Source: Victivallis vadensis (GTDB taxonomy: Bacteria; Verrucomicrobiota; Lentisphaeria; Victivallales; Victivallaceae). Taken from it: a DNA stretch of 64,000 nucleotides. Both the position numbers and the translations under genes were made by a program. This document shows positions 1 through 64,000 of the stretch, piece by piece. The notes under the pieces were generated by a model. It did not search any database and was not told where the DNA came from. It worked only from the letters and a program-made list of their open reading frames with translations. The stretch is from the NCBI RefSeq assembly GCF_003096415.1, contig NZ_QEKH01000006.1, forward strand, positions 1 to 64,000, in the 5' to 3' direction. Each line of letters starts with the position of its first letter. Position 1 is the first letter of the stretch.

Positions 1-139
1 CGTCTCCAATATTGTTCATAACTGTATATACTCCGATATTCCTTTTTTTGCCAGCCGTATCTCAATTTATCCTTGAATAAATAGAGGTACCCTTAATATT
101 TCGATTTCAACAAACTAATATAACCCGGCACCGGCTTTT

Positions 140-670
140 TTACAACTTTTTTTCTTCCGCTTTTTTCAGCCGGCGGCGTTCTCTGGCCGCGCGGTAACGC
201 TTCACCAGACGCACGGTCAGGAAATAGCCCGGCACCGCGGCCAGCAGCGCGAACAGCACGCCGCCGGCCAGAAACGCCAGCCCGAGGTCGACGCCCAATG
301 CGGAAAAGGTGGCCCAGCTCGGGTCGGCGACCACATCTTTCAGCTTCATCTCCAGTTCCCGGTAAGTCAGGGGACGCATGATCAGATAGCTGCCGATCCA
401 GCACTGCACCGGATAGATCAGGAACACCGTGAAATGGTTGCTGACGAAGGTGAACGCGATCGCCGGGACCTTGGCCGCGCGGAGCAGGAACGACAGCGGA
501 ATCGCGACCGCCAGCTGGAAAAACATCGGGATCACGAAACCGACCGCCAATCCCAGCGCCACGCCGCGCGCGATGTACTCCGGCGTGCCGTCGTTGCGGA
601 CCAGCTTCAGCATATAATAACGCAGCAGCGGTTTCAGGCTGCCGCGCTCTCTTTTCTTTCGTTCAAACAT
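140..670 (-). CDS. DUF2062 family membrane protein
   Basis: A 176-residue integral membrane protein. The N-terminus is short and basic and leads into the glycine-rich 'ARGVALGLAVGFVIPM' segment typical of DUF2062. Hydrophobic stretches follow at about residues 35-65, 68-95 and 125-150, and the tail is strongly basic and Lys/Arg-rich. The family's biochemical role is unknown. It is often encoded beside envelope or glycosyltransferase genes, but here its only full neighbour is the divergent hydF. The start is the ATG at 670. The family call is made from motif and hydropathy and is fairly secure; no function can be assigned. Confidence 0.75.
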   Translation of the reverse strand: MFERKKRERGSLKPLLRYYMLKLVRNDGTPEYIARGVALGLAVGFVIPMFFQLAVAIPLSFLLRAAKVPAIAFTFVSNHFTVFLIYPVQCWIGSYLIMRPLTYRELEMKLKDVVADPSWATFSALGVDLGLAFLAGGVLFALLAAVPGYFLTVRLVKRYRAARERRRLKKAEEKKL

Positions 671-863
671 GTCGCATCTATTGTTCGGAAATCATTTCGT
701 ACCTTTTACAATAGGCGCAAAAAATCAAAAAGCAATCCGGCGGCGGCTTTACTTTCTCCGTTTCCGGTGATATTTTATTTGAAAACGGGGACCTCGAAGC
801 GGAAGATACGCCGCTTCGCGGTCCTTTTTGCTTGAAACAGCCCAATCAGAGGAGAATTTCGAT

Positions 864-2108
864 ATGGAAAGCGCCCCCCGCTCCATGCGTTTGCAGATCG
901 CCGTCGCCGGACGCACCAATTCCGGCAAATCCAGCTTCCTGAACCTGATCGCCGGCCAGGACGTCGCGATCACCTCCCCGGTTCCCGGCACCACCACCGA
1001 TGTGGTGGAAAAACCGATGGAACTGCGGCCGCTCGGCCCGGTGCTTTTCCTCGACACCGCCGGCGTCGACGATGAGACCGCCCTCGGCGGCCGCCGGGTC
1101 GAACGCAGCGAACGCGCGTTCAACCGAGCCGATGTGCTGCTGCTGGTGACCGGCGCGGGCGTCTGGGGAGTTCCGGAAGAGAATATGCTCGCAGCCGCCC
1201 GCGACCGCAAGGTCAGCCTGATTCCGGTCGTCAACAAAATCGACGAACAGCCGCCCGCGCCGGAATTTCTGGCGATGCTGAAGGAGAAGTGCGGCTTCGA
1301 GCCTCTGTGCGTCTCCTCGACCGGCGGGGCGACGGAACGCGAACGGGTGCTGCCGCTGCTGAAGGATGCGCTGCTGGCCGCCTGCCCCGAAGATTTCATC
1401 CAGGCTCCGCCGCTGCTGGGCGACCTGGTCAGGCCGGGTGATACGGTCGTAATGATCGTGCCGGTCGACGTGCAGGCGCCGAAGGGCCGGCTGATCCTGC
1501 CGCAGGTGCAGGCGATCCGCGACGCGCTCGACCACGACTGCCTCGCGCTGGTCGTCAAGGAAACGGGATTCCGCAAAGCGCTGGAACAGCTCAGAACTCC
1601 GCCCGCGCTGGTGGTCTGCGACTCGCAGGTGGTGGACCTGATGGTGCGCGAAACTCCGGCGGAAGTGGCCTGCACCACCTTTTCGGTGCTGTTCGCCCGG
1701 CTGAAGGGGGACATGCCGCTGCTCGCCGCCGGAGCCGCCGCGATCAACCGCCTGCGGCCCGGCGACCGGGTGCTGATCGCCGAAGCCTGCACCCACCACT
1801 CCAGCGAGGACGACATCGGCCGGGTGAAGATTCCGCGCTGGCTCGCGAAGAAAATCGGCGGGGAGCTGGCGGTGACCGTCGCGGCGGGCCGGGATTATCC
1901 GGCCGACCTCGCGGATTTCAAACTGGTGGTCCACTGCGGCAGCTGCATGCTGAACCGCCGCGAAACCCTGCGCCGGATGGAGCTGGCCCGCCGCGCCGGG
2001 GTGCCGGTCACCAACTACGGCATGGCGATCTCCGAATGCCACGGGATGCTCGAACGGGTGCTCTCCCCGTTCCGCGAGGCGCTGGACGCCTACCGCCGGG
2101 AAAAATGA
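864..2108 (+). CDS. hydF: [FeFe]-hydrogenase H-cluster maturation GTPase HydF
   Basis: HydF is the scaffold that carries the 2Fe subcluster precursor assembled with HydE and HydG and delivers it to apo-hydrogenase HydA. The protein has 414 residues from the ATG at 864, which has an AGAGGAGA ribosome-binding site about 8 bases upstream; the in-frame upstream codon at 828 has none. The GTPase motifs are GRTNSGKS (16-23), DTAG (64-67) and NKID (124-127). The C-terminal cluster ligands fit the HydF pattern: C309-x-H311, then H357-C358-G-S-C361. HydE, HydG and the hydrogenase itself are not in this window. It is convergent with the GH1 gene, 15 bases away. Its presence indicates H2 metabolism in an anaerobe. 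Confidence 0.95.
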   Translation: MESAPRSMRLQIAVAGRTNSGKSSFLNLIAGQDVAITSPVPGTTTDVVEKPMELRPLGPVLFLDTAGVDDETALGGRRVERSERAFNRADVLLLVTGAGVWGVPEENMLAAARDRKVSLIPVVNKIDEQPPAPEFLAMLKEKCGFEPLCVSSTGGATERERVLPLLKDALLAACPEDFIQAPPLLGDLVRPGDTVVMIVPVDVQAPKGRLILPQVQAIRDALDHDCLALVVKETGFRKALEQLRTPPALVVCDSQVVDLMVRETPAEVACTTFSVLFARLKGDMPLLAAGAAAINRLRPGDRVLIAEACTHHSSEDDIGRVKIPRWLAKKIGGELAVTVAAGRDYPADLADFKLVVHCGSCMLNRRETLRRMELARRAGVPVTNYGMAISECHGMLERVLSPFREALDAYRREK

Positions 2109-2123
2109 TCCTCCGGGGAGTGC

Positions 2124-3386
2124 CTACGGCTTCTCCAGCGTCGGCAATTCGTGCAGGTATTTCCGCAGGATGGCCTGTGAAAAACCGTTGTGTTCAATAA
2201 TTTCACGGAAAAACGCGGCACTGGGCTTCGGCGTGCGCCGGAACGTCCTGAAATCCACGTCCACCAGCCCGAACCGCGGCGTGAACGAATTCCATTCGTA
2301 ATTGTCCATCAGCGACCAGTAGAGGTAGCCGCGCACATCCGCTCCGCGCTGAATCGCGTCATGCACCGCGGAGAGGTAGAGCGTCAGGTAGACGATGCGA
2401 AACCGGTCGTCACGGCAGCTGCATCCGTTTTCGGTGATATAGACCGGTTTGTCCCGGAAACGTTCCAGCATGGCGGTCATCCCCTCCGGATACATCTCCT
2501 CCAGATAGAAATCCCGGTCGATCATGCGCAGTTTCTTGTGCGGAAACCGGGGAGCCGCCAGATCCGCCCTGCGGGAGTCGACCAGCGTGCGCGTGTAGAG
2601 GTTCACCGCCCAGTAATCCAGTGCGCCCTTGAGTTCCGGGCAGCTTTCGGCCTCCGTGAAAGGCGAGATCAGTTCGCCGGTGGCGATCGCGTGCAGGAAA
2701 CAGCCGTTATACTGGAAATCGCGGTACGCCGCCATCAGCCGGTCCAGCTCGTCGTAATAGCGGTTCGGATACGGCTGTACCGCCATGTGGGCGGAACTGA
2801 CCGGAACATCGCACAACGACTTGATCAGCCGGTAGGCCCGCGCATGGGCGATCAGGAAGTTGAAGCCGCGGCGGCTGTCGCCGCGCGTATGGAAGGATTC
2901 GTTGAACACCAGATAGGAGTCGACCAGTCCGGCGAGGGCTTTGACGACCTTCTCCACATAGCGCAGGAAGTACGGGATATTCTCCCGCTCCTGAAATCCG
3001 CCCCGGGCCGCGAACCACTGCGGCACCGTGAAGTGATTCAGCGTCACATAAGTCGCAATGCCGTTCCGTTTCAGAAGCTCGCTCATCTCCTTGTAATGGT
3101 CGAGCGCCGCCGGATCGAAACGGCCCTCCTCCGGCTCGATCCGGCTCCACTCCACCGAATACCGGTACGCCCGGTGGCCCAGCGACGCGACCAGCTTCAC
3201 GTCCTCACGGAACAGCCGCCAGTTGTCGCAGGCTTTCCCGGAAGGCTCTTCGCACTCCCCCTCCTGCTCCCATTTCCAATGGTCGGAGTGGATATTGTCC
3301 CCCTCCACCTGATGCCCGGCGGTGGCGCTGCCCCACAGGAAACCTTCCGGAAACCGGAACTCCGGCAATGAGAAAACATCGTACAT
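2124..3386 (-). CDS. Glycoside hydrolase family 1 (beta-glycosidase)
   Basis: A probable cytoplasmic retaining beta-glycosidase (TIM barrel) of about 420 residues with no signal peptide. It shows the GH1 N-terminal signature 'FLWGSATAGHQVEG' near residue 18, the nucleophile in 'YITENG' (Glu about 320) and the late 'YWSLMDNYEW' motif. The acid/base region reads 'FNESFH' (Glu about 164) instead of the usual NEP, so Pro is replaced by Ser. Two ATGs lie in tandem (3389 and 3386); the second is better spaced from AGAGG. It follows the beta-helix gene by about 40 bases and is probably the last gene of the cassette starting at 8339. Substrate specificity cannot be read from sequence. Confidence 0.88.
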   Translation of the reverse strand: MYDVFSLPEFRFPEGFLWGSATAGHQVEGDNIHSDHWKWEQEGECEEPSGKACDNWRLFREDVKLVASLGHRAYRYSVEWSRIEPEEGRFDPAALDHYKEMSELLKRNGIATYVTLNHFTVPQWFAARGGFQERENIPYFLRYVEKVVKALAGLVDSYLVFNESFHTRGDSRRGFNFLIAHARAYRLIKSLCDVPVSSAHMAVQPYPNRYYDELDRLMAAYRDFQYNGCFLHAIATGELISPFTEAESCPELKGALDYWAVNLYTRTLVDSRRADLAAPRFPHKKLRMIDRDFYLEEMYPEGMTAMLERFRDKPVYITENGCSCRDDRFRIVYLTLYLSAVHDAIQRGADVRGYLYWSLMDNYEWNSFTPRFGLVDVDFRTFRRTPKPSAAFFREIIEHNGFSQAILRKYLHELPTLEKP

Positions 3387-3427
3387 CATTCACCTCTGAA
3401 TCTGAATATTTTTCCGTCAGCTGCTTA

Positions 3428-6400
3428 TCACAATACTCCGGGAGTTTCGGAGATCAATACATCGAAAACCGGATTCCGGCCGACGTTTACAAAGATCGTT
3501 TCCCCGGCGGCCGGGCGCGACGGAAGCCGCCGCGCGGGAGCGCCGTCCAGCGCGAGCGAGGCATTCCGCCCATCCAGTTTCAGCGTCAGCGTCCGCCACG
3601 ATTCCCGGTCCGTTCCGGCGGGCAGGGCAACGCCGCCGGAGGCGGTAACCGTTCTGCCCGCTCCATCCCCGGCCACCGTCAGTGAAAAGTCTCCGCAGCC
3701 CGCCAGCACCTCCGTCTCCCCGAAAGCCGCCGCGCGGAAGATGATTTCGACAGTTCCAGACTCCGGGACCGTTCCGGCCGGAACAGCGATCCGGAAACGT
3801 TCCTCCGGCGCATACACGCCCCAGCGCCCGGCGACCGGACCGGCCGCGCGGACCAGCGCCGGCTCATACAACACTTTCCGGGCGAACGGCGAAAGCCTTG
3901 CCGGTTCCGGCGCTTTTCCCGGCCCCTCTCCCGCCGACCAGCGTTGTCCGCGGGAAACCGCCCCGGCATCCTCCGACGCATCGATCTCGCCGATCAGCAG
4001 CGTGCCGAGCCCGGCCGCAGCCGAATCCCGCCGCAGTTCATAACGGCGGTCGCCGGGCCGGTCGAAGACCGTTCCATCCAATGAAGCGAGTTTTTTCCCG
4101 CCGGCGCCGGCGATCACGCCGTTTTCCTTCGGCGCAACCTCAAGGTTGTTGAAAAATTCAAGCAATCCCTGATAGCCGGGGGTCTCCCACAGAATTTCCC
4201 GGCAGGAGATGATGTTGTTGAAGAAGCGGAAATTGACGAACTCCATATAACGGCGCTGAACGCGGTTGATCAGGCAGTGATCCGGCAGATCGATCGTATT
4301 GTTGAACACCAGGAATCCGGGATAAGGTGCGAACAGGAACCGTTTGGAAATCCGCGTCCGCGTTTCCGCATCCGGCGCCCCGTTTCCCATCTCCCTGATC
4401 CGCTCCCAGTTGAGCCAGTTCGCGCCGAATTTGAATGCGCCGTGGCTGCGAACCGTCCTGACCTCCTTCGACTCCGGATTCTCGTAAAAGATGTTGCGGT
4501 AGACGAAGACCGGCCCCGGCCACGGCAGTCCTCCGAGCGGCTGGTCGGAGATGGGATCGGGCATGTCGATGAACACATTATTGTAGATGCGGACGTTCTT
4601 CGCATGGTTTTCCACTTCTATCGCATTGTCGAGCAGCTTCTCGAACCGGTTGCCGTAAATCTGGGTATCCTCCGCGCGATCCATGCTGAAGCAGGAGAGG
4701 CCGTCAAACGCATTTTCAATGATGGAATTGCGCAGGTGCCACCGCTTCCCGGCATTCAGGAATACCCCGGTTTCATGACTTTTGGTGTAGTCGCTGACAT
4801 GCTTCGGCAGCCACTGCCATTTGGAATACCACGCGGGGTCCTGCGGGTCCGGTTTCCGTTTTCCGATCAGTTCCTTTGCTTCTCCCCAGAGATCCTTCAA
4901 CTGATACAGGCAGTTTTCCACAAACACATCGTCGGTGCCGCTCCCCGCAACCGCCCAGCGGCAGCCGCTGAAGACGCAGTTCCGCACCACGATCCCGCCG
5001 GAACGGACCGCGACCACGGCGGCGGTGCCCGGCGTCTCAAACGTGATCCCGTCGATAACCAGTCCGGCGCGGTCGCCCGTTTTCACGAAAAAATTGGAAT
5101 CCTTCGGCTGATATCCGGCACGCCCGTTGAAACCGCCCGCCCAGCAGCGGGAAGCGACGCTCATAACGTGTTCATTCGGATCGCGGGAGCCGTATTTCCC
5201 GCCGATATGGAGCCGGACATACAATTTTTTGCTTTCAGCATCGTAGTAATGGCCGTGAAACGGCAGAGGCATCCGGGGTTCGCCGGTCGTCATCATTTCC
5301 CGCAGGCTTTTCAGGGTGTCGCCGGCGGGCAGGTTGACTCCGTCATACAGCACCCGGACCGGACGCTCCGCCAGCGGGACGCTGTAAATTCGCGCCTGCT
5401 CGTCTTCGAGCTTCCACTTCACCTTCCCCTCGCGGATTTCCCGCACGGCTCCCGTTACGATGACCTTGCCGGGCGCGGCCGGATCGCCCTGAATCGTCAG
5501 GGGAGCTTCCGGAGTCCCTCCCTTTAAAATATTCACCTGCTCGAAATAGATTCCGGGAGCGAGCTTCACCGTATCGCCCGGCGCGGCGGCGGCGACGGCT
5601 CTCCCGATGGACCTGAACGGCTTTTCAGGTGAGATTCCGGCATTCGCGTCATCCCCGGAAACCGGGTCCACAAACCGGACGGCTGCGGGATGTTCTTTTA
5701 CTGCAGAACCTTCAGGCAGTCCCAGTTCCCGCCGCAGCTCCGGAATCGTGAGCGCCCGGTCCCAGACCGTAATGCCGAAAATTTCCGTTCCCTCCGGCAC
5801 CAGATATTCGCACAAACGGCTGTGCGAACGGCGGCCGCCGACACAGAGCAGCCGGTTCCCCGCCTTCTCCGCCAACGCCCCGACCGCCGGACAGGGGACG
5901 GAACCGCCATAGACGATCTCCCCGCTGCTCCGGTCGATCACCGTGACGGCGCAGAACTTCCCCGGCTCAAACCGGACGATATATTCGTAACGGACGCCGG
6001 GGCGGCATTCGATCCCCGTTCCCAGGATTCCGACGATGCCACGGGCATAGCCATCCGAGATGAAACCGGCAGGAGAACTTCCCCGGAAATCACTGTGATG
6101 CCGGCCGGAAAACCCGAATTCAAAGCCGCGCACTCCTTCCGCAGGCCGATTACGTGCGAGCAGCACTCCCTGCGGCGGTGCCTTGAACCTCACCTGCACC
6201 CGGAGAGTCTGCGCTCCGTTGAGTTTATAGGAGGCCGCCAGCAGGCTGCGCCCGTCGAACACATAACGGAAGCGGCCGGTTTCCGCATCCCTGACGGCGG
6301 CGGGGACAGCCTGATCCTGCTTCCCCGCCGCGTCGAACCGCCGGAACTGCGGAATGGTTTCCGTCCCATCCCACCGGAGCACCGGCCCGGCCCATGCAGC

Positions 6401-6445
6401 CGGAATAAAAGCCAATACGCCAAATACGACAGACCATTTCTTCAT
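3428..6445 (-). CDS. Secreted right-handed beta-helix (pectate-lyase-fold) protein
   Basis: A 1005-residue exported protein. Starting at the ATG at 6445, which follows a GGGGGG ribosome-binding site, it has a signal peptide ending '...FIPAAWA'. The region of about 20-240 has LamG/concanavalin-like character. Near residue 255 the text 'VDPVSGDDANAGISPEKPFRSI' is the DUF1565-type start of a parallel beta-helix, which runs with many N-rich turns to about residue 750. A second LamG-like sandwich occupies about the last 150 residues. Such proteins bind or cleave polysaccharides (polysaccharide lyases, alginate epimerases), but no catalytic residues can be named. It lies 17 bases after the pseudopilin gene, in the same operon. 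Confidence 0.8.
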   Translation of the reverse strand: MKKWSVVFGVLAFIPAAWAGPVLRWDGTETIPQFRRFDAAGKQDQAVPAAVRDAETGRFRYVFDGRSLLAASYKLNGAQTLRVQVRFKAPPQGVLLARNRPAEGVRGFEFGFSGRHHSDFRGSSPAGFISDGYARGIVGILGTGIECRPGVRYEYIVRFEPGKFCAVTVIDRSSGEIVYGGSVPCPAVGALAEKAGNRLLCVGGRRSHSRLCEYLVPEGTEIFGITVWDRALTIPELRRELGLPEGSAVKEHPAAVRFVDPVSGDDANAGISPEKPFRSIGRAVAAAAPGDTVKLAPGIYFEQVNILKGGTPEAPLTIQGDPAAPGKVIVTGAVREIREGKVKWKLEDEQARIYSVPLAERPVRVLYDGVNLPAGDTLKSLREMMTTGEPRMPLPFHGHYYDAESKKLYVRLHIGGKYGSRDPNEHVMSVASRCWAGGFNGRAGYQPKDSNFFVKTGDRAGLVIDGITFETPGTAAVVAVRSGGIVVRNCVFSGCRWAVAGSGTDDVFVENCLYQLKDLWGEAKELIGKRKPDPQDPAWYSKWQWLPKHVSDYTKSHETGVFLNAGKRWHLRNSIIENAFDGLSCFSMDRAEDTQIYGNRFEKLLDNAIEVENHAKNVRIYNNVFIDMPDPISDQPLGGLPWPGPVFVYRNIFYENPESKEVRTVRSHGAFKFGANWLNWERIREMGNGAPDAETRTRISKRFLFAPYPGFLVFNNTIDLPDHCLINRVQRRYMEFVNFRFFNNIISCREILWETPGYQGLLEFFNNLEVAPKENGVIAGAGGKKLASLDGTVFDRPGDRRYELRRDSAAAGLGTLLIGEIDASEDAGAVSRGQRWSAGEGPGKAPEPARLSPFARKVLYEPALVRAAGPVAGRWGVYAPEERFRIAVPAGTVPESGTVEIIFRAAAFGETEVLAGCGDFSLTVAGDGAGRTVTASGGVALPAGTDRESWRTLTLKLDGRNASLALDGAPARRLPSRPAAGETIFVNVGRNPVFDVLISETPGVL

Positions 6446-6462
6446 TGTTTCCCCCCTGTTCT

Positions 6463-7257
6463 TCAATTCCATTTCAACGCGTCGTGCCAGCAGTAGCCGG
6501 TCTGGTTTGCCGGCTGTCCTCCGGACCCCAGTTCCTTCACCCGGTAATGCCGCAAGTTTGCCGCGTGGCCGTCGGCAAAGCCGATGTTCGAACTCAGGCC
6601 GTGATGCCGTGTGGAGATGATTCCGTGCCAGCCGAGCGTCATCGCGGGAAACGCCGACGCGCCGACGGTATTGAATACCGGCACATTCTCGGCCACATCC
6701 GCAAACAGCACCCGGGCCGACGGCCGTCTGACGTTCTCGAATTTGCCGAACCGCGCATCCGCCCGATTCGTCGCGCTGTCCTCATAACAGACATATTGAT
6801 TCACCGCGTAGCTCGCGTTGGGGACGACTTCGGAGCCGTCCTTCGTGGTAAAGGCATCGGTACCGCTGCGGCGGCCGGCCGGACATAATGCCGGCTTGAC
6901 CACATCGTAGCGTTCCGGTTCGCTCCAGTAATCCGGCCAGGTCCCTCCGGCCCCCAGATACGGCAGCAGCGTATAATGCTGGTTCTGGTCGGCGGCGATC
7001 GGCCCGAACAGCCGGTAACGGGCGTAGTTCCTTTTGGCAGGGGGATAGACGAGCCCCCACCCGTTGTAATCTCCGGCATATCCCGTCACGGCAAGGCTGA
7101 GCTGTTTCAGGTTGTTCAAACACTGCGCGCTCCGGGCGGTTTCCCGTGCTTTGTTCAGCGCCGGCAACAGCAGTGCGGCTAAAATTGCAATGATTGCAAT
7201 TACAATAAGCAATTCGATCAATGTAAAATAATACACTCCCTTATATCCGACTTTCAT
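6463..7257 (-). CDS. Prepilin-type N-terminal cleavage/methylation protein (DUF1559-like pseudopilin)
   Basis: A 264-residue type II/IV pseudopilin-like protein. The short basic leader is followed by '[16 protein letters not shown]', the classical prepilin peptidase site with Glu at +5 and a hydrophobic assembly helix, then '[21 protein letters not shown]'. The C-terminus has the '[11 protein letters not shown]' (H-x9-DG) motif of the family. The start at 7257 has AAGGAGGAGT upstream, and its ATG overlaps the stop of the regulator gene (ATGA). The family is greatly expanded in Lentisphaerota and planctomycetes, with unknown function. Its place between a regulator and secreted carbohydrate-active proteins suggests a surface or export role in glycan use (inference). 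Confidence 0.88.
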
Positions 7258-8339
7258 GGTACTCCTCCTTCGTTCTTCCATGTGGATTCTCCCTGCATGA
7301 TCAATTCGTCCTCCGTGAATTTCCGATAGTCGAAATTGAACCGCAGCCTGCCCGGCTGCGGAGTGATCCCGAGAAAATGTTCAAAAAGTTCGGCGGCCAG
7401 CGGCGCGAGCGGCGGAGTCCTGATCACCGTGATGGAGGGGATGAACATCGCCGCCAGCTCCGGAGCACCGAAAGAAGCGACCTGAATCTCCTCCGGCACC
7501 CGGATTCCGGCATCCGCAAAAGCCCGCAACAGCCCCTGCGCGGCTTCCACGTCGGAACAGAACACCCCGTCGGCCTCCCGAAACGCCCCCTGTTTCAGGA
7601 ATCCGGCGGCAAGCCGGTGCGCCTGTACAAATCGTTCTTCCTCCACGTTTCCCATGACGCAATACGCCTCTCCGGTACAATTCAGTTCTTTCAGCGTCTT
7701 CTCCCACACGTCGCGGCGGGCGGTGTAGAACTCCGGCGTCTGCATCACGGAGAAAAAATCGATCTTCCTGCAATTTCTCCGCGCCAGATGGCGGACGATC
7801 AACGCGCAAGCCTCATTGCCGATGCCGTCGAAAAACGGAATCCCCTCCGCGCTCATGTCGGCAAACAGCAGGACGACCTTCTCCTTTTTCTGCCTGATCT
7901 TGTCCAGCAGAAGCCCGTCCGGAGTGCCGACGCTCAGAAAGATCAGGTCGAAATCCCCGTCCAGCGTTTCGTAGAGAATCGCGTCGTCCGTCGTGTCGAA
8001 TACGACCCGGCAGAACATGCACCGGTATTTCCGGGCCGCTTCCCGGACCGCCAGCAGCCATTTATCGGCCGGACAGCAGTAGCCTGACGAAACGAAAGCC
8101 ACCTTGAACGGCGTCCTTCCCGCACCGCCCGGCTGCACCAGCCGCTCATTTTCACCGCGCACCAGCAGTCCCTCGTCCAGCAGCAGCTGAAAAGCCTGCC
8201 GCACCGTCCGGTAGTTGACCCCGAATTCCGCAACCAGTTTCGGTCCCCCCGGAAAACTCTGGGACATATAATTACCGTTTGCAATCCTCCGCTTCAGGAT
8301 TTCGGCAATCTGCACGTATTTCGGAACTTTGCTTCTCAT
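7254..8339 (-). CDS. GntR-type winged-helix / periplasmic-binding-protein-like transcriptional regulator
   Basis: A 361-residue one-component regulator. The N-terminal winged helix (about 1-70) has the GntR pattern '[12 protein letters not shown]' and '[18 protein letters not shown]'. The rest (about 75-350) is a LacI/periplasmic-binding-protein-like effector domain, the architecture of AraR of Bacillus. It is the first gene of a cassette with pseudopilin, beta-helix and GH1 genes and probably senses a sugar from that pathway. A TTGACA-17-CATAAT promoter and a palindrome at the expected transcription start lie just upstream, consistent with autoregulation. The effector is unknown. Confidence 0.85.
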
Positions 8340-8354
8340 GGATCAACACACCTG

Positions 8355-8368
8355 CATAGTTTTCTATG
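8355..8368. promoter_or_regulatory. Palindromic operator candidate, CATAG-N4-CTATG
   Basis: The perfect inverted repeat CATAG-TTTT-CTATG lies 3 bases downstream (minus-strand sense) of the -10 box of the GntR-type regulator's promoter, so it would cover the transcription start. That is the usual place for an autorepressor site. Only its position and symmetry support the call. Confidence 0.45.
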
Positions 8369-8371
8369 TAT

Positions 8372-8400
8372 ATTATGACTCAACCGGACCACTTTGTCAA
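8372..8400 (-). promoter_or_regulatory. Sigma70-like promoter of the regulator-pseudopilin-GH1 cassette
   Basis: On the minus strand, TTGACA (8400-8395) is followed by 17 bases and CATAAT (8377-8372). It lies 33 bases before the regulator start at 8339. Confidence 0.65.
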
Positions 8401-8652
8401 GTGGGAAACCAATATTTCTCCTGAAATTTTCATGGAAGCGGCTCTGTCCCCGGCTGCTGTATTAAAGGAGTCTAATTATTTTGAACTTCATAATTCATTA
8501 TCCCCCATGCCGTTGCCCGCCCGGCAACGAAACGGAGTGACAATTCCGGGCTGTTTTCACCTTGAAAATCAGCCCGTCAAGATGTATATTGGTAATTCAT
8601 ATCTCAATTTTTTTGAGTTTGATAACTATTTACATAAAGGAAGGATCATAAT
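8401..8652 (+). promoter_or_regulatory. pflB leader/upstream region with a long hairpin
   Basis: An AT-rich non-coding stretch before pflB. At 8547-8576 it holds a hairpin with arms CGGGCTG and CAGCCCG extended by TTTTCA/TGAAAA; a small CTCAA/TTGAG hairpin follows at about 8613. AGGAAGG (about 8639) is the pflB ribosome-binding site. No convincing -35/-10 pair or full FNR box (TTGAT-N4-ATCAA) could be read. An open frame crossing this stretch and entering pflB has no family resemblance. Confidence 0.4.
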
Positions 8653-10872
8653 ATGGAACTCAAGACCGGCGAGTGGAATAAGGAAGTCAATGTACGGGAC
8701 TTCATCCAGCGCAATTACACGCCCTATGACGGCGATAAATCATTTCTGACTCCCGCTTCGGACCGGACCAGGGCCCTGTGGGAGAAGCTCTGCACCCTGA
8801 TGAAGATCGAGCGGGAACGCAAGGGTGTCTACGATATCGACGAAAAGACGATTTCGACCATCGACTCGCATGAGGCGGGCTATATCGACCGGGAGCTTGA
8901 GCAGATCGTCGGGCTCCAGACCGACGCCCCGCTGAAACGCGCGATCATGCCCTTCGGCGGCATCCGGCTGATCTACACCGAGCTGGACGCCTACGGCCGG
9001 AAGATGGACCCGGAGGTCGCAAATGTGTTCAAATACCGCAAGACCCACAACGACGGCGTATTCGACGTCTACACCGACGAGATGAAGGCGGCCCGCCACG
9101 CCGGCATCATGACCGGCCTGCCCGACGCCTACGGCCGCGGCCGCATCATCGGCGACTACCGCCGGGTGCCGCTCTACGGCGTGGACCGCCTGATCGCCGA
9201 AAAGCAGCGCGCCAAGAAGGAGATGGTCATCGACGTGATGGACTCCGACCACATCCGCAAGCGCGAGGAGATCGCCGAACAGATCAAGGCGCTCAAGGAA
9301 CTCAAGGCGATGGCCGCCAAATACGGCTTCGACATCTCCCGCCCGGCGGAAGACACCAAAGAGGCGATCCAGTGGCTCTATTTCGGCTATCTCGCGGCGG
9401 TCAAGGAGCAGAACGGCGCGGCGATGTCGATCGGCCGCATCTCGACCTTCCTCGACATCTACGCCGAAGCCGACCTCAGGAGCGGCAAGTACGCCGAAGA
9501 GCAGATTCAGGAGTTCGTGGACCACTTCATCATGAAGCTGCGGATCGTGCGTTTCCTGCGCACCCCGGCCTACGACGAGCTGTTCAGCGGCGATCCCACC
9601 TGGGTCACCGAATCGCTCGGCGGCATGTCGCTGGACGGCCGCCACATGGTCACTAAAATGAGCTACCGCTTCCTGCACACGCTGGTCAACCTCGGCCCCG
9701 CGCCGGAGCCGAACCTGACCGTGCTGTGGAGCGTCAAGCTGCCGGAAAACTTCAAGAAATTCTGCGCCGAAATCTCCATTCTGACCTCGTCGATCCAGTA
9801 TGAGAACGACGACCTGATGCGCGTGAAATTCGGCGATGACTACGGTATCGCCTGCTGCGTCTCCGCGATGCGGATCGGCAAGCAGATGCAGTTCTTCGGC
9901 GCGCGCTGCAACCTCGCGAAGGCGCTGCTCTACGCGATCAACGGCGGCCGCGACGTGAAATACGACAACATGCAGGTTGCTCCGGCGATTCCGCTGCTGG
10001 CCGGCGACGGCTATCTGAACTACGACGAGGTGATGCGGAACTTCGACGAGATCACCGACTGGCTCAGCAAACTCTACATCGACACGCTGAACATCATCCA
10101 CTACATGCACGACAAATACTGCTACGAGCGGATCGAAATGGCGCTGCACGACGAGGAAATCGTCCGCACAATGGCCGGCGGCATCGCCGGACTCTCGGTG
10201 CTGGCGGACAGCCTGTCGGCGATCAAGTACGCGAAAGTCCGGCCGGTGCTGAACGAAGCCGGGCTGGCGGTCGATTTCGTGACCGAAGGCGACTTCCCGA
10301 AGTACGGCAACAACGACGACCGCGTCGACCAGATCGCGGTGGAGATCGTGAAGAGCTTCGAGAAGAAGCTTTCCAGCCACTACGCCTACCGCAAGTCCAA
10401 ACCGACCATGTCGATCCTGACCATCACCTCAAATGTGATGTACGGCAAGAAGACCGCGTCGACCCCGGACGGGCGCAAGGCGGGCGAGCCCTTCGCCCCC
10501 GGCGCGAACCCGATGCACGGCCGCGATGTGAACGGCGCGGTCGCATCGCTGAAATCGGTCGCCAAACTGCCCTACGACTATGCGGAGGACGGCATCAGCT
10601 ACACCTTCAGCATCGTGCCCGATTCGCTCGGCAAAACCACGGCGGAAAAGCAGGCGAACCTGATTTCGCTGCTGGACGGCTACTTCACGGAGAACGGCCA
10701 TCACCTGAACGTGAACGTGCTCAAGCGCGAAACGCTGCTCGACGCGATGGACCACCCGGAAAAGTATCCGCAGCTGACCATCCGCGTCTCCGGCTACGCC
10801 GTGAACTTCATCAAGCTGACCCGCGAGCAGCAGCTCGACGTGGTCAACCGCACCTTCCACAGCAAGTTCTGA
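8653..10872 (+). CDS. pflB: Pyruvate formate-lyase (formate C-acetyltransferase)
   Basis: A glycyl-radical enzyme converting pyruvate and CoA to acetyl-CoA and formate, central to anaerobic sugar fermentation. It has 739 residues, close to the 760 of E. coli PflB. The paired active-site cysteines are in 'GIACCVSAM' (C401, C402), and the radical glycine is G714 in 'RVSGYAV', 25 residues from the end as in the family. The double cysteine favours true PFL over glycerol or choline lyase relatives. AGGAAGG precedes the ATG. The activase gene starts 7 bases after the stop, so the two are co-transcribed. Confidence 0.96.
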
Positions 10873-10879
10873 GCGTGCG

Positions 10880-11593
10880 ATGGAAGGCGTGACCGGCAGG
10901 GTGCATTCGTTTGAGAGCTTCGGTACGCTGGACGGCCCGGGAGTGCGTTTCGTCGTATTCCTGCAGGGCTGTCCGCTGCGATGCCGCTACTGCCACAATC
11001 CCGACACCTGGGAATTGGGGGGCGGCATGGAGATCTCCTCCGCCGAAGTGGTCGGCAAAATCGAATCCTGCCGGAACTTCATCCGCTCCGGCGGCGTCAC
11101 GCTGTCGGGCGGAGAACCGCTGATGCAGCCGGAATTCGCCCGCGACATCCTCGAACGGTGCGCGCGGGCCGGTTTCCACACCGCGCTCGACACCGCCGGT
11201 TCCGTCCCCTTGGAACGCTCCCGGCCGGTCATCGACCGGGCGGATCTGCTTTTGCTCGACATCAAGGCGCTCAATCCGGCCCTCTGCCGCGAATTGACCG
11301 GCCGCGACAACCGCAACACCCTTGCCACACTGGATTATTGCGAAGAGACCGCCAGGCCGGTCTGGATCCGGCACGTGCTGGTGCCGGGCTTCACCCTGCT
11401 CCGCGAACGGCTCGAAGAGCTGGCCGCATTCCTGAAGCCCTACCGCTGCATCCGGCGGATCGACCTGCTGCCCTACCACAAGCTCGGCGCCTACAAGTGG
11501 GAGCAGCTCCGCCTGACCGATACGCTCCGGGACGTCCCGGAACCCTCCCAGGCGGAAATTCAAATGGCCGAAGCACTCTTCGGTCTCAACTGA
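10880..11593 (+). CDS. pflA: Pyruvate formate-lyase activating enzyme (radical SAM)
   Basis: A radical SAM activase that generates the glycyl radical on PflB using S-adenosylmethionine and a [4Fe-4S] cluster. It has 237 residues. 'GPGVRFVVFLQGCPLRCRYCHNP' contains the CxxxCxxC cluster motif near residues 30-37, and 'GGVTLSGGEPLMQPEF' is the SAM-binding glycine motif. The length matches PflA rather than longer activases with extra ferredoxin domains. It is tightly coupled to pflB. Element E1 begins directly after its stop codon. Confidence 0.95.
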   Translation: MEGVTGRVHSFESFGTLDGPGVRFVVFLQGCPLRCRYCHNPDTWELGGGMEISSAEVVGKIESCRNFIRSGGVTLSGGEPLMQPEFARDILERCARAGFHTALDTAGSVPLERSRPVIDRADLLLLDIKALNPALCRELTGRDNRNTLATLDYCEETARPVWIRHVLVPGFTLLRERLEELAAFLKPYRCIRRIDLLPYHKLGAYKWEQLRLTDTLRDVPEPSQAEIQMAEALFGLN

Positions 11594-11606
11594 TACCGCC
11601 TCCGCC

Positions 11607-12441
11607 CCGGGATTTCGCCCTTTGGGCGACCAAGGCGCTTCGCCCTTGGAACCAGACCGGCAAGGTGCCGGTGCCGAATACTTGAGATCCGGGAAAGGCG
11701 TTTCGCCTTTCCCTCCGGGTGGGGGAGCTCTGATGGAGACAGGCATGGTTGTACAGGAGCGGCACACCGCTCCGGTCGGCGACCGCGTCGGCTTTTTTGC
11801 CCGGAATGACGAGTACGGCGAAGCCGCACGGAGGAGTGGAGGGAGGGGCCCCCGAAAAGTACCCGCAGCTTTTGGGCAAAGCCCAAAAGTCCCGAGGCCC
11901 GTGGCCGAAGGGAGGCAACTTTTTGGGGAAGAGGGCACTCCCTGCGCCTGCTGCCGCCGGAGGTCACGCTCGGAACCTCCAGATGCTGACCGGGAAATAG
12001 AAAGATACCCTGATGGAAGCTGATAAGAATTTATCTGCCGATATACGCAAAGCGAGGTCAGGCAACAATGCAATTGTCATATCACAGACAAGCATATCTT
12101 TGAGTACGAGCCTTACTGAACCTTGCCTGCATGATAGAGACAGGCAGAGTTCAGCCTCCATGAGTGTAACTTCACATCATCCGGTCAGCATCTGGAGGTT
12201 CCGAGCGTGACCTCCGGCGGCAGCAGGCGCAGGGAGTGCCCGGCGTCGGCAAAAAAGCCGACGCGGTCGCCGACCGGAGCGGTGTGCCGCTCCTGTACCC
12301 GCTTGCCTGTCCACAGTAGAGCCTCCCCCACCCGGAGGGAAAGGCGAAACGCCTTTCCCGGATCTCAAGTATTCGGCACCGGCACCTTGCCGGTCGGGTT
12401 CCAAGGGCGAAGCGCCTTGGTCGCCGAAGGCGAAATCCCGG
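11607..12441. repeat. Element E1: long inverted-repeat hairpin element, copy 1 (with E4)
   Basis: A non-coding element between the convergent ends of pflA and the GH106-like gene. Its outer 13 bases are perfect inverted repeats (CCGGGATTTCGCC at 11607, complement ending 12441). Arms of about 250 bases are inverted copies of each other and consist of small hairpins, for example GGGAAAGGCG-TTT-CGCCTTTCCC (11691-11713) and CGTCGGC-AAAAAA-GCCGACG (12244-12263). A core at about 12004-12180 is about 88% identical by eye to that of E4. The left arm carries an extra block of about 131 bases (11802-11932). Open frames inside it are by-products of the repeats. It could be a structured RNA, a bidirectional terminator region or a non-autonomous mobile element. 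Confidence 0.8.
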
Positions 12442-12453
12442 CAGCGATGAAGA

Positions 12454-15400
12454 TTAATGCTTCAACAGTTTGGGAGCGGTGATGATGCCGAATGGCTGCA
12501 CCTGATATTCATAACTGAACATATCGCCTTCAGTGCGCCACGCCCCCGGTCCCATCCAATTCATCCGGAAGGCAAGGTGCAACGCTCCGGCGCTGTTCAC
12601 CCGGCTGCCGTACAAGGTCAGGTCGAGCCGATGCTCTCCGGCTTCCACTTTGCCGAGCGCACACTGGAACGGGGCGAACGCCAGATCGCCGGCCGGCTTG
12701 CCGTCCAGCGCCGCACTGACCAGCGTGCCGCGATAGGCGGCGAACGGCACTTCGCGCGCCGCATTCGGGCAGGTCATCCCTGTCGGCGTATTGGTCACGC
12801 GCGACGGCAGCCGCAGGTCGAGCTCCTGCGCTTCTTTGAGGTTGAAACGGCAGTGGTAGGTGATATTGCCGCCATAGAACGGCAGCCCCTGTCGGGTCGC
12901 ATCACCCCAATAAAGCTCCCGGACCGGAGCGGTAAGCCGGGCGGAATCGCCGCGCAGCTCCACGCCAAAGTCGCCGAGCAGGAAGCACTTCTCCACGTTG
13001 CCGGAGTTGGAGTACGCGATTTTGACCAGCAGCTCGTGTTCTCCCGGTTCGATCGCGGGCAGCATCGTGGTGCGCAGCGATTCGTCGGTCCACCAGCCGC
13101 ACTCCTCGAATTCAACCGGACGGCCGTCGAGGAAGAGTTCGGCGCGTTCCGGCTCCTCCATCGCAAAGAGCGGATTTTCGACCTTCACCAGCGAATCGAA
13201 ACGGTAGGAAAGTTCCAGCGTCGCCAGCTTCCGGTAATCCTTGCCGTAGACCCACGGCTGCACGATATGGCCGCCGCGCTCGCGCAGGCCGAGCCGTTCG
13301 CGAACCTGATTGTCCAACCGCAGGATCTCCTCCGGCCCCTGCCATCCGGCATCCCCTTCCAGCCGCCATTTCGGCATATCGAGCACCAGCACGTTCGGTT
13401 CGTCCAGCGAAACCGGCATCGTGCCGGAGAGCCGCCCGACCGTCGCCGCTTCCACCGCCCGGTCGCCGAGCAGCGGCTGCGCGATCTTTCCGCCGCGGCT
13501 CTCCTCCGCCGCGGTCAGGCGCACCAGCAGATGGCCGTGCGGATAGAAACAGAAATCGAAAACCGTCCAGCCGTTCTCGTGCCGCGCTTCGACCGGAGTG
13601 ATCGCGCCGGTCTGCGTATCGAGGTATTCCACCTGGAAGCCGCCGCGCACTTTGACCAGCGTCTCATGCCCCTCGCCCAGCCGTTCGGTGTTCGCCAGAA
13701 AGAGGTAGCGATACGGACCGTCGTTGCGCATCTGACTGACCAGCGTGGCCAGCGGGTAACCGTCCGCCTTTTTCACCACCTCAAGTTCCCGGACGCTTTC
13801 CAGCGCGCCGAGCAGCGCGGTGCGCGTGAACGGAATCGCCTCGCACTTCCGCGCGACCTGCGCGGGCCGTTCGGACTCCTGCGCATCGCACAGCGTCGCC
13901 ACATCCCCGGCGAAGATCACCCGGCCGCCCGCCGCCCGGAACTTCTCCAGCCGGTCCAGCGTGGAGCCGCGCAGCGTGACGGTCGGCGGCACCACGACCA
14001 CGTCATACCCCATCTCGCCGACGATGAAACTCTTGCCGAGCTGGACCGGGCTCTGCCCCGGCAGCAGCGACTCGGAAATGAAATCGAAGTCGACCAGGCC
14101 GCGCAGCAGCCAGCTGACCGTGTTTTCAAAAGCCTCCTCCGCCTGTTCGCGGCGGGCGGCGGTCCGGTCCTGCGGCCCGTAGACCAGCCAGAAAGATTCG
14201 ATCGGATGGATCACGCCGACCCGGACCCGCGCCCTGCCGCGCGTCATCGCCGCATTCACCCGCGCGAAGTGGTCCGCGATCAGCCGGTACTTATCGTGCC
14301 ACGGCGACTGGTAACTGATCGAAGCCGGATAATCCCGCTTCGCCTCGCCCGCCATCGACACCCACGCCAGATGCGGCACCCGGACGGTCACGCCCAGCGC
14401 CGCCTGCCAATCCCCATGCCCCTTGTGGCCCATGAAATTGAAATCCCAGTCGGTCACGCCGTCGAGTTCGGAGAGCACCCCGCCCCGGCCGTACTGATGC
14501 GACGCGCTGGCCGCCTGCTTCGCGGTGGTGAACTCCATCCAGTCGCAGAGCATGTCGATGCCGGGGAGCTGGAAGGAGCGGTAGCTGCGCATCGCTTCGC
14601 CGAGCGCATGGGTCTGCGACTCCAGCGTCGGCTCCTCCATCATGTGCCCGGAGAAGCGGATGCCGTGCTCCTCGCACCAGCCGCCGATCGTATCGGCGAA
14701 CGCGGAGCTGAACCGCTCCGCGACGTGGTCGTGATACCGGTAGCGCGCCAGGGAATACTTTCCGCCGGGCAGCTCCCAGATCACCTCCGGGAAGGTCTCG
14801 AAGAAGTCGGCGTCATAAGCGGCGCGGTAGGTTTCCGGCAGGTCGTCGGTGAAGGGCATGCGCACATCGCGTTTCTCCCGTGCGAACTTCAGCACCGTCT
14901 TGCGGGTGAACTGCGGCTCGTCGGTGAAGATCGCCGGGATGGTCTTGTTGAACTCGTCGCCGACACTCTTGAAATAGGCTTCGTAGGTCACGTCCACGAA
15001 TTTCCGGATCGCCGCCGGATTCAGGGTGTCGACATAGGCCTGGTCGTTGAACCACGGATCGGAGGTTTCGACCATCCGGTAGGCGTAGAACTTCTCCGCA
15101 CCCTCCTCCGCCGGTTCATCCGCGCCGATCCGCTTGTAGGAGTCCAGTGCGCCGTCCGCGTCGAGCCGGATCGAGTAGCAGGCCAGCAGCTTGCCGGAGT
15201 CGTCGTTGGCGGCGTCCGGCGCTTCCGTCCGTTTTTCGGAGGTCAGCAGCAGATAGCGCGCCCGGAATTCCGGCTCCTTCGTGACCAGCCCGCCCGCTGC
15301 GCCGGAGGGCCAGCGGTCCTCGTCGTAGAGCCACGCCAGCATCTCCTCGGATTTCGCGGTTTCCACACACTCGCGCACCCGCGCCATGAATTCGGGCGAG

Positions 15401-15606
15401 AGGTAGGGGGTGCCGAGTCCGGTGCGGGCGTGCATGTGAAAGCCGCCCATCCCCATCTTTTTGAAATTCAGGATCTGCCGTTTCAGCTGATCCGGTTTCA
15501 ACTCGCAATTCCACGCCCAGAACGGGGTTTCCCGGTAGAGCGCTTTCGGATCGGCAAAGATCGATTCGAACGACTTCGACTGTTCATCCGCATACAGATT
15601 TTTCAT
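12454..15606 (-). CDS. GH106-like glycoside hydrolase (alpha-L-rhamnosidase-type family)
   Basis: A 1050-residue protein. The N-terminal text 'ETPFWAWNCELKPDQLKRQI', 'GMGGFHMHARTGLGTPYLS' and 'AWLYDEDRWPSGAAGG' is typical of GH106 and the related 'glycosyl hydrolases related' group, which have a TIM-barrel core. A Rossmann-like region ('DVVVVPPTVTLRGSTLDRL') and C-terminal beta-sandwich, galactose-binding-like regions follow (about 770-1045). No signal peptide is seen, so it is probably cytoplasmic. AAGGGAGA precedes the ATG at 15606. It is divergent from an AraC regulator that likely controls it. Rhamnosidase activity is inferred from family resemblance only. Confidence 0.75.
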   Translation of the reverse strand: MKNLYADEQSKSFESIFADPKALYRETPFWAWNCELKPDQLKRQILNFKKMGMGGFHMHARTGLGTPYLSPEFMARVRECVETAKSEEMLAWLYDEDRWPSGAAGGLVTKEPEFRARYLLLTSEKRTEAPDAANDDSGKLLACYSIRLDADGALDSYKRIGADEPAEEGAEKFYAYRMVETSDPWFNDQAYVDTLNPAAIRKFVDVTYEAYFKSVGDEFNKTIPAIFTDEPQFTRKTVLKFAREKRDVRMPFTDDLPETYRAAYDADFFETFPEVIWELPGGKYSLARYRYHDHVAERFSSAFADTIGGWCEEHGIRFSGHMMEEPTLESQTHALGEAMRSYRSFQLPGIDMLCDWMEFTTAKQAASASHQYGRGGVLSELDGVTDWDFNFMGHKGHGDWQAALGVTVRVPHLAWVSMAGEAKRDYPASISYQSPWHDKYRLIADHFARVNAAMTRGRARVRVGVIHPIESFWLVYGPQDRTAARREQAEEAFENTVSWLLRGLVDFDFISESLLPGQSPVQLGKSFIVGEMGYDVVVVPPTVTLRGSTLDRLEKFRAAGGRVIFAGDVATLCDAQESERPAQVARKCEAIPFTRTALLGALESVRELEVVKKADGYPLATLVSQMRNDGPYRYLFLANTERLGEGHETLVKVRGGFQVEYLDTQTGAITPVEARHENGWTVFDFCFYPHGHLLVRLTAAEESRGGKIAQPLLGDRAVEAATVGRLSGTMPVSLDEPNVLVLDMPKWRLEGDAGWQGPEEILRLDNQVRERLGLRERGGHIVQPWVYGKDYRKLATLELSYRFDSLVKVENPLFAMEEPERAELFLDGRPVEFEECGWWTDESLRTTMLPAIEPGEHELLVKIAYSNSGNVEKCFLLGDFGVELRGDSARLTAPVRELYWGDATRQGLPFYGGNITYHCRFNLKEAQELDLRLPSRVTNTPTGMTCPNAAREVPFAAYRGTLVSAALDGKPAGDLAFAPFQCALGKVEAGEHRLDLTLYGSRVNSAGALHLAFRMNWMGPGAWRTEGDMFSYEYQVQPFGIITAPKLLKH

Positions 15607-15681
15607 GGCGTCTCCCTTATGATTTTTTTACGGAATGGCAATTACTTTCTTTCAATATATAGGAACTGCGCCGATTATCCT

Positions 15682-15702
15682 TGATTTTCTGAAATAAAAT
15701 CA
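15682..15702. promoter_or_regulatory. Inverted repeat in the GH106/AraC intergenic region
   Basis: TGATTTT and AAAATCA form a perfect 7-base inverted repeat with a 7-base spacer, midway between the divergent hydrolase and AraC genes. It is a reasonable candidate for an AraC-family binding site; position and symmetry are the only evidence. Confidence 0.35.
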
Positions 15703-15765
15703 GCATTATCTGTCACAAATCCAGATTTTCTCTTTCTTATTCGACATTCTGTGCTATATTTCGGC

Positions 15766-16662
15766 ATGGCAAATCTGGAAAACAAACTGACGTGGCAGAA
15801 CTTCGGCTTTGAAGTCCGCTACCACGTGCACGACCGGGAATACGGCATCCGCGACCGCCACGCCCACGACGGCTTCTACGAGCTGGTCGTGGTGCGCAGC
15901 GGCTCCGCCACCCACGTCCACGACGGAGTCAAAAGCCATATCGAGAGCGGCGACGTCTACCTGATCCCGCCGGGGGAGCCGCACTACTACGCCAACGCCC
16001 GGCAGCTCGGCATCTACAACGTGCTGTTCACGGGGGACTTCTTCGCGGGGCTGCTCGCGGAATTTCCCGGAGCGCCCGACATCGAAGCCTATCTGGGGCT
16101 CTCGGGCGGCGCGCTGCCGGAGGGACACCGGGCCGATGTGCGGCGCTTCGACCCGGAGCTGTTTTTCCGGATCACCGCGCTGCTGGATGAGATTGTAGAG
16201 GAGGAGACGCAAGAACTTTCCGGCGCGCGGCTGATGATCCTCAGCAATGCGCTGAAAATCCTGACGCTGATCTGCCGCCACGCCCGCAAATCCGCCGAAC
16301 GCAACATCGGCAGCGCCGGCTACCGGATCGCCTCGCTGGTCAAAACCCTGGAAGCCGACTTCGCCGGGGAGTGGAGCCTGCGGCGCATGGCCGAACACAC
16401 CGGATTTTCCGTCGCCTGCTTCCGGCGGCAGTTCCGGCGGATCATCGGCGAACCGCCGGTGGCGTGGCTGCTCTCGCTCCGCCTCGAAAAAGCGGCGATG
16501 ATGTTGCAGACCGGCGACGGCTCCATCGCCGAAACCGCCGAAGCGTGCGGTTTCCCCGACAGCAACTATTTCACGCGGATGTTCCACCGCAGATTCGGCG
16601 CCACGCCCCGCGCCTACCGCCTCGGCCTCCGGCGCCGAACCGGCGGCGCCGACGTAGTCTGA
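15766..16662 (+). CDS. AraC-family transcriptional regulator
   Basis: A 298-residue regulator. The N-terminal cupin (about 10-140, 'RDRHAHDGFYELVVVRSG' and 'SGDVYLIPPGEPHYY') binds the inducer. Two helix-turn-helix motifs follow in the C-terminal 100 residues ('WSLRRMAEHTGFSVACFRRQF' region and 'ETAEACGFPDSNYFTRMFHRRF'). It probably controls the divergent GH106-like gene. The ATG at 15766 is preferred to the GTG at 15751. No Shine-Dalgarno sequence is visible and a TATATT box (15755-15760) ends 5 bases before the ATG, which would give a leaderless message. Confidence 0.88.
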   Translation: MANLENKLTWQNFGFEVRYHVHDREYGIRDRHAHDGFYELVVVRSGSATHVHDGVKSHIESGDVYLIPPGEPHYYANARQLGIYNVLFTGDFFAGLLAEFPGAPDIEAYLGLSGGALPEGHRADVRRFDPELFFRITALLDEIVEEETQELSGARLMILSNALKILTLICRHARKSAERNIGSAGYRIASLVKTLEADFAGEWSLRRMAEHTGFSVACFRRQFRRIIGEPPVAWLLSLRLEKAAMMLQTGDGSIAETAEACGFPDSNYFTRMFHRRFGATPRAYRLGLRRRTGGADVV

Positions 16663-16735
16663 CTTGAAGCAAAAACAGTGAAAGATAAGATTCGGCTTCG
16701 ATCAGTAACATCCCGGGGTGGAGTTTCGTTGATCA

Positions 16736-17098
16736 AGCCAATAAACTGATAGACACAGCCCAAAGCGAGTCGTGTAAAAAAAGCCTGCCGTTGTAAATCC
16801 GTCCGCCCTGTCGGGCGGCAGACCTTGTGCGCTGCGCGGCCTGATTTGCAATCGCATCTCCGGCAGCCGGGCGCTACGCGCACAAAGTGTCTTCGACGAC
16901 AAGGGCACTTCGTCCTTTGACCCCGATCGGGTAGCCTCCGGTGGCAAGTACTGCCGATAGAGCCAATAAACTCATAGATAATAACCCCGGTTTTGAGATT
17001 TTTGCGCAGTAAAAAGCTCGAAACCGCACCCGGCGCCGGCCCCTTGCCAGTCGGGGGGGACCGGGAGGTGAAGCGCCCCCGGCCGCCGGAGGCATGCA
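16736..17098 (+). repeat. Element E2: hairpin repeat, family B
   Basis: A non-coding element between the convergent araC-type gene and mntP. Blocks shared with E3 and with the reverse of E5 are, in order: a GC-rich hairpin, 'GCAGACC', a long stem (TTGTGCGC...GCGCACAA) enclosing 'GCCTGATTT', a GTCT-CGACG block, a GG(G)CA-hairpin, an 'AGATAATAACCCC' block and the terminal CCGCCGGAGGCA. A short direct repeat (AGCCAATAAACT) occurs at about 16736 and 16960. It is more diverged than E3 or E5, and some stems are imperfect. Confidence 0.7.
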
Positions 17099-17099
17099 G

Positions 17100-17705
17100 T
17101 TACCACGGCAGGAGTTCCAGGTGTTCCAGCAGGATTTTAACGCCGATCAGGATGATTGCGCTGCCGCCGACGATCATCATCACCCGTTCGCCCGCCAGCA
17201 TTCCGATCCGGGTGCCGAGCAGCACTCCCGCAATTGAAGCCGCCGCCGTAACCACTCCCATCGCCAGCGCCGGCAGCCAGATGCCGGTTCCGGCAAAGGC
17301 CAGCCCTGCCCCGACCGCCAGCGCATCCAGGCTGGTCGCGACCGCCGGAACCACCAGCGCCTTCGGTGCGAAGAAGTCCGGCGGGCAGTTCAGACACGGA
17401 GAACCGTCCCCGTTCTTTTCCGGCTCTTTTTCGGCAATCGCCTCATAGATCATCTTGCCGCCCACCAGCCCGAGCAGGACAAAGGCAAGCCAGTGATCCA
17501 CCGACGCGACCACTGACTGAAGCATCGTGGCCGCGAAGAAACCGATCACCGGCATAATAATCTGGAATCCGCCGAAAAAAAGAGCCGCCCACGCGGCATT
17601 GCGCAGGCGGCGTCCGGTGCGGTCGCACAATGCGCCGCCGATGGAAACGGCGAGCGCATCGATCGACACGCTCACCGCGATCAGCAGAACTTCGACAACG
17701 GACAT
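17100..17705 (-). CDS. mntP: Putative manganese efflux pump MntP
   Basis: A 201-residue inner-membrane protein with six hydrophobic segments. Both halves carry the diagnostic acidic motif of the family: 'VSVSIDALAVSIG' near residue 14 and 'ATSLDALAVGAGL' near 122, whose aspartates are implicated in Mn(II) export. A Cys-Pro rich loop ('CLNCPPDF') lies between the halves. AGGAG precedes the ATG. It starts 7 bases after argF, so it is probably transcribed with argD-argF. No Mn-responsive yybP-ykoY riboswitch can precede it because of that coupling. Confidence 0.9.
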   Translation of the reverse strand: MSVVEVLLIAVSVSIDALAVSIGGALCDRTGRRLRNAAWAALFFGGFQIIMPVIGFFAATMLQSVVASVDHWLAFVLLGLVGGKMIYEAIAEKEPEKNGDGSPCLNCPPDFFAPKALVVPAVATSLDALAVGAGLAFAGTGIWLPALAMGVVTAAASIAGVLLGTRIGMLAGERVMMIVGGSAIILIGVKILLEHLELLPW

Positions 17706-17712
17706 GATGCTC

Positions 17713-18615
17713 CTACTTGATCAGTCGCGCCATCACCGCTTTCTGCACATGCAGCCGGTTTTCGGCCTCGTCAAAGACGATCGAACGCTTCGGATCATCC
17801 ATCACGCCGGCCGAAACCTCCTCGCCGCGGTGGGCGGGCAGACAGTGCAGGAACTTCGCATTCGGCCTGGCCCGCTCAAACAGCGCCTCGTTGACCTGAT
17901 AGGGACGGAAAATCTTCATGCGCCGCTCCTTTTCGTCCTCGAAGCCCATGCTGACCCACACGTCGGTATAGAAGTAATCGACGCCTTCGGCCGCCTTCAG
18001 CGGATCAGGCTCCCAGCAGATGTTCGGCGCGCCGGCCATCAGCTCCTCGGCGGGACGCTCCTCGGCGGGGGCGGAAACCACCATCTCCATGCCGGTCAGC
18101 CGCGCCGCCAGCATCAGCGAATTCGCTATATTGCTGCGGCCGTCGCCGTAAAATGCGACCCGGATCGATTTGTCCACCCTGCCGGAATACTCCTTGATGG
18201 TCAGCATATCCGCCAGAATCTGGCAGGGATGGTATTCATCGGTCAGCGCGTTGATCACCGGAATCGACGCTTCGCGCGCCAGCTCCTCAACGTCGGCGTG
18301 CGAAAAGGTCCGGATCACGATGCCGTGCAGGTAACGGCTCAGCACCTTGGCGGTGTCGGCGACGGTTTCGCCGCGCCCGACCTGCATCCGGGACTGGTCC
18401 AGATAAAGCGGCCGCCCGCCCAGTTCGCCGACGCCGACTTCAAACGAAACGCGGGTCCGGGTCGAGGATTTCGCGAAAATCAGCCCCACGCTTTTACCGG
18501 CCAGCGGCGTATAATTCATCTTGTTCCGTTCGGCCTTCAGCTTCGCGGCCAGCTCGAAAATGCCGTGCAGGTCGTCGAGCGTCAGGTCCCTCAGGGTCAA
18601 CAGGTCTTTCTTCAT
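17713..18615 (-). CDS. argF: Ornithine carbamoyltransferase
   Basis: Converts ornithine and carbamoyl phosphate to citrulline in arginine biosynthesis; cytoplasmic, probably trimeric. It has 300 residues. The carbamoyl-phosphate motif STRTR is at 51-55 and the ornithine-side 'HCLPAHRGEEV' near 259-269. A strong GGGAGGA ribosome-binding site precedes the ATG, which overlaps the argD stop by 4 bases. The protein is shorter than E. coli ArgF (334) but typical of the anabolic family. Confidence 0.95.
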   Translation of the reverse strand: MKKDLLTLRDLTLDDLHGIFELAAKLKAERNKMNYTPLAGKSVGLIFAKSSTRTRVSFEVGVGELGGRPLYLDQSRMQVGRGETVADTAKVLSRYLHGIVIRTFSHADVEELAREASIPVINALTDEYHPCQILADMLTIKEYSGRVDKSIRVAFYGDGRSNIANSLMLAARLTGMEMVVSAPAEERPAEELMAGAPNICWEPDPLKAAEGVDYFYTDVWVSMGFEDEKERRMKIFRPYQVNEALFERARPNAKFLHCLPAHRGEEVSAGVMDDPKRSIVFDEAENRLHVQKAVMARLIK

Positions 18616-19823
18616 TTTTGTTCCTCCCGAATCATCCGGTCGAGTTCCGCCAGTCCGGCGGCGATCTTTTCCAGCGCCTCGTCGGCGTCGGCCCGGGTAA
18701 TGGTCAACGGCGGCAGCAGCCGCAGCACGGTTTCGCCCGCGGTCAGCACCACCAGATTGTGTTTCAACAGAATTCCGGCCAGCGTCGCGGCCTCGCGGTC
18801 GAGCACCACGCCGATCATCAGGCCCATGCCCCGCACCGTCTTCACAAAGGAGTAGGGCTTGCCGATTTCAACCAGCTTCGCGCGCAGGTAGTCGCCCTGA
18901 ATCCGGCAGTTCTCCAGCACGCCGTCCTCGTCGAACGCCTGCTGCACCGCCAGCGCGGCCGCGCTGACCAGCGGCGTACCGCCGAAAGTGCTCGCGTGCA
19001 TGCCGACTTTCAGCACATCCGCGTATTTGCGCTTCACGATAAAAGCCCCCATCGGCAGGCCGTTCGCGATCGCCTTGGCCATCGACAGCGCATCCGGCTC
19101 GACGCCGAAACTCTGCCACGCGAACCGGGTCCCGATCCGCCCCATGCCGCACTGCACTTCATCGAAGAGCAGCAGGATATCCTTTTCATCGCACAGCGCG
19201 CGCACCTTCTTCAGGTACTCCGCATCGGCGGGCAGGATGCCGCCCTCGCCCTGCACCGGCTCAAGCAGGATCGCGCAGGTATTGGCGGAAACGGCGGCTT
19301 CCAGCGCCGCGAAATTGTTGAACGGCACCTGTTTGAAGCCGGGGACCTCCGGCTCGAAGCCCTTGCGGTATTTGGCGCGGCCGGTTTCGGCCAGCGTCGC
19401 CAGCGTCCGGCCGTGGAACGAATTGTCCATCGAAATGATCTCGTTGCGGCCCGTCGCATTGCCGTATTTCCGCGCGAACTTGCTCATGCCTTCGTTGGCT
19501 TCGGCACCGGAGTTGCAGAAGAACACCACGCCGTCCATGCCGGAGGTGATCAGCTTTTCCGCCAGGCGCGGCATCATCTCATTCATATAGAGATTGGAGA
19601 CATGCACGAGCTTGCCCGCCTGTTCCCGGATCGCTTCGGTCACGCGCGGATTGCAATGCCCGAGGTTGCAGACGGAAATGCCGGATGCGAAATCGAGATA
19701 TTCTCGGTTGTCGGCGTCCCAGAGGCGCGTCCCCTGCCCGCGGGTGAAGAGAATCTTCGGGGCATAGGTGGGCATCACATAGTTCCGGTACCGTTCGACA
19801 GTGGTTTCGTAAAGGTTTTCCAT
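18612..19823 (-). CDS. argD: Acetylornithine aminotransferase
   Basis: A class III PLP-dependent aminotransferase of arginine biosynthesis (N-acetylglutamate semialdehyde to N-acetylornithine). It has 403 residues. The cofactor site 'LLFDEVQCGMGRIG' and the Schiff-base lysine in 'SMAKAIANGLPMGAF' are present, as is 'NSGAEANE' for phosphate contact. ArgD enzymes can also act in lysine synthesis. AGGAG lies 8 bases before the ATG. It leads the argD-argF-mntP operon. The other arg gene in the window is the short argA at 49.5-50 kb. Confidence 0.94.
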   Translation of the reverse strand: MENLYETTVERYRNYVMPTYAPKILFTRGQGTRLWDADNREYLDFASGISVCNLGHCNPRVTEAIREQAGKLVHVSNLYMNEMMPRLAEKLITSGMDGVVFFCNSGAEANEGMSKFARKYGNATGRNEIISMDNSFHGRTLATLAETGRAKYRKGFEPEVPGFKQVPFNNFAALEAAVSANTCAILLEPVQGEGGILPADAEYLKKVRALCDEKDILLLFDEVQCGMGRIGTRFAWQSFGVEPDALSMAKAIANGLPMGAFIVKRKYADVLKVGMHASTFGGTPLVSAAALAVQQAFDEDGVLENCRIQGDYLRAKLVEIGKPYSFVKTVRGMGLMIGVVLDREAATLAGILLKHNLVVLTAGETVLRLLPPLTITRADADEALEKIAAGLAELDRMIREEQK

Positions 19824-19851
19824 CTCTCAGACTCCTGTTATAGAAAAATCC

Positions 19852-19865
19852 CCTGCAACTGCAGG
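19852..19865. promoter_or_regulatory. Palindrome in the argD leader, CCTGCA-AC-TGCAGG
   Basis: A 14-base inverted repeat between the argD -10 box and its ribosome-binding site. It may be a repressor site or a small leader hairpin. It does not match the known ArgR box (AT-rich 18-mers). Confidence 0.3.
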
Positions 19866-19874
19866 AAAATAGAT

Positions 19875-19902
19875 AATATACCCGAACTTTCCCAAAATGC
19901 AA
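19875..19902 (-). promoter_or_regulatory. Promoter of argD-argF-mntP
   Basis: On the minus strand, TTGCAT (19902-19897), a 16-base spacer and TATATT (19880-19875), about 50 bases before the argD start. Confidence 0.65.
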
Positions 19903-19935
19903 GTATATCTTCGCCGCCTTTTACGGAGCCGCCGA

Positions 19936-20655
19936 TCAGCGCGGCTGCGCGGTCAGCGTTGCAAGCAGCGCTGGCACCGCGACTTCGGTGCGCAGCGTGC
20001 GGCGGCCGAGCGTGACCGGCGTGACGCCGTGACGGGCCAGCAGATCAATTTCATAACCGGTGAAGCCGCCCTCAGGACCGATCACCAGCGCGGCCGGCCC
20101 GCGGCTCCCGACCGGAATCGGCTCCGTCGCAGCGGGATGCCCCGCATAGGCCGGACGCCCGGCGAGAATACCGGGAAGCTCATCCTCCACGAACGGCTTG
20201 AACCGGTTGCGGAATTCGATCCGGGGCATCGCCGTGTCGCCGGCCTGTTCCAGCGCGAGACGGCAGGTTTCATCCAGCGAAGCGGTTTCGAGGTTGGGGC
20301 TGGACCAGTAGCTTTTGTCCACTTTCCAGCAGGCGATGAACCAGAACTCCTTCACTCCCATCGTGACGGCGGCGTGCAGCACCTTCTGGAAAGTCTTGGG
20401 GCGCGGCAGCGCCGCGATCAGCGTGACCGGCGACGGTTCCGGCGGAGGCACCGTCAAGTCGGGACGCAGTGTCGCGGCATCCGCGCCGATCTCCAGCAGC
20501 TCGGCAGTCCCGGTCAGGCCGTTCAGCATTCCCGCCTTGCAGAACTTGCCCGGTTCGGCCTTGATCACCTCCAGCAACTGCCGGTGGCGGCGTCCGGCGA
20601 TCCGGACGAGGCCGGGTGCGATATAGTCGCTTTCGTCTAACAACAGGAGATTCAT
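19936..20655 (-). CDS. rsmE: 16S rRNA (uracil-1498-N3)-methyltransferase RsmE
   Basis: A SPOUT-class methyltransferase that modifies U1498 of 16S rRNA. It has 239 residues with a PUA-like N-terminus ('AGRRHRQLLEVIKAEPG') and the C-terminal trefoil-knot motifs 'LVIGPEGGFTGYEIDLL' and 'LGRRTLRTEVAVPALLATL', which are diagnostic. It is the last gene of the minus-strand group running from the DUF2059 gene, but element E3 separates it from pgi, so co-transcription is uncertain. Confidence 0.93.
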   Translation of the reverse strand: MNLLLLDESDYIAPGLVRIAGRRHRQLLEVIKAEPGKFCKAGMLNGLTGTAELLEIGADAATLRPDLTVPPPEPSPVTLIAALPRPKTFQKVLHAAVTMGVKEFWFIACWKVDKSYWSSPNLETASLDETCRLALEQAGDTAMPRIEFRNRFKPFVEDELPGILAGRPAYAGHPAATEPIPVGSRGPAALVIGPEGGFTGYEIDLLARHGVTPVTLGRRTLRTEVAVPALLATLTAQPR

Positions 20656-20694
20656 TTCGGACTTTCCGTGGTTATGTCAAAAAGAAAGGGGAAA

Positions 20695-21004
20695 CTTGCC
20701 GCTTACGGCAAGCGGGTCTGCTTGCCCTGACGGACAGCAGACCTCCGTGGGCTCACGGCCTGATTTTCAATCAGGCACCTGAGCTGGGCGTTTCGCCCAC
20801 GGAATGTCTCCGACGGGCAAGGCGCTTCGCCCTTGCAACCCGACCGGCGACGTGCCGGTGCGGTAAACCGTCCATAGAATAGACTTATAGATAATAACCC
20901 CGTTTTAGAGATTTTTGCACAGCAAAAATCTCTAAAACGTACCCGGCGCCGGCACCTTGCCGGTCTGGGGTCCCGGGGGCGAAGCGCCCCGGGCCGCCGG
21001 AGGC
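20695..21004 (+). repeat. Element E3: hairpin repeat, family B
   Basis: A non-coding element filling the pgi-rsmE gap. It contains TTGCCG-CTTA-CGGCAA (about 20698), GGTCTGCT...AGCAGACC, a 9-bp stem TCCGTGGGC...GCCCACGGA that encloses GCCTGATT-TTC-AATCAGGC, then a CAAGG-type hairpin, ACCGGC-N5-GCCGGT, a long TTTTAGAGATTTTTG...CAAAAATCTCTAAAA hairpin (about 20911-20938), a GGCGAAGCGCC hairpin and the terminal CCGCCGGAGGCA. The 9-bp stem aligns with a different but equally complementary stem in E5. Open frames here are repeat artefacts. Confidence 0.75.
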
Positions 21005-21007
21005 AGG

Positions 21008-22579
21008 TTACTTGACGGTATAGTACCAGGCGTTCGCCATCGTGCAGAATTCACGAGTCACGTGCGGGCAGTTCGCCGCGGCCTTGTCGAGCAGCCCGCC
21101 GATTTCGACGGCCTGATCGGGTTCGCCGACCTTGGCCGCAATCTCCTCGGCGGTGCCGGAAACGCCTTTCAGCTCGGCGATCTTCTTCATCAGCGTTTCG
21201 CGCAGCGTCAGGATGCCCTTCGCCGCCAGCTTGTAGGCCTGCACGCCGGGCTGGTGGAACGCGTTGATGTTGATGAATTCAGCGTAAACCGCGACCGCGC
21301 GCTCGTAGAGGGCGATCACCATGCCGAGAGTGCGCTCGTTGACCTCCGGGATGCGGATCGTGATGATCTGGCGCCCCTTGCCGCGCAGCGCGGCGCTGAG
21401 TCCTTCAAGGAAGCCGTGCAGGTAGTTGCCCATCGTATTGGCGTCGGTGATCGGCAGGCGTTTCGCATCCTTCATCACTTCAATGAAAGTCGCAAAGAAG
21501 TCGTCGCGGCCATCGTTGAGCTGCTGGATAAAGGCGTGGGCGTCAGTGCCGCCCTTGTTGCCGAAGACGTTCAGCCCCTGATGGACCTCCTTGCCGTCGA
21601 GGTCGAGCGCCTTGCCGAGGCTCTCCATCACCAGCTGCTGCATATAACGCGACAGCAGGATCAGCCGGTCGGAGTAAGGCACGATCACCATATTGCGGTC
21701 GCCCCTGCCGTTGCCGGCGATATACCACATCGCGGCGAGCATCATCGCCGGATTCTTACGCGGATCGGCGGTGCGGGTCCACTCGTCCATTTTACAGGCG
21801 CCTTCGAGGAACGCCTTGAAGTCCACCCCGGTCAGCGCGGCGGGAAGATGGCCGACGATGCTGGTTTCGCTGGTGCGCCCGCCGATGGATTCGGCCATTT
21901 CGAAAACCGCGAGGAAGCCGGTTTCATGGGCGTGTTTGTCAAGTTCGCTGCCTTTCATCGTGATCGCGGCGGCGTGCTTCGCGAAGGAGAGTCCCTTTTC
22001 GGCGTAGAACTTCTCCATGGAGATCATGTTGTTCTTGGTCTCCTGGGTGCCGCCGGATTTGGAGATCACCAGATGCAGCGTGGCCGCCGGATCCATCACT
22101 TCAAGCAGGTCGGCGAATTCGGCCGAATCGGTGTTGTCGAGGAAGTAAATCTTCAAATAGCCGTTGCGCTGCGCGTCGGATTTCTCGTTCCAGTAGGGGC
22201 CGTTGATCGCGAACTGCATCAGCTGCGGGCCGAGCGCGGAGCCGCCGATGCCGTTGACCACGACCGCGTCGAACTTCCTGCCGGTTTCGCCGGTGATTTT
22301 ACCGGTGCGGACCTTTTCGGCAAACTCCTCGACGGAGGCGAAAAGCGCGCTTTTCGGATACTCGATGCGGTCGGAAAAGTGGGTGACCTTGCGGTTTTCA
22401 TCCGGGTTCTTGACCGCTCCGGCTTCAAGGCGGGCCATTTCTCTGGCGGCGCGCTCGAATTTCGGCGCGAGCTTGTCGAGGTCGGCGTCGGTGAATTTCA
22501 TCCCGGCGAAAGCGATGGAGAAGTTGTCGGCCGCGTCGACCAGCGTATAGGCGCGGTTGCGTTCGATCCAGTTGTTCAT
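21008..22579 (-). CDS. pgi: Glucose-6-phosphate isomerase
   Basis: Interconverts glucose-6-phosphate and fructose-6-phosphate in glycolysis and gluconeogenesis. It has 523 residues. PGI motifs include 'VVNGIGGSALGPQLMQ' near 145, 'VISKSGGTQETKNN' near 210, 'GRTSETSIVGHLP' near 265 and a C-terminal 'INAFHQPGVQAYK' that carries the catalytic Lys/His region. GGAG lies 10 bases upstream of the ATG. It follows the DUF815-like ATPase gene by 29 bases. Confidence 0.94.
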   Translation of the reverse strand: MNNWIERNRAYTLVDAADNFSIAFAGMKFTDADLDKLAPKFERAAREMARLEAGAVKNPDENRKVTHFSDRIEYPKSALFASVEEFAEKVRTGKITGETGRKFDAVVVNGIGGSALGPQLMQFAINGPYWNEKSDAQRNGYLKIYFLDNTDSAEFADLLEVMDPAATLHLVISKSGGTQETKNNMISMEKFYAEKGLSFAKHAAAITMKGSELDKHAHETGFLAVFEMAESIGGRTSETSIVGHLPAALTGVDFKAFLEGACKMDEWTRTADPRKNPAMMLAAMWYIAGNGRGDRNMVIVPYSDRLILLSRYMQQLVMESLGKALDLDGKEVHQGLNVFGNKGGTDAHAFIQQLNDGRDDFFATFIEVMKDAKRLPITDANTMGNYLHGFLEGLSAALRGKGRQIITIRIPEVNERTLGMVIALYERAVAVYAEFININAFHQPGVQAYKLAAKGILTLRETLMKKIAELKGVSGTAEEIAAKVGEPDQAVEIGGLLDKAAANCPHVTREFCTMANAWYYTVK

Positions 22580-22608
22580 ACTGATTGTACTCCGTTTGAT
22601 GTGGGTTG

Positions 22609-23925
22609 TTATTCCAAGGCGCGCAGCCGTTCCTTGAGGAGGCGTTTGATATACTCCTCGCCGTAGAGCGCACGCATGAGTTCGATATTGAATTCGTAGA
22701 AAAGCTCCGCGTCCGGCCGGGTGATCAGCTCGCCGAACGAAAGCTCCATGATGGTCTTGCGCTTGATCCTGTCCTGTTCGTACATCGACAGATAGCGGAT
22801 CAGGCTGCGCGGGGAAAGCTCGGTGAACTTCTTCTGCCCGAAATCCTCGGTGTAATCCGCCGCGATCACCGAGACCAGGTTGGCGCGGGGCTGCTTAAGC
22901 CCGAAAGTCCCCTGCAGGAACTCCTCGATCATCTCGGTGCAGCGGACTTCGTCGAACACCGGGAACGTGACCTTGCGCCCGCGCGACAGGATGTTGGCCG
23001 GAAATTCATAGTTCGCCGCCAGCACCGGCATCACATTCGGCGGCAGCGTGAACGCCCCGCCGACATAGGTGCGGAAGCTGTACCAGTCAGTGTGGCGCGG
23101 GTCGATATCGTCGAAAAACAGCACGAATTTGTGGTCCGGCCGCGCCGCCAGCGGCGTGACCAGCTCGAGCCACCCTTTTTCCAGCGCCTCCGGGTCGGGC
23201 AGGATCAGCACCAGCTCCGGCTCCGCCAGCGCGAAGGAGACGGTCAGACTGGTCTTGCCGTAACCGGGCAGGCTGTTGACCAGCAGCGGCAGATTGGTTT
23301 TGCCGGCGGCGAATTTGCGGAAGTGGTCCTGAAACGCGGTGCGCATGCCGAGGTAACCGAAAAAACGCTCCACCGGCTTGGCCGAAGTCACCTCCGACTG
23401 GATGAACTTCCCGCCGAGATAGCGGAAGGTCCGGCAGCGGCGGAACCGGTCGCAGGCCAGCAGCTGAGCCGCAAACTCCCGCTCCGGCAGGTCGCTCCGG
23501 ACTCCCCGGAACAGCTCCAGCGCGGCGGGAAACACCCGGCGGCGCTCCGCCTCCGGCAGCTGCTCCGTCAGCGCGGCAATCCCGGCGAGCAGCTCCAGCC
23601 CGAGCCGGAGCAGGAACGCGGTGTTTTCGCTCCACTCCTCCCGTTCCAGATCAGCGGGCAGCACCTTGTGGTCGATCAGGAGGTCGAACAGCCTGCCCGC
23701 CAACTGCGCATCGACCGGAGCGTCCCCGGCCTCGCGCTGAATCGCATTGAGATAGTCGGCGACGGCGGCGCGGCCGGAGACCGGCTTCTCCGACGCCGCC
23801 AGAAAAGCGCCGCGCAGACGCTCCAGCAGCGGATCTTCAGGCAGCGCCATCGCTCCGTTCCGGCCGGGACGGGCGAACAGCAGCTCCAGAGCCCTCAATC
23901 CGTTATGAACCGCGGCGTTTTCCAT
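22609..23925 (-). CDS. DUF815-like P-loop ATPase
   Basis: A 438-residue cytoplasmic protein. The N-terminal 200 residues are helical and of no recognised family. A variant Walker A motif 'LPGYGKTS' (219-226) and Walker B 'FVLFFDDID' (267-275) follow, then 'LPPNVMPVLAANYEFP', resembling sensor 1. The layout ('DD' Walker B, NV-x-LAAN) resembles the DUF815 group of AAA+ ATPases. It sits between a YhcH-family gene (6 bases) and pgi (29 bases), so a link with sugar metabolism is possible. The partner or substrate is unknown. The family call is tentative. Confidence 0.6.
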   Translation of the reverse strand: MENAAVHNGLRALELLFARPGRNGAMALPEDPLLERLRGAFLAASEKPVSGRAAVADYLNAIQREAGDAPVDAQLAGRLFDLLIDHKVLPADLEREEWSENTAFLLRLGLELLAGIAALTEQLPEAERRRVFPAALELFRGVRSDLPEREFAAQLLACDRFRRCRTFRYLGGKFIQSEVTSAKPVERFFGYLGMRTAFQDHFRKFAAGKTNLPLLVNSLPGYGKTSLTVSFALAEPELVLILPDPEALEKGWLELVTPLAARPDHKFVLFFDDIDPRHTDWYSFRTYVGGAFTLPPNVMPVLAANYEFPANILSRGRKVTFPVFDEVRCTEMIEEFLQGTFGLKQPRANLVSVIAADYTEDFGQKKFTELSPRSLIRYLSMYEQDRIKRKTIMELSFGELITRPDAELFYEFNIELMRALYGEEYIKRLLKERLRALE

Positions 23926-23931
23926 GGCCGA

Positions 23932-24396
23932 TCACGCCTCCAGCAGCGAACGGTGGATTTTGACCACCATCTTGACCACCCGGTCCGCCGGATCGCCGAC
24001 GCCGGGCTGGTGTCCTTCTTCCGGCAGGAACAGCGCGAAATAGCCGGGCGCCAGCGGCAGCGGCACCGAGCCCTCCTTGCCGGAACGGAAAAACGCGATG
24101 TCCGGCGTGTAGGCTTCGGTCGCTTCAAGGCCGTCGACCGTGCGCCACCAGATGGTTTCCGCACCCTCCAGCAACAGCTGGATATCGACGAACTCACGGT
24201 GGTTTTCCAGTTTATCGGCATTGAATTCGTGGAGGTTGTAGCCCTGAATCATCGCATAGACTTTATCGCCGTCGATCTCGTAACGGCCGGCGGGCGTCTC
24301 CGGCGTGCAGCCGGCGATGAACGTTGCAAGTTTCTTCCAGACCTCCGGGGAGAGCTTCGCATAGGAGGCGAAACGGTTCATGGAATCGAAAATCAT
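23932..24396 (-). CDS. YhcH/YjgK/YiaL family (DUF386) protein
   Basis: A 154-residue single-domain cupin-like protein. Family motifs are 'PAGRYEIDGDKVYAMIQGY', 'ENHREFVDIQLLLEGAE' and 'FALFLPEEGHQPG'; the conserved His/Glu residues bind a metal. Relatives such as YiaL and YhcH occur in sialic acid and sugar-acid operons and are proposed sugar isomerases or anomerases (YhcH acts on sialic acid derivatives). It lies between DUF2059 and the ATPase-pgi pair. The exact substrate is unknown. Confidence 0.88.
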   Translation of the reverse strand: MIFDSMNRFASYAKLSPEVWKKLATFIAGCTPETPAGRYEIDGDKVYAMIQGYNLHEFNADKLENHREFVDIQLLLEGAETIWWRTVDGLEATEAYTPDIAFFRSGKEGSVPLPLAPGYFALFLPEEGHQPGVGDPADRVVKMVVKIHRSLLEA

Positions 24397-24413
24397 GATG
24401 AATGATCCTGAAA

Positions 24414-24941
24414 TTACTTCTGATCAACCTGTTTCTTCTGAAGCTCCGCCGCGCGCTTCTGAACCAGTTCGCCGACCTTTTTATTCATATTCATCGCCAT
24501 CTGCTGGATGGAAGACATCATCTGCTGCTGCAGCATCGGGGTCTTATCCAGAAAATTCTGTCCGGCCGGGCTTTTGAAGAAGGTGGTCAGGTCCTTGAGT
24601 TCCTGCTCCGAAAAGGTGGTCGCATAAGCCTCGACGACGATGGGCTTGAGTTTATTCCAGCTCATCTCCTCCTCGACGATATTCATCACTTCATCCATCA
24701 TCTTCTTCTGTTCGGCCTGCTGATCCGCCGTCAGCTTGACGCCGTTCTGCTCAAGCATCTGCGGCAGCATCTTCTGCTGCATGTTGCGCATCATCTGGAA
24801 CGCATTCTTCATCTGCTGCTCCTGCCGCATAATGGTCAGCAGCTCGCCGGCGAGCTTGGAGCGCTCCGCGCTGACCGCTTCCGCCGCGAACATCGAAACG
24901 GCCATCACCGTCATCATCATGATTGCCAGAATTTTTTTCAT
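24414..24941 (-). CDS. Exported DUF2059 domain protein
   Basis: A 175-residue protein with a clear signal peptide (MKKILAIMMMTVMAVSMFA...AEA). The mature part is helical, rich in Met and Gln, and has the DUF2059 pattern 'EEMSWNKLKPIVVEAYATTFSEQELKDLTTFFKSPAGQNFLDKTPM'. It is probably periplasmic with unknown function. A purine-rich GGGAGAAGAGAG precedes the ATG. It is the first gene of the minus-strand group leading to pgi, and is divergent from the V-ATPase operon. Confidence 0.86.
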   Translation of the reverse strand: MKKILAIMMMTVMAVSMFAAEAVSAERSKLAGELLTIMRQEQQMKNAFQMMRNMQQKMLPQMLEQNGVKLTADQQAEQKKMMDEVMNIVEEEMSWNKLKPIVVEAYATTFSEQELKDLTTFFKSPAGQNFLDKTPMLQQQMMSSIQQMAMNMNKKVGELVQKRAAELQKKQVDQK

Positions 24942-25238
24942 GCTGCTCTCTTCTCCCTACTGAATGGAATGAATTGTGTTCCACCGGAACCGCCGGGAAC
25001 GGAATGCTCCCGGCGAGCCTACGGTTTATGGTTCATACTGTAGCCTTTCAAGGCCGGAAAGTCAATCCCGGCGGCGGGAATCCAACGTGAAAAAGGGGTG
25101 GTTTTCTTCGCCGGCGGAAAGAAAAAGGCGCATTCCCCCGATCCGGCATTTGAAAAAAAACCGTTTTGGATTTACATTACCGGATGAATTAATATCTATA
25201 GGGAAATAACCGAACCACTGAAACCGCGAGGGATGAAC

Positions 25239-25844
25239 ATGTCCGAAGAACTTCAGAACCTGCTCGATAAATTCCATGAGGTGGGTGTCAAGAAAACCGA
25301 AGCGGAGTGCGCCGAGCTCGTCGCCGCCGCACGCAAGGAGGCACAGGCGATCAGGGATCAGGCCAAAGCCGATGCCGCCGCGGCCGTGAAAGCCGCCGAA
25401 GAACAGGCTGCCGCTCTCGAAGCGCGCGCCGAAAGCGCGATCCGCCAGGCCGCCCGCGACATCATTCTGGAACTTCAGGGAGAACTGACCCGCCGCATCA
25501 CCCGCGCCGTTTCCGGCGCCGCCGACCAGGCGCTTTCGCCGGAATTCATGGCGTCGCTGATCCGCGAACTCGCCGCGAAATTCGCCGCCGACCCGAATGC
25601 GTCGGTTTCGATCCTGACGACCGTCAAAGACGCGCCGGCGCTGGAAAAGGCGCTGCAGGGTGCGCTGCTCAACAGCTTCCGCACCGCCCCGAAGGTGCTC
25701 GGCGATCCCGAAATCAAGGGCGGCTGCGAAGTCAGCTTCAAGGACGGGCAGGTCTATTTCGACTTCACCGGCGAAGCGGTGACCGAGCTGGTGGCGGATT
25801 TCATCGGCCCGCGGCTCGCGAAGCTGCTTGAAGGCGACAGGTAA
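25239..25844 (+). CDS. V/A-type ATPase subunit E
   Basis: The peripheral-stalk subunit of a V/A-type ATPase. It has 201 residues with an Ala/Glu/Lys-rich coiled coil (about 10-80, 'AARKEAQAIRDQAKADAAAAVKAAEEQ') and a C-terminal globular half that matches subunit E in layout. The ATG at 25239 is preferred to that at 25233 because GAGGG lies 6 bases upstream of it. It leads the E-DUF2764-A-B-D operon. The roughly 290-base upstream region, shared with the divergent DUF2059 gene, is AT-rich and shows no convincing promoter by eye. Confidence 0.85.
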   Translation: MSEELQNLLDKFHEVGVKKTEAECAELVAAARKEAQAIRDQAKADAAAAVKAAEEQAAALEARAESAIRQAARDIILELQGELTRRITRAVSGAADQALSPEFMASLIRELAAKFAADPNASVSILTTVKDAPALEKALQGALLNSFRTAPKVLGDPEIKGGCEVSFKDGQVYFDFTGEAVTELVADFIGPRLAKLLEGDR

Positions 25845-25873
25845 GTTCAGGATTTTAACGAAACGGCATTGAG

Positions 25874-26458
25874 ATGTTTTATTACTTTTGCGCTTCGCTG
25901 CCGAGCCTGACGCCCGGCAAAAGCCCGAAAATGAGCGTCGCCGACTTCGACGGGCTGGCGCGCGAGCAGGTCTCGCCGGCCGAATTCGAGTTGCTCCGGC
26001 AGTGTTCGCTCACCGTCGGCCGCGATCCCGGCGAAAGCGCGGGCAAGCCGCCGGTGCTGGCGGAAATGATCCGTTTCGAGCAGTATCTGCGCACCCGGAT
26101 CGCCCAGCGCCGCTCCGTCAAGGAGGATGACAAGGCCGCCGCGCTGCCCGATCCGGCGGAATATTTCAGCGAAGTCGATCTCGGGGTCGCACAGGCCGCC
26201 GCGGCAGCCGATCCGGCGGAACGTGAAAAGCTGATCGACCGGATCCGCTGGCGCCGCCTCGACGACCTCGAAGTGGGCCATGAATTCGATTTCGAACAGC
26301 TCTGCATCTACCGCATGCGGCTGTCCATCCTCGACAAATACCGCAGCCGCAACGCCGACGCCGGGCGGGAGATCTTCAACGCGGCGGTCGACCGCATCTC
26401 CTCCGAAGCGCCGGCGCCGGAACAGCAAACACATACATCCATGAGTCAGGGAGCTTAA
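25874..26458 (+). CDS. DUF2764 family V-ATPase-associated subunit
   Basis: A 194-residue protein beginning 'MFYYFCASLPSLTPGKSP', the typical DUF2764 start. It occupies the second operon position, where this family is found in Bacteroidetes, Chlamydiae, spirochaetes and relatives. It is thought to replace subunit C/d of A-type ATPases, joining the central stalk to the membrane rotor; this is context-based. The ribosome-binding site is weak. The gene ends 3 bases before subunit A. Confidence 0.82.
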   Translation: MFYYFCASLPSLTPGKSPKMSVADFDGLAREQVSPAEFELLRQCSLTVGRDPGESAGKPPVLAEMIRFEQYLRTRIAQRRSVKEDDKAAALPDPAEYFSEVDLGVAQAAAAADPAEREKLIDRIRWRRLDDLEVGHEFDFEQLCIYRMRLSILDKYRSRNADAGREIFNAAVDRISSEAPAPEQQTHTSMSQGA

Positions 26459-26461
26459 ATA

Positions 26462-28204
26462 ATGCCAGAGGTCAAGAGTACGCAGAAAGTTGTCGGCGTG
26501 AACGGCAACATGATGACCGTCGAATTCACCGACCGGGTCATGCAGAACGAAGTCGCCTTTGCGAAAGTCGGCGACACCAGATTGAAATGCGAAGTGATCC
26601 GCGTCCGGGGCAACCGCGCGGACTTGCAGGTGTTCGAGAGCACCAACGGCCTGAAGGTGGGCGACGAAGTGGAATTCACCGACGAGCTGTTGAGCGTGGA
26701 GCTCGGTCCGGGGCTGCTCAAGCAGGTCTATGACGGATTGCAGAACCCGCTGAATCTGCTGGCCGAACAATCCGGCTTCTTCCTGAAGCGCGGCCTTTAT
26801 CTGCGCGCGCTCGACCGCGATGTGAAATGGGCGTTCACGCCGATTGCGAAACCCGGCGACAAGGTCCGCCCCGGCGACCGGATCGGCCATGTGCCGGAGG
26901 GGATCATCAAGCACTACATCATGGTTCCGCTGGCGTGGAAGGGCGAGTGGACGCTGCAGACGGTCGCCGCCCCCGGCGAATACACCATCGACGAGGTGAT
27001 GGCGGTCGCGGTGAACGACCAGGGCGAAAGCCGCAGGATCACGATGACCCAGTTCTGGCCGGTCAAGATTCCGATCACCGATTACTCCGAAAAACTGCTG
27101 CCGGAGCGGACCATGATCACCCAGCAGCGCACCATCGACACCTTCTTCCCGGTCGCGGTCGGCGGTACCTTCTGCACCCCCGGTCCGTTCGGAGCGGGCA
27201 AGACGGTGCTGCAGCACGCGATCAGCCGCTACGCCGAAGCCGACGTGGTGATCATCGCGGCGTGCGGCGAGCGCGCCGGTGAAGTGGTGGAAATCCTGCG
27301 CGAGTTTCCCGAACTGGAAGACCCGAAAACCGGCCAGCCGCTGATCAACCGCTCGATCATCATCTGCAATACCAGTTCGATGCCGGTGGCCGCGCGCGAA
27401 GCGTCGGTATATACCGCTGTGACACTGGCCGAATACTACCGCCAGATGGGGCTTAACACACTGCTGCTGGCCGACTCCACCTCCCGCTGGGCGCAGGCGC
27501 TGCGCGAAATGTCCGGCCGCCTGGAGGAGATCCCCGGCGAGGAGGCGTTCCCCGCCTACCTCGAATCGCTGATCGCGAGCTTCTACGAGCGGGCCGGACT
27601 GGTCCGGCTGCGCACCGGCGAGGAAGGCTCCGTGACCATCGGCGGCGCGGTCTCCCCCGCCGGCGGCAACTTCGAAGAGCCGGTCACGCAGGCGACGCTG
27701 AAGGTGGTCGGAGCGTTCCTCGGGCTCTCCCGCGAGCGTTCCGACGCCCGCCGCTACCCGGCGATCCATCCGCTGGACAGCTGGAGCAAATACCGGAGCG
27801 TGGTCGACCGCAAGGAGCTGGATTATGCGCGCGGCATCCTGCGGCAGGGCTCCGAAGTCAACCAGATGATGAAGGTGATCGGCGAAGAGGGCACCAGCCT
27901 CGACGACTTCGTGGTCTACCTCAAGAGCGAATTTCTCGACTACGTCTATCTGCAGCAGAACACCTTCGACGCCGTCGACGGCGCGACGGGAGCCGAACGC
28001 CAGAGATATATGTTTGACCGGATCAGCAAGGTGCTGGAAGGAAGCTTCACGCTTCCCGACAAGGACACCGCCCGCCGCTACTTCCTCGAACTGCGCCAGA
28101 TGTTCATGGATTTGAACTATCTGCCGATGGATTCCGAGGAGTTCAAGCGCCAGGAGGCCGGAATCGAAGCCAAAATCGCGGAACGGAGCAGTGCAAATGC
28201 GTAA
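26462..28204 (+). CDS. atpA: V/A-type ATPase catalytic subunit A
   Basis: The nucleotide-hydrolysing subunit of the V1/A1 head, 580 residues. The P-loop '[11 protein letters not shown]' is near residues 239-249, '[12 protein letters not shown]' follows, and '[33 protein letters not shown]' is the A-subunit signature. The N-terminal barrel and the about 90-residue 'non-homologous' insertion of the A family ('[19 protein letters not shown]') are present. It overlaps the start of subunit B by 8 bases. Confidence 0.96.
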
Positions 28205-29495
28205 AGTCTATCACAAAATCATCCATATCGCCGGCAACGTGATCACGGTCGAGGCCGACGACGTCTCCTACAATGAACTGGCGGAGGTCACCAGCGCCCG
28301 CGGCGTCTCGCTCGCTCAGGTGATCCGGCTGGCGGACGGCAAGGTTTCGCTGCAGGTCTTCGCGGGAAGCCGCGGCATCAGCACCGGCGACCAGGTCCGC
28401 TTCCTCGGCCGCCCGATGCAGGTTTCCAGCTCGGACGCGCTGCTCGGGCGCGTGTTCTCCGGCCGCGGCACGCCCCGCGACGGCCGCCCGGAAGTAGTCT
28501 CCGACCTGGTCGAAATCGGCGGTCCTTCGGTGAACCCGGCCAAGCGCGTGATTCCGCGCAACATGATCCGCACCAACATCCCGATGATCGACGTGTTCAA
28601 CACGCTGGTCGAGTCGCAGAAGCTGCCGATCTTCTCGATCGCGGGCGAACCTTACAACGAACTGCTGGCCCGCATCGCGCTGCAGGCCGAGGTCGACATC
28701 ATCATCCTCGGCGGCATGGGCATCAAGCACGACGACTACCTGACCATGAAGCGCACCCTCGACGAACACGGCGCGCTGTCGCGCACGGTGATGTTCGTGC
28801 ACACCGCCGCCGACCCGGTCGTGGAGTGTCTGATGGTGCCGGATATGTCGTTGGCGGTCGCCGAAGCCTATGCGCTCAAGGGCAAGCGGGTGCTCTGTCT
28901 GCTGACCGACATGACCAACTTCGCGGACGCGCTCAAGGAGATCGCGATCACGATGGAACAGATTCCGGCGACCCGCGGTTATCCGGGCGACCTGTACAGC
29001 CAGCTGGCCAGCCGCTATGAAAAGGCGGTGGACTTCGACGGCGCAGGTTCAATCACGATTCTGGCGGTGACCACGATGCCGGGCGACGATGTGACCCACC
29101 CGGTGCCGGACAATACCGGCTACATCACCGAGGGGCAGTTCTATCTGCGCAACGGGCGCATCGAACCCTTCGGTTCGCTGTCGCGGTTGAAGCAGCAGGT
29201 GAACGGCAAGACCCGCTCCGACCACCGCGCGATCATGGACTCGATGATCCGGATGTATTCGGACTACCGCAGCACGCTGGAAAAGCAGTCGATGGGCTTC
29301 CAGATGAGCGCGTGGGACAGCAAGCTGCTGAAATACGGCAAGCTCTTTGAAAAGCATATGATGGACCTGTCGGTGAACATTCCCTTGGAAGAGGCGCTCG
29401 ACCTCGGCTGGAAGATTCTCGCCGACTGCTTCGACCGCAACGAAGTCGGCATCAAGACCGACCTCGTCGATCAGTACTGGCCGAAGAAAAACTGA
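28197..29495 (+). CDS. atpB: V/A-type ATPase regulatory subunit B
   Basis: The non-catalytic subunit of the A3B3 head, 432 residues from the ATG at 28197 with GGAG 9 bases upstream (the GTG at 28191 is less likely). It has '[34 protein letters not shown]', which lacks a Walker A lysine as expected for B, then '[44 protein letters not shown]'. The family match is unambiguous. It precedes subunit D by 17 bases. Confidence 0.96.
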
Positions 29496-29512
29496 ACGGA
29501 CGGTGATGCGGC

Positions 29513-30124
29513 ATGGCTAAGATCAAGTTCACCAAAACCGAGCTGAAAAAGCAGCAGGACGCGCAAAAGCAGTTCAAGCGTTTCCTGCCGACGCTGCAGC
29601 TCAAGAAGCAGCAGCTCCAGATGGAGGTCCGCCAGAGCACCGAAATGCTCAACGCAAACCTCGCCGCCCAGCGCGAACTGGTCGAACGCATGACCGGGCT
29701 GCTGGAGCTGTTCGGCGACGCCGGCGCGGCGGCCTTCATCGCCGACCATGTGAAAGTGAAGTCCGTGCGCAAAGGCAGCTCGAACATCGCCGGCATCACG
29801 ATCCCGACTTTCGAATCGGTGGAGTTCGAGAACATCCCGTGGGATATCTTCGACACCGACTGGTACGTGGACGATGCGATTCAGGCGTTGCGCGACGCGG
29901 TGTCGCTGAAGGAGGCGTACAAGGTTCTGGAAGTGCAGCATCGGCTGCTCTCCGCCGAACTGCGCACCACCAGCCAGCGGGTGAACCTGTTCGAAAAGGT
30001 GAAGATCCCGGAGTGCCGCGAGAACATCCGCCGCATCCGGATCATGCTCGGCGACCTCGACACCAGCGCGGTGGCGCGCTGCAAGATCGCAAAACGCAAA
30101 TCCGCCGAAGCCGCCTCGTTCTGA
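29513..30124 (+). CDS. V/A-type ATPase subunit D (central shaft)
   Basis: The rotor shaft subunit, 203 residues and largely coiled coil. The N-terminus 'KFTKTELKKQQDAQKQFKRFLPTLQLKKQQLQ' and C-terminus 'FEKVKIPECRENIRRIRIMLGDLDTSAVARCKIAKRK' are typical of subunit D. A strong terminator follows 23 bases after the stop, so the operon ends here. Subunits I and K, which normally follow in this operon type, are absent. Confidence 0.93.
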   Translation: MAKIKFTKTELKKQQDAQKQFKRFLPTLQLKKQQLQMEVRQSTEMLNANLAAQRELVERMTGLLELFGDAGAAAFIADHVKVKSVRKGSSNIAGITIPTFESVEFENIPWDIFDTDWYVDDAIQALRDAVSLKEAYKVLEVQHRLLSAELRTTSQRVNLFEKVKIPECRENIRRIRIMLGDLDTSAVARCKIAKRKSAEAASF

Positions 30125-30146
30125 GCCGGATCAAATCTATTTTTCA

Positions 30147-30178
30147 CGCAGTCTAATCAAATAGACTGCGTTTTTTAT
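30147..30178 (+). terminator. Rho-independent terminator of the V-ATPase operon
   Basis: CGCAGTCTA (30147-30155), loop ATCAAA, TAGACTGCG (30162-30170), then TTTTTT. A perfect 9-bp stem with a U-tract. Confidence 0.92.
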
Positions 30179-30220
30179 TCCGTGAACGTAAAAATATTTC
30201 AATATTTTCAGTATTTCTCC

Positions 30221-30248
30221 TTGACATTTTCCATAAAATAAATATAAT
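30221..30248 (+). promoter_or_regulatory. Promoter of the methyltransferase/phosphotransferase pair
   Basis: TTGACA (30221-30226), a 16-base spacer and TATAAT (30243-30248), both consensus. It lies 156 bases before the methyltransferase start, leaving a long leader. Confidence 0.8.
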
Positions 30249-30282
30249 TAATGAGAGTGATTTTAGCTTATCATTTGGCTTT

Positions 30283-30356
30283 AGCACTTTGTATGACAGT
30301 TCCTTTGTATTTTATCGGCCGTCCAAAACTTAAGTGCTTTGAACGGCTGATTTTTT
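30283..30356 (+). promoter_or_regulatory. Attenuator-like leader with terminator and pseudoknot potential
   Basis: Between promoter and first gene, GCCGT-c-CAAA (30318-30327) pairs with TTTG-a-ACGGC (30338-30347), followed by TGA and six T (30351-30356), like an intrinsic terminator. The loop contains AAGTGCT (30332-30338), complementary to AGCACTT (30283-30289) upstream. That pairing would form a pseudoknot or compete with the terminator. This suggests conditional read-through; no known riboswitch class is recognised. Confidence 0.5.
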
Positions 30357-30404
30357 CCTGTAAAATCAAGCAATACTATCAAATCAGTCAAAAGGCGGGA
30401 AACC

Positions 30405-31034
30405 ATGGTGCGGACAGAGCAGAACTGGGAAAATTCATTTCATTTTTTCTGGCGTTTCATTCACAATCCGTTGAAAATCGGCGCATTACGCCCTTCTTCC
30501 GCTCAATTATGCCGCGCGACCGTCAAAGCAATAGAACCGGAAAAATGCCGATGCGTCGTGGAATTGGGCCCCGGCACCGGAGTCATTACACAATACTTAC
30601 TGAACTCCATTGATCCGCAAAGTCGTTTTCTGGCAGTTGAAATTGATCCGGTTTTTCACGAAAATCTACAGAAACGTTTTCCGGGAACCGCGATCCACCG
30701 GGGCGACGCGGAAGATTTGGGAAAATGGTTACAGCCCCAGAAAAGCGGGTTGGCTGACGCCGTGGTTTCCGGCCTGCCCTGGACCTTGTTTACAGAAAGT
30801 CAATGCCGTTCAATCCTCGCTGAAATTGCATCCTGTATGCAGCCCGATGGTATATTCGTCACACTGTGTTACTGGCATGCCCAGTGGCTGCCGAGCGGCT
30901 TGAGGCTGAAAAAATTGCTGAAGGACTATTTTGACGCCGTGGAGATGACGGATACCGTCTGGACCAACGTACCGCCGATTTTCCTGTTCCGCTGTTCCGG
31001 ACGACGGCTGACTCCGAAAAAAGAAAAAAGATGA
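30405..31034 (+). CDS. PmtA-like SAM-dependent methyltransferase
   Basis: A 209-residue class I methyltransferase. 'FWRFIHNPLKIGALRPSSAQLCRATV' is the N-terminal signature of phospholipid N-methyltransferase (PmtA) relatives, 'VVELGPGTGVITQYLL' is the SAM motif, and 'FLAVEIDP' and 'GDAEDL' follow. Relatives methylate phosphatidylethanolamine or other lipids; rRNA adenine dimethylases share the fold. GGCGGG precedes the ATG. Its stop overlaps the next ATG (ATGA). Base composition is AT-richer than the flanks, suggesting acquisition. The substrate is inferred. Confidence 0.72.
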   Translation: MVRTEQNWENSFHFFWRFIHNPLKIGALRPSSAQLCRATVKAIEPEKCRCVVELGPGTGVITQYLLNSIDPQSRFLAVEIDPVFHENLQKRFPGTAIHRGDAEDLGKWLQPQKSGLADAVVSGLPWTLFTESQCRSILAEIASCMQPDGIFVTLCYWHAQWLPSGLRLKKLLKDYFDAVEMTDTVWTNVPPIFLFRCSGRRLTPKKEKR

Positions 31035-33058
31035 AAAGTTGGCTGACAAAAGTCGACGGGATATGGCAGCTGCTGCTGACGCTCTTCGTCTTCGGCATAT
31101 TCAGCTTGATGTCATCATGTCTGCGTCCTTCCTATTGGGATATTACGCCGTACCGCCTGCTGGGAGCGCTGGGAATGGGACTATGCGTGTATGGTTTATA
31201 TCTTTCCCCGTTGAAACAAGGATTTCGGATTTGCGTGACGATGTCGCTGTTTTTTTTATTGCTTCTGGTGGAATTGGCGGAATTCTGTTGCTACTGGGCC
31301 ACGGGAAATGAAATCTCCGTCGAAGTGCTTTGCAATGTCAATTTCACCAATCTCGGTATGGGAATTATTCTTTATCCGTGGGAAATCGTCGGTGGAATGT
31401 TCGTCTGGTTCGCCATGATTGCCGCGTTTTTCTTTGTATTCCGGCGAAAACCGAAAGGAGCCGTGCCCAAGGCGACGTGGTTGTTGTTGCTGCTGTTGGG
31501 AGGCGGGCTGACGGCAAGTTGTTCCTCGCTGCCCAAATTGGGCCGCCTGTATCCGAATCTCTGCCGTTTTGGAAAAATCAGGAATTTCGATTTGCAGTTC
31601 TATCGCAATTGCGGCATCAAGCTGGGTAACGTCACTCGGGAACAGGTCGTCGCCACGCCAGGTAAAAACCTGGTTTTTATTTACATGGAAAGTTTTGAAC
31701 GCACCTATCTGGATGAGAAACTCTTCCCCGGAGCGGCTCCGAACCTCCAGGCCTTACGGCAACAGGCGCTGAATTTCGACTGTATTTCAAATGCCTGGAA
31801 TGCCAACCTCTCTTTCGGCGGGATGTATGCTTCCTTCACCGGCAGCGTATTGACACCGCGTCATCTGCCGGCCGGCCTGAACAGCGGCATTAATATGGGG
31901 TTCGGTTCCCGCATGGCCTCTTTTCCATGGATTCTGCATCAGGCAGGTTATCGTCAAATGTTCATCCTGGGGCCGGAAGTGGAATTCGCAGGAGTAAACG
32001 TCCTGCTGGAACGCGAAGGATTTGATGAAATGATTTCCTGCGGAACCCGGGGAGAATCTCCCCGGCATTGGGGGTGCTATGACCGGGAGCTTTTCGAATA
32101 TGCCTTCGACAAGTATCGGCAACTGATTGCCGGGAAACAGCCTTTTCATCTTATGCTTTTCACGATCGACACGCATGCGCCGAATGGTTTTGTCGATCCG
32201 GAATCCATTCCGTTTGAACAGGGGACAGGCCAACCGGATCTTCTGAAGGCAATTCATAAAACTGATTATGAAGTCAGCCGCTTCATCCGCCGCCTCCAAG
32301 AAACTCCGGGATGGGAAAATACCTGCGTAATTCTGGCTTCCGATCATCTGGCTCCACCGAATACCCTGACCGACCGCCTGGAGAAAAGTCCCCGCAGATA
32401 CCACCTTAACATGGTATTGAATTCAGGAAAAACCGGCGTTGTAACCACACCGGGTAAAACATTTGACATTGCTCCCACGGTATTGGAACTTCTGCAAGTT
32501 CGCCATAATTATCTCTTTCCGATCGGAGAAAGTCTGCTTGGCCAGCCGGATCCCCGCCGTCTGGCGGAACACGAAGACTTTAAGAACGCAATCGATTCCT
32601 ATACCATGATGCGCAGTGATATCGCGATATCAGACCATCCGACAATCGCCGTGCAAACCCGGCCTCTTCTGGGAATTTCCGTGGATGGTATGCTGTTGCC
32701 GCTGTTCGTCGGAAACGGGATACAGCGACTGCCGGCCCCAAATGAATGTATATGGATCACAATTTCTCCAAACAAAAAGCAGATCAGTCACCAGCTCATC
32801 ACGAATGGAGCGGATATGCTGGCAAGCGTCAGACAGAAAAAATCATACGATATCCACATCGTTCTGTGCCACAAAAGCGAATTGCAGAAAACGGAAAAAA
32901 CGACGGAAAAAACAATGTGGCTTCTCGGCGTCGGGCAAATGAAAAATTGGAATTGGACAAGCGGAGACCGACCGGAACAATTGAGCGTCAACTGGAATAA
33001 CGGAACCTCCCCCAATTGGTTCGGCCGAAAAAAACACGAATTGCGGCAGGAACCGTGA
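31031..33058 (+). CDS. LTA-synthase/MdoB-like membrane phosphotransferase (sulfatase superfamily)
   Basis: A 675-residue inner-membrane enzyme. About five transmembrane helices lie in the first 170 residues, followed by an extracytoplasmic alkaline-phosphatase-superfamily domain (about 205-520). Visible motifs are 'NLVFIYMESFERTYLDE' (first metal ligand region), 'NANLSFGGMYASFTGS' (nucleophile region), 'FTIDTHAPNG' and 'ASDHLAPP' (metal-binding D-H). LtaS and MdoB/OpgB transfer phosphoglycerol from phosphatidylglycerol to glycans or lipids; EptA-type phosphoethanolamine transferases are related. Pairing with a PmtA-like methyltransferase suggests decoration of surface lipid or glycan head groups (inference). 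The gene is AT-richer than its neighbours. Confidence 0.78.
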   Translation: MKSWLTKVDGIWQLLLTLFVFGIFSLMSSCLRPSYWDITPYRLLGALGMGLCVYGLYLSPLKQGFRICVTMSLFFLLLLVELAEFCCYWATGNEISVEVLCNVNFTNLGMGIILYPWEIVGGMFVWFAMIAAFFFVFRRKPKGAVPKATWLLLLLLGGGLTASCSSLPKLGRLYPNLCRFGKIRNFDLQFYRNCGIKLGNVTREQVVATPGKNLVFIYMESFERTYLDEKLFPGAAPNLQALRQQALNFDCISNAWNANLSFGGMYASFTGSVLTPRHLPAGLNSGINMGFGSRMASFPWILHQAGYRQMFILGPEVEFAGVNVLLEREGFDEMISCGTRGESPRHWGCYDRELFEYAFDKYRQLIAGKQPFHLMLFTIDTHAPNGFVDPESIPFEQGTGQPDLLKAIHKTDYEVSRFIRRLQETPGWENTCVILASDHLAPPNTLTDRLEKSPRRYHLNMVLNSGKTGVVTTPGKTFDIAPTVLELLQVRHNYLFPIGESLLGQPDPRRLAEHEDFKNAIDSYTMMRSDIAISDHPTIAVQTRPLLGISVDGMLLPLFVGNGIQRLPAPNECIWITISPNKKQISHQLITNGADMLASVRQKKSYDIHIVLCHKSELQKTEKTTEKTMWLLGVGQMKNWNWTSGDRPEQLSVNWNNGTSPNWFGRKKHELRQEP

Positions 33059-33281
33059 TCCTGCAAATGGCGGAACTCAGAGATAACCAGCCGCGCGCAA
33101 GATTGCGGCCGTGGGGAGCAAAACACATCTTCCAGCCAGCTCTTCCAATTTTCAAAGGTGCCCGTAAATCATAAAAAGTGAACCGGGTCCCTTTCCCCCA
33201 TGGCGCGAAATGGAGAAATGCGACTGGCGTTTTCAAGAAAAACGTGATAAAGTATCCAATGTCAATACGGAGGGAAACAGG

Positions 33282-33875
33282 ATGGACCGGAAAGTGATTG
33301 CGCTGGATATCGGACAGGTTTGCGTGCAGGTGCGCGGCGAACTCTGCTTTGCAAAGCTGGGCTACCGTTCGGCGGCGGAAGTGCCGCGGGAACTGTTCGT
33401 GCTGAATGACGAGATGGAAAAGGGACGGCTCACCGCGGACGAGTATTTTGAAAGATTCCGGGAACTGACCGGATCGGAGCTGGACAAGGAGGCGATGCTT
33501 GAAGCGTTCTGCTCGATCATCGCCGCACCGGTGCCGGGTATGAGCGAACTGGTTGCCCGACTGCCGGGACACGGGATCCGGCCGGTCTTTTTCTCCAACA
33601 CCTCCTGCCTCCATCTGGAACGGGTACGGCAAATTTTCGCCGGGGCCGCCGCCGTCCCCGAGGGCGTATACAGCTTCGAAGTCGGCGCGATGAAGCCGGA
33701 ATCGGCGATCTACGAAGCATTCGAGCAGCGGTACGGCCGTCCCGCGCTCTACGTGGACGACCGTCCCGACCTGATCGCCGCCGCCCGTGAGCGCGGCTGG
33801 GAAGCCCACTGTTTCAACGGCGCGGCGGATCTCGAAAAAACCCTGCGAAACCGGCTGCTTGTTCATTGCAATTGA
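33282..33875 (+). CDS. HAD-superfamily hydrolase (YihX-like)
   Basis: A 197-residue cytoplasmic phosphatase-like protein. The N-terminus 'VIALDIGQVCVQV' is the HAD motif I in the 'D-x-G-x-V' form seen in YihX-type HAD-IA enzymes, motif II is 'FFSNTS', and the C-terminal 'VGAMKPESAIYEAF' and 'YVDDRPD' supply motifs III and IV. YihX dephosphorylates alpha-glucose-1-phosphate; the substrate here is unknown. The start at 33282 has GGAGGG upstream; the longer frame from 33210 does not. Confidence 0.85.
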   Translation: MDRKVIALDIGQVCVQVRGELCFAKLGYRSAAEVPRELFVLNDEMEKGRLTADEYFERFRELTGSELDKEAMLEAFCSIIAAPVPGMSELVARLPGHGIRPVFFSNTSCLHLERVRQIFAGAAAVPEGVYSFEVGAMKPESAIYEAFEQRYGRPALYVDDRPDLIAAARERGWEAHCFNGAADLEKTLRNRLLVHCN

Positions 33876-33962
33876 AAGCGTGCCGCATTATATTACTATT
33901 TGAGAAAATTCCTGTCTTTGAATTCAATAAAACGGCAATCTTTAAACGGGTAGTGGCGATCG

Positions 33963-36596
33963 ATGGCGAATGAGGCGGTCATCCGGGAGAAAACGGACTC
34001 CGGCTTCCGGGTACGGTATATTTTTTATTTTGCGCTGGTGCTGCTGGCGTTTCTGGCGATCGTCTCCTATTCGCCGGCGGACGCGGCATCGGTAACCGGC
34101 GGCGTGGATGCTCCACCGGCCAACTGGATCGGCAACCTCGGCGCGCACCTCGGCTACTGGCTGTTCAATCTTTTCGGGCTGGCCACTTACGTACTGCTGG
34201 TGCTGACCCTGCTGCGGACGGTGCGGACCCTGCTGCCCGGCCGGGGAAGGCCGTGGATGTTCCTGATGGGCGAAGCGCTGCTGCTGCTGGGCGTGATGCT
34301 GCTCTTCGCCCTCTCTCCGAATCCCTTCGTGTACCTGACCGACAAGCTCGGCATCGGACGCACCGGCATGCCCGAGCTGGCGCTCTCCGGCGGCACCATC
34401 GGCCAGGTGCTGGCCGCTCCCGCCGTCGAGGATCTGGGCGTTTCGGAAGGAATCCTGCGCAATCTGATCGGCGCGGTCGGCACCACCATTTTCGGCTGGG
34501 CGCTGCTGACCGGCGGCCTGGTGGTGATCTATTTTTCGGATTGGCACGCGCTGTTCCGCGACTACGTATTCAGCGGAGCGGTCCGCCCGGAAGCCGTTCC
34601 GGCTCAGGAACAGGCGGTACAGGCCGTCAATCCGGCGGAATACCGTTCCGCGGCCCCGGTCCCCGGCGGTCTTTTCGGCAGCGCCCGCGCCGCGCTGGAG
34701 GCGTTGCGCGCCAAGCACATGCATCAACCGGTGGCGGAACCGCCCCCGCCGGTGCCGCCTGTGATCGAGGAGCCGGAACTGGTTCCGATTCCGGAAGCCC
34801 CGGAGATTCCGGCCATGCCTGCGGCGCCGCGCCCCGTCCCTGCTCCCGCTCCCATTTCGGAGCCGCCTCCGCCCGTGGCGCCCGTCGCATCGGCGGCCGC
34901 TCCCGAGCCTCCGCCCGTGCCGGTTGCCCCGGCAGTTTCCCCGGTTGCCGCGCCGCCTCCTGCGTCGACGCCGGCGCCGGTTCCGGCTCCGCCTGCATTC
35001 GAACCGCCTCCGCCGGCACGCACTCCCACGATGAACGTTCAGGTCGCGGAACGCGGCGAAAAGGCGAGCGCCGTCCACGCCGCCGAATATGTGCTGCCGC
35101 CGATTTCGATGTTGAGCAAAGGGAACGACTCCAACGAACAGGACACCACTGAAATCGAACGGCTTCAGCTGATTCTGCAGCGCACCCTCGACAGCTTCAA
35201 GGTGCCGGGCGTGGTCACCGATTATATCGCCGGTCCGCGCATCATCCGCTTTGAAATTTCGCTGGATGAAGGAGTCAACGTGAAAAAGGTCGAGCAGATC
35301 GCCGACAATATCGCGATGAACCTCTCCGCCAAAAGCGTCCGCGTGCTCGCGCCGATTCCGGGGCGCAACGTGGTCGGCATCGAGGTGCCGAAAAGCCGCT
35401 CCGAAGCGGTTTTCATGCGTTCTCTGATGGAAACCGACGCCTGGCACAACACCAAATCCGGCATCCCGATCGTGCTCGGCAAGGATGTCGCGGGCAATCC
35501 GGTGATCCTCGACCTCGCCAAAGCGCCGCACCTGCTGATCGCGGGCGCGACCGGTTCCGGCAAGTCGGTCTGCATGAATACGCTGATTTCCAGTCTGCTT
35601 TTCCGCTTCAGCCCGGATGAGCTGCGGCTGATCATGGTCGACCCCAAAATCGTGGAATTTGAAGATTACAAGCGGCTGCCGCACCTGATCACCCCGGTGA
35701 TCAACGATTCGCGCAAGGTGCCGATCGCCCTGCGCTGGGCAGTCACCGAGATGGAAAACCGCTACAAAATCCTCGCTCGCGCCGGTGTGAAGAAGCTGGC
35801 CGAATATAACAGCCGCCCCGCTTCGCCGGAGCCGATTCTGGACCAGGAGGGCAAGCCGATCCCGGACAAGATGCCGATCCTGATCGTGATCATCGACGAG
35901 CTGGCCGAACTGATGATGACCGACGCCCGCAAGGACTCCGAAACCTACATCGCCCGCATCGCCCAGCTGGGCCGTGCTGCCGGCGTCCATATCGTGGTCG
36001 CGACCCAGCGCCCCTCGACCCAGATCGTGACCGGCGTGATCAAGGCGAACCTGCCGACCCGCATCGCATTCCGTGTCGGCCAGATGATCGACAGCCGCGT
36101 GATCCTCGACCAGAACGGCGCGGAAAAATTGCTCGGCATGGGCGACATGCTCTTCCTCGCGCCGGGCGGGATGGAACTCGAACGCGTGCAGGGCGCGCTG
36201 GTGGCGGATGCGGACATCAAACAGGTGGTCAAATTCGTCTCCGACCAGCGTGCGCAGAGCTTCAACAGCCAGGTGGTTGCGGAGGAAGAGGAGGTCGACG
36301 GGGAGGACGATCCGAACCTGACCGACTACGACGACCAGGATTACTCGGACATCGCGCCGCTGATCCGGAAATACGTGCAGCCGGGCGACGACGACAACAT
36401 CAAAAAGGCGCTGGAAGTGGTGGTCCTCGACCGCAAGGTCAGCACCAGCTATCTGCAGCGCCGGCTGAAGATCGGCTACAACCGCGCGGCGGAGATCATC
36501 GACATTCTGGAGGAGCGCGGCATTGTCGGCCCGCCTTCCGGCAGCGGCAACAAACGTGAAATCCTGATCTTCGACGGCATGGAGATCAACGAATAA
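33963..36596 (+). CDS. ftsK: FtsK/SpoIIIE DNA translocase
   Basis: An ATP-driven double-stranded DNA pump at the division septum that clears the chromosome and aids dimer resolution. It has 877 residues. Four transmembrane helices lie within about residues 20-200, followed by a Pro/Ala-rich linker (about 225-365), the alpha/beta motor with Walker A 'GATGSGKS' (528-535), 'IDELAELMM' and 'RAAGVHIVVATQRPS', then the gamma winged helix (about 815-877, 'TSYLQRRLKIGYNRAAEIIDILEERGIVG') that reads KOPS-like sites. The linker is GC-rich and repetitive, so reverse-strand frames there are spurious. The Shine-Dalgarno sequence is weak. Confidence 0.95.
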   Translation: MANEAVIREKTDSGFRVRYIFYFALVLLAFLAIVSYSPADAASVTGGVDAPPANWIGNLGAHLGYWLFNLFGLATYVLLVLTLLRTVRTLLPGRGRPWMFLMGEALLLLGVMLLFALSPNPFVYLTDKLGIGRTGMPELALSGGTIGQVLAAPAVEDLGVSEGILRNLIGAVGTTIFGWALLTGGLVVIYFSDWHALFRDYVFSGAVRPEAVPAQEQAVQAVNPAEYRSAAPVPGGLFGSARAALEALRAKHMHQPVAEPPPPVPPVIEEPELVPIPEAPEIPAMPAAPRPVPAPAPISEPPPPVAPVASAAAPEPPPVPVAPAVSPVAAPPPASTPAPVPAPPAFEPPPPARTPTMNVQVAERGEKASAVHAAEYVLPPISMLSKGNDSNEQDTTEIERLQLILQRTLDSFKVPGVVTDYIAGPRIIRFEISLDEGVNVKKVEQIADNIAMNLSAKSVRVLAPIPGRNVVGIEVPKSRSEAVFMRSLMETDAWHNTKSGIPIVLGKDVAGNPVILDLAKAPHLLIAGATGSGKSVCMNTLISSLLFRFSPDELRLIMVDPKIVEFEDYKRLPHLITPVINDSRKVPIALRWAVTEMENRYKILARAGVKKLAEYNSRPASPEPILDQEGKPIPDKMPILIVIIDELAELMMTDARKDSETYIARIAQLGRAAGVHIVVATQRPSTQIVTGVIKANLPTRIAFRVGQMIDSRVILDQNGAEKLLGMGDMLFLAPGGMELERVQGALVADADIKQVVKFVSDQRAQSFNSQVVAEEEEVDGEDDPNLTDYDDQDYSDIAPLIRKYVQPGDDDNIKKALEVVVLDRKVSTSYLQRRLKIGYNRAAEIIDILEERGIVGPPSGSGNKREILIFDGMEINE

Positions 36597-36616
36597 CATC
36601 ATCCCAACTCAGCAGG

Positions 36617-37324
36617 ATGCCTACAGATATGGAAAATCAGGAAAAAGATACGCTCGGGCTGTTCGGCAACGAAGAAAGACACCCGGAGCCGGAAGGGGAA
36701 CTGACCGGGGGACGTGAACTCGCGCCCGCCGGAATCGAGGAGATCCGCGAGGTCCCGCCGGATCCCCATGCCGCCGCGGAACCCGCTCCGGGACTGCGTC
36801 CGCAATTCAGTGACGTGGCAGGGGAGGAGTCGTTCGGGCAGTATCTGAAAGCGCTCCGGCTGCGGAATAACTTCACCATCGATGAGATCGCGGAGGAGAC
36901 CAAGATCCGCCCCGACTACCTGACCGCACTGGAAGCCGAAGACTTCGGCAGTCTGCCGCAACCGGTATATGTGCTCGGTTATGTGCGCAAACTCTGCACG
37001 CTCTACCATGTGGATGCGAAGCGGGCGGACGAGATCACCTGCGGGCTCCGGGCACTGCTGGAATATGAGATTCCGGAAGATATCTCCAAATCCGTGATCG
37101 ACCATGAGATCAGCGAGGAAAACGAGCGCAAGATTCGCCAGCTGATCCTCATCATGGTCGCGGCGGTGGTGCTGGTCGTGCTGGTGCTGGTCGCCGGCGG
37201 CGTGCTGTTGCTGGCCGGTCTGCGCGGAGCTTCGCATCCGGCGGACAGCGCAACAGCCTTCAACGAATCGCGGCTGATCGAGTTGCAGGGAACTCCGAAA
37301 GTCGATATCACGGAACTGAAATAA
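36617..37324 (+). CDS. RodZ-like helix-turn-helix membrane protein, short form
   Basis: A 235-residue protein with an acidic N-terminal extension (about 1-70), an HTH_25/Xre domain ('FGQYLKALRLRNNFTIDEIAEETKIRPDYLTALEAEDFGSLP', then 'VYVLGYVRKLCTLY'), and one transmembrane helix (about 175-205). RodZ links MreB to the cell-wall elongation machinery through this architecture. Here only about 30 residues follow the membrane helix, so the usual C-terminal beta domain (DUF4115) is missing. It follows ftsK by 20 bases, a fitting neighbour for a cell-shape protein. An alternative start is the ATG at 36635. Confidence 0.8.
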   Translation: MPTDMENQEKDTLGLFGNEERHPEPEGELTGGRELAPAGIEEIREVPPDPHAAAEPAPGLRPQFSDVAGEESFGQYLKALRLRNNFTIDEIAEETKIRPDYLTALEAEDFGSLPQPVYVLGYVRKLCTLYHVDAKRADEITCGLRALLEYEIPEDISKSVIDHEISEENERKIRQLILIMVAAVVLVVLVLVAGGVLLLAGLRGASHPADSATAFNESRLIELQGTPKVDITELK

Positions 37325-37380
37325 TTTACAGTAACCGTTCCTGTTTTCTGCTTTAGCACAGCAGAGTTTCCTATTGGAAT

Positions 37381-37409
37381 TGGACAAAACGGCGACGGCG
37401 TGCTATAGT
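37381..37409 (+). promoter_or_regulatory. Promoter of aroQ, probably giving a leaderless mRNA
   Basis: TGGACA (37381-37386), 17 bases, TATAGT (37404-37409). The aroQ ATG is at 37418, only 8 bases after the -10 box, so transcription would start at or next to the A of the ATG. No Shine-Dalgarno sequence fits in between. Confidence 0.6.
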
Positions 37410-37417
37410 ATTGGGTT

Positions 37418-37870
37418 ATGAAAATATTATTGATAAATGGGCCGAATCTGCAGTTGCTGGGAGTGCGTGAGCCGGGAATCTACGGCGCCGATACGCTTCC
37501 TGCCATTGTCGCACATCTTCGCGAAACGGCTGCGGAACTCGGATGCGAGCTGATCGATTTTCAATCCAACCACGAGGGGGACATTATTGATCTCATCGGG
37601 TCGGCGAAGGAAAAAGGCGTTGACGGCATTGTGATGAATCCGGCCGCCTATACCCATACTTCGGTCGCGATCCGCGATGCGCTGGCGGCGGTGGCGTTGC
37701 CGGCGGTCGAAGTGCATCTCAGCAACATTCACGCACGCGAAGAGTTCCGCAGCCATTCGCTGACCGCGCCGAAATGTATCGGCGTGGTAGCCGGGTTCGG
37801 TGCGGACTCCTATGAATGGGCGCTCCGTGCGCTCGTCGCACACCTGAACCGGAAACCGGTTTTGGTTTGA
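37418..37870 (+). CDS. aroQ: 3-dehydroquinate dehydratase, type II
   Basis: The third step of the shikimate pathway (3-dehydroquinate to 3-dehydroshikimate). It has 150 residues, the normal size for the dodecameric type II enzyme. Family motifs are '[17 protein letters not shown]' (with the catalytic Arg and Tyr), '[12 protein letters not shown]', '[17 protein letters not shown]', '[17 protein letters not shown]' and '[11 protein letters not shown]'. It stands first in a run with accB, accC, an asp23-type gene and maf, an order common in Gram-positive bacteria. aroA (54.4 kb) is also in the window. Confidence 0.95.
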
Positions 37871-37922
37871 ACCGAATCAACGGATTATCAGACAGTAATA
37901 ACACAAAAGAGAGTTCCTCACC

Positions 37923-38384
37923 ATGAAAATTGAAGAAATCAAAACGATAGTCAAACTGATGAGCGATCATGACCTGACGGAGTTCAAGATTGAAGCGGAG
38001 GCCTACAATCTGTGCATCCGCCGCGGCTGCGGAACCCCCGTGGTCGCCGCCGTTGCGGCTCCGGTCGCCGCTCCGGTTGCGGCTCCCGCAGTTCCCGCCG
38101 CTGCTGCTCCGGCTGCTCCGGCTGCGGCTCCCGCCGCCCCCGCCGCTCCGGTCAAGACCATCGATGCGCCGCTGGTCGGAACTTTCTACCGCGCCGCCTC
38201 CCCGGAAGCCGAATCCTTCGTGAAAGTCGGCGACACCGTGGCCGAAGACAGCGTGATCGGCATCATCGAAGCGATGAAAGTGATGAATGAGATCAAGGCT
38301 GAAAAATCCGGTGTGATCAAAGAGATTCTGGTGGAAAACGGCCAGCCGGTCGAGTATGGCCAGCCGCTGCTGGTGATCGAGTAA
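37923..38384 (+). CDS. accB: Biotin carboxyl carrier protein of acetyl-CoA carboxylase
   Basis: Carries the carboxybiotin between AccC and AccA/AccD in the first step of fatty acid synthesis. It has 153 residues: a short N-terminal helix region, an Ala/Pro linker (about 40-78) and the biotinyl domain with 'EAMKVMNEI', where K119 is the biotinylation site. It is followed by accC after 34 bases. accA is about 12 kb away at 50 kb, and accD is not in the window. Confidence 0.95.
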
Positions 38385-38418
38385 ATTCAATATTACAGAA
38401 GAAACAAAGCCGAATCAT

Positions 38419-39786
38419 ATGTTCAATAAAATTCTCATCGCCAACCGCGGCGAAATCGCAGTCCGGGTGATCCGGGCCTGCCGCGAACTGGGAGTCCGCA
38501 CCGTGGCGGTCTATTCGCAGGCCGATGCGGAGAGCCTCGCGGTCAAAATGGCCGACGAAGCGGTCTGCATCGGGCCCGCGCAGTCGTCGGCGAGTTATCT
38601 GCTGATCGATCGGATTCTGTCGGTGGCGGCGATCTGCGATGTGGATGCGATCCATCCCGGCTACGGCTTCCTGTCCGAAAACGCCTACTTCGCCGAAGCC
38701 TGCCGCAAGCACGGCATCACCTTCATCGGGCCGACGCCGGAAGCGATGCGCGCCCTCGGCGACAAGGCGGTCGCCCGCGAGACCATGAAAAAGGCGGGAG
38801 TGCCCACCACTCCCGGCAGCGACGGCATCGTCGGCAGCGAAGCGGAAGCGTTGAAAATCGCCCATGAGCTGAAGTATCCGGTCATCATCAAGGCGGTCGC
38901 CGGCGGCGGCGGGCGCGGCATGCGCATCGCGCACAACGACGCGAGCCTGGTGCAGGGATACCATGCGGCCAAGACCGAAGCGGAAAACGCATTCGGCAAC
39001 GGCGCGCTGTATATGGAAAAGTTCCTGGTCAATCCGCGCCATATCGAAGTGCAGATTCTGGCCGACAACTACGGCAATGTGATCCACCTCGGCGAACGCG
39101 ACTGCAGCGTGCAGCGCCGCAACCAGAAGCTGATCGAAGAATCCCCGTCCCCGGCGCTGTCGCCCCGGCTCCGGGAACGGATCGGCGCGGCGGCGGTCAA
39201 GGCCGCCAAGGCGGCCGGTTACACCAGTGCCGGAACGATCGAATTTCTGTTCACCGAGGACGGCAACTTCTACTTCATGGAGATGAACACCCGTATTCAG
39301 GTGGAGCATCCGGTGACCGAGATGGTGACCCGGGTCGACCTGATCAGGGAGCAGATCAAAGTGGCGGCGGGCGAACGGCTCGCATTCCGCCAGAAAGATA
39401 TTCAGTTCAGCGGTCATGCGATCGAGTGCCGGATCAATGCGGAAGACCCGTTCCGCAACTTCACGCCGAGCCCGGGTCGGATTGAGCTGTTCATCCCCTC
39501 CGGCGGCCCGAATGTGCGCATGGATACGCATGTGTATTCCGGTTACCGGATTCCCGCTTATTATGACAGCATGATCGGCAAGCTGATCGTCTGGGGGCCG
39601 ACCCGGGCGGATGCGCTTGCGACCTGTCGCCGGGCGCTCGACGAGATCACGGTGGAGGGGATCAAGACCACGATTCCGTTCCAGAAGCTGATCGTCAGCC
39701 ACAAGAATTTCATCGAAGGCAAATACGATACCGGATTTGTCGAACGGTTGATGCAGGAGAGAGCAACACCACACAAGGAGGGTTGA
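38419..39786 (+). CDS. accC: Biotin carboxylase subunit of acetyl-CoA carboxylase
   Basis: The ATP-grasp enzyme that carboxylates biotin on AccB. It has 455 residues, matching the family. Motifs are '[22 protein letters not shown]' at the N-terminus, '[12 protein letters not shown]' (glycine-rich ATP loop), '[16 protein letters not shown]' and '[16 protein letters not shown]' (catalytic/metal-binding Glu and Asn). Its stop codon overlaps the ribosome-binding site of the Asp23-type gene, so the genes are translationally linked. Confidence 0.96.
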
Positions 39787-39788
39787 TT

Positions 39789-40274
39789 ATGAAAGCATCA
39801 GAAACGAAGAAAACTGCGGATGTCAAGAAAGTGACCGAAGCGGCGGAAAACGCGACCACTGTGATCGAAGGCTCGGAGATGGGCGAGGTCAAGATCCATG
39901 AAAATGTGATCTCCTCGCTGGTCCGTCAGGCCGCGCTCTCCATCGACGGCGTCTCCCGTCTGGCCGGCAGCACGCTGGTGGACAATATCGCCGAGATTGT
40001 CGGCAGCCGCCGGATGCAGTCCCGCGCGATCACGGTGGAAATGGAAGAAAACAACCGGGTCGCGGTGGAGCTCAAAATCAACATCAAATGCGATTTCAAT
40101 GTTCCGGAAGTGGCCCAGGCCGTCCAGAAGGCCGTGATCGAAAAGATCGAAAAGATCACCGGCATGACCGTCACCAAGGTCAACGTGATCATTCAGGAGA
40201 TCGAAGACCCGGTCGCGGAAGAGAACGAGGAAGAGGATGGAGAAACTCCGGTCAGCGCCATTCCGCTGAACTGA
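39789..40274 (+). CDS. Asp23/Gls24 family envelope stress response protein
   Basis: A 161-residue protein with the DUF322 domain: 'GEVKIHENVISSLVRQAALSIDGVSRLAG', then 'VAVELKINIKCDFNVPEVAQAVQKAVIEKIEKITGMTVTKVNVIIQEI'. Asp23 of staphylococci is a membrane-anchored alkaline-shock protein. The N-terminus (1-35) and C-terminus are charged and probably disordered. The ATG at 39789 has GGAGG 7 bases upstream. It sits right after accBC, as in many Firmicutes, and is followed by a possible membrane partner. Confidence 0.9.
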   Translation: MKASETKKTADVKKVTEAAENATTVIEGSEMGEVKIHENVISSLVRQAALSIDGVSRLAGSTLVDNIAEIVGSRRMQSRAITVEMEENNRVAVELKINIKCDFNVPEVAQAVQKAVIEKIEKITGMTVTKVNVIIQEIEDPVAEENEEEDGETPVSAIPLN

Positions 40275-40348
40275 CGGTAAAAGGCTTCGCGGCATTCCGG
40301 CTTCCGGACTCTGCCGCGAAGCGTTGAAGGATTTGAGGAGGAGTAATT

Positions 40349-40909
40349 ATGAGCATCACCGATCTTGCCAAGCCGGAATTCTGGCAGCAGCTTCTGAGCA
40401 GTGACTTCAATCGCGGTTACATCGCCGGGCTCGGCCTCGTGATCGCTCTTCTGGTCTTCCTGTTCATCATCAAAATCATCGTTAAAATCGTATTTCGCAC
40501 TCACCGGTGCAGTTCGATTCCGGTTCCCTGCGCGGACGGGGACCTGATCATCTCCCGCGACGCGGTGGAAAACGCCGCCCGTCAGGTGCTGGCGACTTTT
40601 CCGCAGCTTTCCGTACGACGCATCCAGCTCTATTGCCGGGGGAAAAACTACAGCATGACGCTGTTCACCACGTTTGCACCGGACGAAAAGGGCGGCCTGC
40701 CGGAACTGGCCGACAAGGTCAAGCCGAAAATGACCGAAACACTCCGGCGGGTATTCGGCATCGACAGCATGAAGACGATCCGGTTCCAGGTAGAAGAATT
40801 GGGCAAAGGCGATCTGGAAAAGGCCGCGGCCGATACCGTCACGGTAAAGGAACCGGCCAGGCCGATGGAAAAAAGTGACGGCAATGCGTCGGCTTCTGCT
40901 CGCTTCTGA
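40349..40909 (+). CDS. AmaP-like membrane protein (putative Asp23 anchor)
   Basis: A 186-residue protein with one strong transmembrane helix (about 25-48, 'YIAGLGLVIALLVFLFIIKIIVKIVF') and a cytoplasmic domain whose start 'DGDLIISRDAVENAARQVLATFPQLSVRRIQLYCRG' is a shortened Asp23/DUF322-like module. In staphylococci AmaP anchors Asp23 to the membrane, and the position directly after the Asp23-type gene supports the same job; AmaP itself has two helices, so homology is not proven. A GAGGAG site precedes the ATG. The 3' end overlaps maf. Confidence 0.6.
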   Translation: MSITDLAKPEFWQQLLSSDFNRGYIAGLGLVIALLVFLFIIKIIVKIVFRTHRCSSIPVPCADGDLIISRDAVENAARQVLATFPQLSVRRIQLYCRGKNYSMTLFTTFAPDEKGGLPELADKVKPKMTETLRRVFGIDSMKTIRFQVEELGKGDLEKAAADTVTVKEPARPMEKSDGNASASARF

Positions 40910-41450
40910 ATCCCCCCGCCGCCGCGAACTCCTCGGTGCGCTGGGAATCCCGTTTGAGACGGTAACCGCGCAGGTCGAGGAGCTCAAACGCGCCGCCTCT
41001 CCCGAGGAAGTGCCGCTTGTCAACGCCCTGTTGAAAGCCGACGCCGTCGCCGCCCGTCATCCCGACGCCCTGATAATCGGCGCCGACACCGTGATCCTGT
41101 TTCAGGGCGAAGCCATCGGCAAGCCGCATGACCTCGCCGACGCCGAGCGCCTTCTGCTCTCTCTGGCCGGCCATTCCCATCAGGTCGTGACCGGTCTCGC
41201 ATTGGTCTGCCGCGCCGCCGGCTTCCGCCGGAACTGGCTGGAACGCAGCGAAGTCGTATTCAAGCCCTTCGACCGCGCCGTGGTAAAGCGCTATCTGGAG
41301 CTTGTCCCGGTTCTGGACAAAGCCGGAGCCTACGCGATCCAGCAGCACGGCGACCTGCTGATCGACCACATTTCCGGCGACCTCAACAACATCATCGGTC
41401 TCCCGCTGGAGCAGCTCCGCCGCGAACTCTCCGCCGCTTCCGCCCTTTGA
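40884..41450 (+). CDS. maf: Maf family nucleoside triphosphate pyrophosphatase
   Basis: A house-cleaning pyrophosphatase that hydrolyses non-canonical nucleotides (dTTP/UTP or modified bases). It has 188 residues. The N-terminal 'LLLASESPRRRELL' and 'IIGADTVILFQGEAIGKPHD' are Maf motifs, and 'DKAGAYAIQQHG' carries conserved catalytic-site residues. The ATG at 40884 is preferred; a GTG at 40875 is in frame. The gene overlaps the preceding reading frame by about 26 bases, indicating co-translation at the end of the aroQ-maf run. Confidence 0.92.
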   Translation: MRRLLLASESPRRRELLGALGIPFETVTAQVEELKRAASPEEVPLVNALLKADAVAARHPDALIIGADTVILFQGEAIGKPHDLADAERLLLSLAGHSHQVVTGLALVCRAAGFRRNWLERSEVVFKPFDRAVVKRYLELVPVLDKAGAYAIQQHGDLLIDHISGDLNNIIGLPLEQLRRELSAASAL

Positions 41451-41624
41451 CACGGGTTCCCGTGCCCGGCAACCGGAACACTTTGTCCGCCCACCATCCG
41501 CCACGGCAGCGTCATACATATTATTTGCGAAACTTATACTCGCCTTTCTTTTCTTCCTGTCGGCCGGACCAGTGCCCGAATGTTTTCATTCAGATAAATT
41601 TAACGATTTTTTTGCAAACAACCC

Positions 41625-41653
41625 TTGACATTCCATGCCGTCTGAGGTATAAT
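41625..41653 (+). promoter_or_regulatory. Promoter of the pseudopilin-GH2 cassette
   Basis: TTGACA (41625-41630), 17 bases, TATAAT (41648-41653): a consensus sigma70 promoter 65 bases before the pseudopilin start. Confidence 0.82.
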
Positions 41654-41663
41654 TATAGTGTCA

Positions 41664-41689
41664 GTATACGATACATAGCCAACATGTAT
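41664..41689. promoter_or_regulatory. Operator candidates downstream of the cassette promoter
   Basis: GTAT-ACG-ATAC (41664-41674) overlaps the expected transcription start. A second inverted repeat, ATACAT-N7-ATGTAT (41671-41689), overlaps it. The core TATACGATA recurs as TATACGTTA just after the promoter of the LacI-type regulator at 46711-46719, which suggests one repressor controls both. Confidence 0.45.
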
Positions 41690-41717
41690 TCAGCGTTAAC
41701 CAAGAAAGGTCCAGACA

Positions 41718-42491
41718 ATGAATCAGCATTTCAAACCGATGTCGCTTTCCGGAAACCGTTCCGGCAGGGAGTACAATTATCGCTCCATCTGCCGAAAAAC
41801 ACTCCATTTCACTCTTATTGAGCTTCTCGTTGTAATTGCAATCATCGCGATCCTCGCCTCCATGCTGCTGCCGGCACTGAATCAGGCACGCAGTTCGGCC
41901 AAGGCGATCAAGTGCGTCAACGTCCTGAAGCAGTTCGGCTCGGCAGGGGCGATGTACGCCACCAACTGCGACGACTGGTGGATGCCGAGTCTCGTCGGCA
42001 ATTTCCAGTTTCCGCACGGTTCCTACTTCGGCAACGATATGTTCCGCTCGCTGCTCGGCATTCCGGGCATCTACCAGATGGACCCGATCAGCGACAGCTT
42101 CCCGACCAGCCTGATGTGCCCCGACTCTTTCGGAGCGCAGGAGGCGAAAGGCGGCTGGGGATTGATCTACAGCTCTTACGGTTACACCTATTTCGATGTC
42201 TACGACAATCCCGGCTCCTACAAGGTTTCGCGCATCAAACGCCCCACCGCTTCCGCCGCGTGGTCGGATGCGCTGGAATACCTGATCTGGAATCCGAAGC
42301 TGCTCGATTACCTGAGCAACGGCGAACGGGCCGGTTCCGGGCAGGTCGCCTACCGCCATCGCAGCCGGAGCAACTTCAGCTTCTTCGACGGCCATGTCGC
42401 GCCGCTGGGCGGCCCCGAAGTCGAAGCCGTCTGGGGTTCGGACCCGAACACCGCCCCCGACAACTGCATCAATATGAATTTCTACCGCTGA
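41718..42491 (+). CDS. Prepilin-type N-terminal cleavage/methylation protein (DUF1559-like pseudopilin)
   Basis: A 257-residue pseudopilin-like protein. An unusually long basic leader (about 30 residues) precedes '[24 protein letters not shown]', with the prepilin Glu at +5. '[22 protein letters not shown]' follows, and near the C-terminus '[13 protein letters not shown]' is the family H/DG motif. It is followed 24 bases later by a secreted GH2 enzyme, the same pairing as at 6.5-7.3 kb. AAGAAAGG precedes the ATG. The role is unknown; surface display or export for glycan capture is an inference from context. Confidence 0.86.
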
Positions 42492-42515
42492 AAGACCATC
42501 AGGAGAACAGAAACG

Positions 42516-45500
42516 ATGACGCATAAAACCGCCAGTCTCGCCTGTTTCGCCGCGCTGCTGACCGCCGCGGCGGAGCTGCCGCCCTACCTGCCCGCTCCGC
42601 ATCAGTACAGACGGGCCGAAACCGTCCCGGCGGCCGAACTTGTCCTGCCGGACGGCAAAAGACAGCTCGGCGACTTCATCCGGCAACGCTCGCTGAACGG
42701 CGTCTGGAAATGCTCCGGCCTGGAGACCTCGGCCGAACCGATTCCGGCGGATGCCGGCCGGGACCGCCGCTACGCCGCGCCGGAGTTCGACGATTCCGGC
42801 TGGGACGACATCGCGGTGCCGCTGAACTGGTATCTGAAATATCCGGAAAAGCAGACCACCGTCACCCCTTACGTGCGCGGCTACTACCGCACCATTTTCA
42901 CTCTGACGCCGGAAGAACTGGACAACCGGCGCGTCATGCTCAATTTCGACGTGGTCGGCTACGACGCCGAAGTTTTCCTGAACGGCGTCAAAGTCGGCGG
43001 CCACCACGGCGACTTCACCCCGTTCCGGCTCGACGCGACTGAGGCGGCCAAGCCGGGGAAAAACGTACTCGCGGTGCGCGTCCTCTCCGACAACGGCCCG
43101 ACTTTCGGCGTGCAGCGCAAGGTCGCTCACACCTACGGTTCGCAATGGGCGATCCACAATATCAAGGGCGGCATCTGGCAGGATGTGACGCTTTCGCTCG
43201 AACCGCAATTGCGGGCGGAACGGCTCACCGTGATCCCCGACCTCGCCTCGTCGTCGGTCTCGGTCGACTGCCGGGTGGTGAATCCCGGAACACAACCGGT
43301 CACGGTTTCACCAACAGGGCGGGTCGTTTCGGCGATGAAACAGGATGCCGGTTCCATCACCGGTGAAACCGTCCTGCCGCATCTGACGCTGAAGCCGGGC
43401 GTCAACGAGTTCACATTGACGGTACCGCTGAAAAATCCGCGGCGGTGGGGCATCGCCTCCCCGTATCTGTACCACTTTTTGCTGACGCTTTCCGGCGGTG
43501 ACGGTGAAATCGTATCCGCCGCGAGCGCCCGGTTCGGCTTCCGGGAGTTCCGCATTGCGGACGGGCGGTTTCTGCTGAACGGCGAGCCGGTCTATCTTTT
43601 CGGCGAAAATATTCCTGCGGTGGCTTACGGCGGCACCGGCGCATCCGCCGCAGAAATGGAGCGGAAGCTCGAATCGTTCCTGCTCGGTTACCTGAATCAC
43701 GGCTATGTGATGGTGCGCAACGCCCATATGCCGATCGTGCCGAAGGCGCTGGAGATTGCCGACGAGTGCGGCATCATGATCTACAACGAATGGGGCTGGT
43801 GTTTCACCAACACCATCGATCCTGACGCATTCGCCCGGGTCAATTCGCGGGAGCTTGAGGAGTTTTTCCACGCGACCGGCAACCACCCGTCGGTCACAAT
43901 GTGGTCGCTCGGCAACGAAGTGATCCACCGCAACCTGCCGCAGGTGGTCCGCGAGATGGACCGGCAGGTCGCGCTGATCCGCGCCCTGGATAAGCAGAAG
44001 CGTCCGGTCGGCTCCTTTTCCGCCTCCGGAAGCTGGCCCTCTTACGGCGAAGAGCGGCTTGACACCGATTTCCTCGACATCCACTCCTACACCGCGCTGT
44101 CGCAGCCGTGGACCCGGCTGCCGGAAGAGTTGGAAACGCTCCGGCAGGGAATGCTCCGCATCTACGGAGAAAAAGAGCGGCTCTCACGGCCGCTGGTCTC
44201 ATGGGAGAACGTCGGTTTCTCGTGGGGTATCTATCCCGATCCGAAGTTCCGGGCCGGTTTCCTCCGGGACTATCTGGAGTATGCGTCCCGCCCGACCAAC
44301 TGGGCCAATCCGAACGGCATCGGCTTCACCGGCTGCGTTCCGCTCTTCAAGGCGGTCGGCCCCGACTTCGCGCGCTGGGCGCAGGTTCGGTACGGACGGC
44401 GGATCTTCGAGCTTTACCGGCTCAATCCGCATTTCACCGGCTTCGCGCCGTGGTTCAGCAATCCGGGGCTGGCGGCGGCGACGCTCTGGAATCAGCCGCT
44501 GCTTCCGTCGCTGCATACGGACAACCTGCTGTTTCCGGGCAACCTGTTCTCCGGCCGCGCCACGCCGTGGACCCTCACCGTGCATAACGCCGGGAACCGG
44601 GTCTGCCGCAATCTGACCTGTGATGTGGAAATGGTCGCCGAAAAGGACGGGAAAACCACGCCGGTCACCTCTTTCGAAACAGACTGCCCCGCACCGCAAC
44701 AGCGGCGTTCCGCCGAGGTCGCGCTGACGCTCCCCACGCTGGAACCGGGTCACTACCAGATGCGCCTGACCTTGCGGGAAAACGGCCGGACCGTCGGCCG
44801 GAACTATTACGATACGTTCGTGCAGGACCCGGCGGTGCTGACCCGCACTGTCCAGGCAAAACAGCCGGTTTTCCTGCTCGACACCGGCGCTCCCGGCAAC
44901 GTGGCGGCGATGGCGCGGATTCTCGACGCTCACCGGATCACATTCCGCAAGGTTGCTTCCATCGCGGAACTTCAGGAGCCGGGCCTGCTGATCGTGCCGC
45001 CGGAAATCGCCGAAGGACAGCAGCTCAAACTCGCAGATTCCCCGGAGTTGAACCGCTTTCTCTCCGAACTCGGCGGAACGCTGCTGGTAATGGAGCAGAA
45101 AAACATCAAAAGCACTTTCCCCGGCGGGCTGGCGCTCTCCACCGCCGCCAACACCTTCGCCGACCTGGTCCTGCCGCAGCATCCGGTGTTCCGGGGACTG
45201 GACTACCGTAATTTCGACACGTGGAACAACGCGGCGAACGGCGATACGGTGAACAACTCGTTGCTGCCTTTCACCCGGAACGCGGTCGCGGCCAAGGGGC
45301 CGATGCTCGGGAAGCTGGACATCGGCATGGCGCTCGCGGAGGCCGCCGAAGGCAAGGGGCTGCTGCTGTTGTCGCAACTGAACGCAGCCGCCAGCCGCGA
45401 TTCGGACAGCGCCGCCGCAACTTACCTCGCCAACCTGCTCGACTACGCCTCCGGTGCCGTTTCCCGCCGCGAGGACGTGCAGCTGCTTGCGGAGGCCGGT

Positions 45501-46631
45501 TCCAACCGCTATCATGCAACCCCGGAGAATCTGGTGTTCCTCGACCTCTCCGCCAAAGCCAACGCCGGTTTCCGCGACGAAACCGCCAATGACGGCGAAG
45601 GCGGCTGGACCGATCAGGGCCAACAGGACTTCCGCATCATGCCGACCGGCATCCAGGAGGCGGGCGGCATCCGGTTCCGCATCCTCGATCCCGAACGCAA
45701 CGGCGGCAAAAGCTGTCTGGTGCTGCGCGGCTCCGAACGCCCGCGTTTTCCCGCCGCGATCCGGGAGATCCCGGTGGGGCAAAAATTCTCACGGCTTTTC
45801 TTCCTGCACACCGCCGCATGGGGCGGCCAGGGCAAGGCGGGCGCTTACCGCATCCGTTACGCCGACGGGACCAGCATCGATTATCCGCTCGAAGGCGGCG
45901 TGAACATCGGCGACTGGTGGTATCCCCGCCGCCTGCCGGAAGCGAAAAACGGCATCGTCCGCCCCAATGGCGACGGCCACGAGGTCGCGACCTGGGTCGC
46001 CGAGTGGGAGAATCCGAAAACCGACGTTGAAATCCGTTCCATCGACTTTCTCTCCGCCACCGAGGCGCGCGGCAGCGAGATCGACTGGCTTCCGACCGGC
46101 ACTCCGGTGCCGGTACTGGTGGCGGTAACCGGGGAGAAGCCCGGCGAAAAGCTGCTGAACCTCACCGCGCCGGAACGGCTGCGACACGCCGGCGGCACAA
46201 TGGAGGTCGGCAGCACGGTTCCGGGGAAAATCACTGCCGCCGACTTCGGCAAGGACAACACGCTGACGGTCGAATTCGCCGATTCGCCTGCCGGCGAGGT
46301 TCCGGCGGCGCTGCTGGTCTACGACAAGACCGGCGCCGCGGGCCCGTACCGCTATCTGACTTTTCTCGCAAAATCCGCGACGGATGAAACCGTGCAGTTC
46401 CTGTTTCCCCGCGACGACTGGCAGGCGAATCTCTGCGGAGAAGTCGCGCTGAAAGGGGATGGCCGCTGGCACAAGTACCGGCTGGACATCGAAACCGGGA
46501 TGAAAAATACCGGCGGTTTCACCTTCGAGCGGCAGCGCGGCGAGCTTTTCCTCTACTACCGCTCCATGCGCCTGCCGGATATTCACCGGCCCGCAATGAA
46601 ATTTGAACTCAAAGAGATCATATTGGAATAA
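42516..46631 (+). CDS. Large secreted glycoside hydrolase family 2 enzyme
   Basis: A 1371-residue exported beta-glycosidase (beta-galactosidase/glucuronidase superfamily). The signal peptide ends about residue 19. The GH2 sugar-binding jelly roll ('LNGVWKCSG', 'YYRTIFTL'), an immunoglobulin-like domain and a TIM barrel follow. The acid/base is E468 in 'WSLGNEV', after 'VRNAHMPIVPKALEIADECGIMIYNEWGW', and the nucleophile is probably E564 in 'SWENVGF'. Some 700 further residues contain a glutamine-amidotransferase-like region (about 780-980) and two or more beta-sandwich regions, possibly carbohydrate-binding. Substrate unknown. Co-transcribed with the pseudopilin; the LacI regulator follows. 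Confidence 0.87.
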   Translation: MTHKTASLACFAALLTAAAELPPYLPAPHQYRRAETVPAAELVLPDGKRQLGDFIRQRSLNGVWKCSGLETSAEPIPADAGRDRRYAAPEFDDSGWDDIAVPLNWYLKYPEKQTTVTPYVRGYYRTIFTLTPEELDNRRVMLNFDVVGYDAEVFLNGVKVGGHHGDFTPFRLDATEAAKPGKNVLAVRVLSDNGPTFGVQRKVAHTYGSQWAIHNIKGGIWQDVTLSLEPQLRAERLTVIPDLASSSVSVDCRVVNPGTQPVTVSPTGRVVSAMKQDAGSITGETVLPHLTLKPGVNEFTLTVPLKNPRRWGIASPYLYHFLLTLSGGDGEIVSAASARFGFREFRIADGRFLLNGEPVYLFGENIPAVAYGGTGASAAEMERKLESFLLGYLNHGYVMVRNAHMPIVPKALEIADECGIMIYNEWGWCFTNTIDPDAFARVNSRELEEFFHATGNHPSVTMWSLGNEVIHRNLPQVVREMDRQVALIRALDKQKRPVGSFSASGSWPSYGEERLDTDFLDIHSYTALSQPWTRLPEELETLRQGMLRIYGEKERLSRPLVSWENVGFSWGIYPDPKFRAGFLRDYLEYASRPTNWANPNGIGFTGCVPLFKAVGPDFARWAQVRYGRRIFELYRLNPHFTGFAPWFSNPGLAAATLWNQPLLPSLHTDNLLFPGNLFSGRATPWTLTVHNAGNRVCRNLTCDVEMVAEKDGKTTPVTSFETDCPAPQQRRSAEVALTLPTLEPGHYQMRLTLRENGRTVGRNYYDTFVQDPAVLTRTVQAKQPVFLLDTGAPGNVAAMARILDAHRITFRKVASIAELQEPGLLIVPPEIAEGQQLKLADSPELNRFLSELGGTLLVMEQKNIKSTFPGGLALSTAANTFADLVLPQHPVFRGLDYRNFDTWNNAANGDTVNNSLLPFTRNAVAAKGPMLGKLDIGMALAEAAEGKGLLLLSQLNAAASRDSDSAAATYLANLLDYASGAVSRREDVQLLAEAGSNRYHATPENLVFLDLSAKANAGFRDETANDGEGGWTDQGQQDFRIMPTGIQEAGGIRFRILDPERNGGKSCLVLRGSERPRFPAAIREIPVGQKFSRLFFLHTAAWGGQGKAGAYRIRYADGTSIDYPLEGGVNIGDWWYPRRLPEAKNGIVRPNGDGHEVATWVAEWENPKTDVEIRSIDFLSATEARGSEIDWLPTGTPVPVLVAVTGEKPGEKLLNLTAPERLRHAGGTMEVGSTVPGKITAADFGKDNTLTVEFADSPAGEVPAALLVYDKTGAAGPYRYLTFLAKSATDETVQFLFPRDDWQANLCGEVALKGDGRWHKYRLDIETGMKNTGGFTFERQRGELFLYYRSMRLPDIHRPAMKFELKEIILE

Positions 46632-46668
46632 CCGGAACGGTGATTTCATGCGCGGTTCCGGCAGCGGC

Positions 46669-46697
46669 TTGACAAACCCTGCCGGCGCCGCTATTTT
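46669..46697 (+). promoter_or_regulatory. Promoter of the LacI-type regulator
   Basis: TTGACA (46669-46674), 17 bases, TATTTT (46692-46697), 45 bases before the regulator ATG. Confidence 0.68.
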
Positions 46698-46710
46698 ACC
46701 GATTGTGAAA

Positions 46711-46737
46711 TATACGTTAACTATGGAAAGAGCATAG
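46711..46737. promoter_or_regulatory. Operator candidates before the LacI-type gene
   Basis: TATACGTTA (46711-46719) has a central CG, as LacI-family operators do, and matches 8 of 9 bases of TATACGATA at 41665. CTATG-N7-CATAG (46721-46737) is a second inverted repeat next to the start codon. Confidence 0.4.
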
Positions 46738-46742
46738 ACCAA

Positions 46743-47852
46743 ATGGACGGCGAAACTGCCAAAATCAACATCAATACCATCGCCAGAGTGGCGAAAGTCT
46801 CCACTTCGACGGTATCGAGCTTCATCAACGGAACCGAGGTGTTTCCATTCTCCCCGGAAACGCGCCGCCGCGTGAAACAGGCGATGCTTGAACTCAACTA
46901 CCGCCCCCATATCGGCGGCATCCTGATGCGCCGGAGCGCCCAGCGGCGCAGCAAGGTCGGCTTCGTTTTCGGCGAGGATTGCAGCCAGCCGGTGCTGCGT
47001 ACTGCGGCGATCCCGCTGGTGCAGCGTTTCCTGTGCGACCTGGAGAACGCGCTCGACACCCGGCTGGACATGTCTCTGGAAATCCTGCGGGTCAACGACG
47101 AGGACTCCCGCAGCGACTGGAACACGCAGCTGCTGGAGCTGGACTGCCTGATCAATTTCGGCCAACTGAACAACCTGATGTGCGACACGCTGTTCCGGCG
47201 CAACCTGCCGCTGATCGAGGTCTATTCGACCGAGGAAGTGCGCCGCCACGGAGATTTCTCCGGGATTGACGCGGAGTTCGACTTCCTGTTCTGGCGCAAC
47301 GACCGCCAGATCGAACAGCTCTTTGAACACTTTCACGCGCAGGGCAGGCGCAATTTCCTGTTCATCTCCAGCTGCAACATCAAGGCGTTGCGTCCCGATT
47401 TCTACGGCTACGACGCCGAGATGAAGCTCGAAGGTTTCAAGCGGGCGCTGGTTTCGCACCCCGACTGCACCGGCCGGATTCTCTCGGCCAAGAATGTGAA
47501 CGACTTCAATATGTTCCGGGAATTCGAGCTGACCCGCGAGCTGCTGCGGGAAAACCCCGGTGCGCTGGAAAACGCCGACGCGGTGATCTGCCACAACGAC
47601 ATCGTCGCCCAGGCGGTGGCGTCCGTTGCGATGGAGGCCGGGCGGCTGCCGGGACGCGACCTGATGCTCTCCGGCGAAGGGCACTTCCGGGAGCTTCAGT
47701 ACTGGTATCCGAAGATCACCACCGGCTGCGTCGATTACGCGCAGCTGACCGACCGGGTCTGCGAATTGATCGAATTAAGGCGGAACGACCGGATCAGTCC
47801 GCCGCGCAAAATCGAAATTCCCACGCTGCTGCTCACCCCCGACCGATCCTGA
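46743..47852 (+). CDS. LacI-family transcriptional regulator
   Basis: A 369-residue repressor-type protein. The N-terminal LacI helix-turn-helix is 'INTIARVAKVSTSTVSSFINGTEVFPFSPETRRRVKQAMLELNYRPH' (about 8-58), followed by a periplasmic-binding-protein-like effector domain ('VGFVFGEDC', 'FLFISSC', 'ADAVICHNDIVAQAVASVAMEAGRLPGRDLMLSGEG'). It lies downstream of the pseudopilin-GH2 pair and probably responds to a sugar they release. Shared operator-like sites before 41718 and 46743 support this. The inducer is unknown. Confidence 0.9.
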   Translation: MDGETAKININTIARVAKVSTSTVSSFINGTEVFPFSPETRRRVKQAMLELNYRPHIGGILMRRSAQRRSKVGFVFGEDCSQPVLRTAAIPLVQRFLCDLENALDTRLDMSLEILRVNDEDSRSDWNTQLLELDCLINFGQLNNLMCDTLFRRNLPLIEVYSTEEVRRHGDFSGIDAEFDFLFWRNDRQIEQLFEHFHAQGRRNFLFISSCNIKALRPDFYGYDAEMKLEGFKRALVSHPDCTGRILSAKNVNDFNMFREFELTRELLRENPGALENADAVICHNDIVAQAVASVAMEAGRLPGRDLMLSGEGHFRELQYWYPKITTGCVDYAQLTDRVCELIELRRNDRISPPRKIEIPTLLLTPDRS

Positions 47853-47889
47853 AGCTTTGCCGCCGCAACGATTTTCCGGCTGTTTCCGG

Positions 47890-47918
47890 TTGCAAAATTC
47901 CGGTTCCGGCGGTATATT
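47890..47918 (+). promoter_or_regulatory. Promoter of the PHP-domain gene
   Basis: TTGCAA (47890-47895), 17 bases, TATATT (47913-47918), ending 49 bases before the chosen ATG. It falls inside the upstream extension of the reading frame, which argues for the shorter protein. Confidence 0.7.
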
Positions 47919-47967
47919 TTTTGCTTGCGTTCCGGATGGTCCGGAGCGCCGGACATCACCGGGATTT

Positions 47968-48825
47968 ATGAGTTATATTGATCTGCACACCCACAGCCGC
48001 TGTTCGGACGGCAGCTGCACCCCCGCCGAACTCGTGGAACTGGCCGTCGCGGCCGGCCTCAAAGCCGCCGCCCTGACCGACCACGACACCGTCGCCGGTC
48101 TCGCTGAATTCCGCGAAGCCGCCGCGCGGCACCCGGAATTTGAAGCGATCGGCGGCGTCGAAATCTCCACAATGTTCAGCAGCCGCGAGCTGCATATCGT
48201 CGGCCTCTGGGTCGACGGCGGCAGTCCGGTGCTGAATGAATTTCTGGAGGAGATGCGGCGCAACCGCGCCAAGCGCAACGAAGCGATCCGGCTCAAGCTC
48301 AACTCCCTCGGCTACGTGGTCACCTGGGACGATCCGGAATTCGCGGCCTTCAGCGACACCGCCTCCATCGGCCGCCCCCATTTCGCCCGGGTCCTGATGC
48401 GCAAATATCAGTTTTCCAGCCTGCAAAGCGTATTCGACAAGCTCCTGAAACGCAACAGTCCGGCTTATGTTCCCCGCGAACTGCCCGATCCCGTCCGCGC
48501 GATCGATGTGATCCATGCCGCCGGCGGCGTCGCCGTCTGGGCGCATCCGATCTACCGCGAACGCAACGAACGCGCCTGGGCACGCCGGATCATGAAGCGG
48601 TTCGCCCCGCTCGGACTGGATGCAATCGAGGCCTATTACAGCATGTTCGGCCCCGAAGAAACCAGAATGCTGACCGAACTGGCCGGAACTTACAACCTCG
48701 CCCTCTCCGGCGGCAGCGACTACCACGGCGAGAATTCCCCGAATCTCTCCATCGGCACCGGCCACGGCGGGCTGCACGTTCCCGCCGAGCTGCTGTCGGA
48801 ACTCCGCCGCCGCCGTCCCCTCTAA
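47968..48825 (+). CDS. PHP-domain phosphoesterase (YciV/TrpH, RNase AM-like)
   Basis: A 285-residue metal-dependent phosphoesterase. 'YIDLHTHSRCSDGSCTP' is the first metal site of the PHP fold, 'LTDHDTVAGL' the second, 'GGVEISTMFSSRELHIVG' follows, and the last site is 'GSDYHGEN'. YciV of E. coli (RNase AM) removes nucleotides 5' to 3' and matures rRNA 5' ends; other relatives hydrolyse AMP-type compounds. The ATG at 47968 is chosen because a promoter lies within the longer frame starting at 47857. Element E4 begins 13 bases after the stop. Confidence 0.88.
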   Translation: MSYIDLHTHSRCSDGSCTPAELVELAVAAGLKAAALTDHDTVAGLAEFREAAARHPEFEAIGGVEISTMFSSRELHIVGLWVDGGSPVLNEFLEEMRRNRAKRNEAIRLKLNSLGYVVTWDDPEFAAFSDTASIGRPHFARVLMRKYQFSSLQSVFDKLLKRNSPAYVPRELPDPVRAIDVIHAAGGVAVWAHPIYRERNERAWARRIMKRFAPLGLDAIEAYYSMFGPEETRMLTELAGTYNLALSGGSDYHGENSPNLSIGTGHGGLHVPAELLSELRRRRPL

Positions 48826-48838
48826 TGTGATGCCCGAT

Positions 48839-49544
48839 CCGGTATTTCGCCTTCGGCGACCAAGGCGCTTCGCCCTTGGAACCCGACCGGCAAGGTGCCG
48901 GTGCCGAATACTTCAGATCCGGGAAAACCGTTCCGGTTTCCCCTCCGGACGGGGGAGGCTCCGGTAGAGACAGGCATGGTTGTACAGGAGCGGCACACCG
49001 CTCCGGTCGGCGCAAAGCCTGCTTTTTTGCAGGCTTTAGGCACTCCCTGCGCCTGCTGCCGCCGGAGGTCACGCGCGGAACCTCCAGATGCTGATCGGGT
49101 AATAGACAGATACTCTGCTGGAGGCTGATAAGAGTTTATCTGCCGATATACGCAAAGCGAGGTCAGGCAACAATACAATTGCCATATCACAGGCAAGCAT
49201 ATCTTTGAGTACGAGCCTTATTGAACCTTGCCTGTATGAAAAGGCGTGGAGAGTTCAGCCTCCATCAGAGTAACTTCACATCAGATGGTCAGCATCTGGC
49301 CGTTCCGCGCGTGACCTCCGGCGGCAGCAGGCGCAGGGAGTGCCCGGCGTCGGCAAAAAAGCCGATGCGGTCGCCGACCGGAGCAGTGTGCCGCTCCTGT
49401 ACAATCTTGCCTGTCTCCATCAGGGCTCCCCCGCCCGGAGGGGAAACCGGAACGGTTTTCCCGGCTCTCAAGTATCCGGCACCGGCACCTTGCCGGTCGG
49501 GTTCCAAGGGCGAAGCGCCTTGGTCGCCGAAGGCGAAATCCCGA
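48839..49544. repeat. Element E4: long inverted-repeat hairpin element, copy 2 (with E1)
   Basis: A non-coding element between the convergent ends of the PHP gene and argA. Ends are CCGGTATTTCGCC and GGCGAAATCCCGA (12 of 13 complementary). The left arm (to about 49096) and right arm (from about 49286) are near-perfect inverted copies of about 255 bases; a core of about 190 bases between them is shared with E1. Stems differ between copies but stay paired: AAAGCCTGC-T6-GCAGGCTTT (49014-49037) against CGTCGGC-A6-GCCGATG (49348-49367), and TTGCC/GGCAA (49179-49196) where E1 has TTGTC/GACAA. It lacks the extra block of E1. No coding capacity. Confidence 0.82.
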
Positions 49545-49547
49545 ATG

Positions 49548-50027
49548 CTAGAGGCGGGTGTCGTATTCGACGAGCATGGCGGTTTCGTCGCAGCAGGCCT
49601 GCTTGGGGCACTTGGAGCAGTCGCTCCAGATTTTTTCCGGAAACAGAGTGCGGTCGACGATCGCGAAACCGAGCGCCTTGAAGAATTCCACCTGATAGGT
49701 GAGGGTGAAGAGCCGCCAGTGGTTGCGGCGGATTTTGAGTCCGGCGATGATGGCTTCGATCATCGCGCGGCCGATGCCTTTGCCCTGAAAGCCGGGTTCG
49801 ACGACGAGGGAGCGGACTTCGAGCAGGTCGTTGCCGAAGTCGCGCACGGCGGCGCAGCCGCGTACGACGCCGTCGATTTCGGCGACCACGAAGTTGCCGA
49901 GGTAGAACCGGATATCTTCTTCGCTGCGGCTGAGGACGATAGCCTTGGCAGCGTAAATTTCAAGCAGCCGGAAGATCGTTTTCACGTCGCTTTCGACCGC
50001 TTCGCGAACCGTCAGAAGGTTTTTCAC
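49548..50027 (-). CDS. Short ArgA-type N-acetyltransferase (GNAT)
   Basis: A 159-residue GNAT protein, probably the short N-acetylglutamate synthase that starts arginine biosynthesis. 'EVRSLVVEPGFQGKGIGRAMIEAII' is the acetyl-CoA binding motif A. The C-terminal 'FPEKIWSDCSKCPKQACCDETAM', with five cysteines, is characteristic of this ArgA type. It begins with GTG directly abutting the accA stop codon, so it depends on accA transcription. argD and argF, about 30 kb away, would use its product. Confidence 0.82.
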   Translation of the reverse strand: MKNLLTVREAVESDVKTIFRLLEIYAAKAIVLSRSEEDIRFYLGNFVVAEIDGVVRGCAAVRDFGNDLLEVRSLVVEPGFQGKGIGRAMIEAIIAGLKIRRNHWRLFTLTYQVEFFKALGFAIVDRTLFPEKIWSDCSKCPKQACCDETAMLVEYDTRL

Positions 50028-51038
50028 TTATCTTGCCTCGTCGTGCACCGTTTCTTCTTCAGGTTGTTCCGCTTCGGGAGCGGCGTCCGTAAACTGGCCG
50101 AAGGCGCGGAATTTGGCGTAACGCTGTTCGCGCAGCCTGGTGCCGGAGAGCTTGCGCAACTCGCTCAGGTGTCTGGCGAGTACGCCGGAGAGCAGTTCGG
50201 CGGCCTTTTCGTAATCGCGCTGGGCGCCGCCGAACGGCTCCGGGATGATTTCATCGGCGATGCCGAGCGAAAGCAGCTTTTCCGCGGTGAGCTGGAGCGC
50301 GTCCGCCGCCTGCGGCGCGAATTTGCGGTCCTTCCACAGGATCGCGGCGCACCCTTCCGGGGTGATCACCGAATAATATGCGTTTTCCATGATCAGGATG
50401 CGGTTGCCGACGCCGATGCCGATCGCGCCGCCCGAACCGCCTTCACCGATGATGACCGAGACCACCGGTACGCGCAGGTTGAACATATCGCGCAGGTTGA
50501 CTGCGATCGCTTCGGCGATGTGGCGCTCTTCGCTGGAGATGCCGGGGAAGGCTCCGGGGGTATCGATGAATGTGACGATCGGCACCTCTGCCTTTTCGGC
50601 CAGCTGCATCAGCCGCAGCGCCTTGCGGTATCCCTCCGGGCTGGGCCAGCCGAAGTTGCGGTAGACGTTGGATTTCATGTCGCGCCCCTTCTGGGTGCCG
50701 ATCACCATCACCGGCTTGCCCTGGAATTTGGCGAAGCCGCCGACGATCGCCTTGTCGTCGCGGAAGCGGCGGTCGCCGGAGAGTTCGACGAAGTTGGTGA
50801 ACATGTGCTCGATATAGTCGAGCGTATAGGGGCGCTCCGGATGGCGGGCGAGCTGGACGCGCTGCCACGGGGTCAGGGAGCTGTAGATTTCATTCATCAT
50901 CTGGTTGAGCCGCTCGGTCAGCGACGCGATCTGGTCGGAGACGTCGATGGAGTTGCTTTCGGAAAACTTCTGCATCTCTTCGATCTTCTTTTTCAATTCG
51001 ATGATCGGCTTTTCAAATTCGAGATGGAATTCGGGCAT
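50028..51038 (-). CDS. accA: Acetyl-CoA carboxylase carboxyltransferase subunit alpha
   Basis: One half of the carboxyltransferase that moves CO2 from carboxybiotin to acetyl-CoA. It has 336 residues. Motifs are 'MPEFHLEFEKPIIELKKKIEEM' at the N-terminus, 'GRDMKSNVYRNFGWPSPEGYRKALRLMQLAEK', 'FIDTPGAFPG' and 'VIGEGGSGGAIGIGVGNRILIMENAYYSVITPEGCAAILWKD' (crotonase-fold oxyanion region). The C-terminus has a short acidic extension. argA is fused to its 3' end without a gap; the L,D-transpeptidase gene is 41 bases upstream. Confidence 0.95.
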   Translation of the reverse strand: MPEFHLEFEKPIIELKKKIEEMQKFSESNSIDVSDQIASLTERLNQMMNEIYSSLTPWQRVQLARHPERPYTLDYIEHMFTNFVELSGDRRFRDDKAIVGGFAKFQGKPVMVIGTQKGRDMKSNVYRNFGWPSPEGYRKALRLMQLAEKAEVPIVTFIDTPGAFPGISSEERHIAEAIAVNLRDMFNLRVPVVSVIIGEGGSGGAIGIGVGNRILIMENAYYSVITPEGCAAILWKDRKFAPQAADALQLTAEKLLSLGIADEIIPEPFGGAQRDYEKAAELLSGVLARHLSELRKLSGTRLREQRYAKFRAFGQFTDAAPEAEQPEEETVHDEAR

Positions 51039-51079
51039 GATGGTTTGCTCCCTGTATGTCTAATGGATTTTTTCTTGCT

Positions 51080-52348
51080 TCAATCGACGATTTCCACCGG
51101 CGTGCGGGACGGCACGATCCGGTACAGCGTCTCCACGTCGGCGTTGTGCATCCGGATACAGCCGTTGCTCTGGGATTTGGTGACGCTCGCATCGTCGCGG
51201 GTTCCGTGAATCCCGTAGCCGAGCAACGGTTTGTCGGGAGTTCCGGTCGGGGCGAGCTTGAGGAAATAATCGCCGAGCATATTCTCGGGATCGCCGTATT
51301 TGATGACCCTTCCCTCCGGCGTGTACCAGTCGGGATTTTTCAGCTTGGTCGAAATCACGAAGTCGGCGCTGGGGGTCCGGCCGAGGCGGCCGATGCCGAT
51401 GTCGAACACCGCATAAAGCCTGCCGCCGGCCGGGAACTCATTGTAGAGTTTGAGCAATCGGGCGGACTTTTCCACTTTGATCTTCCACGGGCCGGGGTAG
51501 ATCACCAGCCGCTTGCCGAGCGGCAGGATGTTGTTGGCCAGCGGCATCCGGCTGGAAATTTTGATCGCGTCGATGGTGGTGTCGAATTTCGCGGCGAGCC
51601 TGCTGAAATTATCACCGGATTTGACGGTATAGTCCACTGCGAACTTCTCCCGGCGCAGGCCGGAGCGCAGCAGCGCGAGGTTGGCTTCCGTCAGGAGTTT
51701 GGCCGCCTGCCGCCATTCCGGGGAGTTTTCGGCCAATCCCGGAGTCGCCAGCGCCTTTTCGGCGGCCTGAAGCGCCGCTTCGTATTTCCGGTTTTTCAGG
51801 AGCTCCCGGCCCTCGGCCAGCTGGGAGGAAAGGTCGACCGGCTGCGGATTTTCAACCTTGACCGGCCCGTCCTCCTTCGGATCGCCGATCCACGGCTTGC
51901 CCTTTTCCGGCTCCCGGGTCGGATTGGTCCAGTTTTCTTCCGGAATGGTGACGGCGGCGCCGCCGTCCGGCACGATGTCGACCTTGGCGCCGGGGTCCTC
52001 GCCTTCTCCCTCGCCCCTGCCGTCGCCGGGTGGAATAACCGGGTCGCCCGGCAACTCGGTTGCTGTATTCTCATCGACCGGCGGGGGGGCGGTTGTTTTA
52101 TCTTCCGGTTTGCCGCTTTCAGCGGAATTGCCGGTCAGCGTATCGATTTCAGGAGTTTGGCCGTTTTCCACCGGAACCGGCGGATTTACGGAAGGCATCG
52201 TTTCCTCATTGGGCATCAGCCAGTAGATCAGCCCGGCGGTGATCGCCGCGATCACAATGAAAATCACGATAAGACGAAGCCGCCTGCCCCAGGCGCCGGG
52301 CTCCGGCGGAAGCGGTTCATTGTCAAACTCATAATCGATCTTGGCCAT
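51080..52348 (-). CDS. LysM-containing L,D-transpeptidase (YkuD)
   Basis: A 422-residue cell-envelope enzyme that forms L,D-crosslinks in peptidoglycan or attaches proteins to it. The order is cytoplasmic tail (1-23), membrane helix (24-45), Pro/Glu-rich linker (46-165), a TPR-like helical part (170-230), LysM (239-285, 'YTVKSGDNFSRLAAKFD') and the YkuD domain (295-422) with H381 in 'GIHGT' and catalytic C397 in 'SNGCIRMH'. The single helix makes it a membrane-anchored periplasmic enzyme. Confidence 0.93.
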   Translation of the reverse strand: MAKIDYEFDNEPLPPEPGAWGRRLRLIVIFIVIAAITAGLIYWLMPNEETMPSVNPPVPVENGQTPEIDTLTGNSAESGKPEDKTTAPPPVDENTATELPGDPVIPPGDGRGEGEGEDPGAKVDIVPDGGAAVTIPEENWTNPTREPEKGKPWIGDPKEDGPVKVENPQPVDLSSQLAEGRELLKNRKYEAALQAAEKALATPGLAENSPEWRQAAKLLTEANLALLRSGLRREKFAVDYTVKSGDNFSRLAAKFDTTIDAIKISSRMPLANNILPLGKRLVIYPGPWKIKVEKSARLLKLYNEFPAGGRLYAVFDIGIGRLGRTPSADFVISTKLKNPDWYTPEGRVIKYGDPENMLGDYFLKLAPTGTPDKPLLGYGIHGTRDDASVTKSQSNGCIRMHNADVETLYRIVPSRTPVEIVD

Positions 52349-52485
52349 TGCGGCTCCGGGTTGTCGTTTTTCTCGAATAGCACACGATTACAGTAATATA
52401 TACCGGATTGGATAATTTTCAATTTCAGATCGCCCCGGAATCGGCAAAAACGCACGCAATAAGCCGTTTCCGGTATCCGCCGCGC

Positions 52486-52514
52486 TTGCAATTTTCCGTT
52501 TTTTGCGGTATATT
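52486..52514 (+). promoter_or_regulatory. Promoter of ilvB, with a leader hairpin
   Basis: TTGCAA (52486-52491), 17 bases, TATATT (52509-52514). The 80-base leader contains GCCTCC-N9-GGAGGC (52551-52571) and a small CACT-N4-AGTG hairpin. No U-tract follows, so an attenuator is not evident. Confidence 0.7.
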
Positions 52515-52599
52515 TTATATTCACGAATCCCATAAATTTTGAAACAGGCGGCCTCCCGGACCACAGGAGGCATCACTCATAAGTGCAGGAACAACAATC

Positions 52600-54360
52600 A
52601 TGGAAACACAGACGACCGGACTTCTGAAGGGCAGCGAAATCACGATCAAATGTTTGGAGCTTCTCGGAGTTGACGTCGTATTCGCGTATCCGGGCGGACA
52701 GGCCATCGAGCTGCATCAGGCATTGAGCCGCTCCGGAATGCGCGTGGTGCTGCCGCGCCACGAGCAGGGCGGCGCTTTCGCAGCGGGCGGCTATGCACGC
52801 GCCAGCGGCAGGGTCGGCGTCTGCATGGCCACCAGCGGCCCCGGCGCTACCAACCTCGTTTCCGGCATCGCCGACGCCTATATGGATTCGATCCCGACAG
52901 TGTTCATCACCGGGCAGGTGCCCAGCTCGATGATCGGCAAGAACGTGTTTCAGGAAACCGACATCATCGGCGTGACCCGCCCGATCGTGAAGCACAGTTT
53001 TCTGGTGCTTGACGCGAACGACATTCCCCGCATCATGCGCGAGGCCTTCTATATCGCGCAGTCCGGCCGTCCCGGTCCGGTGGTGGTCGACATCCCGAAG
53101 AACGTGCAGCAGCAGAAGTGCAAGGTCGATTTCGATCAGGCTCCCGAATTGAAATACTATCACCCCGACCCGGCGCTCGACCCGGCTGCGGTCGGCAAAA
53201 TCAAGGCGATGATCGCCGCGTCGAAGCGCCCCTGCATCTATGCCGGCGGCGGCATCATCTCGGCGGGCGCGTCGGAGGAACTGGTCAAATTCGCCGAATC
53301 CTACAACATCCCGGTCGTGACGACCCTGATGGGGATCGGCGCGATTCCGGACAGTCACCCGCTGTCGCTGCGCTGGCTCGGCATGCACGGCACCGTTTAC
53401 GCGAACTACGCGGCCAACGAGTGCGACCTGCTGCTCGCTTTCGGCGCGCGCTTCGACGACCGCGTGACCGGCAATCCGAAGAGTTTCGCAGTGGGCGCGA
53501 AGATCGTTCATGTCGATATCGACGACTCCGAAATCAACAAGAACAAGCCTGCCGACCTCGGCGTGCTCGCCGATATCAGGGAAGTGCTGACCAAGCTCAA
53601 TGAAGCCCCGGAACCGCAGGAGTACGCCGAGTGGTTCGCCCGCATCCGCGAGTGGAAAAAGAAGTATCCCTTCCACTACCGCAACAAGCCGGACCACGTG
53701 CAGCCGCAGTTCGTGATGGAAACGCTGTCGCGCCTGACCAGAGGGCAGGCGGTGATCGTCCCCGGCGTGGGGCAGCACCAGATGTGGGCGGCCCAGTATT
53801 ACGATTACAACTATCCGCGCCAGCTGCTGACCTCCGGCGGGCTCGGCGCGATGGGCTTCGGTCTGCCCGCCGCGATGGGCGCGAAGGTCGCCTGCCCCGA
53901 AAAGACCGTGATCAACATCGACGGCGACGGCAGCTTCCAGATGAATATTCAGGAATTGGGAACGCTGTTCGTGGAGGAGATCCCGGTCAAGATGATCATC
54001 CTCGACAACCAGCACCTCGGCATGGTCGCGCAGTGGGAGGACCGCTTCTACAACCACAACCGCGGCAATACCGTGCTGGGGCGCTGCAAGGGCAGCAACG
54101 GCTGCGGTTCCGCCAAAAACTGCGACGACTGTGACGGCACCCGCTGCACCGGCCGCCCCTATCCCGACTTCGTGATGATCGCGAACGGCTACGGCATTCC
54201 CGGCCGCAACGTGTTCACCCGCGAGGAACTGGTCCCGGCGATCGAGGAAATGCTCGCCGCCGACGGCCCGTTCCTGCTCGACGTGCATACCGGTTACGAG
54301 GAACATGTGCTGCCGATGATCCCGCCGGGCGGCGACTACACCGCCATTATCATGGAGTAG
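52600..54360 (+). CDS. ilvB: Acetolactate synthase large subunit, with a cysteine-rich insert
   Basis: A ThDP-dependent enzyme forming acetolactate for valine/leucine and acetohydroxybutyrate for isoleucine. It has 586 residues. The catalytic Glu is E54 in 'RHEQGGAF'; 'GPGATNLVSGIADAYMDS' and 'GQVPSSMIGKNVFQETDI' follow, and the ThDP/Mg motif is 'GDGSFQMNIQEL...NQHLGMV'. Unusually, five cysteines (C496, C502, C508, C511, C516) lie in a Gly/Asp-rich stretch where relatives carry a short loop before 'PDFV'. No ilvN-type regulatory subunit gene is adjacent; aroA follows after 55 bases. Confidence 0.93.
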   Translation: METQTTGLLKGSEITIKCLELLGVDVVFAYPGGQAIELHQALSRSGMRVVLPRHEQGGAFAAGGYARASGRVGVCMATSGPGATNLVSGIADAYMDSIPTVFITGQVPSSMIGKNVFQETDIIGVTRPIVKHSFLVLDANDIPRIMREAFYIAQSGRPGPVVVDIPKNVQQQKCKVDFDQAPELKYYHPDPALDPAAVGKIKAMIAASKRPCIYAGGGIISAGASEELVKFAESYNIPVVTTLMGIGAIPDSHPLSLRWLGMHGTVYANYAANECDLLLAFGARFDDRVTGNPKSFAVGAKIVHVDIDDSEINKNKPADLGVLADIREVLTKLNEAPEPQEYAEWFARIREWKKKYPFHYRNKPDHVQPQFVMETLSRLTRGQAVIVPGVGQHQMWAAQYYDYNYPRQLLTSGGLGAMGFGLPAAMGAKVACPEKTVINIDGDGSFQMNIQELGTLFVEEIPVKMIILDNQHLGMVAQWEDRFYNHNRGNTVLGRCKGSNGCGSAKNCDDCDGTRCTGRPYPDFVMIANGYGIPGRNVFTREELVPAIEEMLAADGPFLLDVHTGYEEHVLPMIPPGGDYTAIIME

Positions 54361-54415
54361 GCCCCGTTCCGGCAGGCCCGCGTAATTGAAATTCTGCAAA
54401 CACAGGTGATCGCTG

Positions 54416-55684
54416 ATGAAACTTCTGGTGAAACCTTCCCGCATTTGCGGCTCGATCGCGGTGACGGGGTCCAAATCCCATACGATCCGCGGCATCGCGG
54501 CGGCGCTGATGGCCGACGGCGTCAGCACGCTGTATGCGCCGCTGGAGTCCGCCGACACCCGTTCCACATTGGAGGCGGCCAAACTGTTCGGAGCGAAGGT
54601 CCGGGAGTTCCCGGACCGGTGGGAGATCACCGGAACCGGCGGCCGTTTCGCCGATCCGGGCCGTACCGTCGACCTCGGCAACTCCGGGACGGGGCTGCGG
54701 ATGCTGACTTCGCTGGCCGCGCTGCAGGGCTTCCGGATCGGTTTCGACGGGGATGCCTCGCTGCGCACCCGGCTGATGTCCGGCTTGCTCGGCGCGCTGG
54801 AAAAGCTCGGGGCAACCGTGGAATCCTCGAACGGCAAGTGCCCTTTCTCCATCCGGGGGCCGCTGCGCGGCGGCGCGACCACGGTGGACGGCACCACCTC
54901 GCAATTCCTGACCTCGCTGCTCTTCGCGCTGCCGAATGTCGGGGGCGATTCGACCGTTGACCTTGAATTTCTGCATGAAAAGCCTTATATCGACATCACG
55001 CTGTCGTGGCTGGACTCCTTCGGCATCCGCTACCGCAGGAGCGACGACATGCTGCACTGGGAGATTCCGGGCGGGCAGCATATCCCGGCATTCAGGCGGG
55101 TGATCCCGGCGGACTTCTCCACGGCGGCATTCCCGCTGGTCGCGGCGGCGCTGGCCGGCGACGGCGTCGAGATCCGCAACCTCGATTTCAGCGATGCGCA
55201 GGGAGACAAGCACGTATTCCGGCTGCTGGAGGAGATGGGGGCGGTGATCGAACGGGGCGGGCAGCTCCGCGTCCTTCCGGGCGGGCGGCTGGCCGGATGC
55301 GTTCTCGATTTGAATTCCACCCCCGATGCGTTGCCGGTGATGGCGGTTGCGGCGGCGCTGGCCGACGGCGAAACCCGTCTGGAGAATGTGCCGCAGGCGC
55401 GGGTCAAGGAGACCGACCGGATCGCGGTGATGAATGCCGAACTTACCAGAATGGGGGCCGATATCGAGGAACTGCCGGATGGCATGATCATCCGCGGCGG
55501 CAGGCTCCATGGTGCGCAGGTGCACAGCCACGCCGACCACCGGATCGCGATGGCGCTGGCCGTGGCCGCCCTCGCCGCCGACGGGGAAACCGTGATCGAA
55601 CAGGCGGAGGCGGCATCCGTCACTTATCCGGGGTTTATCCGTGATTTCCGGGAGCTTGGCGCGGATTTCACCGTGATGGAATAA
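54416..55684 (+). CDS. aroA: 3-phosphoshikimate 1-carboxyvinyltransferase (EPSP synthase)
   Basis: The sixth shikimate pathway step, joining shikimate-3-phosphate and PEP. It has 422 residues with two inside-out alpha/beta domains. Motifs are 'VTGSKSHTIRGIAAALMADG' (the usual S-K-S substrate site; 'HTIR' where many have 'YTNR'), 'LGNSGTGLRML', 'EFLHEKPYIDIT', 'ADFSTAAFPLVAAAL' and 'VKETDRIAVMNAELTRMGA' with 'DHRIAMALAVA'. The glyphosate-relevant loop reads 'GNSGTGLR'. It is probably transcribed with ilvB. Confidence 0.94.
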   Translation: MKLLVKPSRICGSIAVTGSKSHTIRGIAAALMADGVSTLYAPLESADTRSTLEAAKLFGAKVREFPDRWEITGTGGRFADPGRTVDLGNSGTGLRMLTSLAALQGFRIGFDGDASLRTRLMSGLLGALEKLGATVESSNGKCPFSIRGPLRGGATTVDGTTSQFLTSLLFALPNVGGDSTVDLEFLHEKPYIDITLSWLDSFGIRYRRSDDMLHWEIPGGQHIPAFRRVIPADFSTAAFPLVAAALAGDGVEIRNLDFSDAQGDKHVFRLLEEMGAVIERGGQLRVLPGGRLAGCVLDLNSTPDALPVMAVAAALADGETRLENVPQARVKETDRIAVMNAELTRMGADIEELPDGMIIRGGRLHGAQVHSHADHRIAMALAVAALAADGETVIEQAEAASVTYPGFIRDFRELGADFTVME

Positions 55685-55689
55685 CAATC

Positions 55690-55720
55690 GGGAATTTCGC
55701 TCCAAAAGGAGCGAAATCCC
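55690..55720. terminator. Hairpin after aroA
   Basis: TTTCGCTCC-AAAA-GGAGCGAAA (55695-55716), a perfect 9-bp stem extended by flanking G/C pairs. There is no U-tract, so termination is not certain. The style resembles hairpins in elements E1-E5. Confidence 0.45.
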
Positions 55721-55786
55721 CGGTGCTTCGTGGCTCCTGACAGGTGATAAAATTGCGGGTTTTTATGGTCTGTTGTTTATTCCGGT

Positions 55787-55815
55787 TTGACAAAATGGTG
55801 TGGTGGGGGTATATT
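55787..55815 (+). promoter_or_regulatory. Promoter of rpsU
   Basis: TTGACA (55787-55792), 17 bases, TATATT (55810-55815), followed by AAGGGGGTG as ribosome-binding site before the ATG at 55871. Confidence 0.82.
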
Positions 55816-55870
55816 TAGTGAATAGTTTCCATTACAGTCAATATAAAACGGTGCAAAGGGGGTGAAAGTC

Positions 55871-56038
55871 ATGGATACCGAAGTTCGCGTCAAAAAAGGT
55901 GAAATCATCGACCGCGCCCTGCGCCGTCTGAAGAAGAAGCTCGACAAGGAAGGTACGCTCAAGGAGCTGCGCAATCGCCGCCACTACGAGAAGCCGTCCG
56001 AAATCAAGCGCCGCGAGGCCAAGCAGCGCCGTCATTGA
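55871..56038 (+). CDS. rpsU: 30S ribosomal protein S21
   Basis: A 55-residue basic protein of the small ribosomal subunit involved in translation initiation. It begins [20 protein letters not shown], has the S21 pattern '[25 protein letters not shown]' and ends in His. The short length is within the family range (about 55-70). It has its own promoter and its own terminator, so it forms a single-gene unit. Confidence 0.93.
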
Positions 56039-56061
56039 TCGGCACTGTGTTTGTTCGGGAA

Positions 56062-56095
56062 AACGTCCAAGCGATCCGTCGTTTGGGCGTTTTTT
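56062..56095 (+). terminator. Rho-independent terminator of rpsU
   Basis: A 13-bp stem (56062-56074 with 56079-56091, two G-U pairs), loop TCCG and a T-run to 56095. Confidence 0.88.
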
Positions 56096-56158
56096 CATAT
56101 CCGGCTTGCAAATTTCTCCGGAACATGATATGGTGAAGGCAAATACGGGGTGGAGGAT

Positions 56159-56596
56159 ATGAGTTTGACGTTTCTGGTTGTTCCGGCGCTGTTCGGGCTG
56201 CTGATTGCGATTCTGGTCATACAGATCAGGATTTACCGCGGCATGCGGAAACTGCCCGGCGGAGAGGCGCTGGCGCCGCTGGTCCGTCCCGGCTTCGGCT
56301 GGAAGCTCTGGGGCGGCCTGAATCTGTTGTATTGGGCGGCCTTTGCAGGCTCGCTGCGGCTTTCTTTTCACACGTTCCGGGAATTGGATATACAGATCGG
56401 GCAATTCCATGAGGGGGTTCTGATCGCAGTGCCGGTGTTTTTCCTGATTGCCGGACTGGCCACGCTGCTTGGGGCGGAGAAGATTCGGTTCAAATGCCCA
56501 TTGTGGACGGCATGGGTGGCGAGTTTCCTTGCCGCACTTGTTGCAGGCGTACTGCTGGTTCTCCCGACTTGCGTTCTGGTTGAGCGGCTGGGGTGA
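56159..56596 (+). CDS. Small hypothetical membrane protein
   Basis: A 145-residue protein with four likely transmembrane segments (about 3-22, 48-66, 85-105 and 120-140 of the product). No family is recognised. A GGGGTGGAGG stretch lies directly before the ATG at 56159; a GTG at 56150 is an alternative start. It ends 6 bases before the flavoprotein gene and is probably transcribed with it. Confidence 0.65.
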   Translation: MSLTFLVVPALFGLLIAILVIQIRIYRGMRKLPGGEALAPLVRPGFGWKLWGGLNLLYWAAFAGSLRLSFHTFRELDIQIGQFHEGVLIAVPVFFLIAGLATLLGAEKIRFKCPLWTAWVASFLAALVAGVLLVLPTCVLVERLG

Positions 56597-56602
56597 GCGG
56601 AT

Positions 56603-57832
56603 ATGGGGCGGATGCTTTCTTTCGACCTTGCGGTGATCGGCGGCGGCCCGGCCGGGCTGATGGCGGCCTGCACCGCCGCGGAGCGCGGGCGGACGGTGGT
56701 TGTGCTGGAATATCTGCCGTCGCCCGGCCGCAAGTTGCTCACCTCCGGGGCGGGGAAATGCAACCTGACCAATGTGCTCGAACCTGATGAGATGGCGGCG
56801 CGTTTCGCCTGCAATGCGCACCGGATCCTGCCGGCGCTGCGTGCGCTGCCGCCTTCCGCATTGCGGCGGTGGTTCGCGCGGCGCGGCGTGCCGACCGGGT
56901 GCAAAGACGGGTTCCACTATTTCCCGGTTTCCGAACGGGCGCGGGATGTGCTGGAAGCGCTGCTGGCGGAGGCGCAGCGGCACGGCGTTCGTTTTTATTC
57001 CGGTTCTCCGGTGCGGGAATTGCTGCTCGACGGCGGGGCGGTTGCGGGCGTCCGTACCGATTCTCTGGAGATCCGCGCTCCGCGGGTTCTGGTTGCGACC
57101 GGAGGGAACGGCTATCCGGCGCTCGGCGGACGCGGTTCCGGCTATGAACTTGCCCGGCAGGCCGGCCATGCCGTGCTGACGCCGGTTCCGGCGCTGGTGG
57201 GGCTGCGTACCGCAGAGAGGTGGCCCGCGGAACTGGCCGGGCTGGTGCTTGAAGACGCCGCCGTCCGGCTCGGCCCGAAAGCATCGGGCCGGGGAGAATT
57301 GCTGTTCACGCATACCGGCGTCTCCGGCCCGGCAGTGCTGGATCTTTCGGGCCGGATCAACCGGCGACTGCTGACGGAGAAGCAGCTGACGCTTTCGGTG
57401 AACCTGATCGCGGAGCGCGATGCGGAGTTCTGGAAGCGGGAGCTTCTGCAATGGAGTCGCTCCGACGGCAGGAAACAGCTCGGCACCCTGCTCGCGCGCC
57501 ACTTCAGCCGTCAGCTGGCGGAACGGCTCTGCGGGATTTCCGGCAATTGCGCCGGACTCCGCGCCGCCGGGGTGCCCGTCGGGGTCCGGGATTCCCTGAT
57601 CGCGAACCTGACGAAGCTGCCGCTGGCCGTGACCGGCTCCGACGGCTGGGAAAAGGCGATGGCGACCGACGGCGGCGTGCCGCTCGATGAAATCAATCCG
57701 CGCACGATGGCGAGCCGCCTGTGCGCCGGACTGTATTTCGCCGGGGAGGTGCTGGCGGTCGGCGCGCCCTGCGGCGGCTATAACCTGCAATGGGCGTTCA
57801 GCTCCGGCTTCACCGCCGGCAGCAATTCCTGA
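56603..57832 (+). CDS. HI0933/YhiN family flavoprotein (NAD(P)/FAD-dependent oxidoreductase)
   Basis: A 409-residue FAD-binding protein. The N-terminal 'FDLAVIGGGPAGLMAACTAAERG' is the dinucleotide fold, and 'PSPGRKLLTSGAGKCNLTN' is the family's diagnostic RK-L-SG-G-CN-TN motif. 'VLVATGGNGYPALGGRGSGYELARQAGH' and the C-terminal 'GLYFAGEVLAVGAPCGGYNLQWAFSSGFTAG' complete the pattern. BaiN, a member in gut clostridia, acts on bile acid intermediates, but most members have no known substrate. Confidence 0.88.
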   Translation: MGRMLSFDLAVIGGGPAGLMAACTAAERGRTVVVLEYLPSPGRKLLTSGAGKCNLTNVLEPDEMAARFACNAHRILPALRALPPSALRRWFARRGVPTGCKDGFHYFPVSERARDVLEALLAEAQRHGVRFYSGSPVRELLLDGGAVAGVRTDSLEIRAPRVLVATGGNGYPALGGRGSGYELARQAGHAVLTPVPALVGLRTAERWPAELAGLVLEDAAVRLGPKASGRGELLFTHTGVSGPAVLDLSGRINRRLLTEKQLTLSVNLIAERDAEFWKRELLQWSRSDGRKQLGTLLARHFSRQLAERLCGISGNCAGLRAAGVPVGVRDSLIANLTKLPLAVTGSDGWEKAMATDGGVPLDEINPRTMASRLCAGLYFAGEVLAVGAPCGGYNLQWAFSSGFTAGSNS

Positions 57833-57862
57833 TTGGAACAGGCATCCGGGTTGACAAATTTC

Positions 57863-57897
57863 CTTACGTTAAAATTGCACAACGCATCAAACGTAAG
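57863..57897 (+). promoter_or_regulatory. Inverted repeat overlapping the ribosome-binding site
   Basis: CTTACGTT (57863-57870) and AACGTAAG (57890-57897) form a perfect 8-bp inverted repeat. The second arm overlaps the AAGGAG ribosome-binding site at 57895-57900 of the downstream gene, so an RNA hairpin would hide it. TTGACA at 57851 is a possible -35 box, but no well-spaced -10 is visible; alternatively this is a protein-binding operator. Confidence 0.45.
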
Positions 57898-57908
57898 GAG
57901 AATATTTC

Positions 57909-59162
57909 ATGTCTGATTCCTTTTTGCCTGCCGTGACGGCCGGGGACGGCATCGCCGTTGAGCGTACCGTCTACGGCTATCGCGTCCATCTGGATCAGGA
58001 GAGCATTCCGGCCGCCGCCGCTTCGGAGCCTTACACCGGCTATTTCAAGGTGATTGCGGCGGAAGAGGGCGGAAGCGTCCGCATCGTCGACGGTTCAGTC
58101 GGCAATACCGGCGCTCCGGCCGGATACGTCTATATCGACCGTTTCTATCTGCAGGAGGAGGTGGTCGAAAGCGGTGCTCCGGCGATCGGCCTGCGCCGTT
58201 TCCGGGTTCCGGTTCCAGCCGGCACGCTTGCGGTAGACGGCAGCGGCATCGCGACGCTGGCGCTGACGCTGGTTGCGGATGGTGGCCCTTATGACGATCC
58301 GTGCTGGGGAAAGGTTTCCATCTCCACTGCCTATCGCTTCACCACGGAGGTTCCGAAGCCGGAAACCGGGGAGTTTATCGTAGTGCTGGCGAAGGTCCGC
58401 CGTGAGCCGGACGGGACGCTTGCCGTCTTTCAGCAGCAGCATGGGGTGCCGGAGGGGGCAATCCAGCTCAAGGGAATCGAACTGGAATCCGACTCCGGCT
58501 CCGGCTCCGGTTCGGAAAGTTCCGGCAGTTCCGAAAGCGGTGGAGAATCCGAGTCCGGCGGCAATTCCGAGTCGGGGGGCGGCGAAGGCCCCGGCGGCGG
58601 CTCCGAATCGGAGGGGGGAGATTTCTCGGAGTCGGGCAGCGACGGTGACGGCTCCGGCGCGGAGAGTGAAAGCTCCGGCGAAGGAGGCGGCGAAAGTTCC
58701 GGCGAAGGAGGCGAAGAGAGTTCCGGCGGCGGTTCTGAATCCGGCGGAGAAGGCTCCGGCGGGGAGCCGCCCGATCCCCCCGATCCGCCGGGCCCGCCCG
58801 ATGAATCTTCCTCCGGCGGCGAGGGTTCCGGTGGAGACGGCTCCGGCGGCGGCGGTTCGTCCAGCGACGAAGTGATTCCGGGGCAATACTACCTGGTCTG
58901 CCACCGCCGGTTCGTGGCGACGTGGGGATGTCTGGCCGACGGCGCCGGAATCTACCCGGAAATCCTGACGCTTCAGGCTCCGTTTTCCTTCACGCTCGGC
59001 TGTACCGATGTCCCCCACTTCAACCCGGATACCGGCGAACCGAATATGCCGACCGCCAACCTCTACAGCCTGATTGCGGGGCCGTTTGAGGAAAAGCTGG
59101 GGGCGGACAACTACCTCTACGCCAATCTGGAAAGCATCAACCGCAGCTGTCTGGGAGAATAA
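57909..59162 (+). CDS. Protein with a long Ser/Gly/Glu-rich low-complexity region
   Basis: A 417-residue protein of no recognised family. An N-terminal beta-rich domain (about 1-195, 'AVTAGDGIAVERTVYGYRVHL') resembles phage structural or fibre proteins only in general style. About residues 197-321 are almost purely Ser, Gly and Glu, ending in a Pro/Asp block, and a C-terminal domain (about 322-417) contains four cysteines. There is no signal peptide. AAGGAG precedes the ATG. Its stop is 3 bases before a glycosyltransferase-like gene; the Ser-rich region might be a glycosylation substrate (inference), or both may be prophage remnants. Confidence 0.6.
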   Translation: MSDSFLPAVTAGDGIAVERTVYGYRVHLDQESIPAAAASEPYTGYFKVIAAEEGGSVRIVDGSVGNTGAPAGYVYIDRFYLQEEVVESGAPAIGLRRFRVPVPAGTLAVDGSGIATLALTLVADGGPYDDPCWGKVSISTAYRFTTEVPKPETGEFIVVLAKVRREPDGTLAVFQQQHGVPEGAIQLKGIELESDSGSGSGSESSGSSESGGESESGGNSESGGGEGPGGGSESEGGDFSESGSDGDGSGAESESSGEGGGESSGEGGEESSGGGSESGGEGSGGEPPDPPDPPGPPDESSSGGEGSGGDGSGGGGSSSDEVIPGQYYLVCHRRFVATWGCLADGAGIYPEILTLQAPFSFTLGCTDVPHFNPDTGEPNMPTANLYSLIAGPFEEKLGADNYLYANLESINRSCLGE

Positions 59163-59165
59163 GCG

Positions 59166-61016
59166 ATGACCGTCAATCAACATTCCTGCGTCGACTGCGC
59201 GATCAAGCATCTGGCGAGCGCCGTGGTGATCGCCCGTGAAATTCTGACCGGCTACAACACGCCGCAATACCGGCTGGCGCTGATCGGTAACCTGAATGAA
59301 GCTCAGGAACAACTCTCCGGCATCGATCCGAAGCTGGCGAACCATATCCGGAGCCTGCGGCTGAAGCTCGCGCCGGAAGGGCTGGAGCTGGCATTCGACC
59401 AGAGCATGATCCGGCGTATCGAACTGTGCGCGCTCGCCGCCGACTGGCGGCAGCGGCACGGGCTGTACCGCAAGGCGCCGGACCGGGAAGCGGTGCGGAC
59501 CGCGGCGCTGCCCGCTCCCCGGAAGTGCCGCTGCTCAAAGGATGCTCCGGTCGATGTGCTGGTTCCGCTCAGCGCCGACGGCAGCATATCCGCCAATGAC
59601 GAGCTGCGTTTCGCGCTGCGTTCGATCGAGCGCAACCTGAAAGGCTATCGCAATCTGGTGCTGGTGTCGGACCGGCCGCCCGCCGGATTCGGGGAGTACC
59701 GTTTCATTCAGGCCTCCGACGTGTATCCGCGCAAGCAGATGAACATCCACCATGCGCTGATGACCGCATTCCGGGCAGAGGGCATCGCCGACGAAGTGAT
59801 CTTCTGGGCTGATGACAATGTGCTGCTGGAGGAGATGCACGTGACCGAGCTGCCGGTGACGGCGCGCCGGGACGGGCTGCTCGGTTTCTCCAACGCTCCC
59901 GACGCCCGGATCTGGCACCGGAGTCTGCGCAATACCGGGGAGGCGCTGCGGAAAGCGGGGTATCCGGCGGTGAATTACGAAGCGCATACGCCGGTGCGGT
60001 TCAATAAGGAGCGTTATCTGGCGCTGGAACGGGAGTTCGACTTCTACTCCGAAGTCGGCCTCTGCTATATCTCGCTGTACCTGAACCGTTACGGCGTGCC
60101 GGAGGCGGTTCCGATGACGGAGGTGAAAGCGACCTGTGAGAGTGAAACGGTCGACGTCTCCCGGCTGACGGGCAAACGGTTCCTCGGTTACCATGACGCG
60201 GCGGCTCCGGCGCTTTTCCCGCTGCTGCGGCAGCGTTTCCCGGAGCCTTCGAAGTGGGAGCGTTTCCCAAAATCCGGCCCGCTCTATTCCGGCGAGCCGC
60301 AGATCGGCGTGGTGCTGGGCACGTTCGGCAGCGCGCCGCACATCGACCTCGGGCTGCACTGGCTGGTCAATGTGAACCGCCTGCCAGTGCTGGTGGTGGA
60401 TGACGGTTCGGACGACGCGCGGCTGGAGGAGGTCTGCGCCCGGTACGGGGCGCAATTCCTGCGTCTGCCGGTGCGTCACGGCCACTGGGCGGGGGATATG
60501 CGGATCTTCGCGGAGGGGCTGGAGTGGGCGGCTGCGAACGGCATTGAACTTCTGGTCAAGCTGTCGCGCCGTTTCATCCCGACCCGGGAGTGGGCCGGTG
60601 AGCTGGCGGAGCTGGCGCGGGCGTCGAACGCGGTGACCTTTTCGAGCTATACGACCAGCTACGGCTACGGCTTCCGCACCGAGGCGACCGGAATGCTGAC
60701 GGCGGCGTGGGCGCCGCTTGCGGAACAGCTTCGCAAAGAGGCGCAGCCGGGAAAGCGGATTTTCGTGGAACAGCGGCTGCACCGCGCCGCGCGGCAACTG
60801 GCCGACGAGTGGCTGACGCCGGAGTTCGCGGCTTACCGCCAGCTGCACTGTCCGGGCCGGGGACGTTCCGGGTACGCGCTGTGGTCGGCCCTGCTCGGAA
60901 CCGACCGGAAACGGAAGTATCCGGGCCTGCTCTGGCACAACGCCAATCCGCCGGAGGAGTACGCCGAAGCGGCCCGTCAGGCCGGGCTGCCCTATCGGGT
61001 TGAAGATTTCAGATAA
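59166..61016 (+). CDS. Multidomain glycosyltransferase-like protein
   Basis: A 616-residue cytoplasmic-looking protein with three parts. Residues 1-100 begin 'HSCVDCAIKHLASAVVIAREI' (CxxC and His), a small helical domain of unknown role. About 135-290 resembles Stealth-type sugar-phosphotransferases: 'NDELRFALRSIERNLKGYRNLVLVSD' and 'VIFWADDNVLLEEM' with D216-D217. About 378-560 is a GT-A/GT2-like fold with 'VLVVDDGSDDARLEEVCARYGA' (DDGS near 411). It is translationally coupled to the Ser/Gly-rich protein. Acceptor and donor are unknown. Clear terminators or promoters between the two genes are absent. Confidence 0.6.
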   Translation: MTVNQHSCVDCAIKHLASAVVIAREILTGYNTPQYRLALIGNLNEAQEQLSGIDPKLANHIRSLRLKLAPEGLELAFDQSMIRRIELCALAADWRQRHGLYRKAPDREAVRTAALPAPRKCRCSKDAPVDVLVPLSADGSISANDELRFALRSIERNLKGYRNLVLVSDRPPAGFGEYRFIQASDVYPRKQMNIHHALMTAFRAEGIADEVIFWADDNVLLEEMHVTELPVTARRDGLLGFSNAPDARIWHRSLRNTGEALRKAGYPAVNYEAHTPVRFNKERYLALEREFDFYSEVGLCYISLYLNRYGVPEAVPMTEVKATCESETVDVSRLTGKRFLGYHDAAAPALFPLLRQRFPEPSKWERFPKSGPLYSGEPQIGVVLGTFGSAPHIDLGLHWLVNVNRLPVLVVDDGSDDARLEEVCARYGAQFLRLPVRHGHWAGDMRIFAEGLEWAAANGIELLVKLSRRFIPTREWAGELAELARASNAVTFSSYTTSYGYGFRTEATGMLTAAWAPLAEQLRKEAQPGKRIFVEQRLHRAARQLADEWLTPEFAAYRQLHCPGRGRSGYALWSALLGTDRKRKYPGLLWHNANPPEEYAEAARQAGLPYRVEDFR

Positions 61017-61043
61017 TTCTCTCTGAAAAAAATGATATCCGGC

Positions 61044-61071
61044 TTGACAAAAGCGGAAGATGGAATATATT
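61044..61071 (+). promoter_or_regulatory. Promoter of tRNA-Val
   Basis: TTGACA (61044-61049), 16 bases, TATATT (61066-61071), 22 bases before the tRNA. Confidence 0.8.
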
Positions 61072-61093
61072 AAACGTACCAGTTCACTGGTAT

Positions 61094-61170
61094 GGGCGGC
61101 TAGCTCAGCTGGCTAGAGCGCTGCTTTCACACGGCAGAGGTCATGAGTTCGAGTCTCGTGCCGCCCACCA
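61094..61170 (+). tRNA. tRNA-Val (anticodon CAC)
   Basis: A 77-base cloverleaf. The acceptor stem is GGGCGGC/GCCGCCC and the D-arm is standard. The anticodon stem CTGCT/GGCAG holds the 7-base loop TTCACAC, giving anticodon CAC for GUG valine codons. The T-arm contains TTCGAGT. The discriminator is A and the 3' CCA is encoded (61168-61170). Confidence 0.97.
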
Positions 61171-61183
61171 TTTTCCGGTTTTC

Positions 61184-61211
61184 ATCCACCTCGCAAGGGT
61201 GGATTTTTTTT
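61184..61211 (+). terminator. Terminator after tRNA-Val
   Basis: ATCCACC (61184-61190), loop TCGCAAG, GGTGGAT (61198-61204) and a T-run. Beyond it, 61212-61456 is AT-rich with no gene seen. Confidence 0.85.
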
Positions 61212-61456
61212 ATTCTTCCATGATTCTTCCTGCGGATTTTTGATGAATTTTGGGGGGCGGCGGAAGTGGCTGCGCTACCGTTTCAGCTATTTTTATTTTT
61301 TTAGTAACGATAATTTTTCTTATTTTTTTAAAGCATGTATCGCATTTGTTTCAATGCGTTGCGGTTCTTGAGGATACCTTGTTCCTTCGGGGAGCGGAAC
61401 CGGGGAAAAGGGATGTTTTTTATACCGCTTCGGACGAAAAAAACGGCTTGGCGCGA

Positions 61457-61484
61457 TTGCATTTTTGCCGGAATGGTGTATCGT
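61457..61484 (+). promoter_or_regulatory. Candidate promoter of nrdD
   Basis: TTGCAT (61457-61462), 16 bases, TATCGT (61479-61484). Its predicted start (about 61491) falls in the first NrdR box, which fits repression. Confidence 0.45.
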
Positions 61485-61489
61485 AAAAG

Positions 61490-61536
61490 ACACAACATAT
61501 AGCAATCAGTGATTGCAGGGACACAATATATAGTGA
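61490..61536. promoter_or_regulatory. Tandem NrdR boxes upstream of nrdD
   Basis: ACACAACATATAGCAA (61490-61505) and ACACAATATATAGTGA (61521-61536) match the NrdR box consensus (about ACACWATATATWGTGT). The box starts are 31 bases apart, about three helical turns, as in known NrdR-regulated promoters. NrdR, an ATP/dATP-sensing repressor, should therefore control this operon. The nrdR gene is not in the window. Confidence 0.88.
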
Positions 61537-61544
61537 CAGGGAAA

Positions 61545-63707
61545 ATGAAGATTGTAAAGAGAAGCGGTGCGGAGGAAGAGTTCTCCGTCGCGAAAATTCT
61601 GGCTGCCGTGACAAAGGCCAACCAGACTGTGGAATTCAAGAACGCGTTGACTGCGCAGCAGATAGAGGCGATCGGCGAGTATGTCTCCGGCATCTGCAAG
61701 GCGCTCGACCGGGCGTTGTCGGTCGAGGAGATTCAGGATATCGTCGAGACCCGGATCATGCAGGAGGGCGCTTTTGAAGTCGCCAAGAAGTACATCACCT
61801 ACCGGTATGTGCGCAACCTGATCCGGCAGGCCAACACCACCGACAACCAGATCCTGAGCCTGATCGAGTGCAACAACGAGGAGGTCAAGCAGGAGAATTC
61901 CAACAAGAATCCGACCATCAACAGCGTTCAGCGCGACTACATGGCCGGCGAAGTCTCCAAGGACATCACCCGGCGGCTGCTGCTGCCGCCGGAGATCGTC
62001 GAAGCGCACGAGCAGGGATTGATCCACTTCCACGACATGGACTACTTCGCGCAGCACATGCACAACTGCGATCTGGTCAACCTGGAGGATATGCTGCAGA
62101 ACGGCACCGTGATCTCCGGCACGCAGATCGAGAAGCCGCACAGCTTTTCGACCGCCTGCAACATCGCCACGCAGATCATCGCGCAGGTCGCCAGCAACCA
62201 GTACGGCGGGCAGAGCATCACGCTGACCCATCTCGCGCCGTTCGTTCAGGTGTCGCGCAGCCGCATCCGCACCGAAGTGCTGGAGGAGTTTGAACTCGCC
62301 GGGGCGGCGGTCAGCGAGGAGCGGCTCAACGCGATCGTGGAAAAGCGTGTGCGTGACGAGGTCGCCCGCGGCGTGCAGACCATCCAGTACCAGGTCGTCA
62401 CGCTGATGACCACCAACGGGCAGGCTCCGTTCGTGACCGTTTTCATGTACCTGAACGAAGCGAAGAGCGAGCAGGAGAAAAAGGATCTCGCGATCATCAT
62501 CGAGGAGGTGCTCAAGCAGCGCTATCAGGGGGTCAAGAACGAGGCGGGCATCTATATCACTCCAGCCTTCCCGAAACTGATCTACGTGCTCGAAGAGGAT
62601 AACGTCGACGAAAGCGGCGAATACTACTACCTGACCCGGCAGGCGGCGAAATGCACCGCGAAACGGCTGGTGCCGGACTACATCAGCGAAAAGAAGATGA
62701 AGGAGCTGAAAGAGGGCAACTGCTTCCCGGTGATGGGCTGCCGCTCCGCCCTGACGCCGTGGCGCGACGCCAACGGCAACTACAAGTTCTACGGGCGTTT
62801 CAATCAGGGCGTGGTCACGCTGAATCTGGTGGATATCGCGCTGTCGAGCGAAAGGGATATGGACCGCTTCTGGAAGATCTTCGACGAACGGCTCGCCCTC
62901 TGCTACAAGGCGCTGATGTGCCGCCACAACCGGCTCAAGGGGACGCTTTCGGATGCGGCTCCGATCCTGTGGCAGTACGGCGCGATCGCCCGGCTCAAGA
63001 AAGGCGAGCCGATCGATCCGTTGCTGTACAACGGATATTCGACGATTTCGCTGGGGTACGCGGGGCTTTGCGAATGCGTCCGCTACCTGACCGGCAGGAG
63101 CCACACCGATCCCGAAGCCACTCCGCTGGCGATCCGGATCATGGAGCATATGAACGCCGCCTGCAACCGCTGGAAGAAAGAGACCACCATCGGCTTCGGC
63201 ATCTACGGCACTCCGCTGGAGTCGACGACCTACAAATTCGCCCGCTGCCTGCAGAAGCGGTTCGGGATCATCCCCGGCGTCACCGACCGGAACTACATCA
63301 CCAACAGCTATCACGTCCACGTGTCGGAAAAGATCGACGCTTTCGACAAACTCGCATTCGAAGCGAAGTTCCAGTCGCTCTCCTCCGGCGGCGCGATCAG
63401 CTATGTAGAAGTGCCGAACATGCAGAACAACATCGAAGCGGTGCTTCAGGTGATCCGCTTCATCTACGACAACATCATGTACGCCGAGCTGAACACCAAG
63501 AGCGACTACTGTCAGGAGTGCGGCTTCGACGGCGAAATCGAGATTGTCAAAGATGAATCCGGCAAACTGATCTGGCGCTGCCCGAAGTGCGGCAACACCG
63601 ACCAGAGCAAGATGAACGTCGCCCGCCGCACCTGCGGCTACATCGGCACGCAGTTCTGGAACCAGGGGCGCACCCAGGAGATCCGCGACCGCGTGATGCA
63701 CCTGTAG
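61545..63707 (+). CDS. nrdD: Anaerobic ribonucleoside-triphosphate reductase (class III)
   Basis: An oxygen-sensitive glycyl-radical enzyme that makes dNTPs from NTPs with formate as reductant. It has 720 residues from the ATG at 61545 (AGGGA just upstream). An ATP-cone (about 1-90, 'KIVKRSGAEEEFSVAKILAAV') gives allosteric control. Catalytic-domain text includes 'HFHDMDYFAQHMHNCDL'. The C-terminal zinc ribbon 'CQECGFDG...CPKCGNTD' and the radical glycine G698 in 'RRTCGYIGTQFW' complete it. The longer frame from the GTG at 61509 would run through the second NrdR box and is rejected. The activase gene probably starts at 63986. Confidence 0.96.
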   Translation: MKIVKRSGAEEEFSVAKILAAVTKANQTVEFKNALTAQQIEAIGEYVSGICKALDRALSVEEIQDIVETRIMQEGAFEVAKKYITYRYVRNLIRQANTTDNQILSLIECNNEEVKQENSNKNPTINSVQRDYMAGEVSKDITRRLLLPPEIVEAHEQGLIHFHDMDYFAQHMHNCDLVNLEDMLQNGTVISGTQIEKPHSFSTACNIATQIIAQVASNQYGGQSITLTHLAPFVQVSRSRIRTEVLEEFELAGAAVSEERLNAIVEKRVRDEVARGVQTIQYQVVTLMTTNGQAPFVTVFMYLNEAKSEQEKKDLAIIIEEVLKQRYQGVKNEAGIYITPAFPKLIYVLEEDNVDESGEYYYLTRQAAKCTAKRLVPDYISEKKMKELKEGNCFPVMGCRSALTPWRDANGNYKFYGRFNQGVVTLNLVDIALSSERDMDRFWKIFDERLALCYKALMCRHNRLKGTLSDAAPILWQYGAIARLKKGEPIDPLLYNGYSTISLGYAGLCECVRYLTGRSHTDPEATPLAIRIMEHMNAACNRWKKETTIGFGIYGTPLESTTYKFARCLQKRFGIIPGVTDRNYITNSYHVHVSEKIDAFDKLAFEAKFQSLSSGGAISYVEVPNMQNNIEAVLQVIRFIYDNIMYAELNTKSDYCQECGFDGEIEIVKDESGKLIWRCPKCGNTDQSKMNVARRTCGYIGTQFWNQGRTQEIRDRVMHL

Positions 63708-63712
63708 GATAC

Positions 63713-63957
63713 GCTGCCTCCGGCGGCCGGGGTATTATCTGTCAGTTAATTTGCTCTACCGGCGGTATGCGCCACCGGGTGCTACCCGGTCGGGTTGCAA
63801 GGCGAAGCGCCTTGCCCGTCGGAGACAGTTGTGCGCTATGCGCCCAGCTACCGGAGCCTGATTGAAAATCAGGCCGCGTAGCGCACAAGGTCTGAAGGCC
63901 GCAGGCCGTAAGACCCGCCTGCCGCGAATGCGGCATGGCTTCCCCCGGCAGATATGA
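63713..63957 (-). repeat. Element E5: hairpin repeat, family B, between nrdD and probable nrdG
   Basis: A reverse-orientation relative of E2 and E3. It starts with TGCCTCCGGCGG (complement of the family's terminal CCGCCGGAGGCA). Read on the minus strand it has GCCGC-ATTC-GCGGC, GGTCT...AGACC, the 9-bp stem TTGTGCGCT/AGCGCACAA around GCCTGATT-TTC-AATCAGGC, the CAAGGCG hairpin, ACCGGGT-AGC-ACCCGGT and AGATAATACCCC. It lies inside the likely nrdD-nrdG transcript, so it would be present as RNA. Confidence 0.75.
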
Positions 63958-63985
63958 GAGCTGATTGAACAGGAGAAATAACACG

Positions 63986-64000
63986 ATGAATTACGGTACG
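63986..64000 (+). CDS. nrdG: Start of a probable anaerobic RNR activase (NrdG), cut by the window end
   Basis: Only ATG plus four codons are visible (MNYGT), with AGGAGA 10 bases upstream. NrdG proteins commonly begin MNY(G/H), and nrdG normally follows nrdD; this is the sole basis of the call. Confidence 0.5.

Follow-up and report, generated by a model that had tools for sequence, protein, structure and literature searches.

The window analysed in this work is the whole stretch of 64,000 nucleotides at positions 1 to 64,000 of contig NZ_QEKH01000006.1 of Victivallis vadensis. It harbors two related elements, E1 (11607–12441) and E4 (48839–49544), found at the positions that a preliminary description of this DNA had given. 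Both are located between convergent genes, as had also been noted, E1 at 13 and 12 nt and E4 at 13 and 3 nt from their neighbours. Their reported lack of coding capacity is borne out, as the open reading frames inside them have no Pfam match, and no transposase gene of their own was found among these frames. The parts of both elements and a minimal remnant of the same family are given below, a footless copy being one without the insertion sequence (IS) terminal repeat, or foot, that borders other copies.

11607–12441, no strand assigned: E1, full element, footless copy, 835 bp
11607–11801, + strand: E1 left outer arm, a string of small hairpins
about 11802–11932, + strand: extra repeat in the left arm of E1 only, an insert of ~130 bp
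11933–12023, + strand: E1 left inner arm, 89% complementary to the right inner arm
12024–12150, + strand: E1 core loop, AT-richer, conserved in all copies, 127 nt
12151–12241, − strand: E1 right inner arm, pairs with the left inner arm
12248–12441, − strand: E1 right outer arm, pairs with the left outer arm
48839–49544, no strand assigned: E4, full element, footless copy, 706 bp
48839–49012, + strand: E4 left outer arm
49021–49128, + strand: E4 left inner arm
49129–49254, + strand: E4 core loop
49255–49362, − strand: E4 right inner arm
49372–49544, − strand: E4 right outer arm
55690–55721, no strand assigned: minimal E-family remnant, a single hairpin GGGAATTTCGCTCC-AAAA-GGAGCGAAATCCCC, 5 nt after a stop codon

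E1 and E4 consist almost entirely of an inverted repeat around a loop of 126–127 nt; the inverted arms first described are thus real, although the length of about 250 bases given for them was too short, each arm measuring about 285 nt. The outer arms of E1 (11607–11801 and 12248–12441) are 83–98% complementary, depending on the segment, and folding compared with dinucleotide shuffles gives z = −42.6 for E1 and −28.7 for E4. The similarity of the two cores, estimated by eye at about 88%, was measured at 90% identity. E1 is 129 bp longer than E4 because of the separate insert in its left arm (about 11802–11932), which forms a multi-copy repeat family of its own in the genus-mate G005 (88–89%) and is partly tandem in G002 (contig C20). 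In another copy, L083 (961 bp), each arm contains the insert, the two lying in inverted orientation, whereas E1 has it in one arm only. Other intergenic hairpin-rich repeats, with cores unlike that of E, are found in the window at 16812–17094, 20720–21005 and 63755–63901; they have the modules CGCTTCGCCC and GACCGGC..GCCGGT in common with E, and 16965–17057 and 20878–20970 are 86% identical. In G005, the orthologue of the gene beside E4 is adjoined by hairpin-rich units of 268 bp arranged in tandem, which are not E (contig C16, L219 1200–2150).

The host genome (5.2 Mb in 87 contigs, 99.5% complete) yielded 43 core matches, corresponding to 34 complete elements of 660–960 bp and to fragments at contig ends; copy statistics were computed on the fetched loci. 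The description of E as a two-copy element therefore holds within the window but not genome-wide. The core is absent from 60 relatives searched by blastn, from 136 other Victivallales genomes searched with a sequence profile, and from phage and plasmid records, while in viral contigs a longer E pattern gave 0 matches and a short pattern gave many matches, as expected by chance. No mention of the element was found in the literature on Victivallis and Lentisphaerae repeats. A duplicated core is present in copies L071, L085, L086, L088, L090 and L091; it is mostly a common tandem of about 96–105 bp, and L071 carries two whole cores.

The strong conservation of this core, with a mean column identity of 90%, is one of the observations that would be expected if E encoded a large structured RNA, or if its copies were a family of 3'-UTR RNAs, maintained in either case for an RNA function. 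The stem first described as compensated, TTGTC/GACAA in E1 and TTGCC/GGCAA in E4, points in the same direction: it was read correctly, and among 29 copies its variable pair is C-G in 13, U-G in 12, U-A in 2 and other in 2, next to a largely invariant loop. It is, however, one of very few, as only 2 of the 51 pairs obtained with RNAalifold on the core alignment are changed on both sides. The whole core segment is significant against column-shuffled alignments, but it includes the closing stems of the palindrome, and the core interior reaches z values of just −1.0 on the + strand and −1.4 to −1.5 on the − strand. In addition, Rfam gave no match at the gathering threshold and chance matches only at relaxed thresholds, and, with those 136 Victivallales genomes searched, the core is known from one species only. 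The initial suggestion of a large structured RNA is thus weak, and we regard it as very improbable.

A gene call based on codon usage, run on the fetched loci, places 21 of the 34 copies between convergent genes. Another 11 adjoin a single gene 3' end and the remaining 2 separate divergent genes, so that 32/34 have a gene 3' end on one or both sides, and most copies start no more than some tens of bases from a stop codon. In this sample, which is centred on E loci, 32 of 198 adjacent gene pairs are convergent and E is found in 21 of those 32. The locational part of the earlier term "bidirectional 3'-end module" is strongly upheld by these counts, while the function that it implies is a candidate only. 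E might be a domesticated bidirectional terminator or a protector of mRNA 3' ends, spread by recombination and selected at convergent gene ends. Its frequent location there (21/34) would fit, as would terminator-like calls on both strands and a T6 hairpin that occurs in 66/68 arms, has its T6 without exception on the strand that would be read by transcription entering from the adjacent gene, and shows at least four complementary stem alleles. Yet in most alleles the T6 lies inside the loop and not after the stem, the terminator-like sites of E1 do not exceed those of shuffles (2 vs 1.4), and a harmless insertion site would give the same location at gene 3' ends. We give this reading a low probability; it is compatible with the mobile-element explanation preferred below, and both can hold at once.

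The arms of E are strings of local hairpins whose interchangeable alleles have been mixed among copies and from one side to the other. In the left outer arm of E1 they follow one another as TCGCCC..GGGCGA, CCAAGG..CCTTGG, GACCGGC..GCCGGT, GGGAAAGGCG..CGCCTTTCCC and the T6 module. Across copies, the outer hairpin occurs as TCGCTCC, TCGCC or TCGCTGC, the second as CCAAGG or GCAGGG, the third as GGGAAAGGCG or GGGAAAACCG, and the T6 stem as GCCTGC, GTCGGC, GCCCGC or GAGCCGA. The same T6 allele is present left and right in 11 of 34 copies, against 9.7 expected, and this nearness to expectation indicates that the local hairpin, and not the long arm, is the unit for the T6 module. Left and right arms form one pool (mean likeness 0.875 between left arms, 0.879 between right arms and 0.877 between left and right). 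Within a copy, the likeness of the arms is 0.894, and for the outer block 0.924 vs 0.893 (permutation sd 0.007). Strong homogenisation of arms within copies was rejected, since this extra likeness is modest, as follows from arms drawn from one common pool.

Many copies are flanked on one or both sides by ACGCCGTGTGCAAGTTTCYTGAA, the first ~17 bases of which recur as the end of a multi-copy sequence at eight of the contig breaks in the host genome. This foot, ACGCCGTGTGCAAGTTT, belongs to an IS of the IS982 family (NF033520, 228 bits, cut-off 130), whose terminal repeat it forms; G058 contains an intact relative of 1018 bp, which encodes an IS982-family transposase and has a 99%-identical end, and the 6-bp target duplications of the intact IS in G058 and G018 are TAAATA and TATTTA. 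In the host genome the parent IS is represented by 8 IS ends, all at contig breaks, and no intact IS982 copy is assembled. Feet are present on both sides of 5, on one side of 6 and on neither side of 22 of the 33 measured copies. One full foot-E-foot copy, L088 (854 bp), is bordered by the 6-bp duplication GAAATA, and three small framed remnants by ATATTC, CAATAC and ATTTTC, while 4 of the 5 doubly framed full copies have no target duplication. One small framed remnant has an orthologue in G002 and is related to a sequence in G003, which means that the arm family predates the species. The framed form of E thus bears the marks of a miniature inverted-repeat transposable element (MITE), and the non-autonomous transposable element offered in the preliminary description is supported in kind (dispersed, species-specific, IS982 ends in some copies, duplication in L088), but most copies do not have such ends. 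E1 and E4, having neither IS982 terminal repeats nor a 6-bp target duplication, are consequently classed as E-family members rather than as IS982 MITEs. Two other sources of mobility were considered and rejected: an autonomous relative with E ends, as inspection of single-ended matches revealed no transposon-like unit behind the E end pattern, and a REPIN/RAYT system, as the Y1 (RAYT) transposase PF01797 has no match in this 99.5% complete genome, with positive controls.

The 22 copies without feet on either side (E1, E4 and 20 others) show no target duplication, their mean direct repeat being 1.73 vs 1.77 by chance. Their edges are nevertheless non-random, the base before GGGATTTCG being mostly C or G, often preceded by ATC or a close variant. 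Over 51 flanks the consensus is A at −4 (25), T at −3 (25) and C at −2 (36); ATC occurs in the last 4 nt of 16/44 flanks vs at most 3/44 elsewhere, and the edges favour GNATC. L074 interrupts a 27-bp perfect palindrome exactly at its centre and L077 lies within an imperfect one, and in L071, L091 and L395 a common terminator-like hairpin (AACCTCCCC..CCGCAAG.AGCGGGG, then TATCC or GATCC) lies directly before E, after different genes. Such edges could reflect either a separate delivery route, or flanks swapped by recombination and extended by arm templating. In the first case, footless E would spread by a route of its own, an enzyme or the repair of a broken hairpin inserting the palindrome at or beside terminator hairpins with no target duplication and a weak GNATC edge preference, and the IS982-framed copies would be a later side branch. 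The edge consensus, the ATC enrichment, the two palindromic sites and the hairpin shared by three copies all argue for it. Nonetheless, the clear palindrome-centre cases are just two and could also be explained by outward extension through arm templating, the edge motif could be a decaying element end, and there is no candidate enzyme, the Y1/RAYT transposase being absent. We keep this route as a tentative possibility.

The host genome also contains a graded series of small hairpins (30–110 bp) with E ends. The 30-bp remnants have the loop TTTC or GAAA, the two products predicted from deletion between the arm direct repeats GGAGCGA or TCGCTCC; others are 50–60-bp hybrids and half elements, and the structure of the hybrids would favour decay over growth from small to large. 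Exchange between copies is suggested by two cases in which genes abutting different E copies are adjacent in relatives, as expected from E–E recombination: the genes to the right of L064 and of L082 are direct neighbours in G003 (in G002 by position), and those to the left of L083 and to the right of L069 in G005. This evidence is only suggestive, because gene order is scrambled throughout the genus; for the same reason no clean empty site was found, 0 of 40 relative loci keeping both flanks of one copy. Comparison of window positions 1500–21400 with G005, G002 and G006 shows an order broken up almost gene by gene. The idea that E sites are special synteny breakpoints was set aside as not usable evidence, as almost every gene pair in the 20-kb test stretch is rearranged in relatives.

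Taken together, E1 and E4 probably represent a dispersed palindromic repeat that is non-coding and species-specific, a MITE-like non-autonomous element that is or was mobile, partly moved by IS982, reshaped through its hairpins and tolerated at gene 3' ends. The framed form would be mobilised in trans by the IS982 transposase, as a MITE is; one arm would template the other; deletion between short direct repeats would remove the centre, leaving the hairpins of 30–110 bp; and recombination between copies would exchange flanks and mix hairpin alleles. Insertion just behind stop codons presumably disrupts nothing, which would let copies survive at these places, and transcription arriving from either side may be stopped by the T6 hairpins of the copies. 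This explanation is backed by 34 complete copies at unrelated sites by gene 3' ends, with the core in 0/136 other genomes of the order, and by the subset framed by IS982-family terminal repeats, L088 with its 6-bp duplication. The remnant ladder with both predicted deletion products, the single arm pool, the insert in one arm of E1 vs both of L083 and the two cases of genes at different E copies that adjoin in relatives also favour it. Against it stand the 22/33 copies with neither foot nor duplication, the 4/5 doubly framed copies without duplication, the lack of an empty site with both flanks and of an intact IS982 assembled in the host; mobility itself is a sequence-based reading.

Bacteria normally cut or delete long palindromes. 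In E. coli, these are broken by SbcCD, as cited in PMC7999016. TIGR00619 (SbcD) has no match over the cut-off in the host genome (best 25 bits), while it scores 161–181 bits in 5 of 8 genus-mates, and in the three of these genomes inspected SbcD is adjoined by an ORF that looks SbcC-like by eye in its translation. G004, G006 and G007 likewise have no TIGR00619 match over the cut-off, and no E, so that loss of SbcD would be at most permissive. Footless E may even represent a new kind of mobile palindrome, a giant hairpin of 700 bp that lacks an enzyme gene, makes no target duplication and has a weakly preferred, symmetric GNATC edge, delivered at or beside gene-end terminator hairpins and expanded in a lineage that lost SbcCD, a proposal that we consider rather unlikely. 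About 35 near-perfect hairpins of 660–960 bp, with apparent deletion remnants and no recognisable SbcD, constitute a natural test of palindrome origin, conversion and decay in the absence of this safeguard. A way for a hairpin to turn into a mobile unit is suggested by the copies framed by IS982 ends, and because E lies behind stop codons, its possible part in terminating convergent transcription can be tested directly.

E is a new species-specific MITE-like palindromic repeat, unusual in its size and dynamics when compared with known systems. MITECca01 of Cardinium, an IS982-derived MITE (PMC9769881), is likewise non-coding, lineage-specific, mostly intergenic and of high copy number, with IS982-type terminal repeats, but it measures about 240 bp, whereas E spans 660–960 bp and is almost all hairpin, and two thirds of E copies have neither IS982 ends nor target duplications. 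REPINs and BIMEs, associated with RAYT transposases (PMC3116915), are also extragenic hairpin-forming palindromes with smaller pieces that are remnants of larger units; E is far larger and its host genome has no Y1 transposase. Intrinsic bidirectional terminators between convergent genes resemble E in lying behind stop codons with T-runs toward both genes, whereas E is hundreds of bases long, has the same sequence at about 35 sites and carries its T6 mostly in loops. Finally, template-switch mutation at quasipalindromes (PMC7202029, PMC8604942) corrects imperfect inverted repeats arm to arm, as proposed for E; it is a mutation process and not an element, and in E it would act at a scale of about 100–200 nt, with allelic hairpin modules.

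Follow-up and report, generated by a model that had tools for sequence, protein, structure and literature searches.

The question raised by this locus is whether the complementary replacement of hairpin stems between copies of a repeat reports a conserved folded RNA or events that took place at the level of DNA. Within the window, a 64,000-nucleotide stretch of the Victivallis vadensis genome, the initial annotation had singled out three related elements (E2, E3 and E5) in which a 9-bp stem was replaced by a different but still complementary one, and had read this as strong evidence for a conserved folded molecule. Inspection of the letters bore out the description. The E3 arms are TCCGTGGGC (20744-20752) and GCCCACGGA (20795-20803), which close hairpin H3 (20744-20803, plus strand; sequence and covariation), and the minus strand of E5 reads CAGACC-TTGTGCGCT followed, further on, by AGCGCACAA-C-TGTCTCCGACGGG. 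Seven of the nine pairs differ between TCCGTGGGC/GCCCACGGA and TTGTGCGCT/AGCGCACAA, all nine are Watson-Crick, and the blocks GCCTGATTTTCAATCAGGC, CAGACC and GTCTCCGACGGG around the swapped stem are unchanged. The stem reported for E2, TTGTGCGC/GCGCACAA, is present, and the second example put forward, ACCGGC-N5-GCCGGT in E3 against ACCGGGT-N3-ACCCGGT in E5, is likewise exact. Only the extent of the element had been drawn slightly too narrow, at 20695-21004 instead of 20692-21005.

E3 is a full-length composite palindromic repeat of ~314 bp on the plus strand (20692-21005; nhmmer score 272.8 bits, spanning model positions 2-318; 75-83% identical to other copies in the own genome), and the element as a family consists of seven to nine hairpins in series and of two REP-like units of ~60 bp that face opposite ways, with an inverted similarity of 76%. 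From left to right along the plus strand, E3 comprises H1, CTTGCCGCTTACGGCAAG (20695-20712; sequence and fold); H2, GGGTCTG..CAGACC (20713-20743), for which other copies carry several discrete stem alleles; H3 with its core hairpin GCCTGATTTTCAATCAGGC (20758-20776; sequence and covariation); a forward REP-like unit (20806-20859) made of GTCTCCGACGGG, H4 (20817-20836) and H5, ACCGGCGACGTGCCGGT (20843-20859); and H7 (20901-20939), with an 18-bp stem and a loop that is inverted in several copies. An inverted REP-like unit on the minus strand (20943-21005; H8 and H9) closes the element with the end CCGCCGGAGGCA. The motifs AGCTGG, CAGACC and TGTCTCCGACGG are conserved and unpaired. The stretch is not a tRNA. 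The 314 nt of E3 fold with a z-score of about -12 as RNA on either strand, and likewise as DNA on the plus strand, and the predicted folds (RNA of both strands, DNA) share a long-range helix running from 20805 to 21005. E2 (16781-17094, plus strand) is a full copy with H1 partly deleted, and E5 (63715-63938, minus strand) has an internal deletion of H7-H9 and retains the tail CCGCCGGAGGCA at 63715-63726. The window also holds two family A composites, at 11600-12440 and 48845-49540, which are probably the elements labeled E1 and E4 in the initial annotation; they are near-palindromes of ~700-850 bp, 86-91% identical piecewise, with the E3-type REP-like unit in inverted orientation at either boundary; an inner repeat, also inverted, lies around CCTCCAGATGCTGACCGG.

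Searched by nucleotide similarity, the own genome (5.2 Mb in 87 contigs, 99.5% complete) yielded dozens of copies that are 75-92% identical, some of them arrayed in tandem with a period of 332 (cluster C32). A profile run over the retrieved stretches recognized at least 83 copies scoring more than 50 bits, of which 39 are full length. When a covariance model was built from H2-H5, it matched at least 77 times in the own genome and 31 times in a sister species, G005; outside these two genomes its matches were absent or weak, those in other families and orders covering mainly the H4-H5 unit, the portion that recurs across the order, and not the whole architecture. The G005 copies have the same layout with other stems (outer TGCGGGC/GCCCGCA, with one pair mismatched in some copies; core CCGAATC/GATTCGG) and conserve both AGCTGG and the tag CTCCG(A/G)CGG. 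A degenerate pattern, AGACC-N-AGCTGG-N-TGYCTCCGRCGG, was also tried and matched 44 times among genome contigs and once among viral contigs; the eight matches that were read, both Lentisphaerae records among them, were all unrelated and apparently coding. Separately, two further sister species (G002 and G003; loci L048 and L054) contain numerous repeats of a related unit, CGTCCGGCAAGGTGCCGGTGCCGGGTACGG, and at both of the loci read a pseudopilin-like sequence adjoins the repeats. No REP-like family described for the Lentisphaerota clade was found, and the present, large family adds one to it.

Covariation was scored on 42 pairs in 39 copies (28 from the own genome, 11 from the sister species). 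Stem cells were able to pair in 95.8% of cases, and double changes occurred at 21 of the 42 pairs. The covariation score was 0.370, compared to 0.158 for shuffled controls and 0.048-0.069 for slid controls; since the slid control retains relatedness, the signal is not a phylogenetic artefact alone. Covariation, the absence of which over tens of copies would have spoken against a conserved fold, is thus found here far above controls. Together with the preservation of the layout in G005 despite other stems, it upholds one half of the earlier claim, and a conserved hairpin architecture is supported by the comparison of copies. The other half, that the conserved molecule is an RNA, depends on how the matched changes arose.

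In the case that first drew attention, the inner stem was swapped along with the outer one (GCTAC/GTAGC to GCTCA/TGAGC), so that more than nine pairs moved together. Among the copies compared, moreover, the E3 stem allele occurs in E3, L009 and L042 only, which makes it, within this genome, one allele and not many events. The E3/E5 difference is therefore best read as the replacement of one ready-made hairpin by another rather than as seven compensated mutations, and the insertion of stems as units, the origin which the initial annotation had itself set against its claim, largely describes it. Yet another stem allele, the third, was found in a single own-genome copy (L021): TCGCAC..GTGCG, with CCGGATC/GATCCGG as its core. 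Each hairpin of the element comes in a few discrete alleles, and across 32 full copies linkage between hairpins was almost absent, with the adjacent H5-H6 fully linked and H1-H7 marginal; a second classification, of 39 full copies, distinguished 37 haplotypes, and linkage reached Bonferroni significance for no pair of blocks. E3 is itself chimeric by module, its H2 and H3 being 97-98% identical to those of L009, its H4 100% identical to those of L010, L016 and L017, and its H5-H6 matching L014 and L036 best. Selection for compensation one base at a time, with no exchange of modules, would fit the several standard pair types seen at some pairs (columns 13-22 and 9-25, for example) and the presence of a few G·U intermediates; set against the intact recurrence of the full E3 stem in L009 and L042 and the discrete, shuffled hairpin alleles, this course of events appears distinctly unlikely.

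Further variation in modules was noted in several copies. A small additional hairpin module, GGCGGCAAGGTGCCGCTGCCGTGAC, lies inside H3 in L019, L027, L038 and L041 and takes the place of most of H3 in L029 and L035. In L021, two tandem copies have in common a further hairpin allele, a longer H4 with GGTTACCGAAGCCGACGTTCGGCC in it, and a stretch similar to GGTTACCGAAGCCGACGTTCGGCC sits beside the H8-H9 unit in L009. At L018 (1641-2640, minus strand), copies are arrayed in tandem and one segment is duplicated; here H1-H3 precede ~600 bp of unrelated sequence, which may be a reversed reading frame, and then comes a half-element; the segment looks like a gene end duplicated together with the element.

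A second kind of change was apparent once copies were oriented. The H7 loop is inverted between its arms in three backgrounds (three exact pairs), the H5 loop is inverted once, and the whole H2 hairpin is inverted once with one residual mismatch; controls in which sequences were reversed only or complemented only gave no exact cases. Inverted spacers of this kind are typical of the footprint that template switching on DNA would leave. Template switching is known to create stems and compensatory changes (PMC8794818), and to homogenize arms and invert spacers (PMC8604942). The inversions, the equal folding of both strands and this known mechanism together point to DNA-level events. The element resembles hairpins evolving by template switching (quasipalindrome correction) in that arm homogenization and loop inversion occur without RNA selection, and differs from plain evolution of that type in being a dispersed repeat which also exchanges whole hairpins.

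The position of the copies relative to genes is strikingly constant. With gene calls made heuristically, 58 of 61 copy clusters have a gene running toward the element at its CCGCCGGAGGCA end (orientation 58:3, p 3e-14), the distance from stop codon to element has a median of 12 nt and is at most 15 nt in 32 of the 58 clusters, and the neighboring genes are uni-directional in 30 clusters, convergent in 22 and divergent in none. E3 conforms to this rule, lying 2 nt beyond the stop codon (TAA) of a phosphoglucose isomerase (PGI) gene (PF00342; 21008-22579, minus strand), between it and the next gene downstream, which encodes an RsmE-type RNA methyltransferase domain (PF04452; 19936-20655, minus strand). 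In a sister species (G006), a gap of 4 nt is all that separates the PGI and methyltransferase genes. Thus, the element either arrived later in the V. vadensis lineage or was lost in G006, and arrival is the likelier since other relatives also lack the element there, although their neighboring gene differs. The right end reads CCGCCGGAGGC(A) in nearly all copies. Many left flanks of full copies end in GCCGGAGGCGAGTCGCGGGG, which resembles this right end, and new copies may tend to land beside an existing unit.

Multiple intergenic copies, an empty site in a sister species, inverted units at 76% similarity and the symmetric family A elements bounded by the REP-like unit would all suit a MITE, that is, a non-autonomous relative of a DD(E/D) insertion sequence whose terminal repeats are the inverted REP-like units. 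The inverted units, however, do not lie at both outer ends, the outer left end (H1-H3) forming no inverted repeat with the right end; no target-site duplication was recognized in the flanks of the copies, and no parental transposase was identified. We consider this derivation rather doubtful.

Strict placement behind stop codons could also mean a selected function in mRNA. Were the element a cis-acting structured RNA, transcribed as the 3' UTR of the preceding gene and selected for its fold in the mRNA (for stability, termination or control of translation termination), the compensatory changes would be ordinary RNA covariation. The strong covariation, the fixed orientation at a median of 12 nt past the stop codon, the z-score of -12 on the gene strand and, on that strand, the weak T-rich tail of the 18-bp H7 stem all agree with such a role. 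An RNA selected on one strand, though, should tolerate G·U on that strand and not A·C. Mismatches were counted only at pairs predicted on both strands, because a structure predicted for one strand biases the count. The element has 33 G·T and 48 A·C cells (14 and 24 types), against 23 G·U and 0 A·C (11 and 0 types) in a control of 22 tRNAs from the same genome; over the whole element, the types number 33 for G·T and 27 for A·C. Strand-specific tolerance of G·U, evident in the tRNAs, is thus absent from these counts, in which G·U is not more frequent than A·C, and the surplus of A·C types (24 versus 14) leans toward pairing on the gene strand without being significant. As the test is weak against mild RNA selection, a mild RNA constraint on the element is compatible with its outcome. 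Also against a cis-acting RNA stand the free assortment of stems, the near-identical folding of the other strand and of DNA, and a search of the E3 stretch against Rfam, at gathering and relaxed thresholds, which retrieved no family and only sub-threshold microRNA models. A cis-acting RNA is thus possible, though not likely. Conserved unpaired motifs (AGCTGG, CAGACC and TGTCTCCGACGG) and covarying stems might equally be expected of a family of trans-acting non-coding RNA genes with their own promoters, but no promoter-like site was seen in 20600-21100, E3 was inserted between two adjacent genes, and at least 77 highly mosaic copies are nearly all tied to the stop codons of unrelated genes, making this origin very improbable. 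Wobble symmetry, exchange of stems as whole modules, spacer inversions and REP/BIME-like behavior leave the RNA part of the earlier claim unsupported; the coordinated base changes resemble a swapping of modules in DNA and do not amount to proof of a conserved RNA.

Like REPs and BIMEs, the element is palindromic, extragenic, non-coding, present in high copy number and found near the 3' ends of ORFs, with mosaic hairpin combinations and inverted unit pairs. Most REPs are situated behind ORFs, where the neighboring genes run in one direction or converge (PMC3733652), and the present copies are never found between divergent genes. At ~314 bp, the element far exceeds REPs and simple REPINs in length; it carries seven to nine hairpins as one unit and is locked at 58:3 in its orientation to the stop codon; the unpaired GTAG or CGTC at the hairpin foot that tags the REP superfamilies of those names is absent, the right end being CCGCCGGAGGC(A). 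With REPINs, in which compensatory changes are common (PMC3116915), it shares two inverted REP-like units, a self-folding spacer, compensatory changes in the spacer hairpin and tandem clusters, and it differs from them in the extra H1-H3 module outside the inverted pair. Mobilization by a RAYT was considered and set aside: no match to Y1_Tnp/RAYT (PF01797) was found in the own genome, and the Y1_Tnp genes of sister species are not flanked by the REP-like unit of the element. To judge from its sequence, the element works like the REP/BIME/REPIN class; owing to its length, outer H1-H3, orientation rule and missing tag and RAYT, it is not filed as a RAYT-mobilized REPIN.

Taken together, we favor, with a probability of about 0.7, the reading that E2, E3 and E5 all represent one composite palindromic repeat, non-coding and of REP/BIME/REPIN type, changed by module exchange and template switching. 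Such a repeat would have spread as non-autonomous mobile DNA from the shorter H4-H5 REP-like unit found across the order. Short-tract recombination or gene conversion between copies would then swap whole ready-made hairpins, keeping stems complementary, and template switching between hairpin arms would re-perfect and invert stems, perhaps also with selection on a hairpin in single-stranded DNA or mRNA. The likely effect on the host would be protection of the upstream mRNA 3' end, partial termination, or slowing of the ribosome at the stop codon. The last is suggested by analogy, REPs within 15 nt of a stop codon being able to stall ribosomes according to PMC12306157, which cites Liang 2015. 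More speculatively, and in our estimate quite unlikely, the hairpins may be modular, interchangeable cassettes, actively or very efficiently reshuffled between copies and anchored behind stop codons, the whole array serving the upstream gene as a tunable device in its 3' UTR.

Covariation is often held to be the best proof of a functional RNA; in this family, strong covariation is better explained by DNA-level hairpin exchange and template switching. Two simple diagnostics, the symmetry of G·U and A·C with a tRNA control and the linkage between hairpins, bear on this distinction. The tie of the family to stop codons is unusually strict.

Follow-up and report, generated by a model that had tools for sequence, protein, structure and literature searches.

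Between two convergent genes of Victivallis vadensis lies a non-coding inverted-repeat element of about 700 bp, here called E4, in which hairpins at equivalent positions are built from different stems around the same loop, both between its two arms and in comparison with a second copy, E1. Are such compensated changes a sign that pairing itself is selected, or are whole hairpins passed between copies as cassettes? Both copies lie in the window, i.e. the whole stretch of 64,000 nucleotides of contig NZ_QEKH01000006.1 that was analysed. The host is a Victivallis-like bacterium whose best accA relatives belong to uncultured Victivallis spp., at 84-85% protein identity. All hairpins which the original prediction named for E4 and E1 are present at the positions it gave. 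The G-U pair it assigned to the right arm of E4 applies to the + strand; read inward from the adjacent gene, however, the same position is an A.C mismatch.

The element, its copies and its outer module

The features of the window to which we refer are listed here with coordinates and strand.

48841-49542, no strand: E4, non-coding inverted-repeat element of ~700 bp between convergent genes
48841-48907, + strand: outer module H1-H2-H3 of the E4 left arm, match to model R1
49476-49542, - strand: outer module H1-H2-H3 of the E4 right arm, match to model R1
48921-48943, + strand: H4 hairpin of the E4 left arm, stem type GGGAAAACCG..CGGTTTCCC
49440-49462, - strand: H4 hairpin of the E4 right arm, stem type GGGAAAACCG
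48987-49004, + strand: H6 hairpin of the E4 left arm, GGAGCGG-CACA-CCGCTCC
49014-49037, + strand: H7 hairpin of the E4 left arm, AAAGCCTGC-T6-GCAGGCTTT, the left hairpin of the original prediction
49348-49367, - strand: H7 hairpin of the E4 right arm, type B, CGTCGGC-A6-GCCGATG, with one mismatch
49095-49288, no strand: centre of E4, holding the unit 49154-49237
11609-12439, no strand: E1, the other copy in the window, with a pflA-like gene (+) on one side and a gene on the - strand on the other
11691-11713: H4 of E1, stem GGGAAAGGCG/CGCCTTTCCC
11801-11933, no strand: insert of ~125 bp in place of the 3' half of H7, E1 left arm
12244-12263, - strand: H7 hairpin of the E1 right arm, type B, CGTCGGC-A6-GCCGACG
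16881-17101, no strand: E2, short inverted pair of the outer module with a different centre, in a convergent-gene gap
20801-21012, no strand: E3, short inverted outer-module pair with an E2-like centre

With E4 as the query, the genome yielded 105 matches which were assembled into 35 near-complete copies including E1 and E4, contig-end fragments and remnants (C51, C64, C4, C6:144916 and C15:84147) being excluded from this count. Each copy consists of two inverted arms of ~255 bp flanking a centre of ~195 bp, whose central unit is duplicated in seven of the 35 copies. From the adjacent gene inward an arm carries the hairpins H1, H2, H3, H4, H6 and H7; a candidate H5 proved to have no stem when the arms were checked. 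The stem of H1 occurs as CGCC, CGCTCC, CGCTGC, CGCCC or CACTCC, that of H2 in three types (CCAAGG, GCAGGG and CAAGGG) and that of H4 in two (GGGAAAGGCG and GGGAAAACCG). H3, with its AGG loop, has the same sequence in 69 of 69 arms, and the CACA loop of H6 is invariant in all 69 arms which contain the full hairpin. Within the arm alignment, columns 128-145 form an 18-nt block of linked variable sites between H4 and H6 in which no hairpin is obvious. In the flanks of several copies (L003, L024, L032, L034, L035 and others) a motif of ~25 bp resembling ACGCCGTGTGCAAGTTTCYTGAACC lengthens the inverted repeat outward; allowing up to three mismatches, it has 40 matches genome-wide, several of them close to contig ends.

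A protein-coding element was rejected, as our own codon model, which was trained on the window and is not a published gene caller, calls no gene inside 34 of the 35 copies; the exception is L012, whose truncated end is overlapped by a predicted ORF. Likewise rejected was a known RNA family, since Rfam 15 gave no gathering-score match to the element in the window and, among six copies searched, a single sub-threshold match located outside the element. The predicted fold of E4 reaches -580 kcal/mol (z -40 against dinucleotide shuffles, with none of 20 shuffles as low), most of which is due to the long inverted repeat and not to the local hairpins.

The outer module, three hairpins within 67 bp, is far more widespread than the element. 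This genome contains at least 150 matches to it, and it is present in 21 of the 194 genomes of a phylum sample, this genome counted. A blastn search with E4 found matches in 14 of 61 genomes, again including this one, nearly all confined to the outer ~70 bp, while the centre is present in one of the 61, namely this genome. Collections of genome contigs and viral contigs, which may lack entries for this genome or for one very close to it, gave no match to the centre pattern. Where modules stand alone, they are arranged in inverted pairs or in larger arrays (+-, -+-, +-+-) and frequently follow a stop codon by a few bp. Their context was assessed in 40 regions chosen among the best of the at least 150 matches, using 73 of 75 module matches; the two omitted ones are weak and overlap or adjoin stronger ones. 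Of 42 such shorter arrays, 24 lie between codirectional genes, eight between convergent and one between divergent genes, six over a called ORF, and three are unclassified. In the window, E2 and E3 share a centre with a long A/T-rich hairpin which differs from that of E4 and E1, and a further match to the outer module is seen on the - strand at 63769-63834, 61 bp past the predicted gene 61509-63707.

Pairing and proposed exchange at the level of single hairpins

The conspicuous hairpin is H7, whose hypervariable stem encloses a T6 loop of locked polarity, a combination that is new relative to known REPs. Among 69 arms its 5' stem half reads AAGCCTGC in 21, GCGTCGGC in 21, AAGCCCGC in 12, GAGCCGAT in six and GAGCCTGC in three, and the stem of type B is unrelated in sequence to those of the A types. 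The 8-bp stem is nevertheless perfect in 63 of the 69 arms; four of the remaining six carry an insert and two a single mismatch, so that 63 of the 65 insert-free arms are perfectly paired. The loop is exactly T6 in 68 of 69 arms and inverted to A6 in none. What appears as A6 on the + strand in the right arm of E4 is T6 when read inward from the adjacent gene. Per-column diversity accordingly amounts to 0.334 in the H7 stem, the highest among the stems, and to 0.005 in its loop; for the stem and loop of H3 and for the loop of H6 it is 0.000.

These stem types are distributed over the arms almost freely. Comparing left and right arms in 33 of the 35 copies (L012 and L027 were left out), the H7 type is equal in 11 (9.5 expected), the H6 form in 19 (17.3 expected) and the H4 stem in 20 (16.3 expected). 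Assortment is not fully free, however, because H1 (21 copies, 14.0 expected), H2 (25, 17.6 expected) and the H4 loop (12, 5.3 expected) agree between arms above expectation. The two commonest H7 types are found in 16 and 6 left arms and in 5 and 15 right arms, respectively (Fisher p 0.005). The H7 type of an arm recurs in its nearest neighbour arm in 12 of 62 cases (16.2 by chance). Linkage was evaluated in 65 of 70 arms (all but L012r, L027l, L017r, L018l and L025l). The mean r2 within hairpins ranges from 0.37 to 0.94, and linkage across features falls to near the shuffled level beyond ~30 bp. For H7 and sites outside it r2 is 0.007-0.009 (shuffled mean 0.016), values in which hitch-hiking at shorter range would be invisible because the closest sites that carry information are ~12 nt away on the inner side and ~25 nt away on the outer side. 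Since the arm types are nearly independent and linkage is absent 12-25 nt away, H7 acts like a short cassette open to exchange. The ~125-bp insert at H7 points directly to exchange, as the same insert is common to four arms of three copies, occupying both arms in one of them. Sequences related to it also stand alone elsewhere, at C37:31700 of genome G000 and at C9:91670-92116, where three copies are spaced 178 bp apart.

Pairing was followed beyond this genome in an alignment of 26 outer-module sequences, of which this genome contributed 12 and relatives 14. Across genera 97.4% of the cells are paired (88.9 when shuffled), both sides have changed at 11 of 20 pairs (4.3 when shuffled), and the covariation score is reached by none of 500 shuffles and is lost when the partner is slid. 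Taken alone, the number of further pair types in the outer module stays within the range of the shuffles (207 of 500), and for the hairpins of the centre covariation does not exceed shuffles.

Both halves of the original prediction thus find support: discrete stem types, near-free assortment of H7 between arms and missing linkage to its flanks speak for cassettes, and for pairing the two stem sides change together in this genome and the outer module covaries across genera. A loss of pairing in most copies, which would have refuted the prediction, was not seen. The claim went too far in taking compensated changes as proof of selection. Template switching can create perfect hairpins, compensatory changes and loop inversions, according to passages of PMC8794818, and the loops of H4 bear its footprint: eight of nine loop types fall into reverse-complement pairs (TTC/GAA, TTT/AAA, GCA/TGC and TAC/GTA), compared with a mean of 1.1 in random sets, one of 20000 of which is as extreme. 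Double changes on their own are hence no proof of selection.

The paired stems might then be a mere mutational by-product of template switching within hairpins, with no selection for folding at all. Besides the H4 loops and the published precedent for perfect hairpins and loop inversions in the passages cited, this would agree with the mismatches, of which, counted as distinct kinds on the sense strand, seven are G.T, 11 A.C and 11 other; as G.T is not favoured over A.C, a signature of the RNA strand is not found. We nonetheless regard this explanation as unlikely. Switching inside a hairpin cannot turn an H7 of type A into type B because they have no stem sequence in common, T6 never became A6 and H3 and the H6 loop stayed fixed, and the outer module is both paired and conserved across genera. 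Part of the pairing can arise by mutation, as exemplified by loop inversion at H4, but the unconvertible H7 types and the loop polarity kept outside H4 argue for selection on loop and fold. It could alternatively be the long fold-back, a structural RNA rod of 700 nt, which is kept. The strongly negative predicted folding energy given above fits such a rod, as does the arm identity of 87.4% within copies compared to 85.3% between copies, a value matched by one of 5000 permutations. The excess similarity is, however, found mainly in the outer 110 columns, and in 22 of 33 copies the two arms differ in H7 type, close to the number predicted by chance. Because the arms often disagree there while the local hairpins stay intact, what H7 conserves is not the fold-back, which was rejected as the conserved unit; a rod of this kind appears very improbable.

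Going beyond exchange as such, H7 could be imagined as a site-specific slot for hairpin-sized cassettes, in which five stems, partly related or unrelated to one another, are swapped between the ~70 sites of a genome as tracts shorter than ~60 bp. The process would cleave extruded hairpins and repair them with a patch taken from another copy, T6 being read by a protein or RNA partner. We consider this scenario decidedly speculative and, as a whole, improbable.

Position at gene ends, mobility and proposed role

The copies show a pronounced preference for tail-to-tail genes: 24 of the 35 lie between convergent, six between codirectional and two between divergent genes, and three are unclassified. 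Compared with neighbouring gene pairs from the window and twenty 20-kb stretches, of which 30 of 282 are convergent, the 24 of 32 classifiable copies correspond to an odds ratio of 25 (Fisher p 1e-14). In these 24 gaps the element lies at a median of 11 bp from the stop codon on each side, and the non-element sequence that is left has a median length of 22 bp, compared to a median length of 101 bp in 28 other convergent gaps. At the locus orthologous to that of E4 an empty site was not encountered, a match to the PHP gene beside the GNAT gene being absent in eight other genomes of the genus. Behind the orthologous GNAT gene of one genome (G005, L154) a tandem array of ~270-bp module-bearing units is observed.

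This placement invites the explanation that the element itself serves tail-to-tail genes as a bidirectional transcription terminator or insulator, and that their need for one has caused it to spread and to be kept. The convergent position of 24 of 32 copies favours it, and the median of 22 bp leaves no room for another terminator; moreover, T6 would always be transcribed as U6 from the nearer gene. Yet this U6 is part of a loop and does not follow a stem, and 10 of 30 background convergent gaps are shorter than 35 bp and element-free. A terminator scan of 48700-49700 returned four sites (mean of shuffles 1.0): the centre contains two and the GNAT gene one, and a weak one overlaps the right-arm H7; apart from this weak, G-T-containing match it detected no standard intrinsic terminator in the arms of E4. 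An element defined by termination is therefore conceivable, although we would rather doubt it. Somewhat less probable still is a remnant of a MITE-type transposon, whose terminal inverted repeats were moved by a trans-acting transposase; the hairpins would then be the sites of this enzyme and convergent gaps the places where insertion is best tolerated. Precise ends, terminal inverted repeats, dispersed copies and an outer module shared with relatives are what one would expect of it, and Y1 transposases (PF01797) occur in 35 of the 61 genomes searched. This genome, however, has no PF01797 match, the same search being positive in five of 14 control genomes, and relatives bearing the module can lack the transposase as well (G014, G026, G031 and G033). 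Nor do any of 34 copies (L012 was left out) share a direct repeat of at least 6 bp at their ends at offsets 0-8. A MITE with target duplication and a RAYT-driven REP in this genome were both rejected.

We therefore favour the view that the element is probably a large, BIME/REPIN-like mosaic of palindromic units at gene 3' ends, which mostly fills convergent gaps. Its two inverted arms, strings of hairpins each opening with the widespread H1-H2-H3, are situated directly past the stop codons. Copies may exchange short tracts by recombination, which would make each hairpin its own exchange unit, and selection would maintain the folding of the hairpins and, for H3, H6 and H7, loop and polarity as well, with template-switch correction possibly helping pairing to recover. 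The element may act at the 3' ends of both transcripts, likely in protecting RNA ends, in slowing or stopping the polymerase or in insulating tail-to-tail genes from each other; a role at the DNA level, the capture of a supercoiling enzyme, would be an alternative.

Comparison with known palindromic repeats

The significance of this family lies in the fact that ~70 arms in one genome let hairpin folding, loop sequence and recombination history be told apart. Selection on the fold, mutation by template switching and cassette exchange each leave a visible footprint of their own, and the question of whether compensatory changes in repeated hairpins prove function becomes testable. Among the literature matches listed there is no report of such repeats for Victivallis (palindromic) or Lentisphaerae (repetitive extragenic palindromic).

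RNA hairpins kept by template switching, as treated in passages of Monttinen and Loytynoja 2022 (PMC8794818), show the same multi-base compensatory changes and loop inversions; theirs reside in RNA genes, whereas here dispersed repeats are concerned which exchange unrelated stems at H7. With REPINs the element has in common that two inverted REP-like units act as one, and compensatory changes are described as common in REPINs in a passage of PMC3116915. It differs in the lack of a RAYT/Y1 transposase in the genome and in measuring 700 bp instead of being a short doublet. For tagged REP superfamilies, subfamilies with alternative complementary stem residues are described in sections of PMC3733652, which also place convergent REPs of P. 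entomophila and S. wittichi mostly at distances under 20 bp from where both flanking ORFs end (3' ends). With its alternative complementary stems and its convergent placement the present element repeats features already reported for REPs. The GTAG and CGTC tags of those superfamilies are missing, being found near the module ends in three and one of 69 arms, respectively. As both defining features were tested for and neither was found, we do not class the element as a RAYT-linked REPIN or a GTAG/CGTC REP.

The closest resemblance is to BIMEs and REPs as portrayed in PMC1525189 and PMC2817692, i.e. to high-copy intergenic palindromic units of alternating orientation with other motifs between them, located 3' of genes and in convergent gaps. 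Compared with a BIME, the present element is ~700 bp in size and composed of a three-hairpin unit of 67 bp, further hairpins and a centre of ~195 bp, with no GTAG/CGTC tag. New are its size, the hypervariable stem with its polarity-locked T6 and exchange at the scale of single hairpins; a Victivallis-like bacterium hereby adds an oversized BIME-like repeat which prefers tail-to-tail genes and dispenses with the usual tags and transposase.
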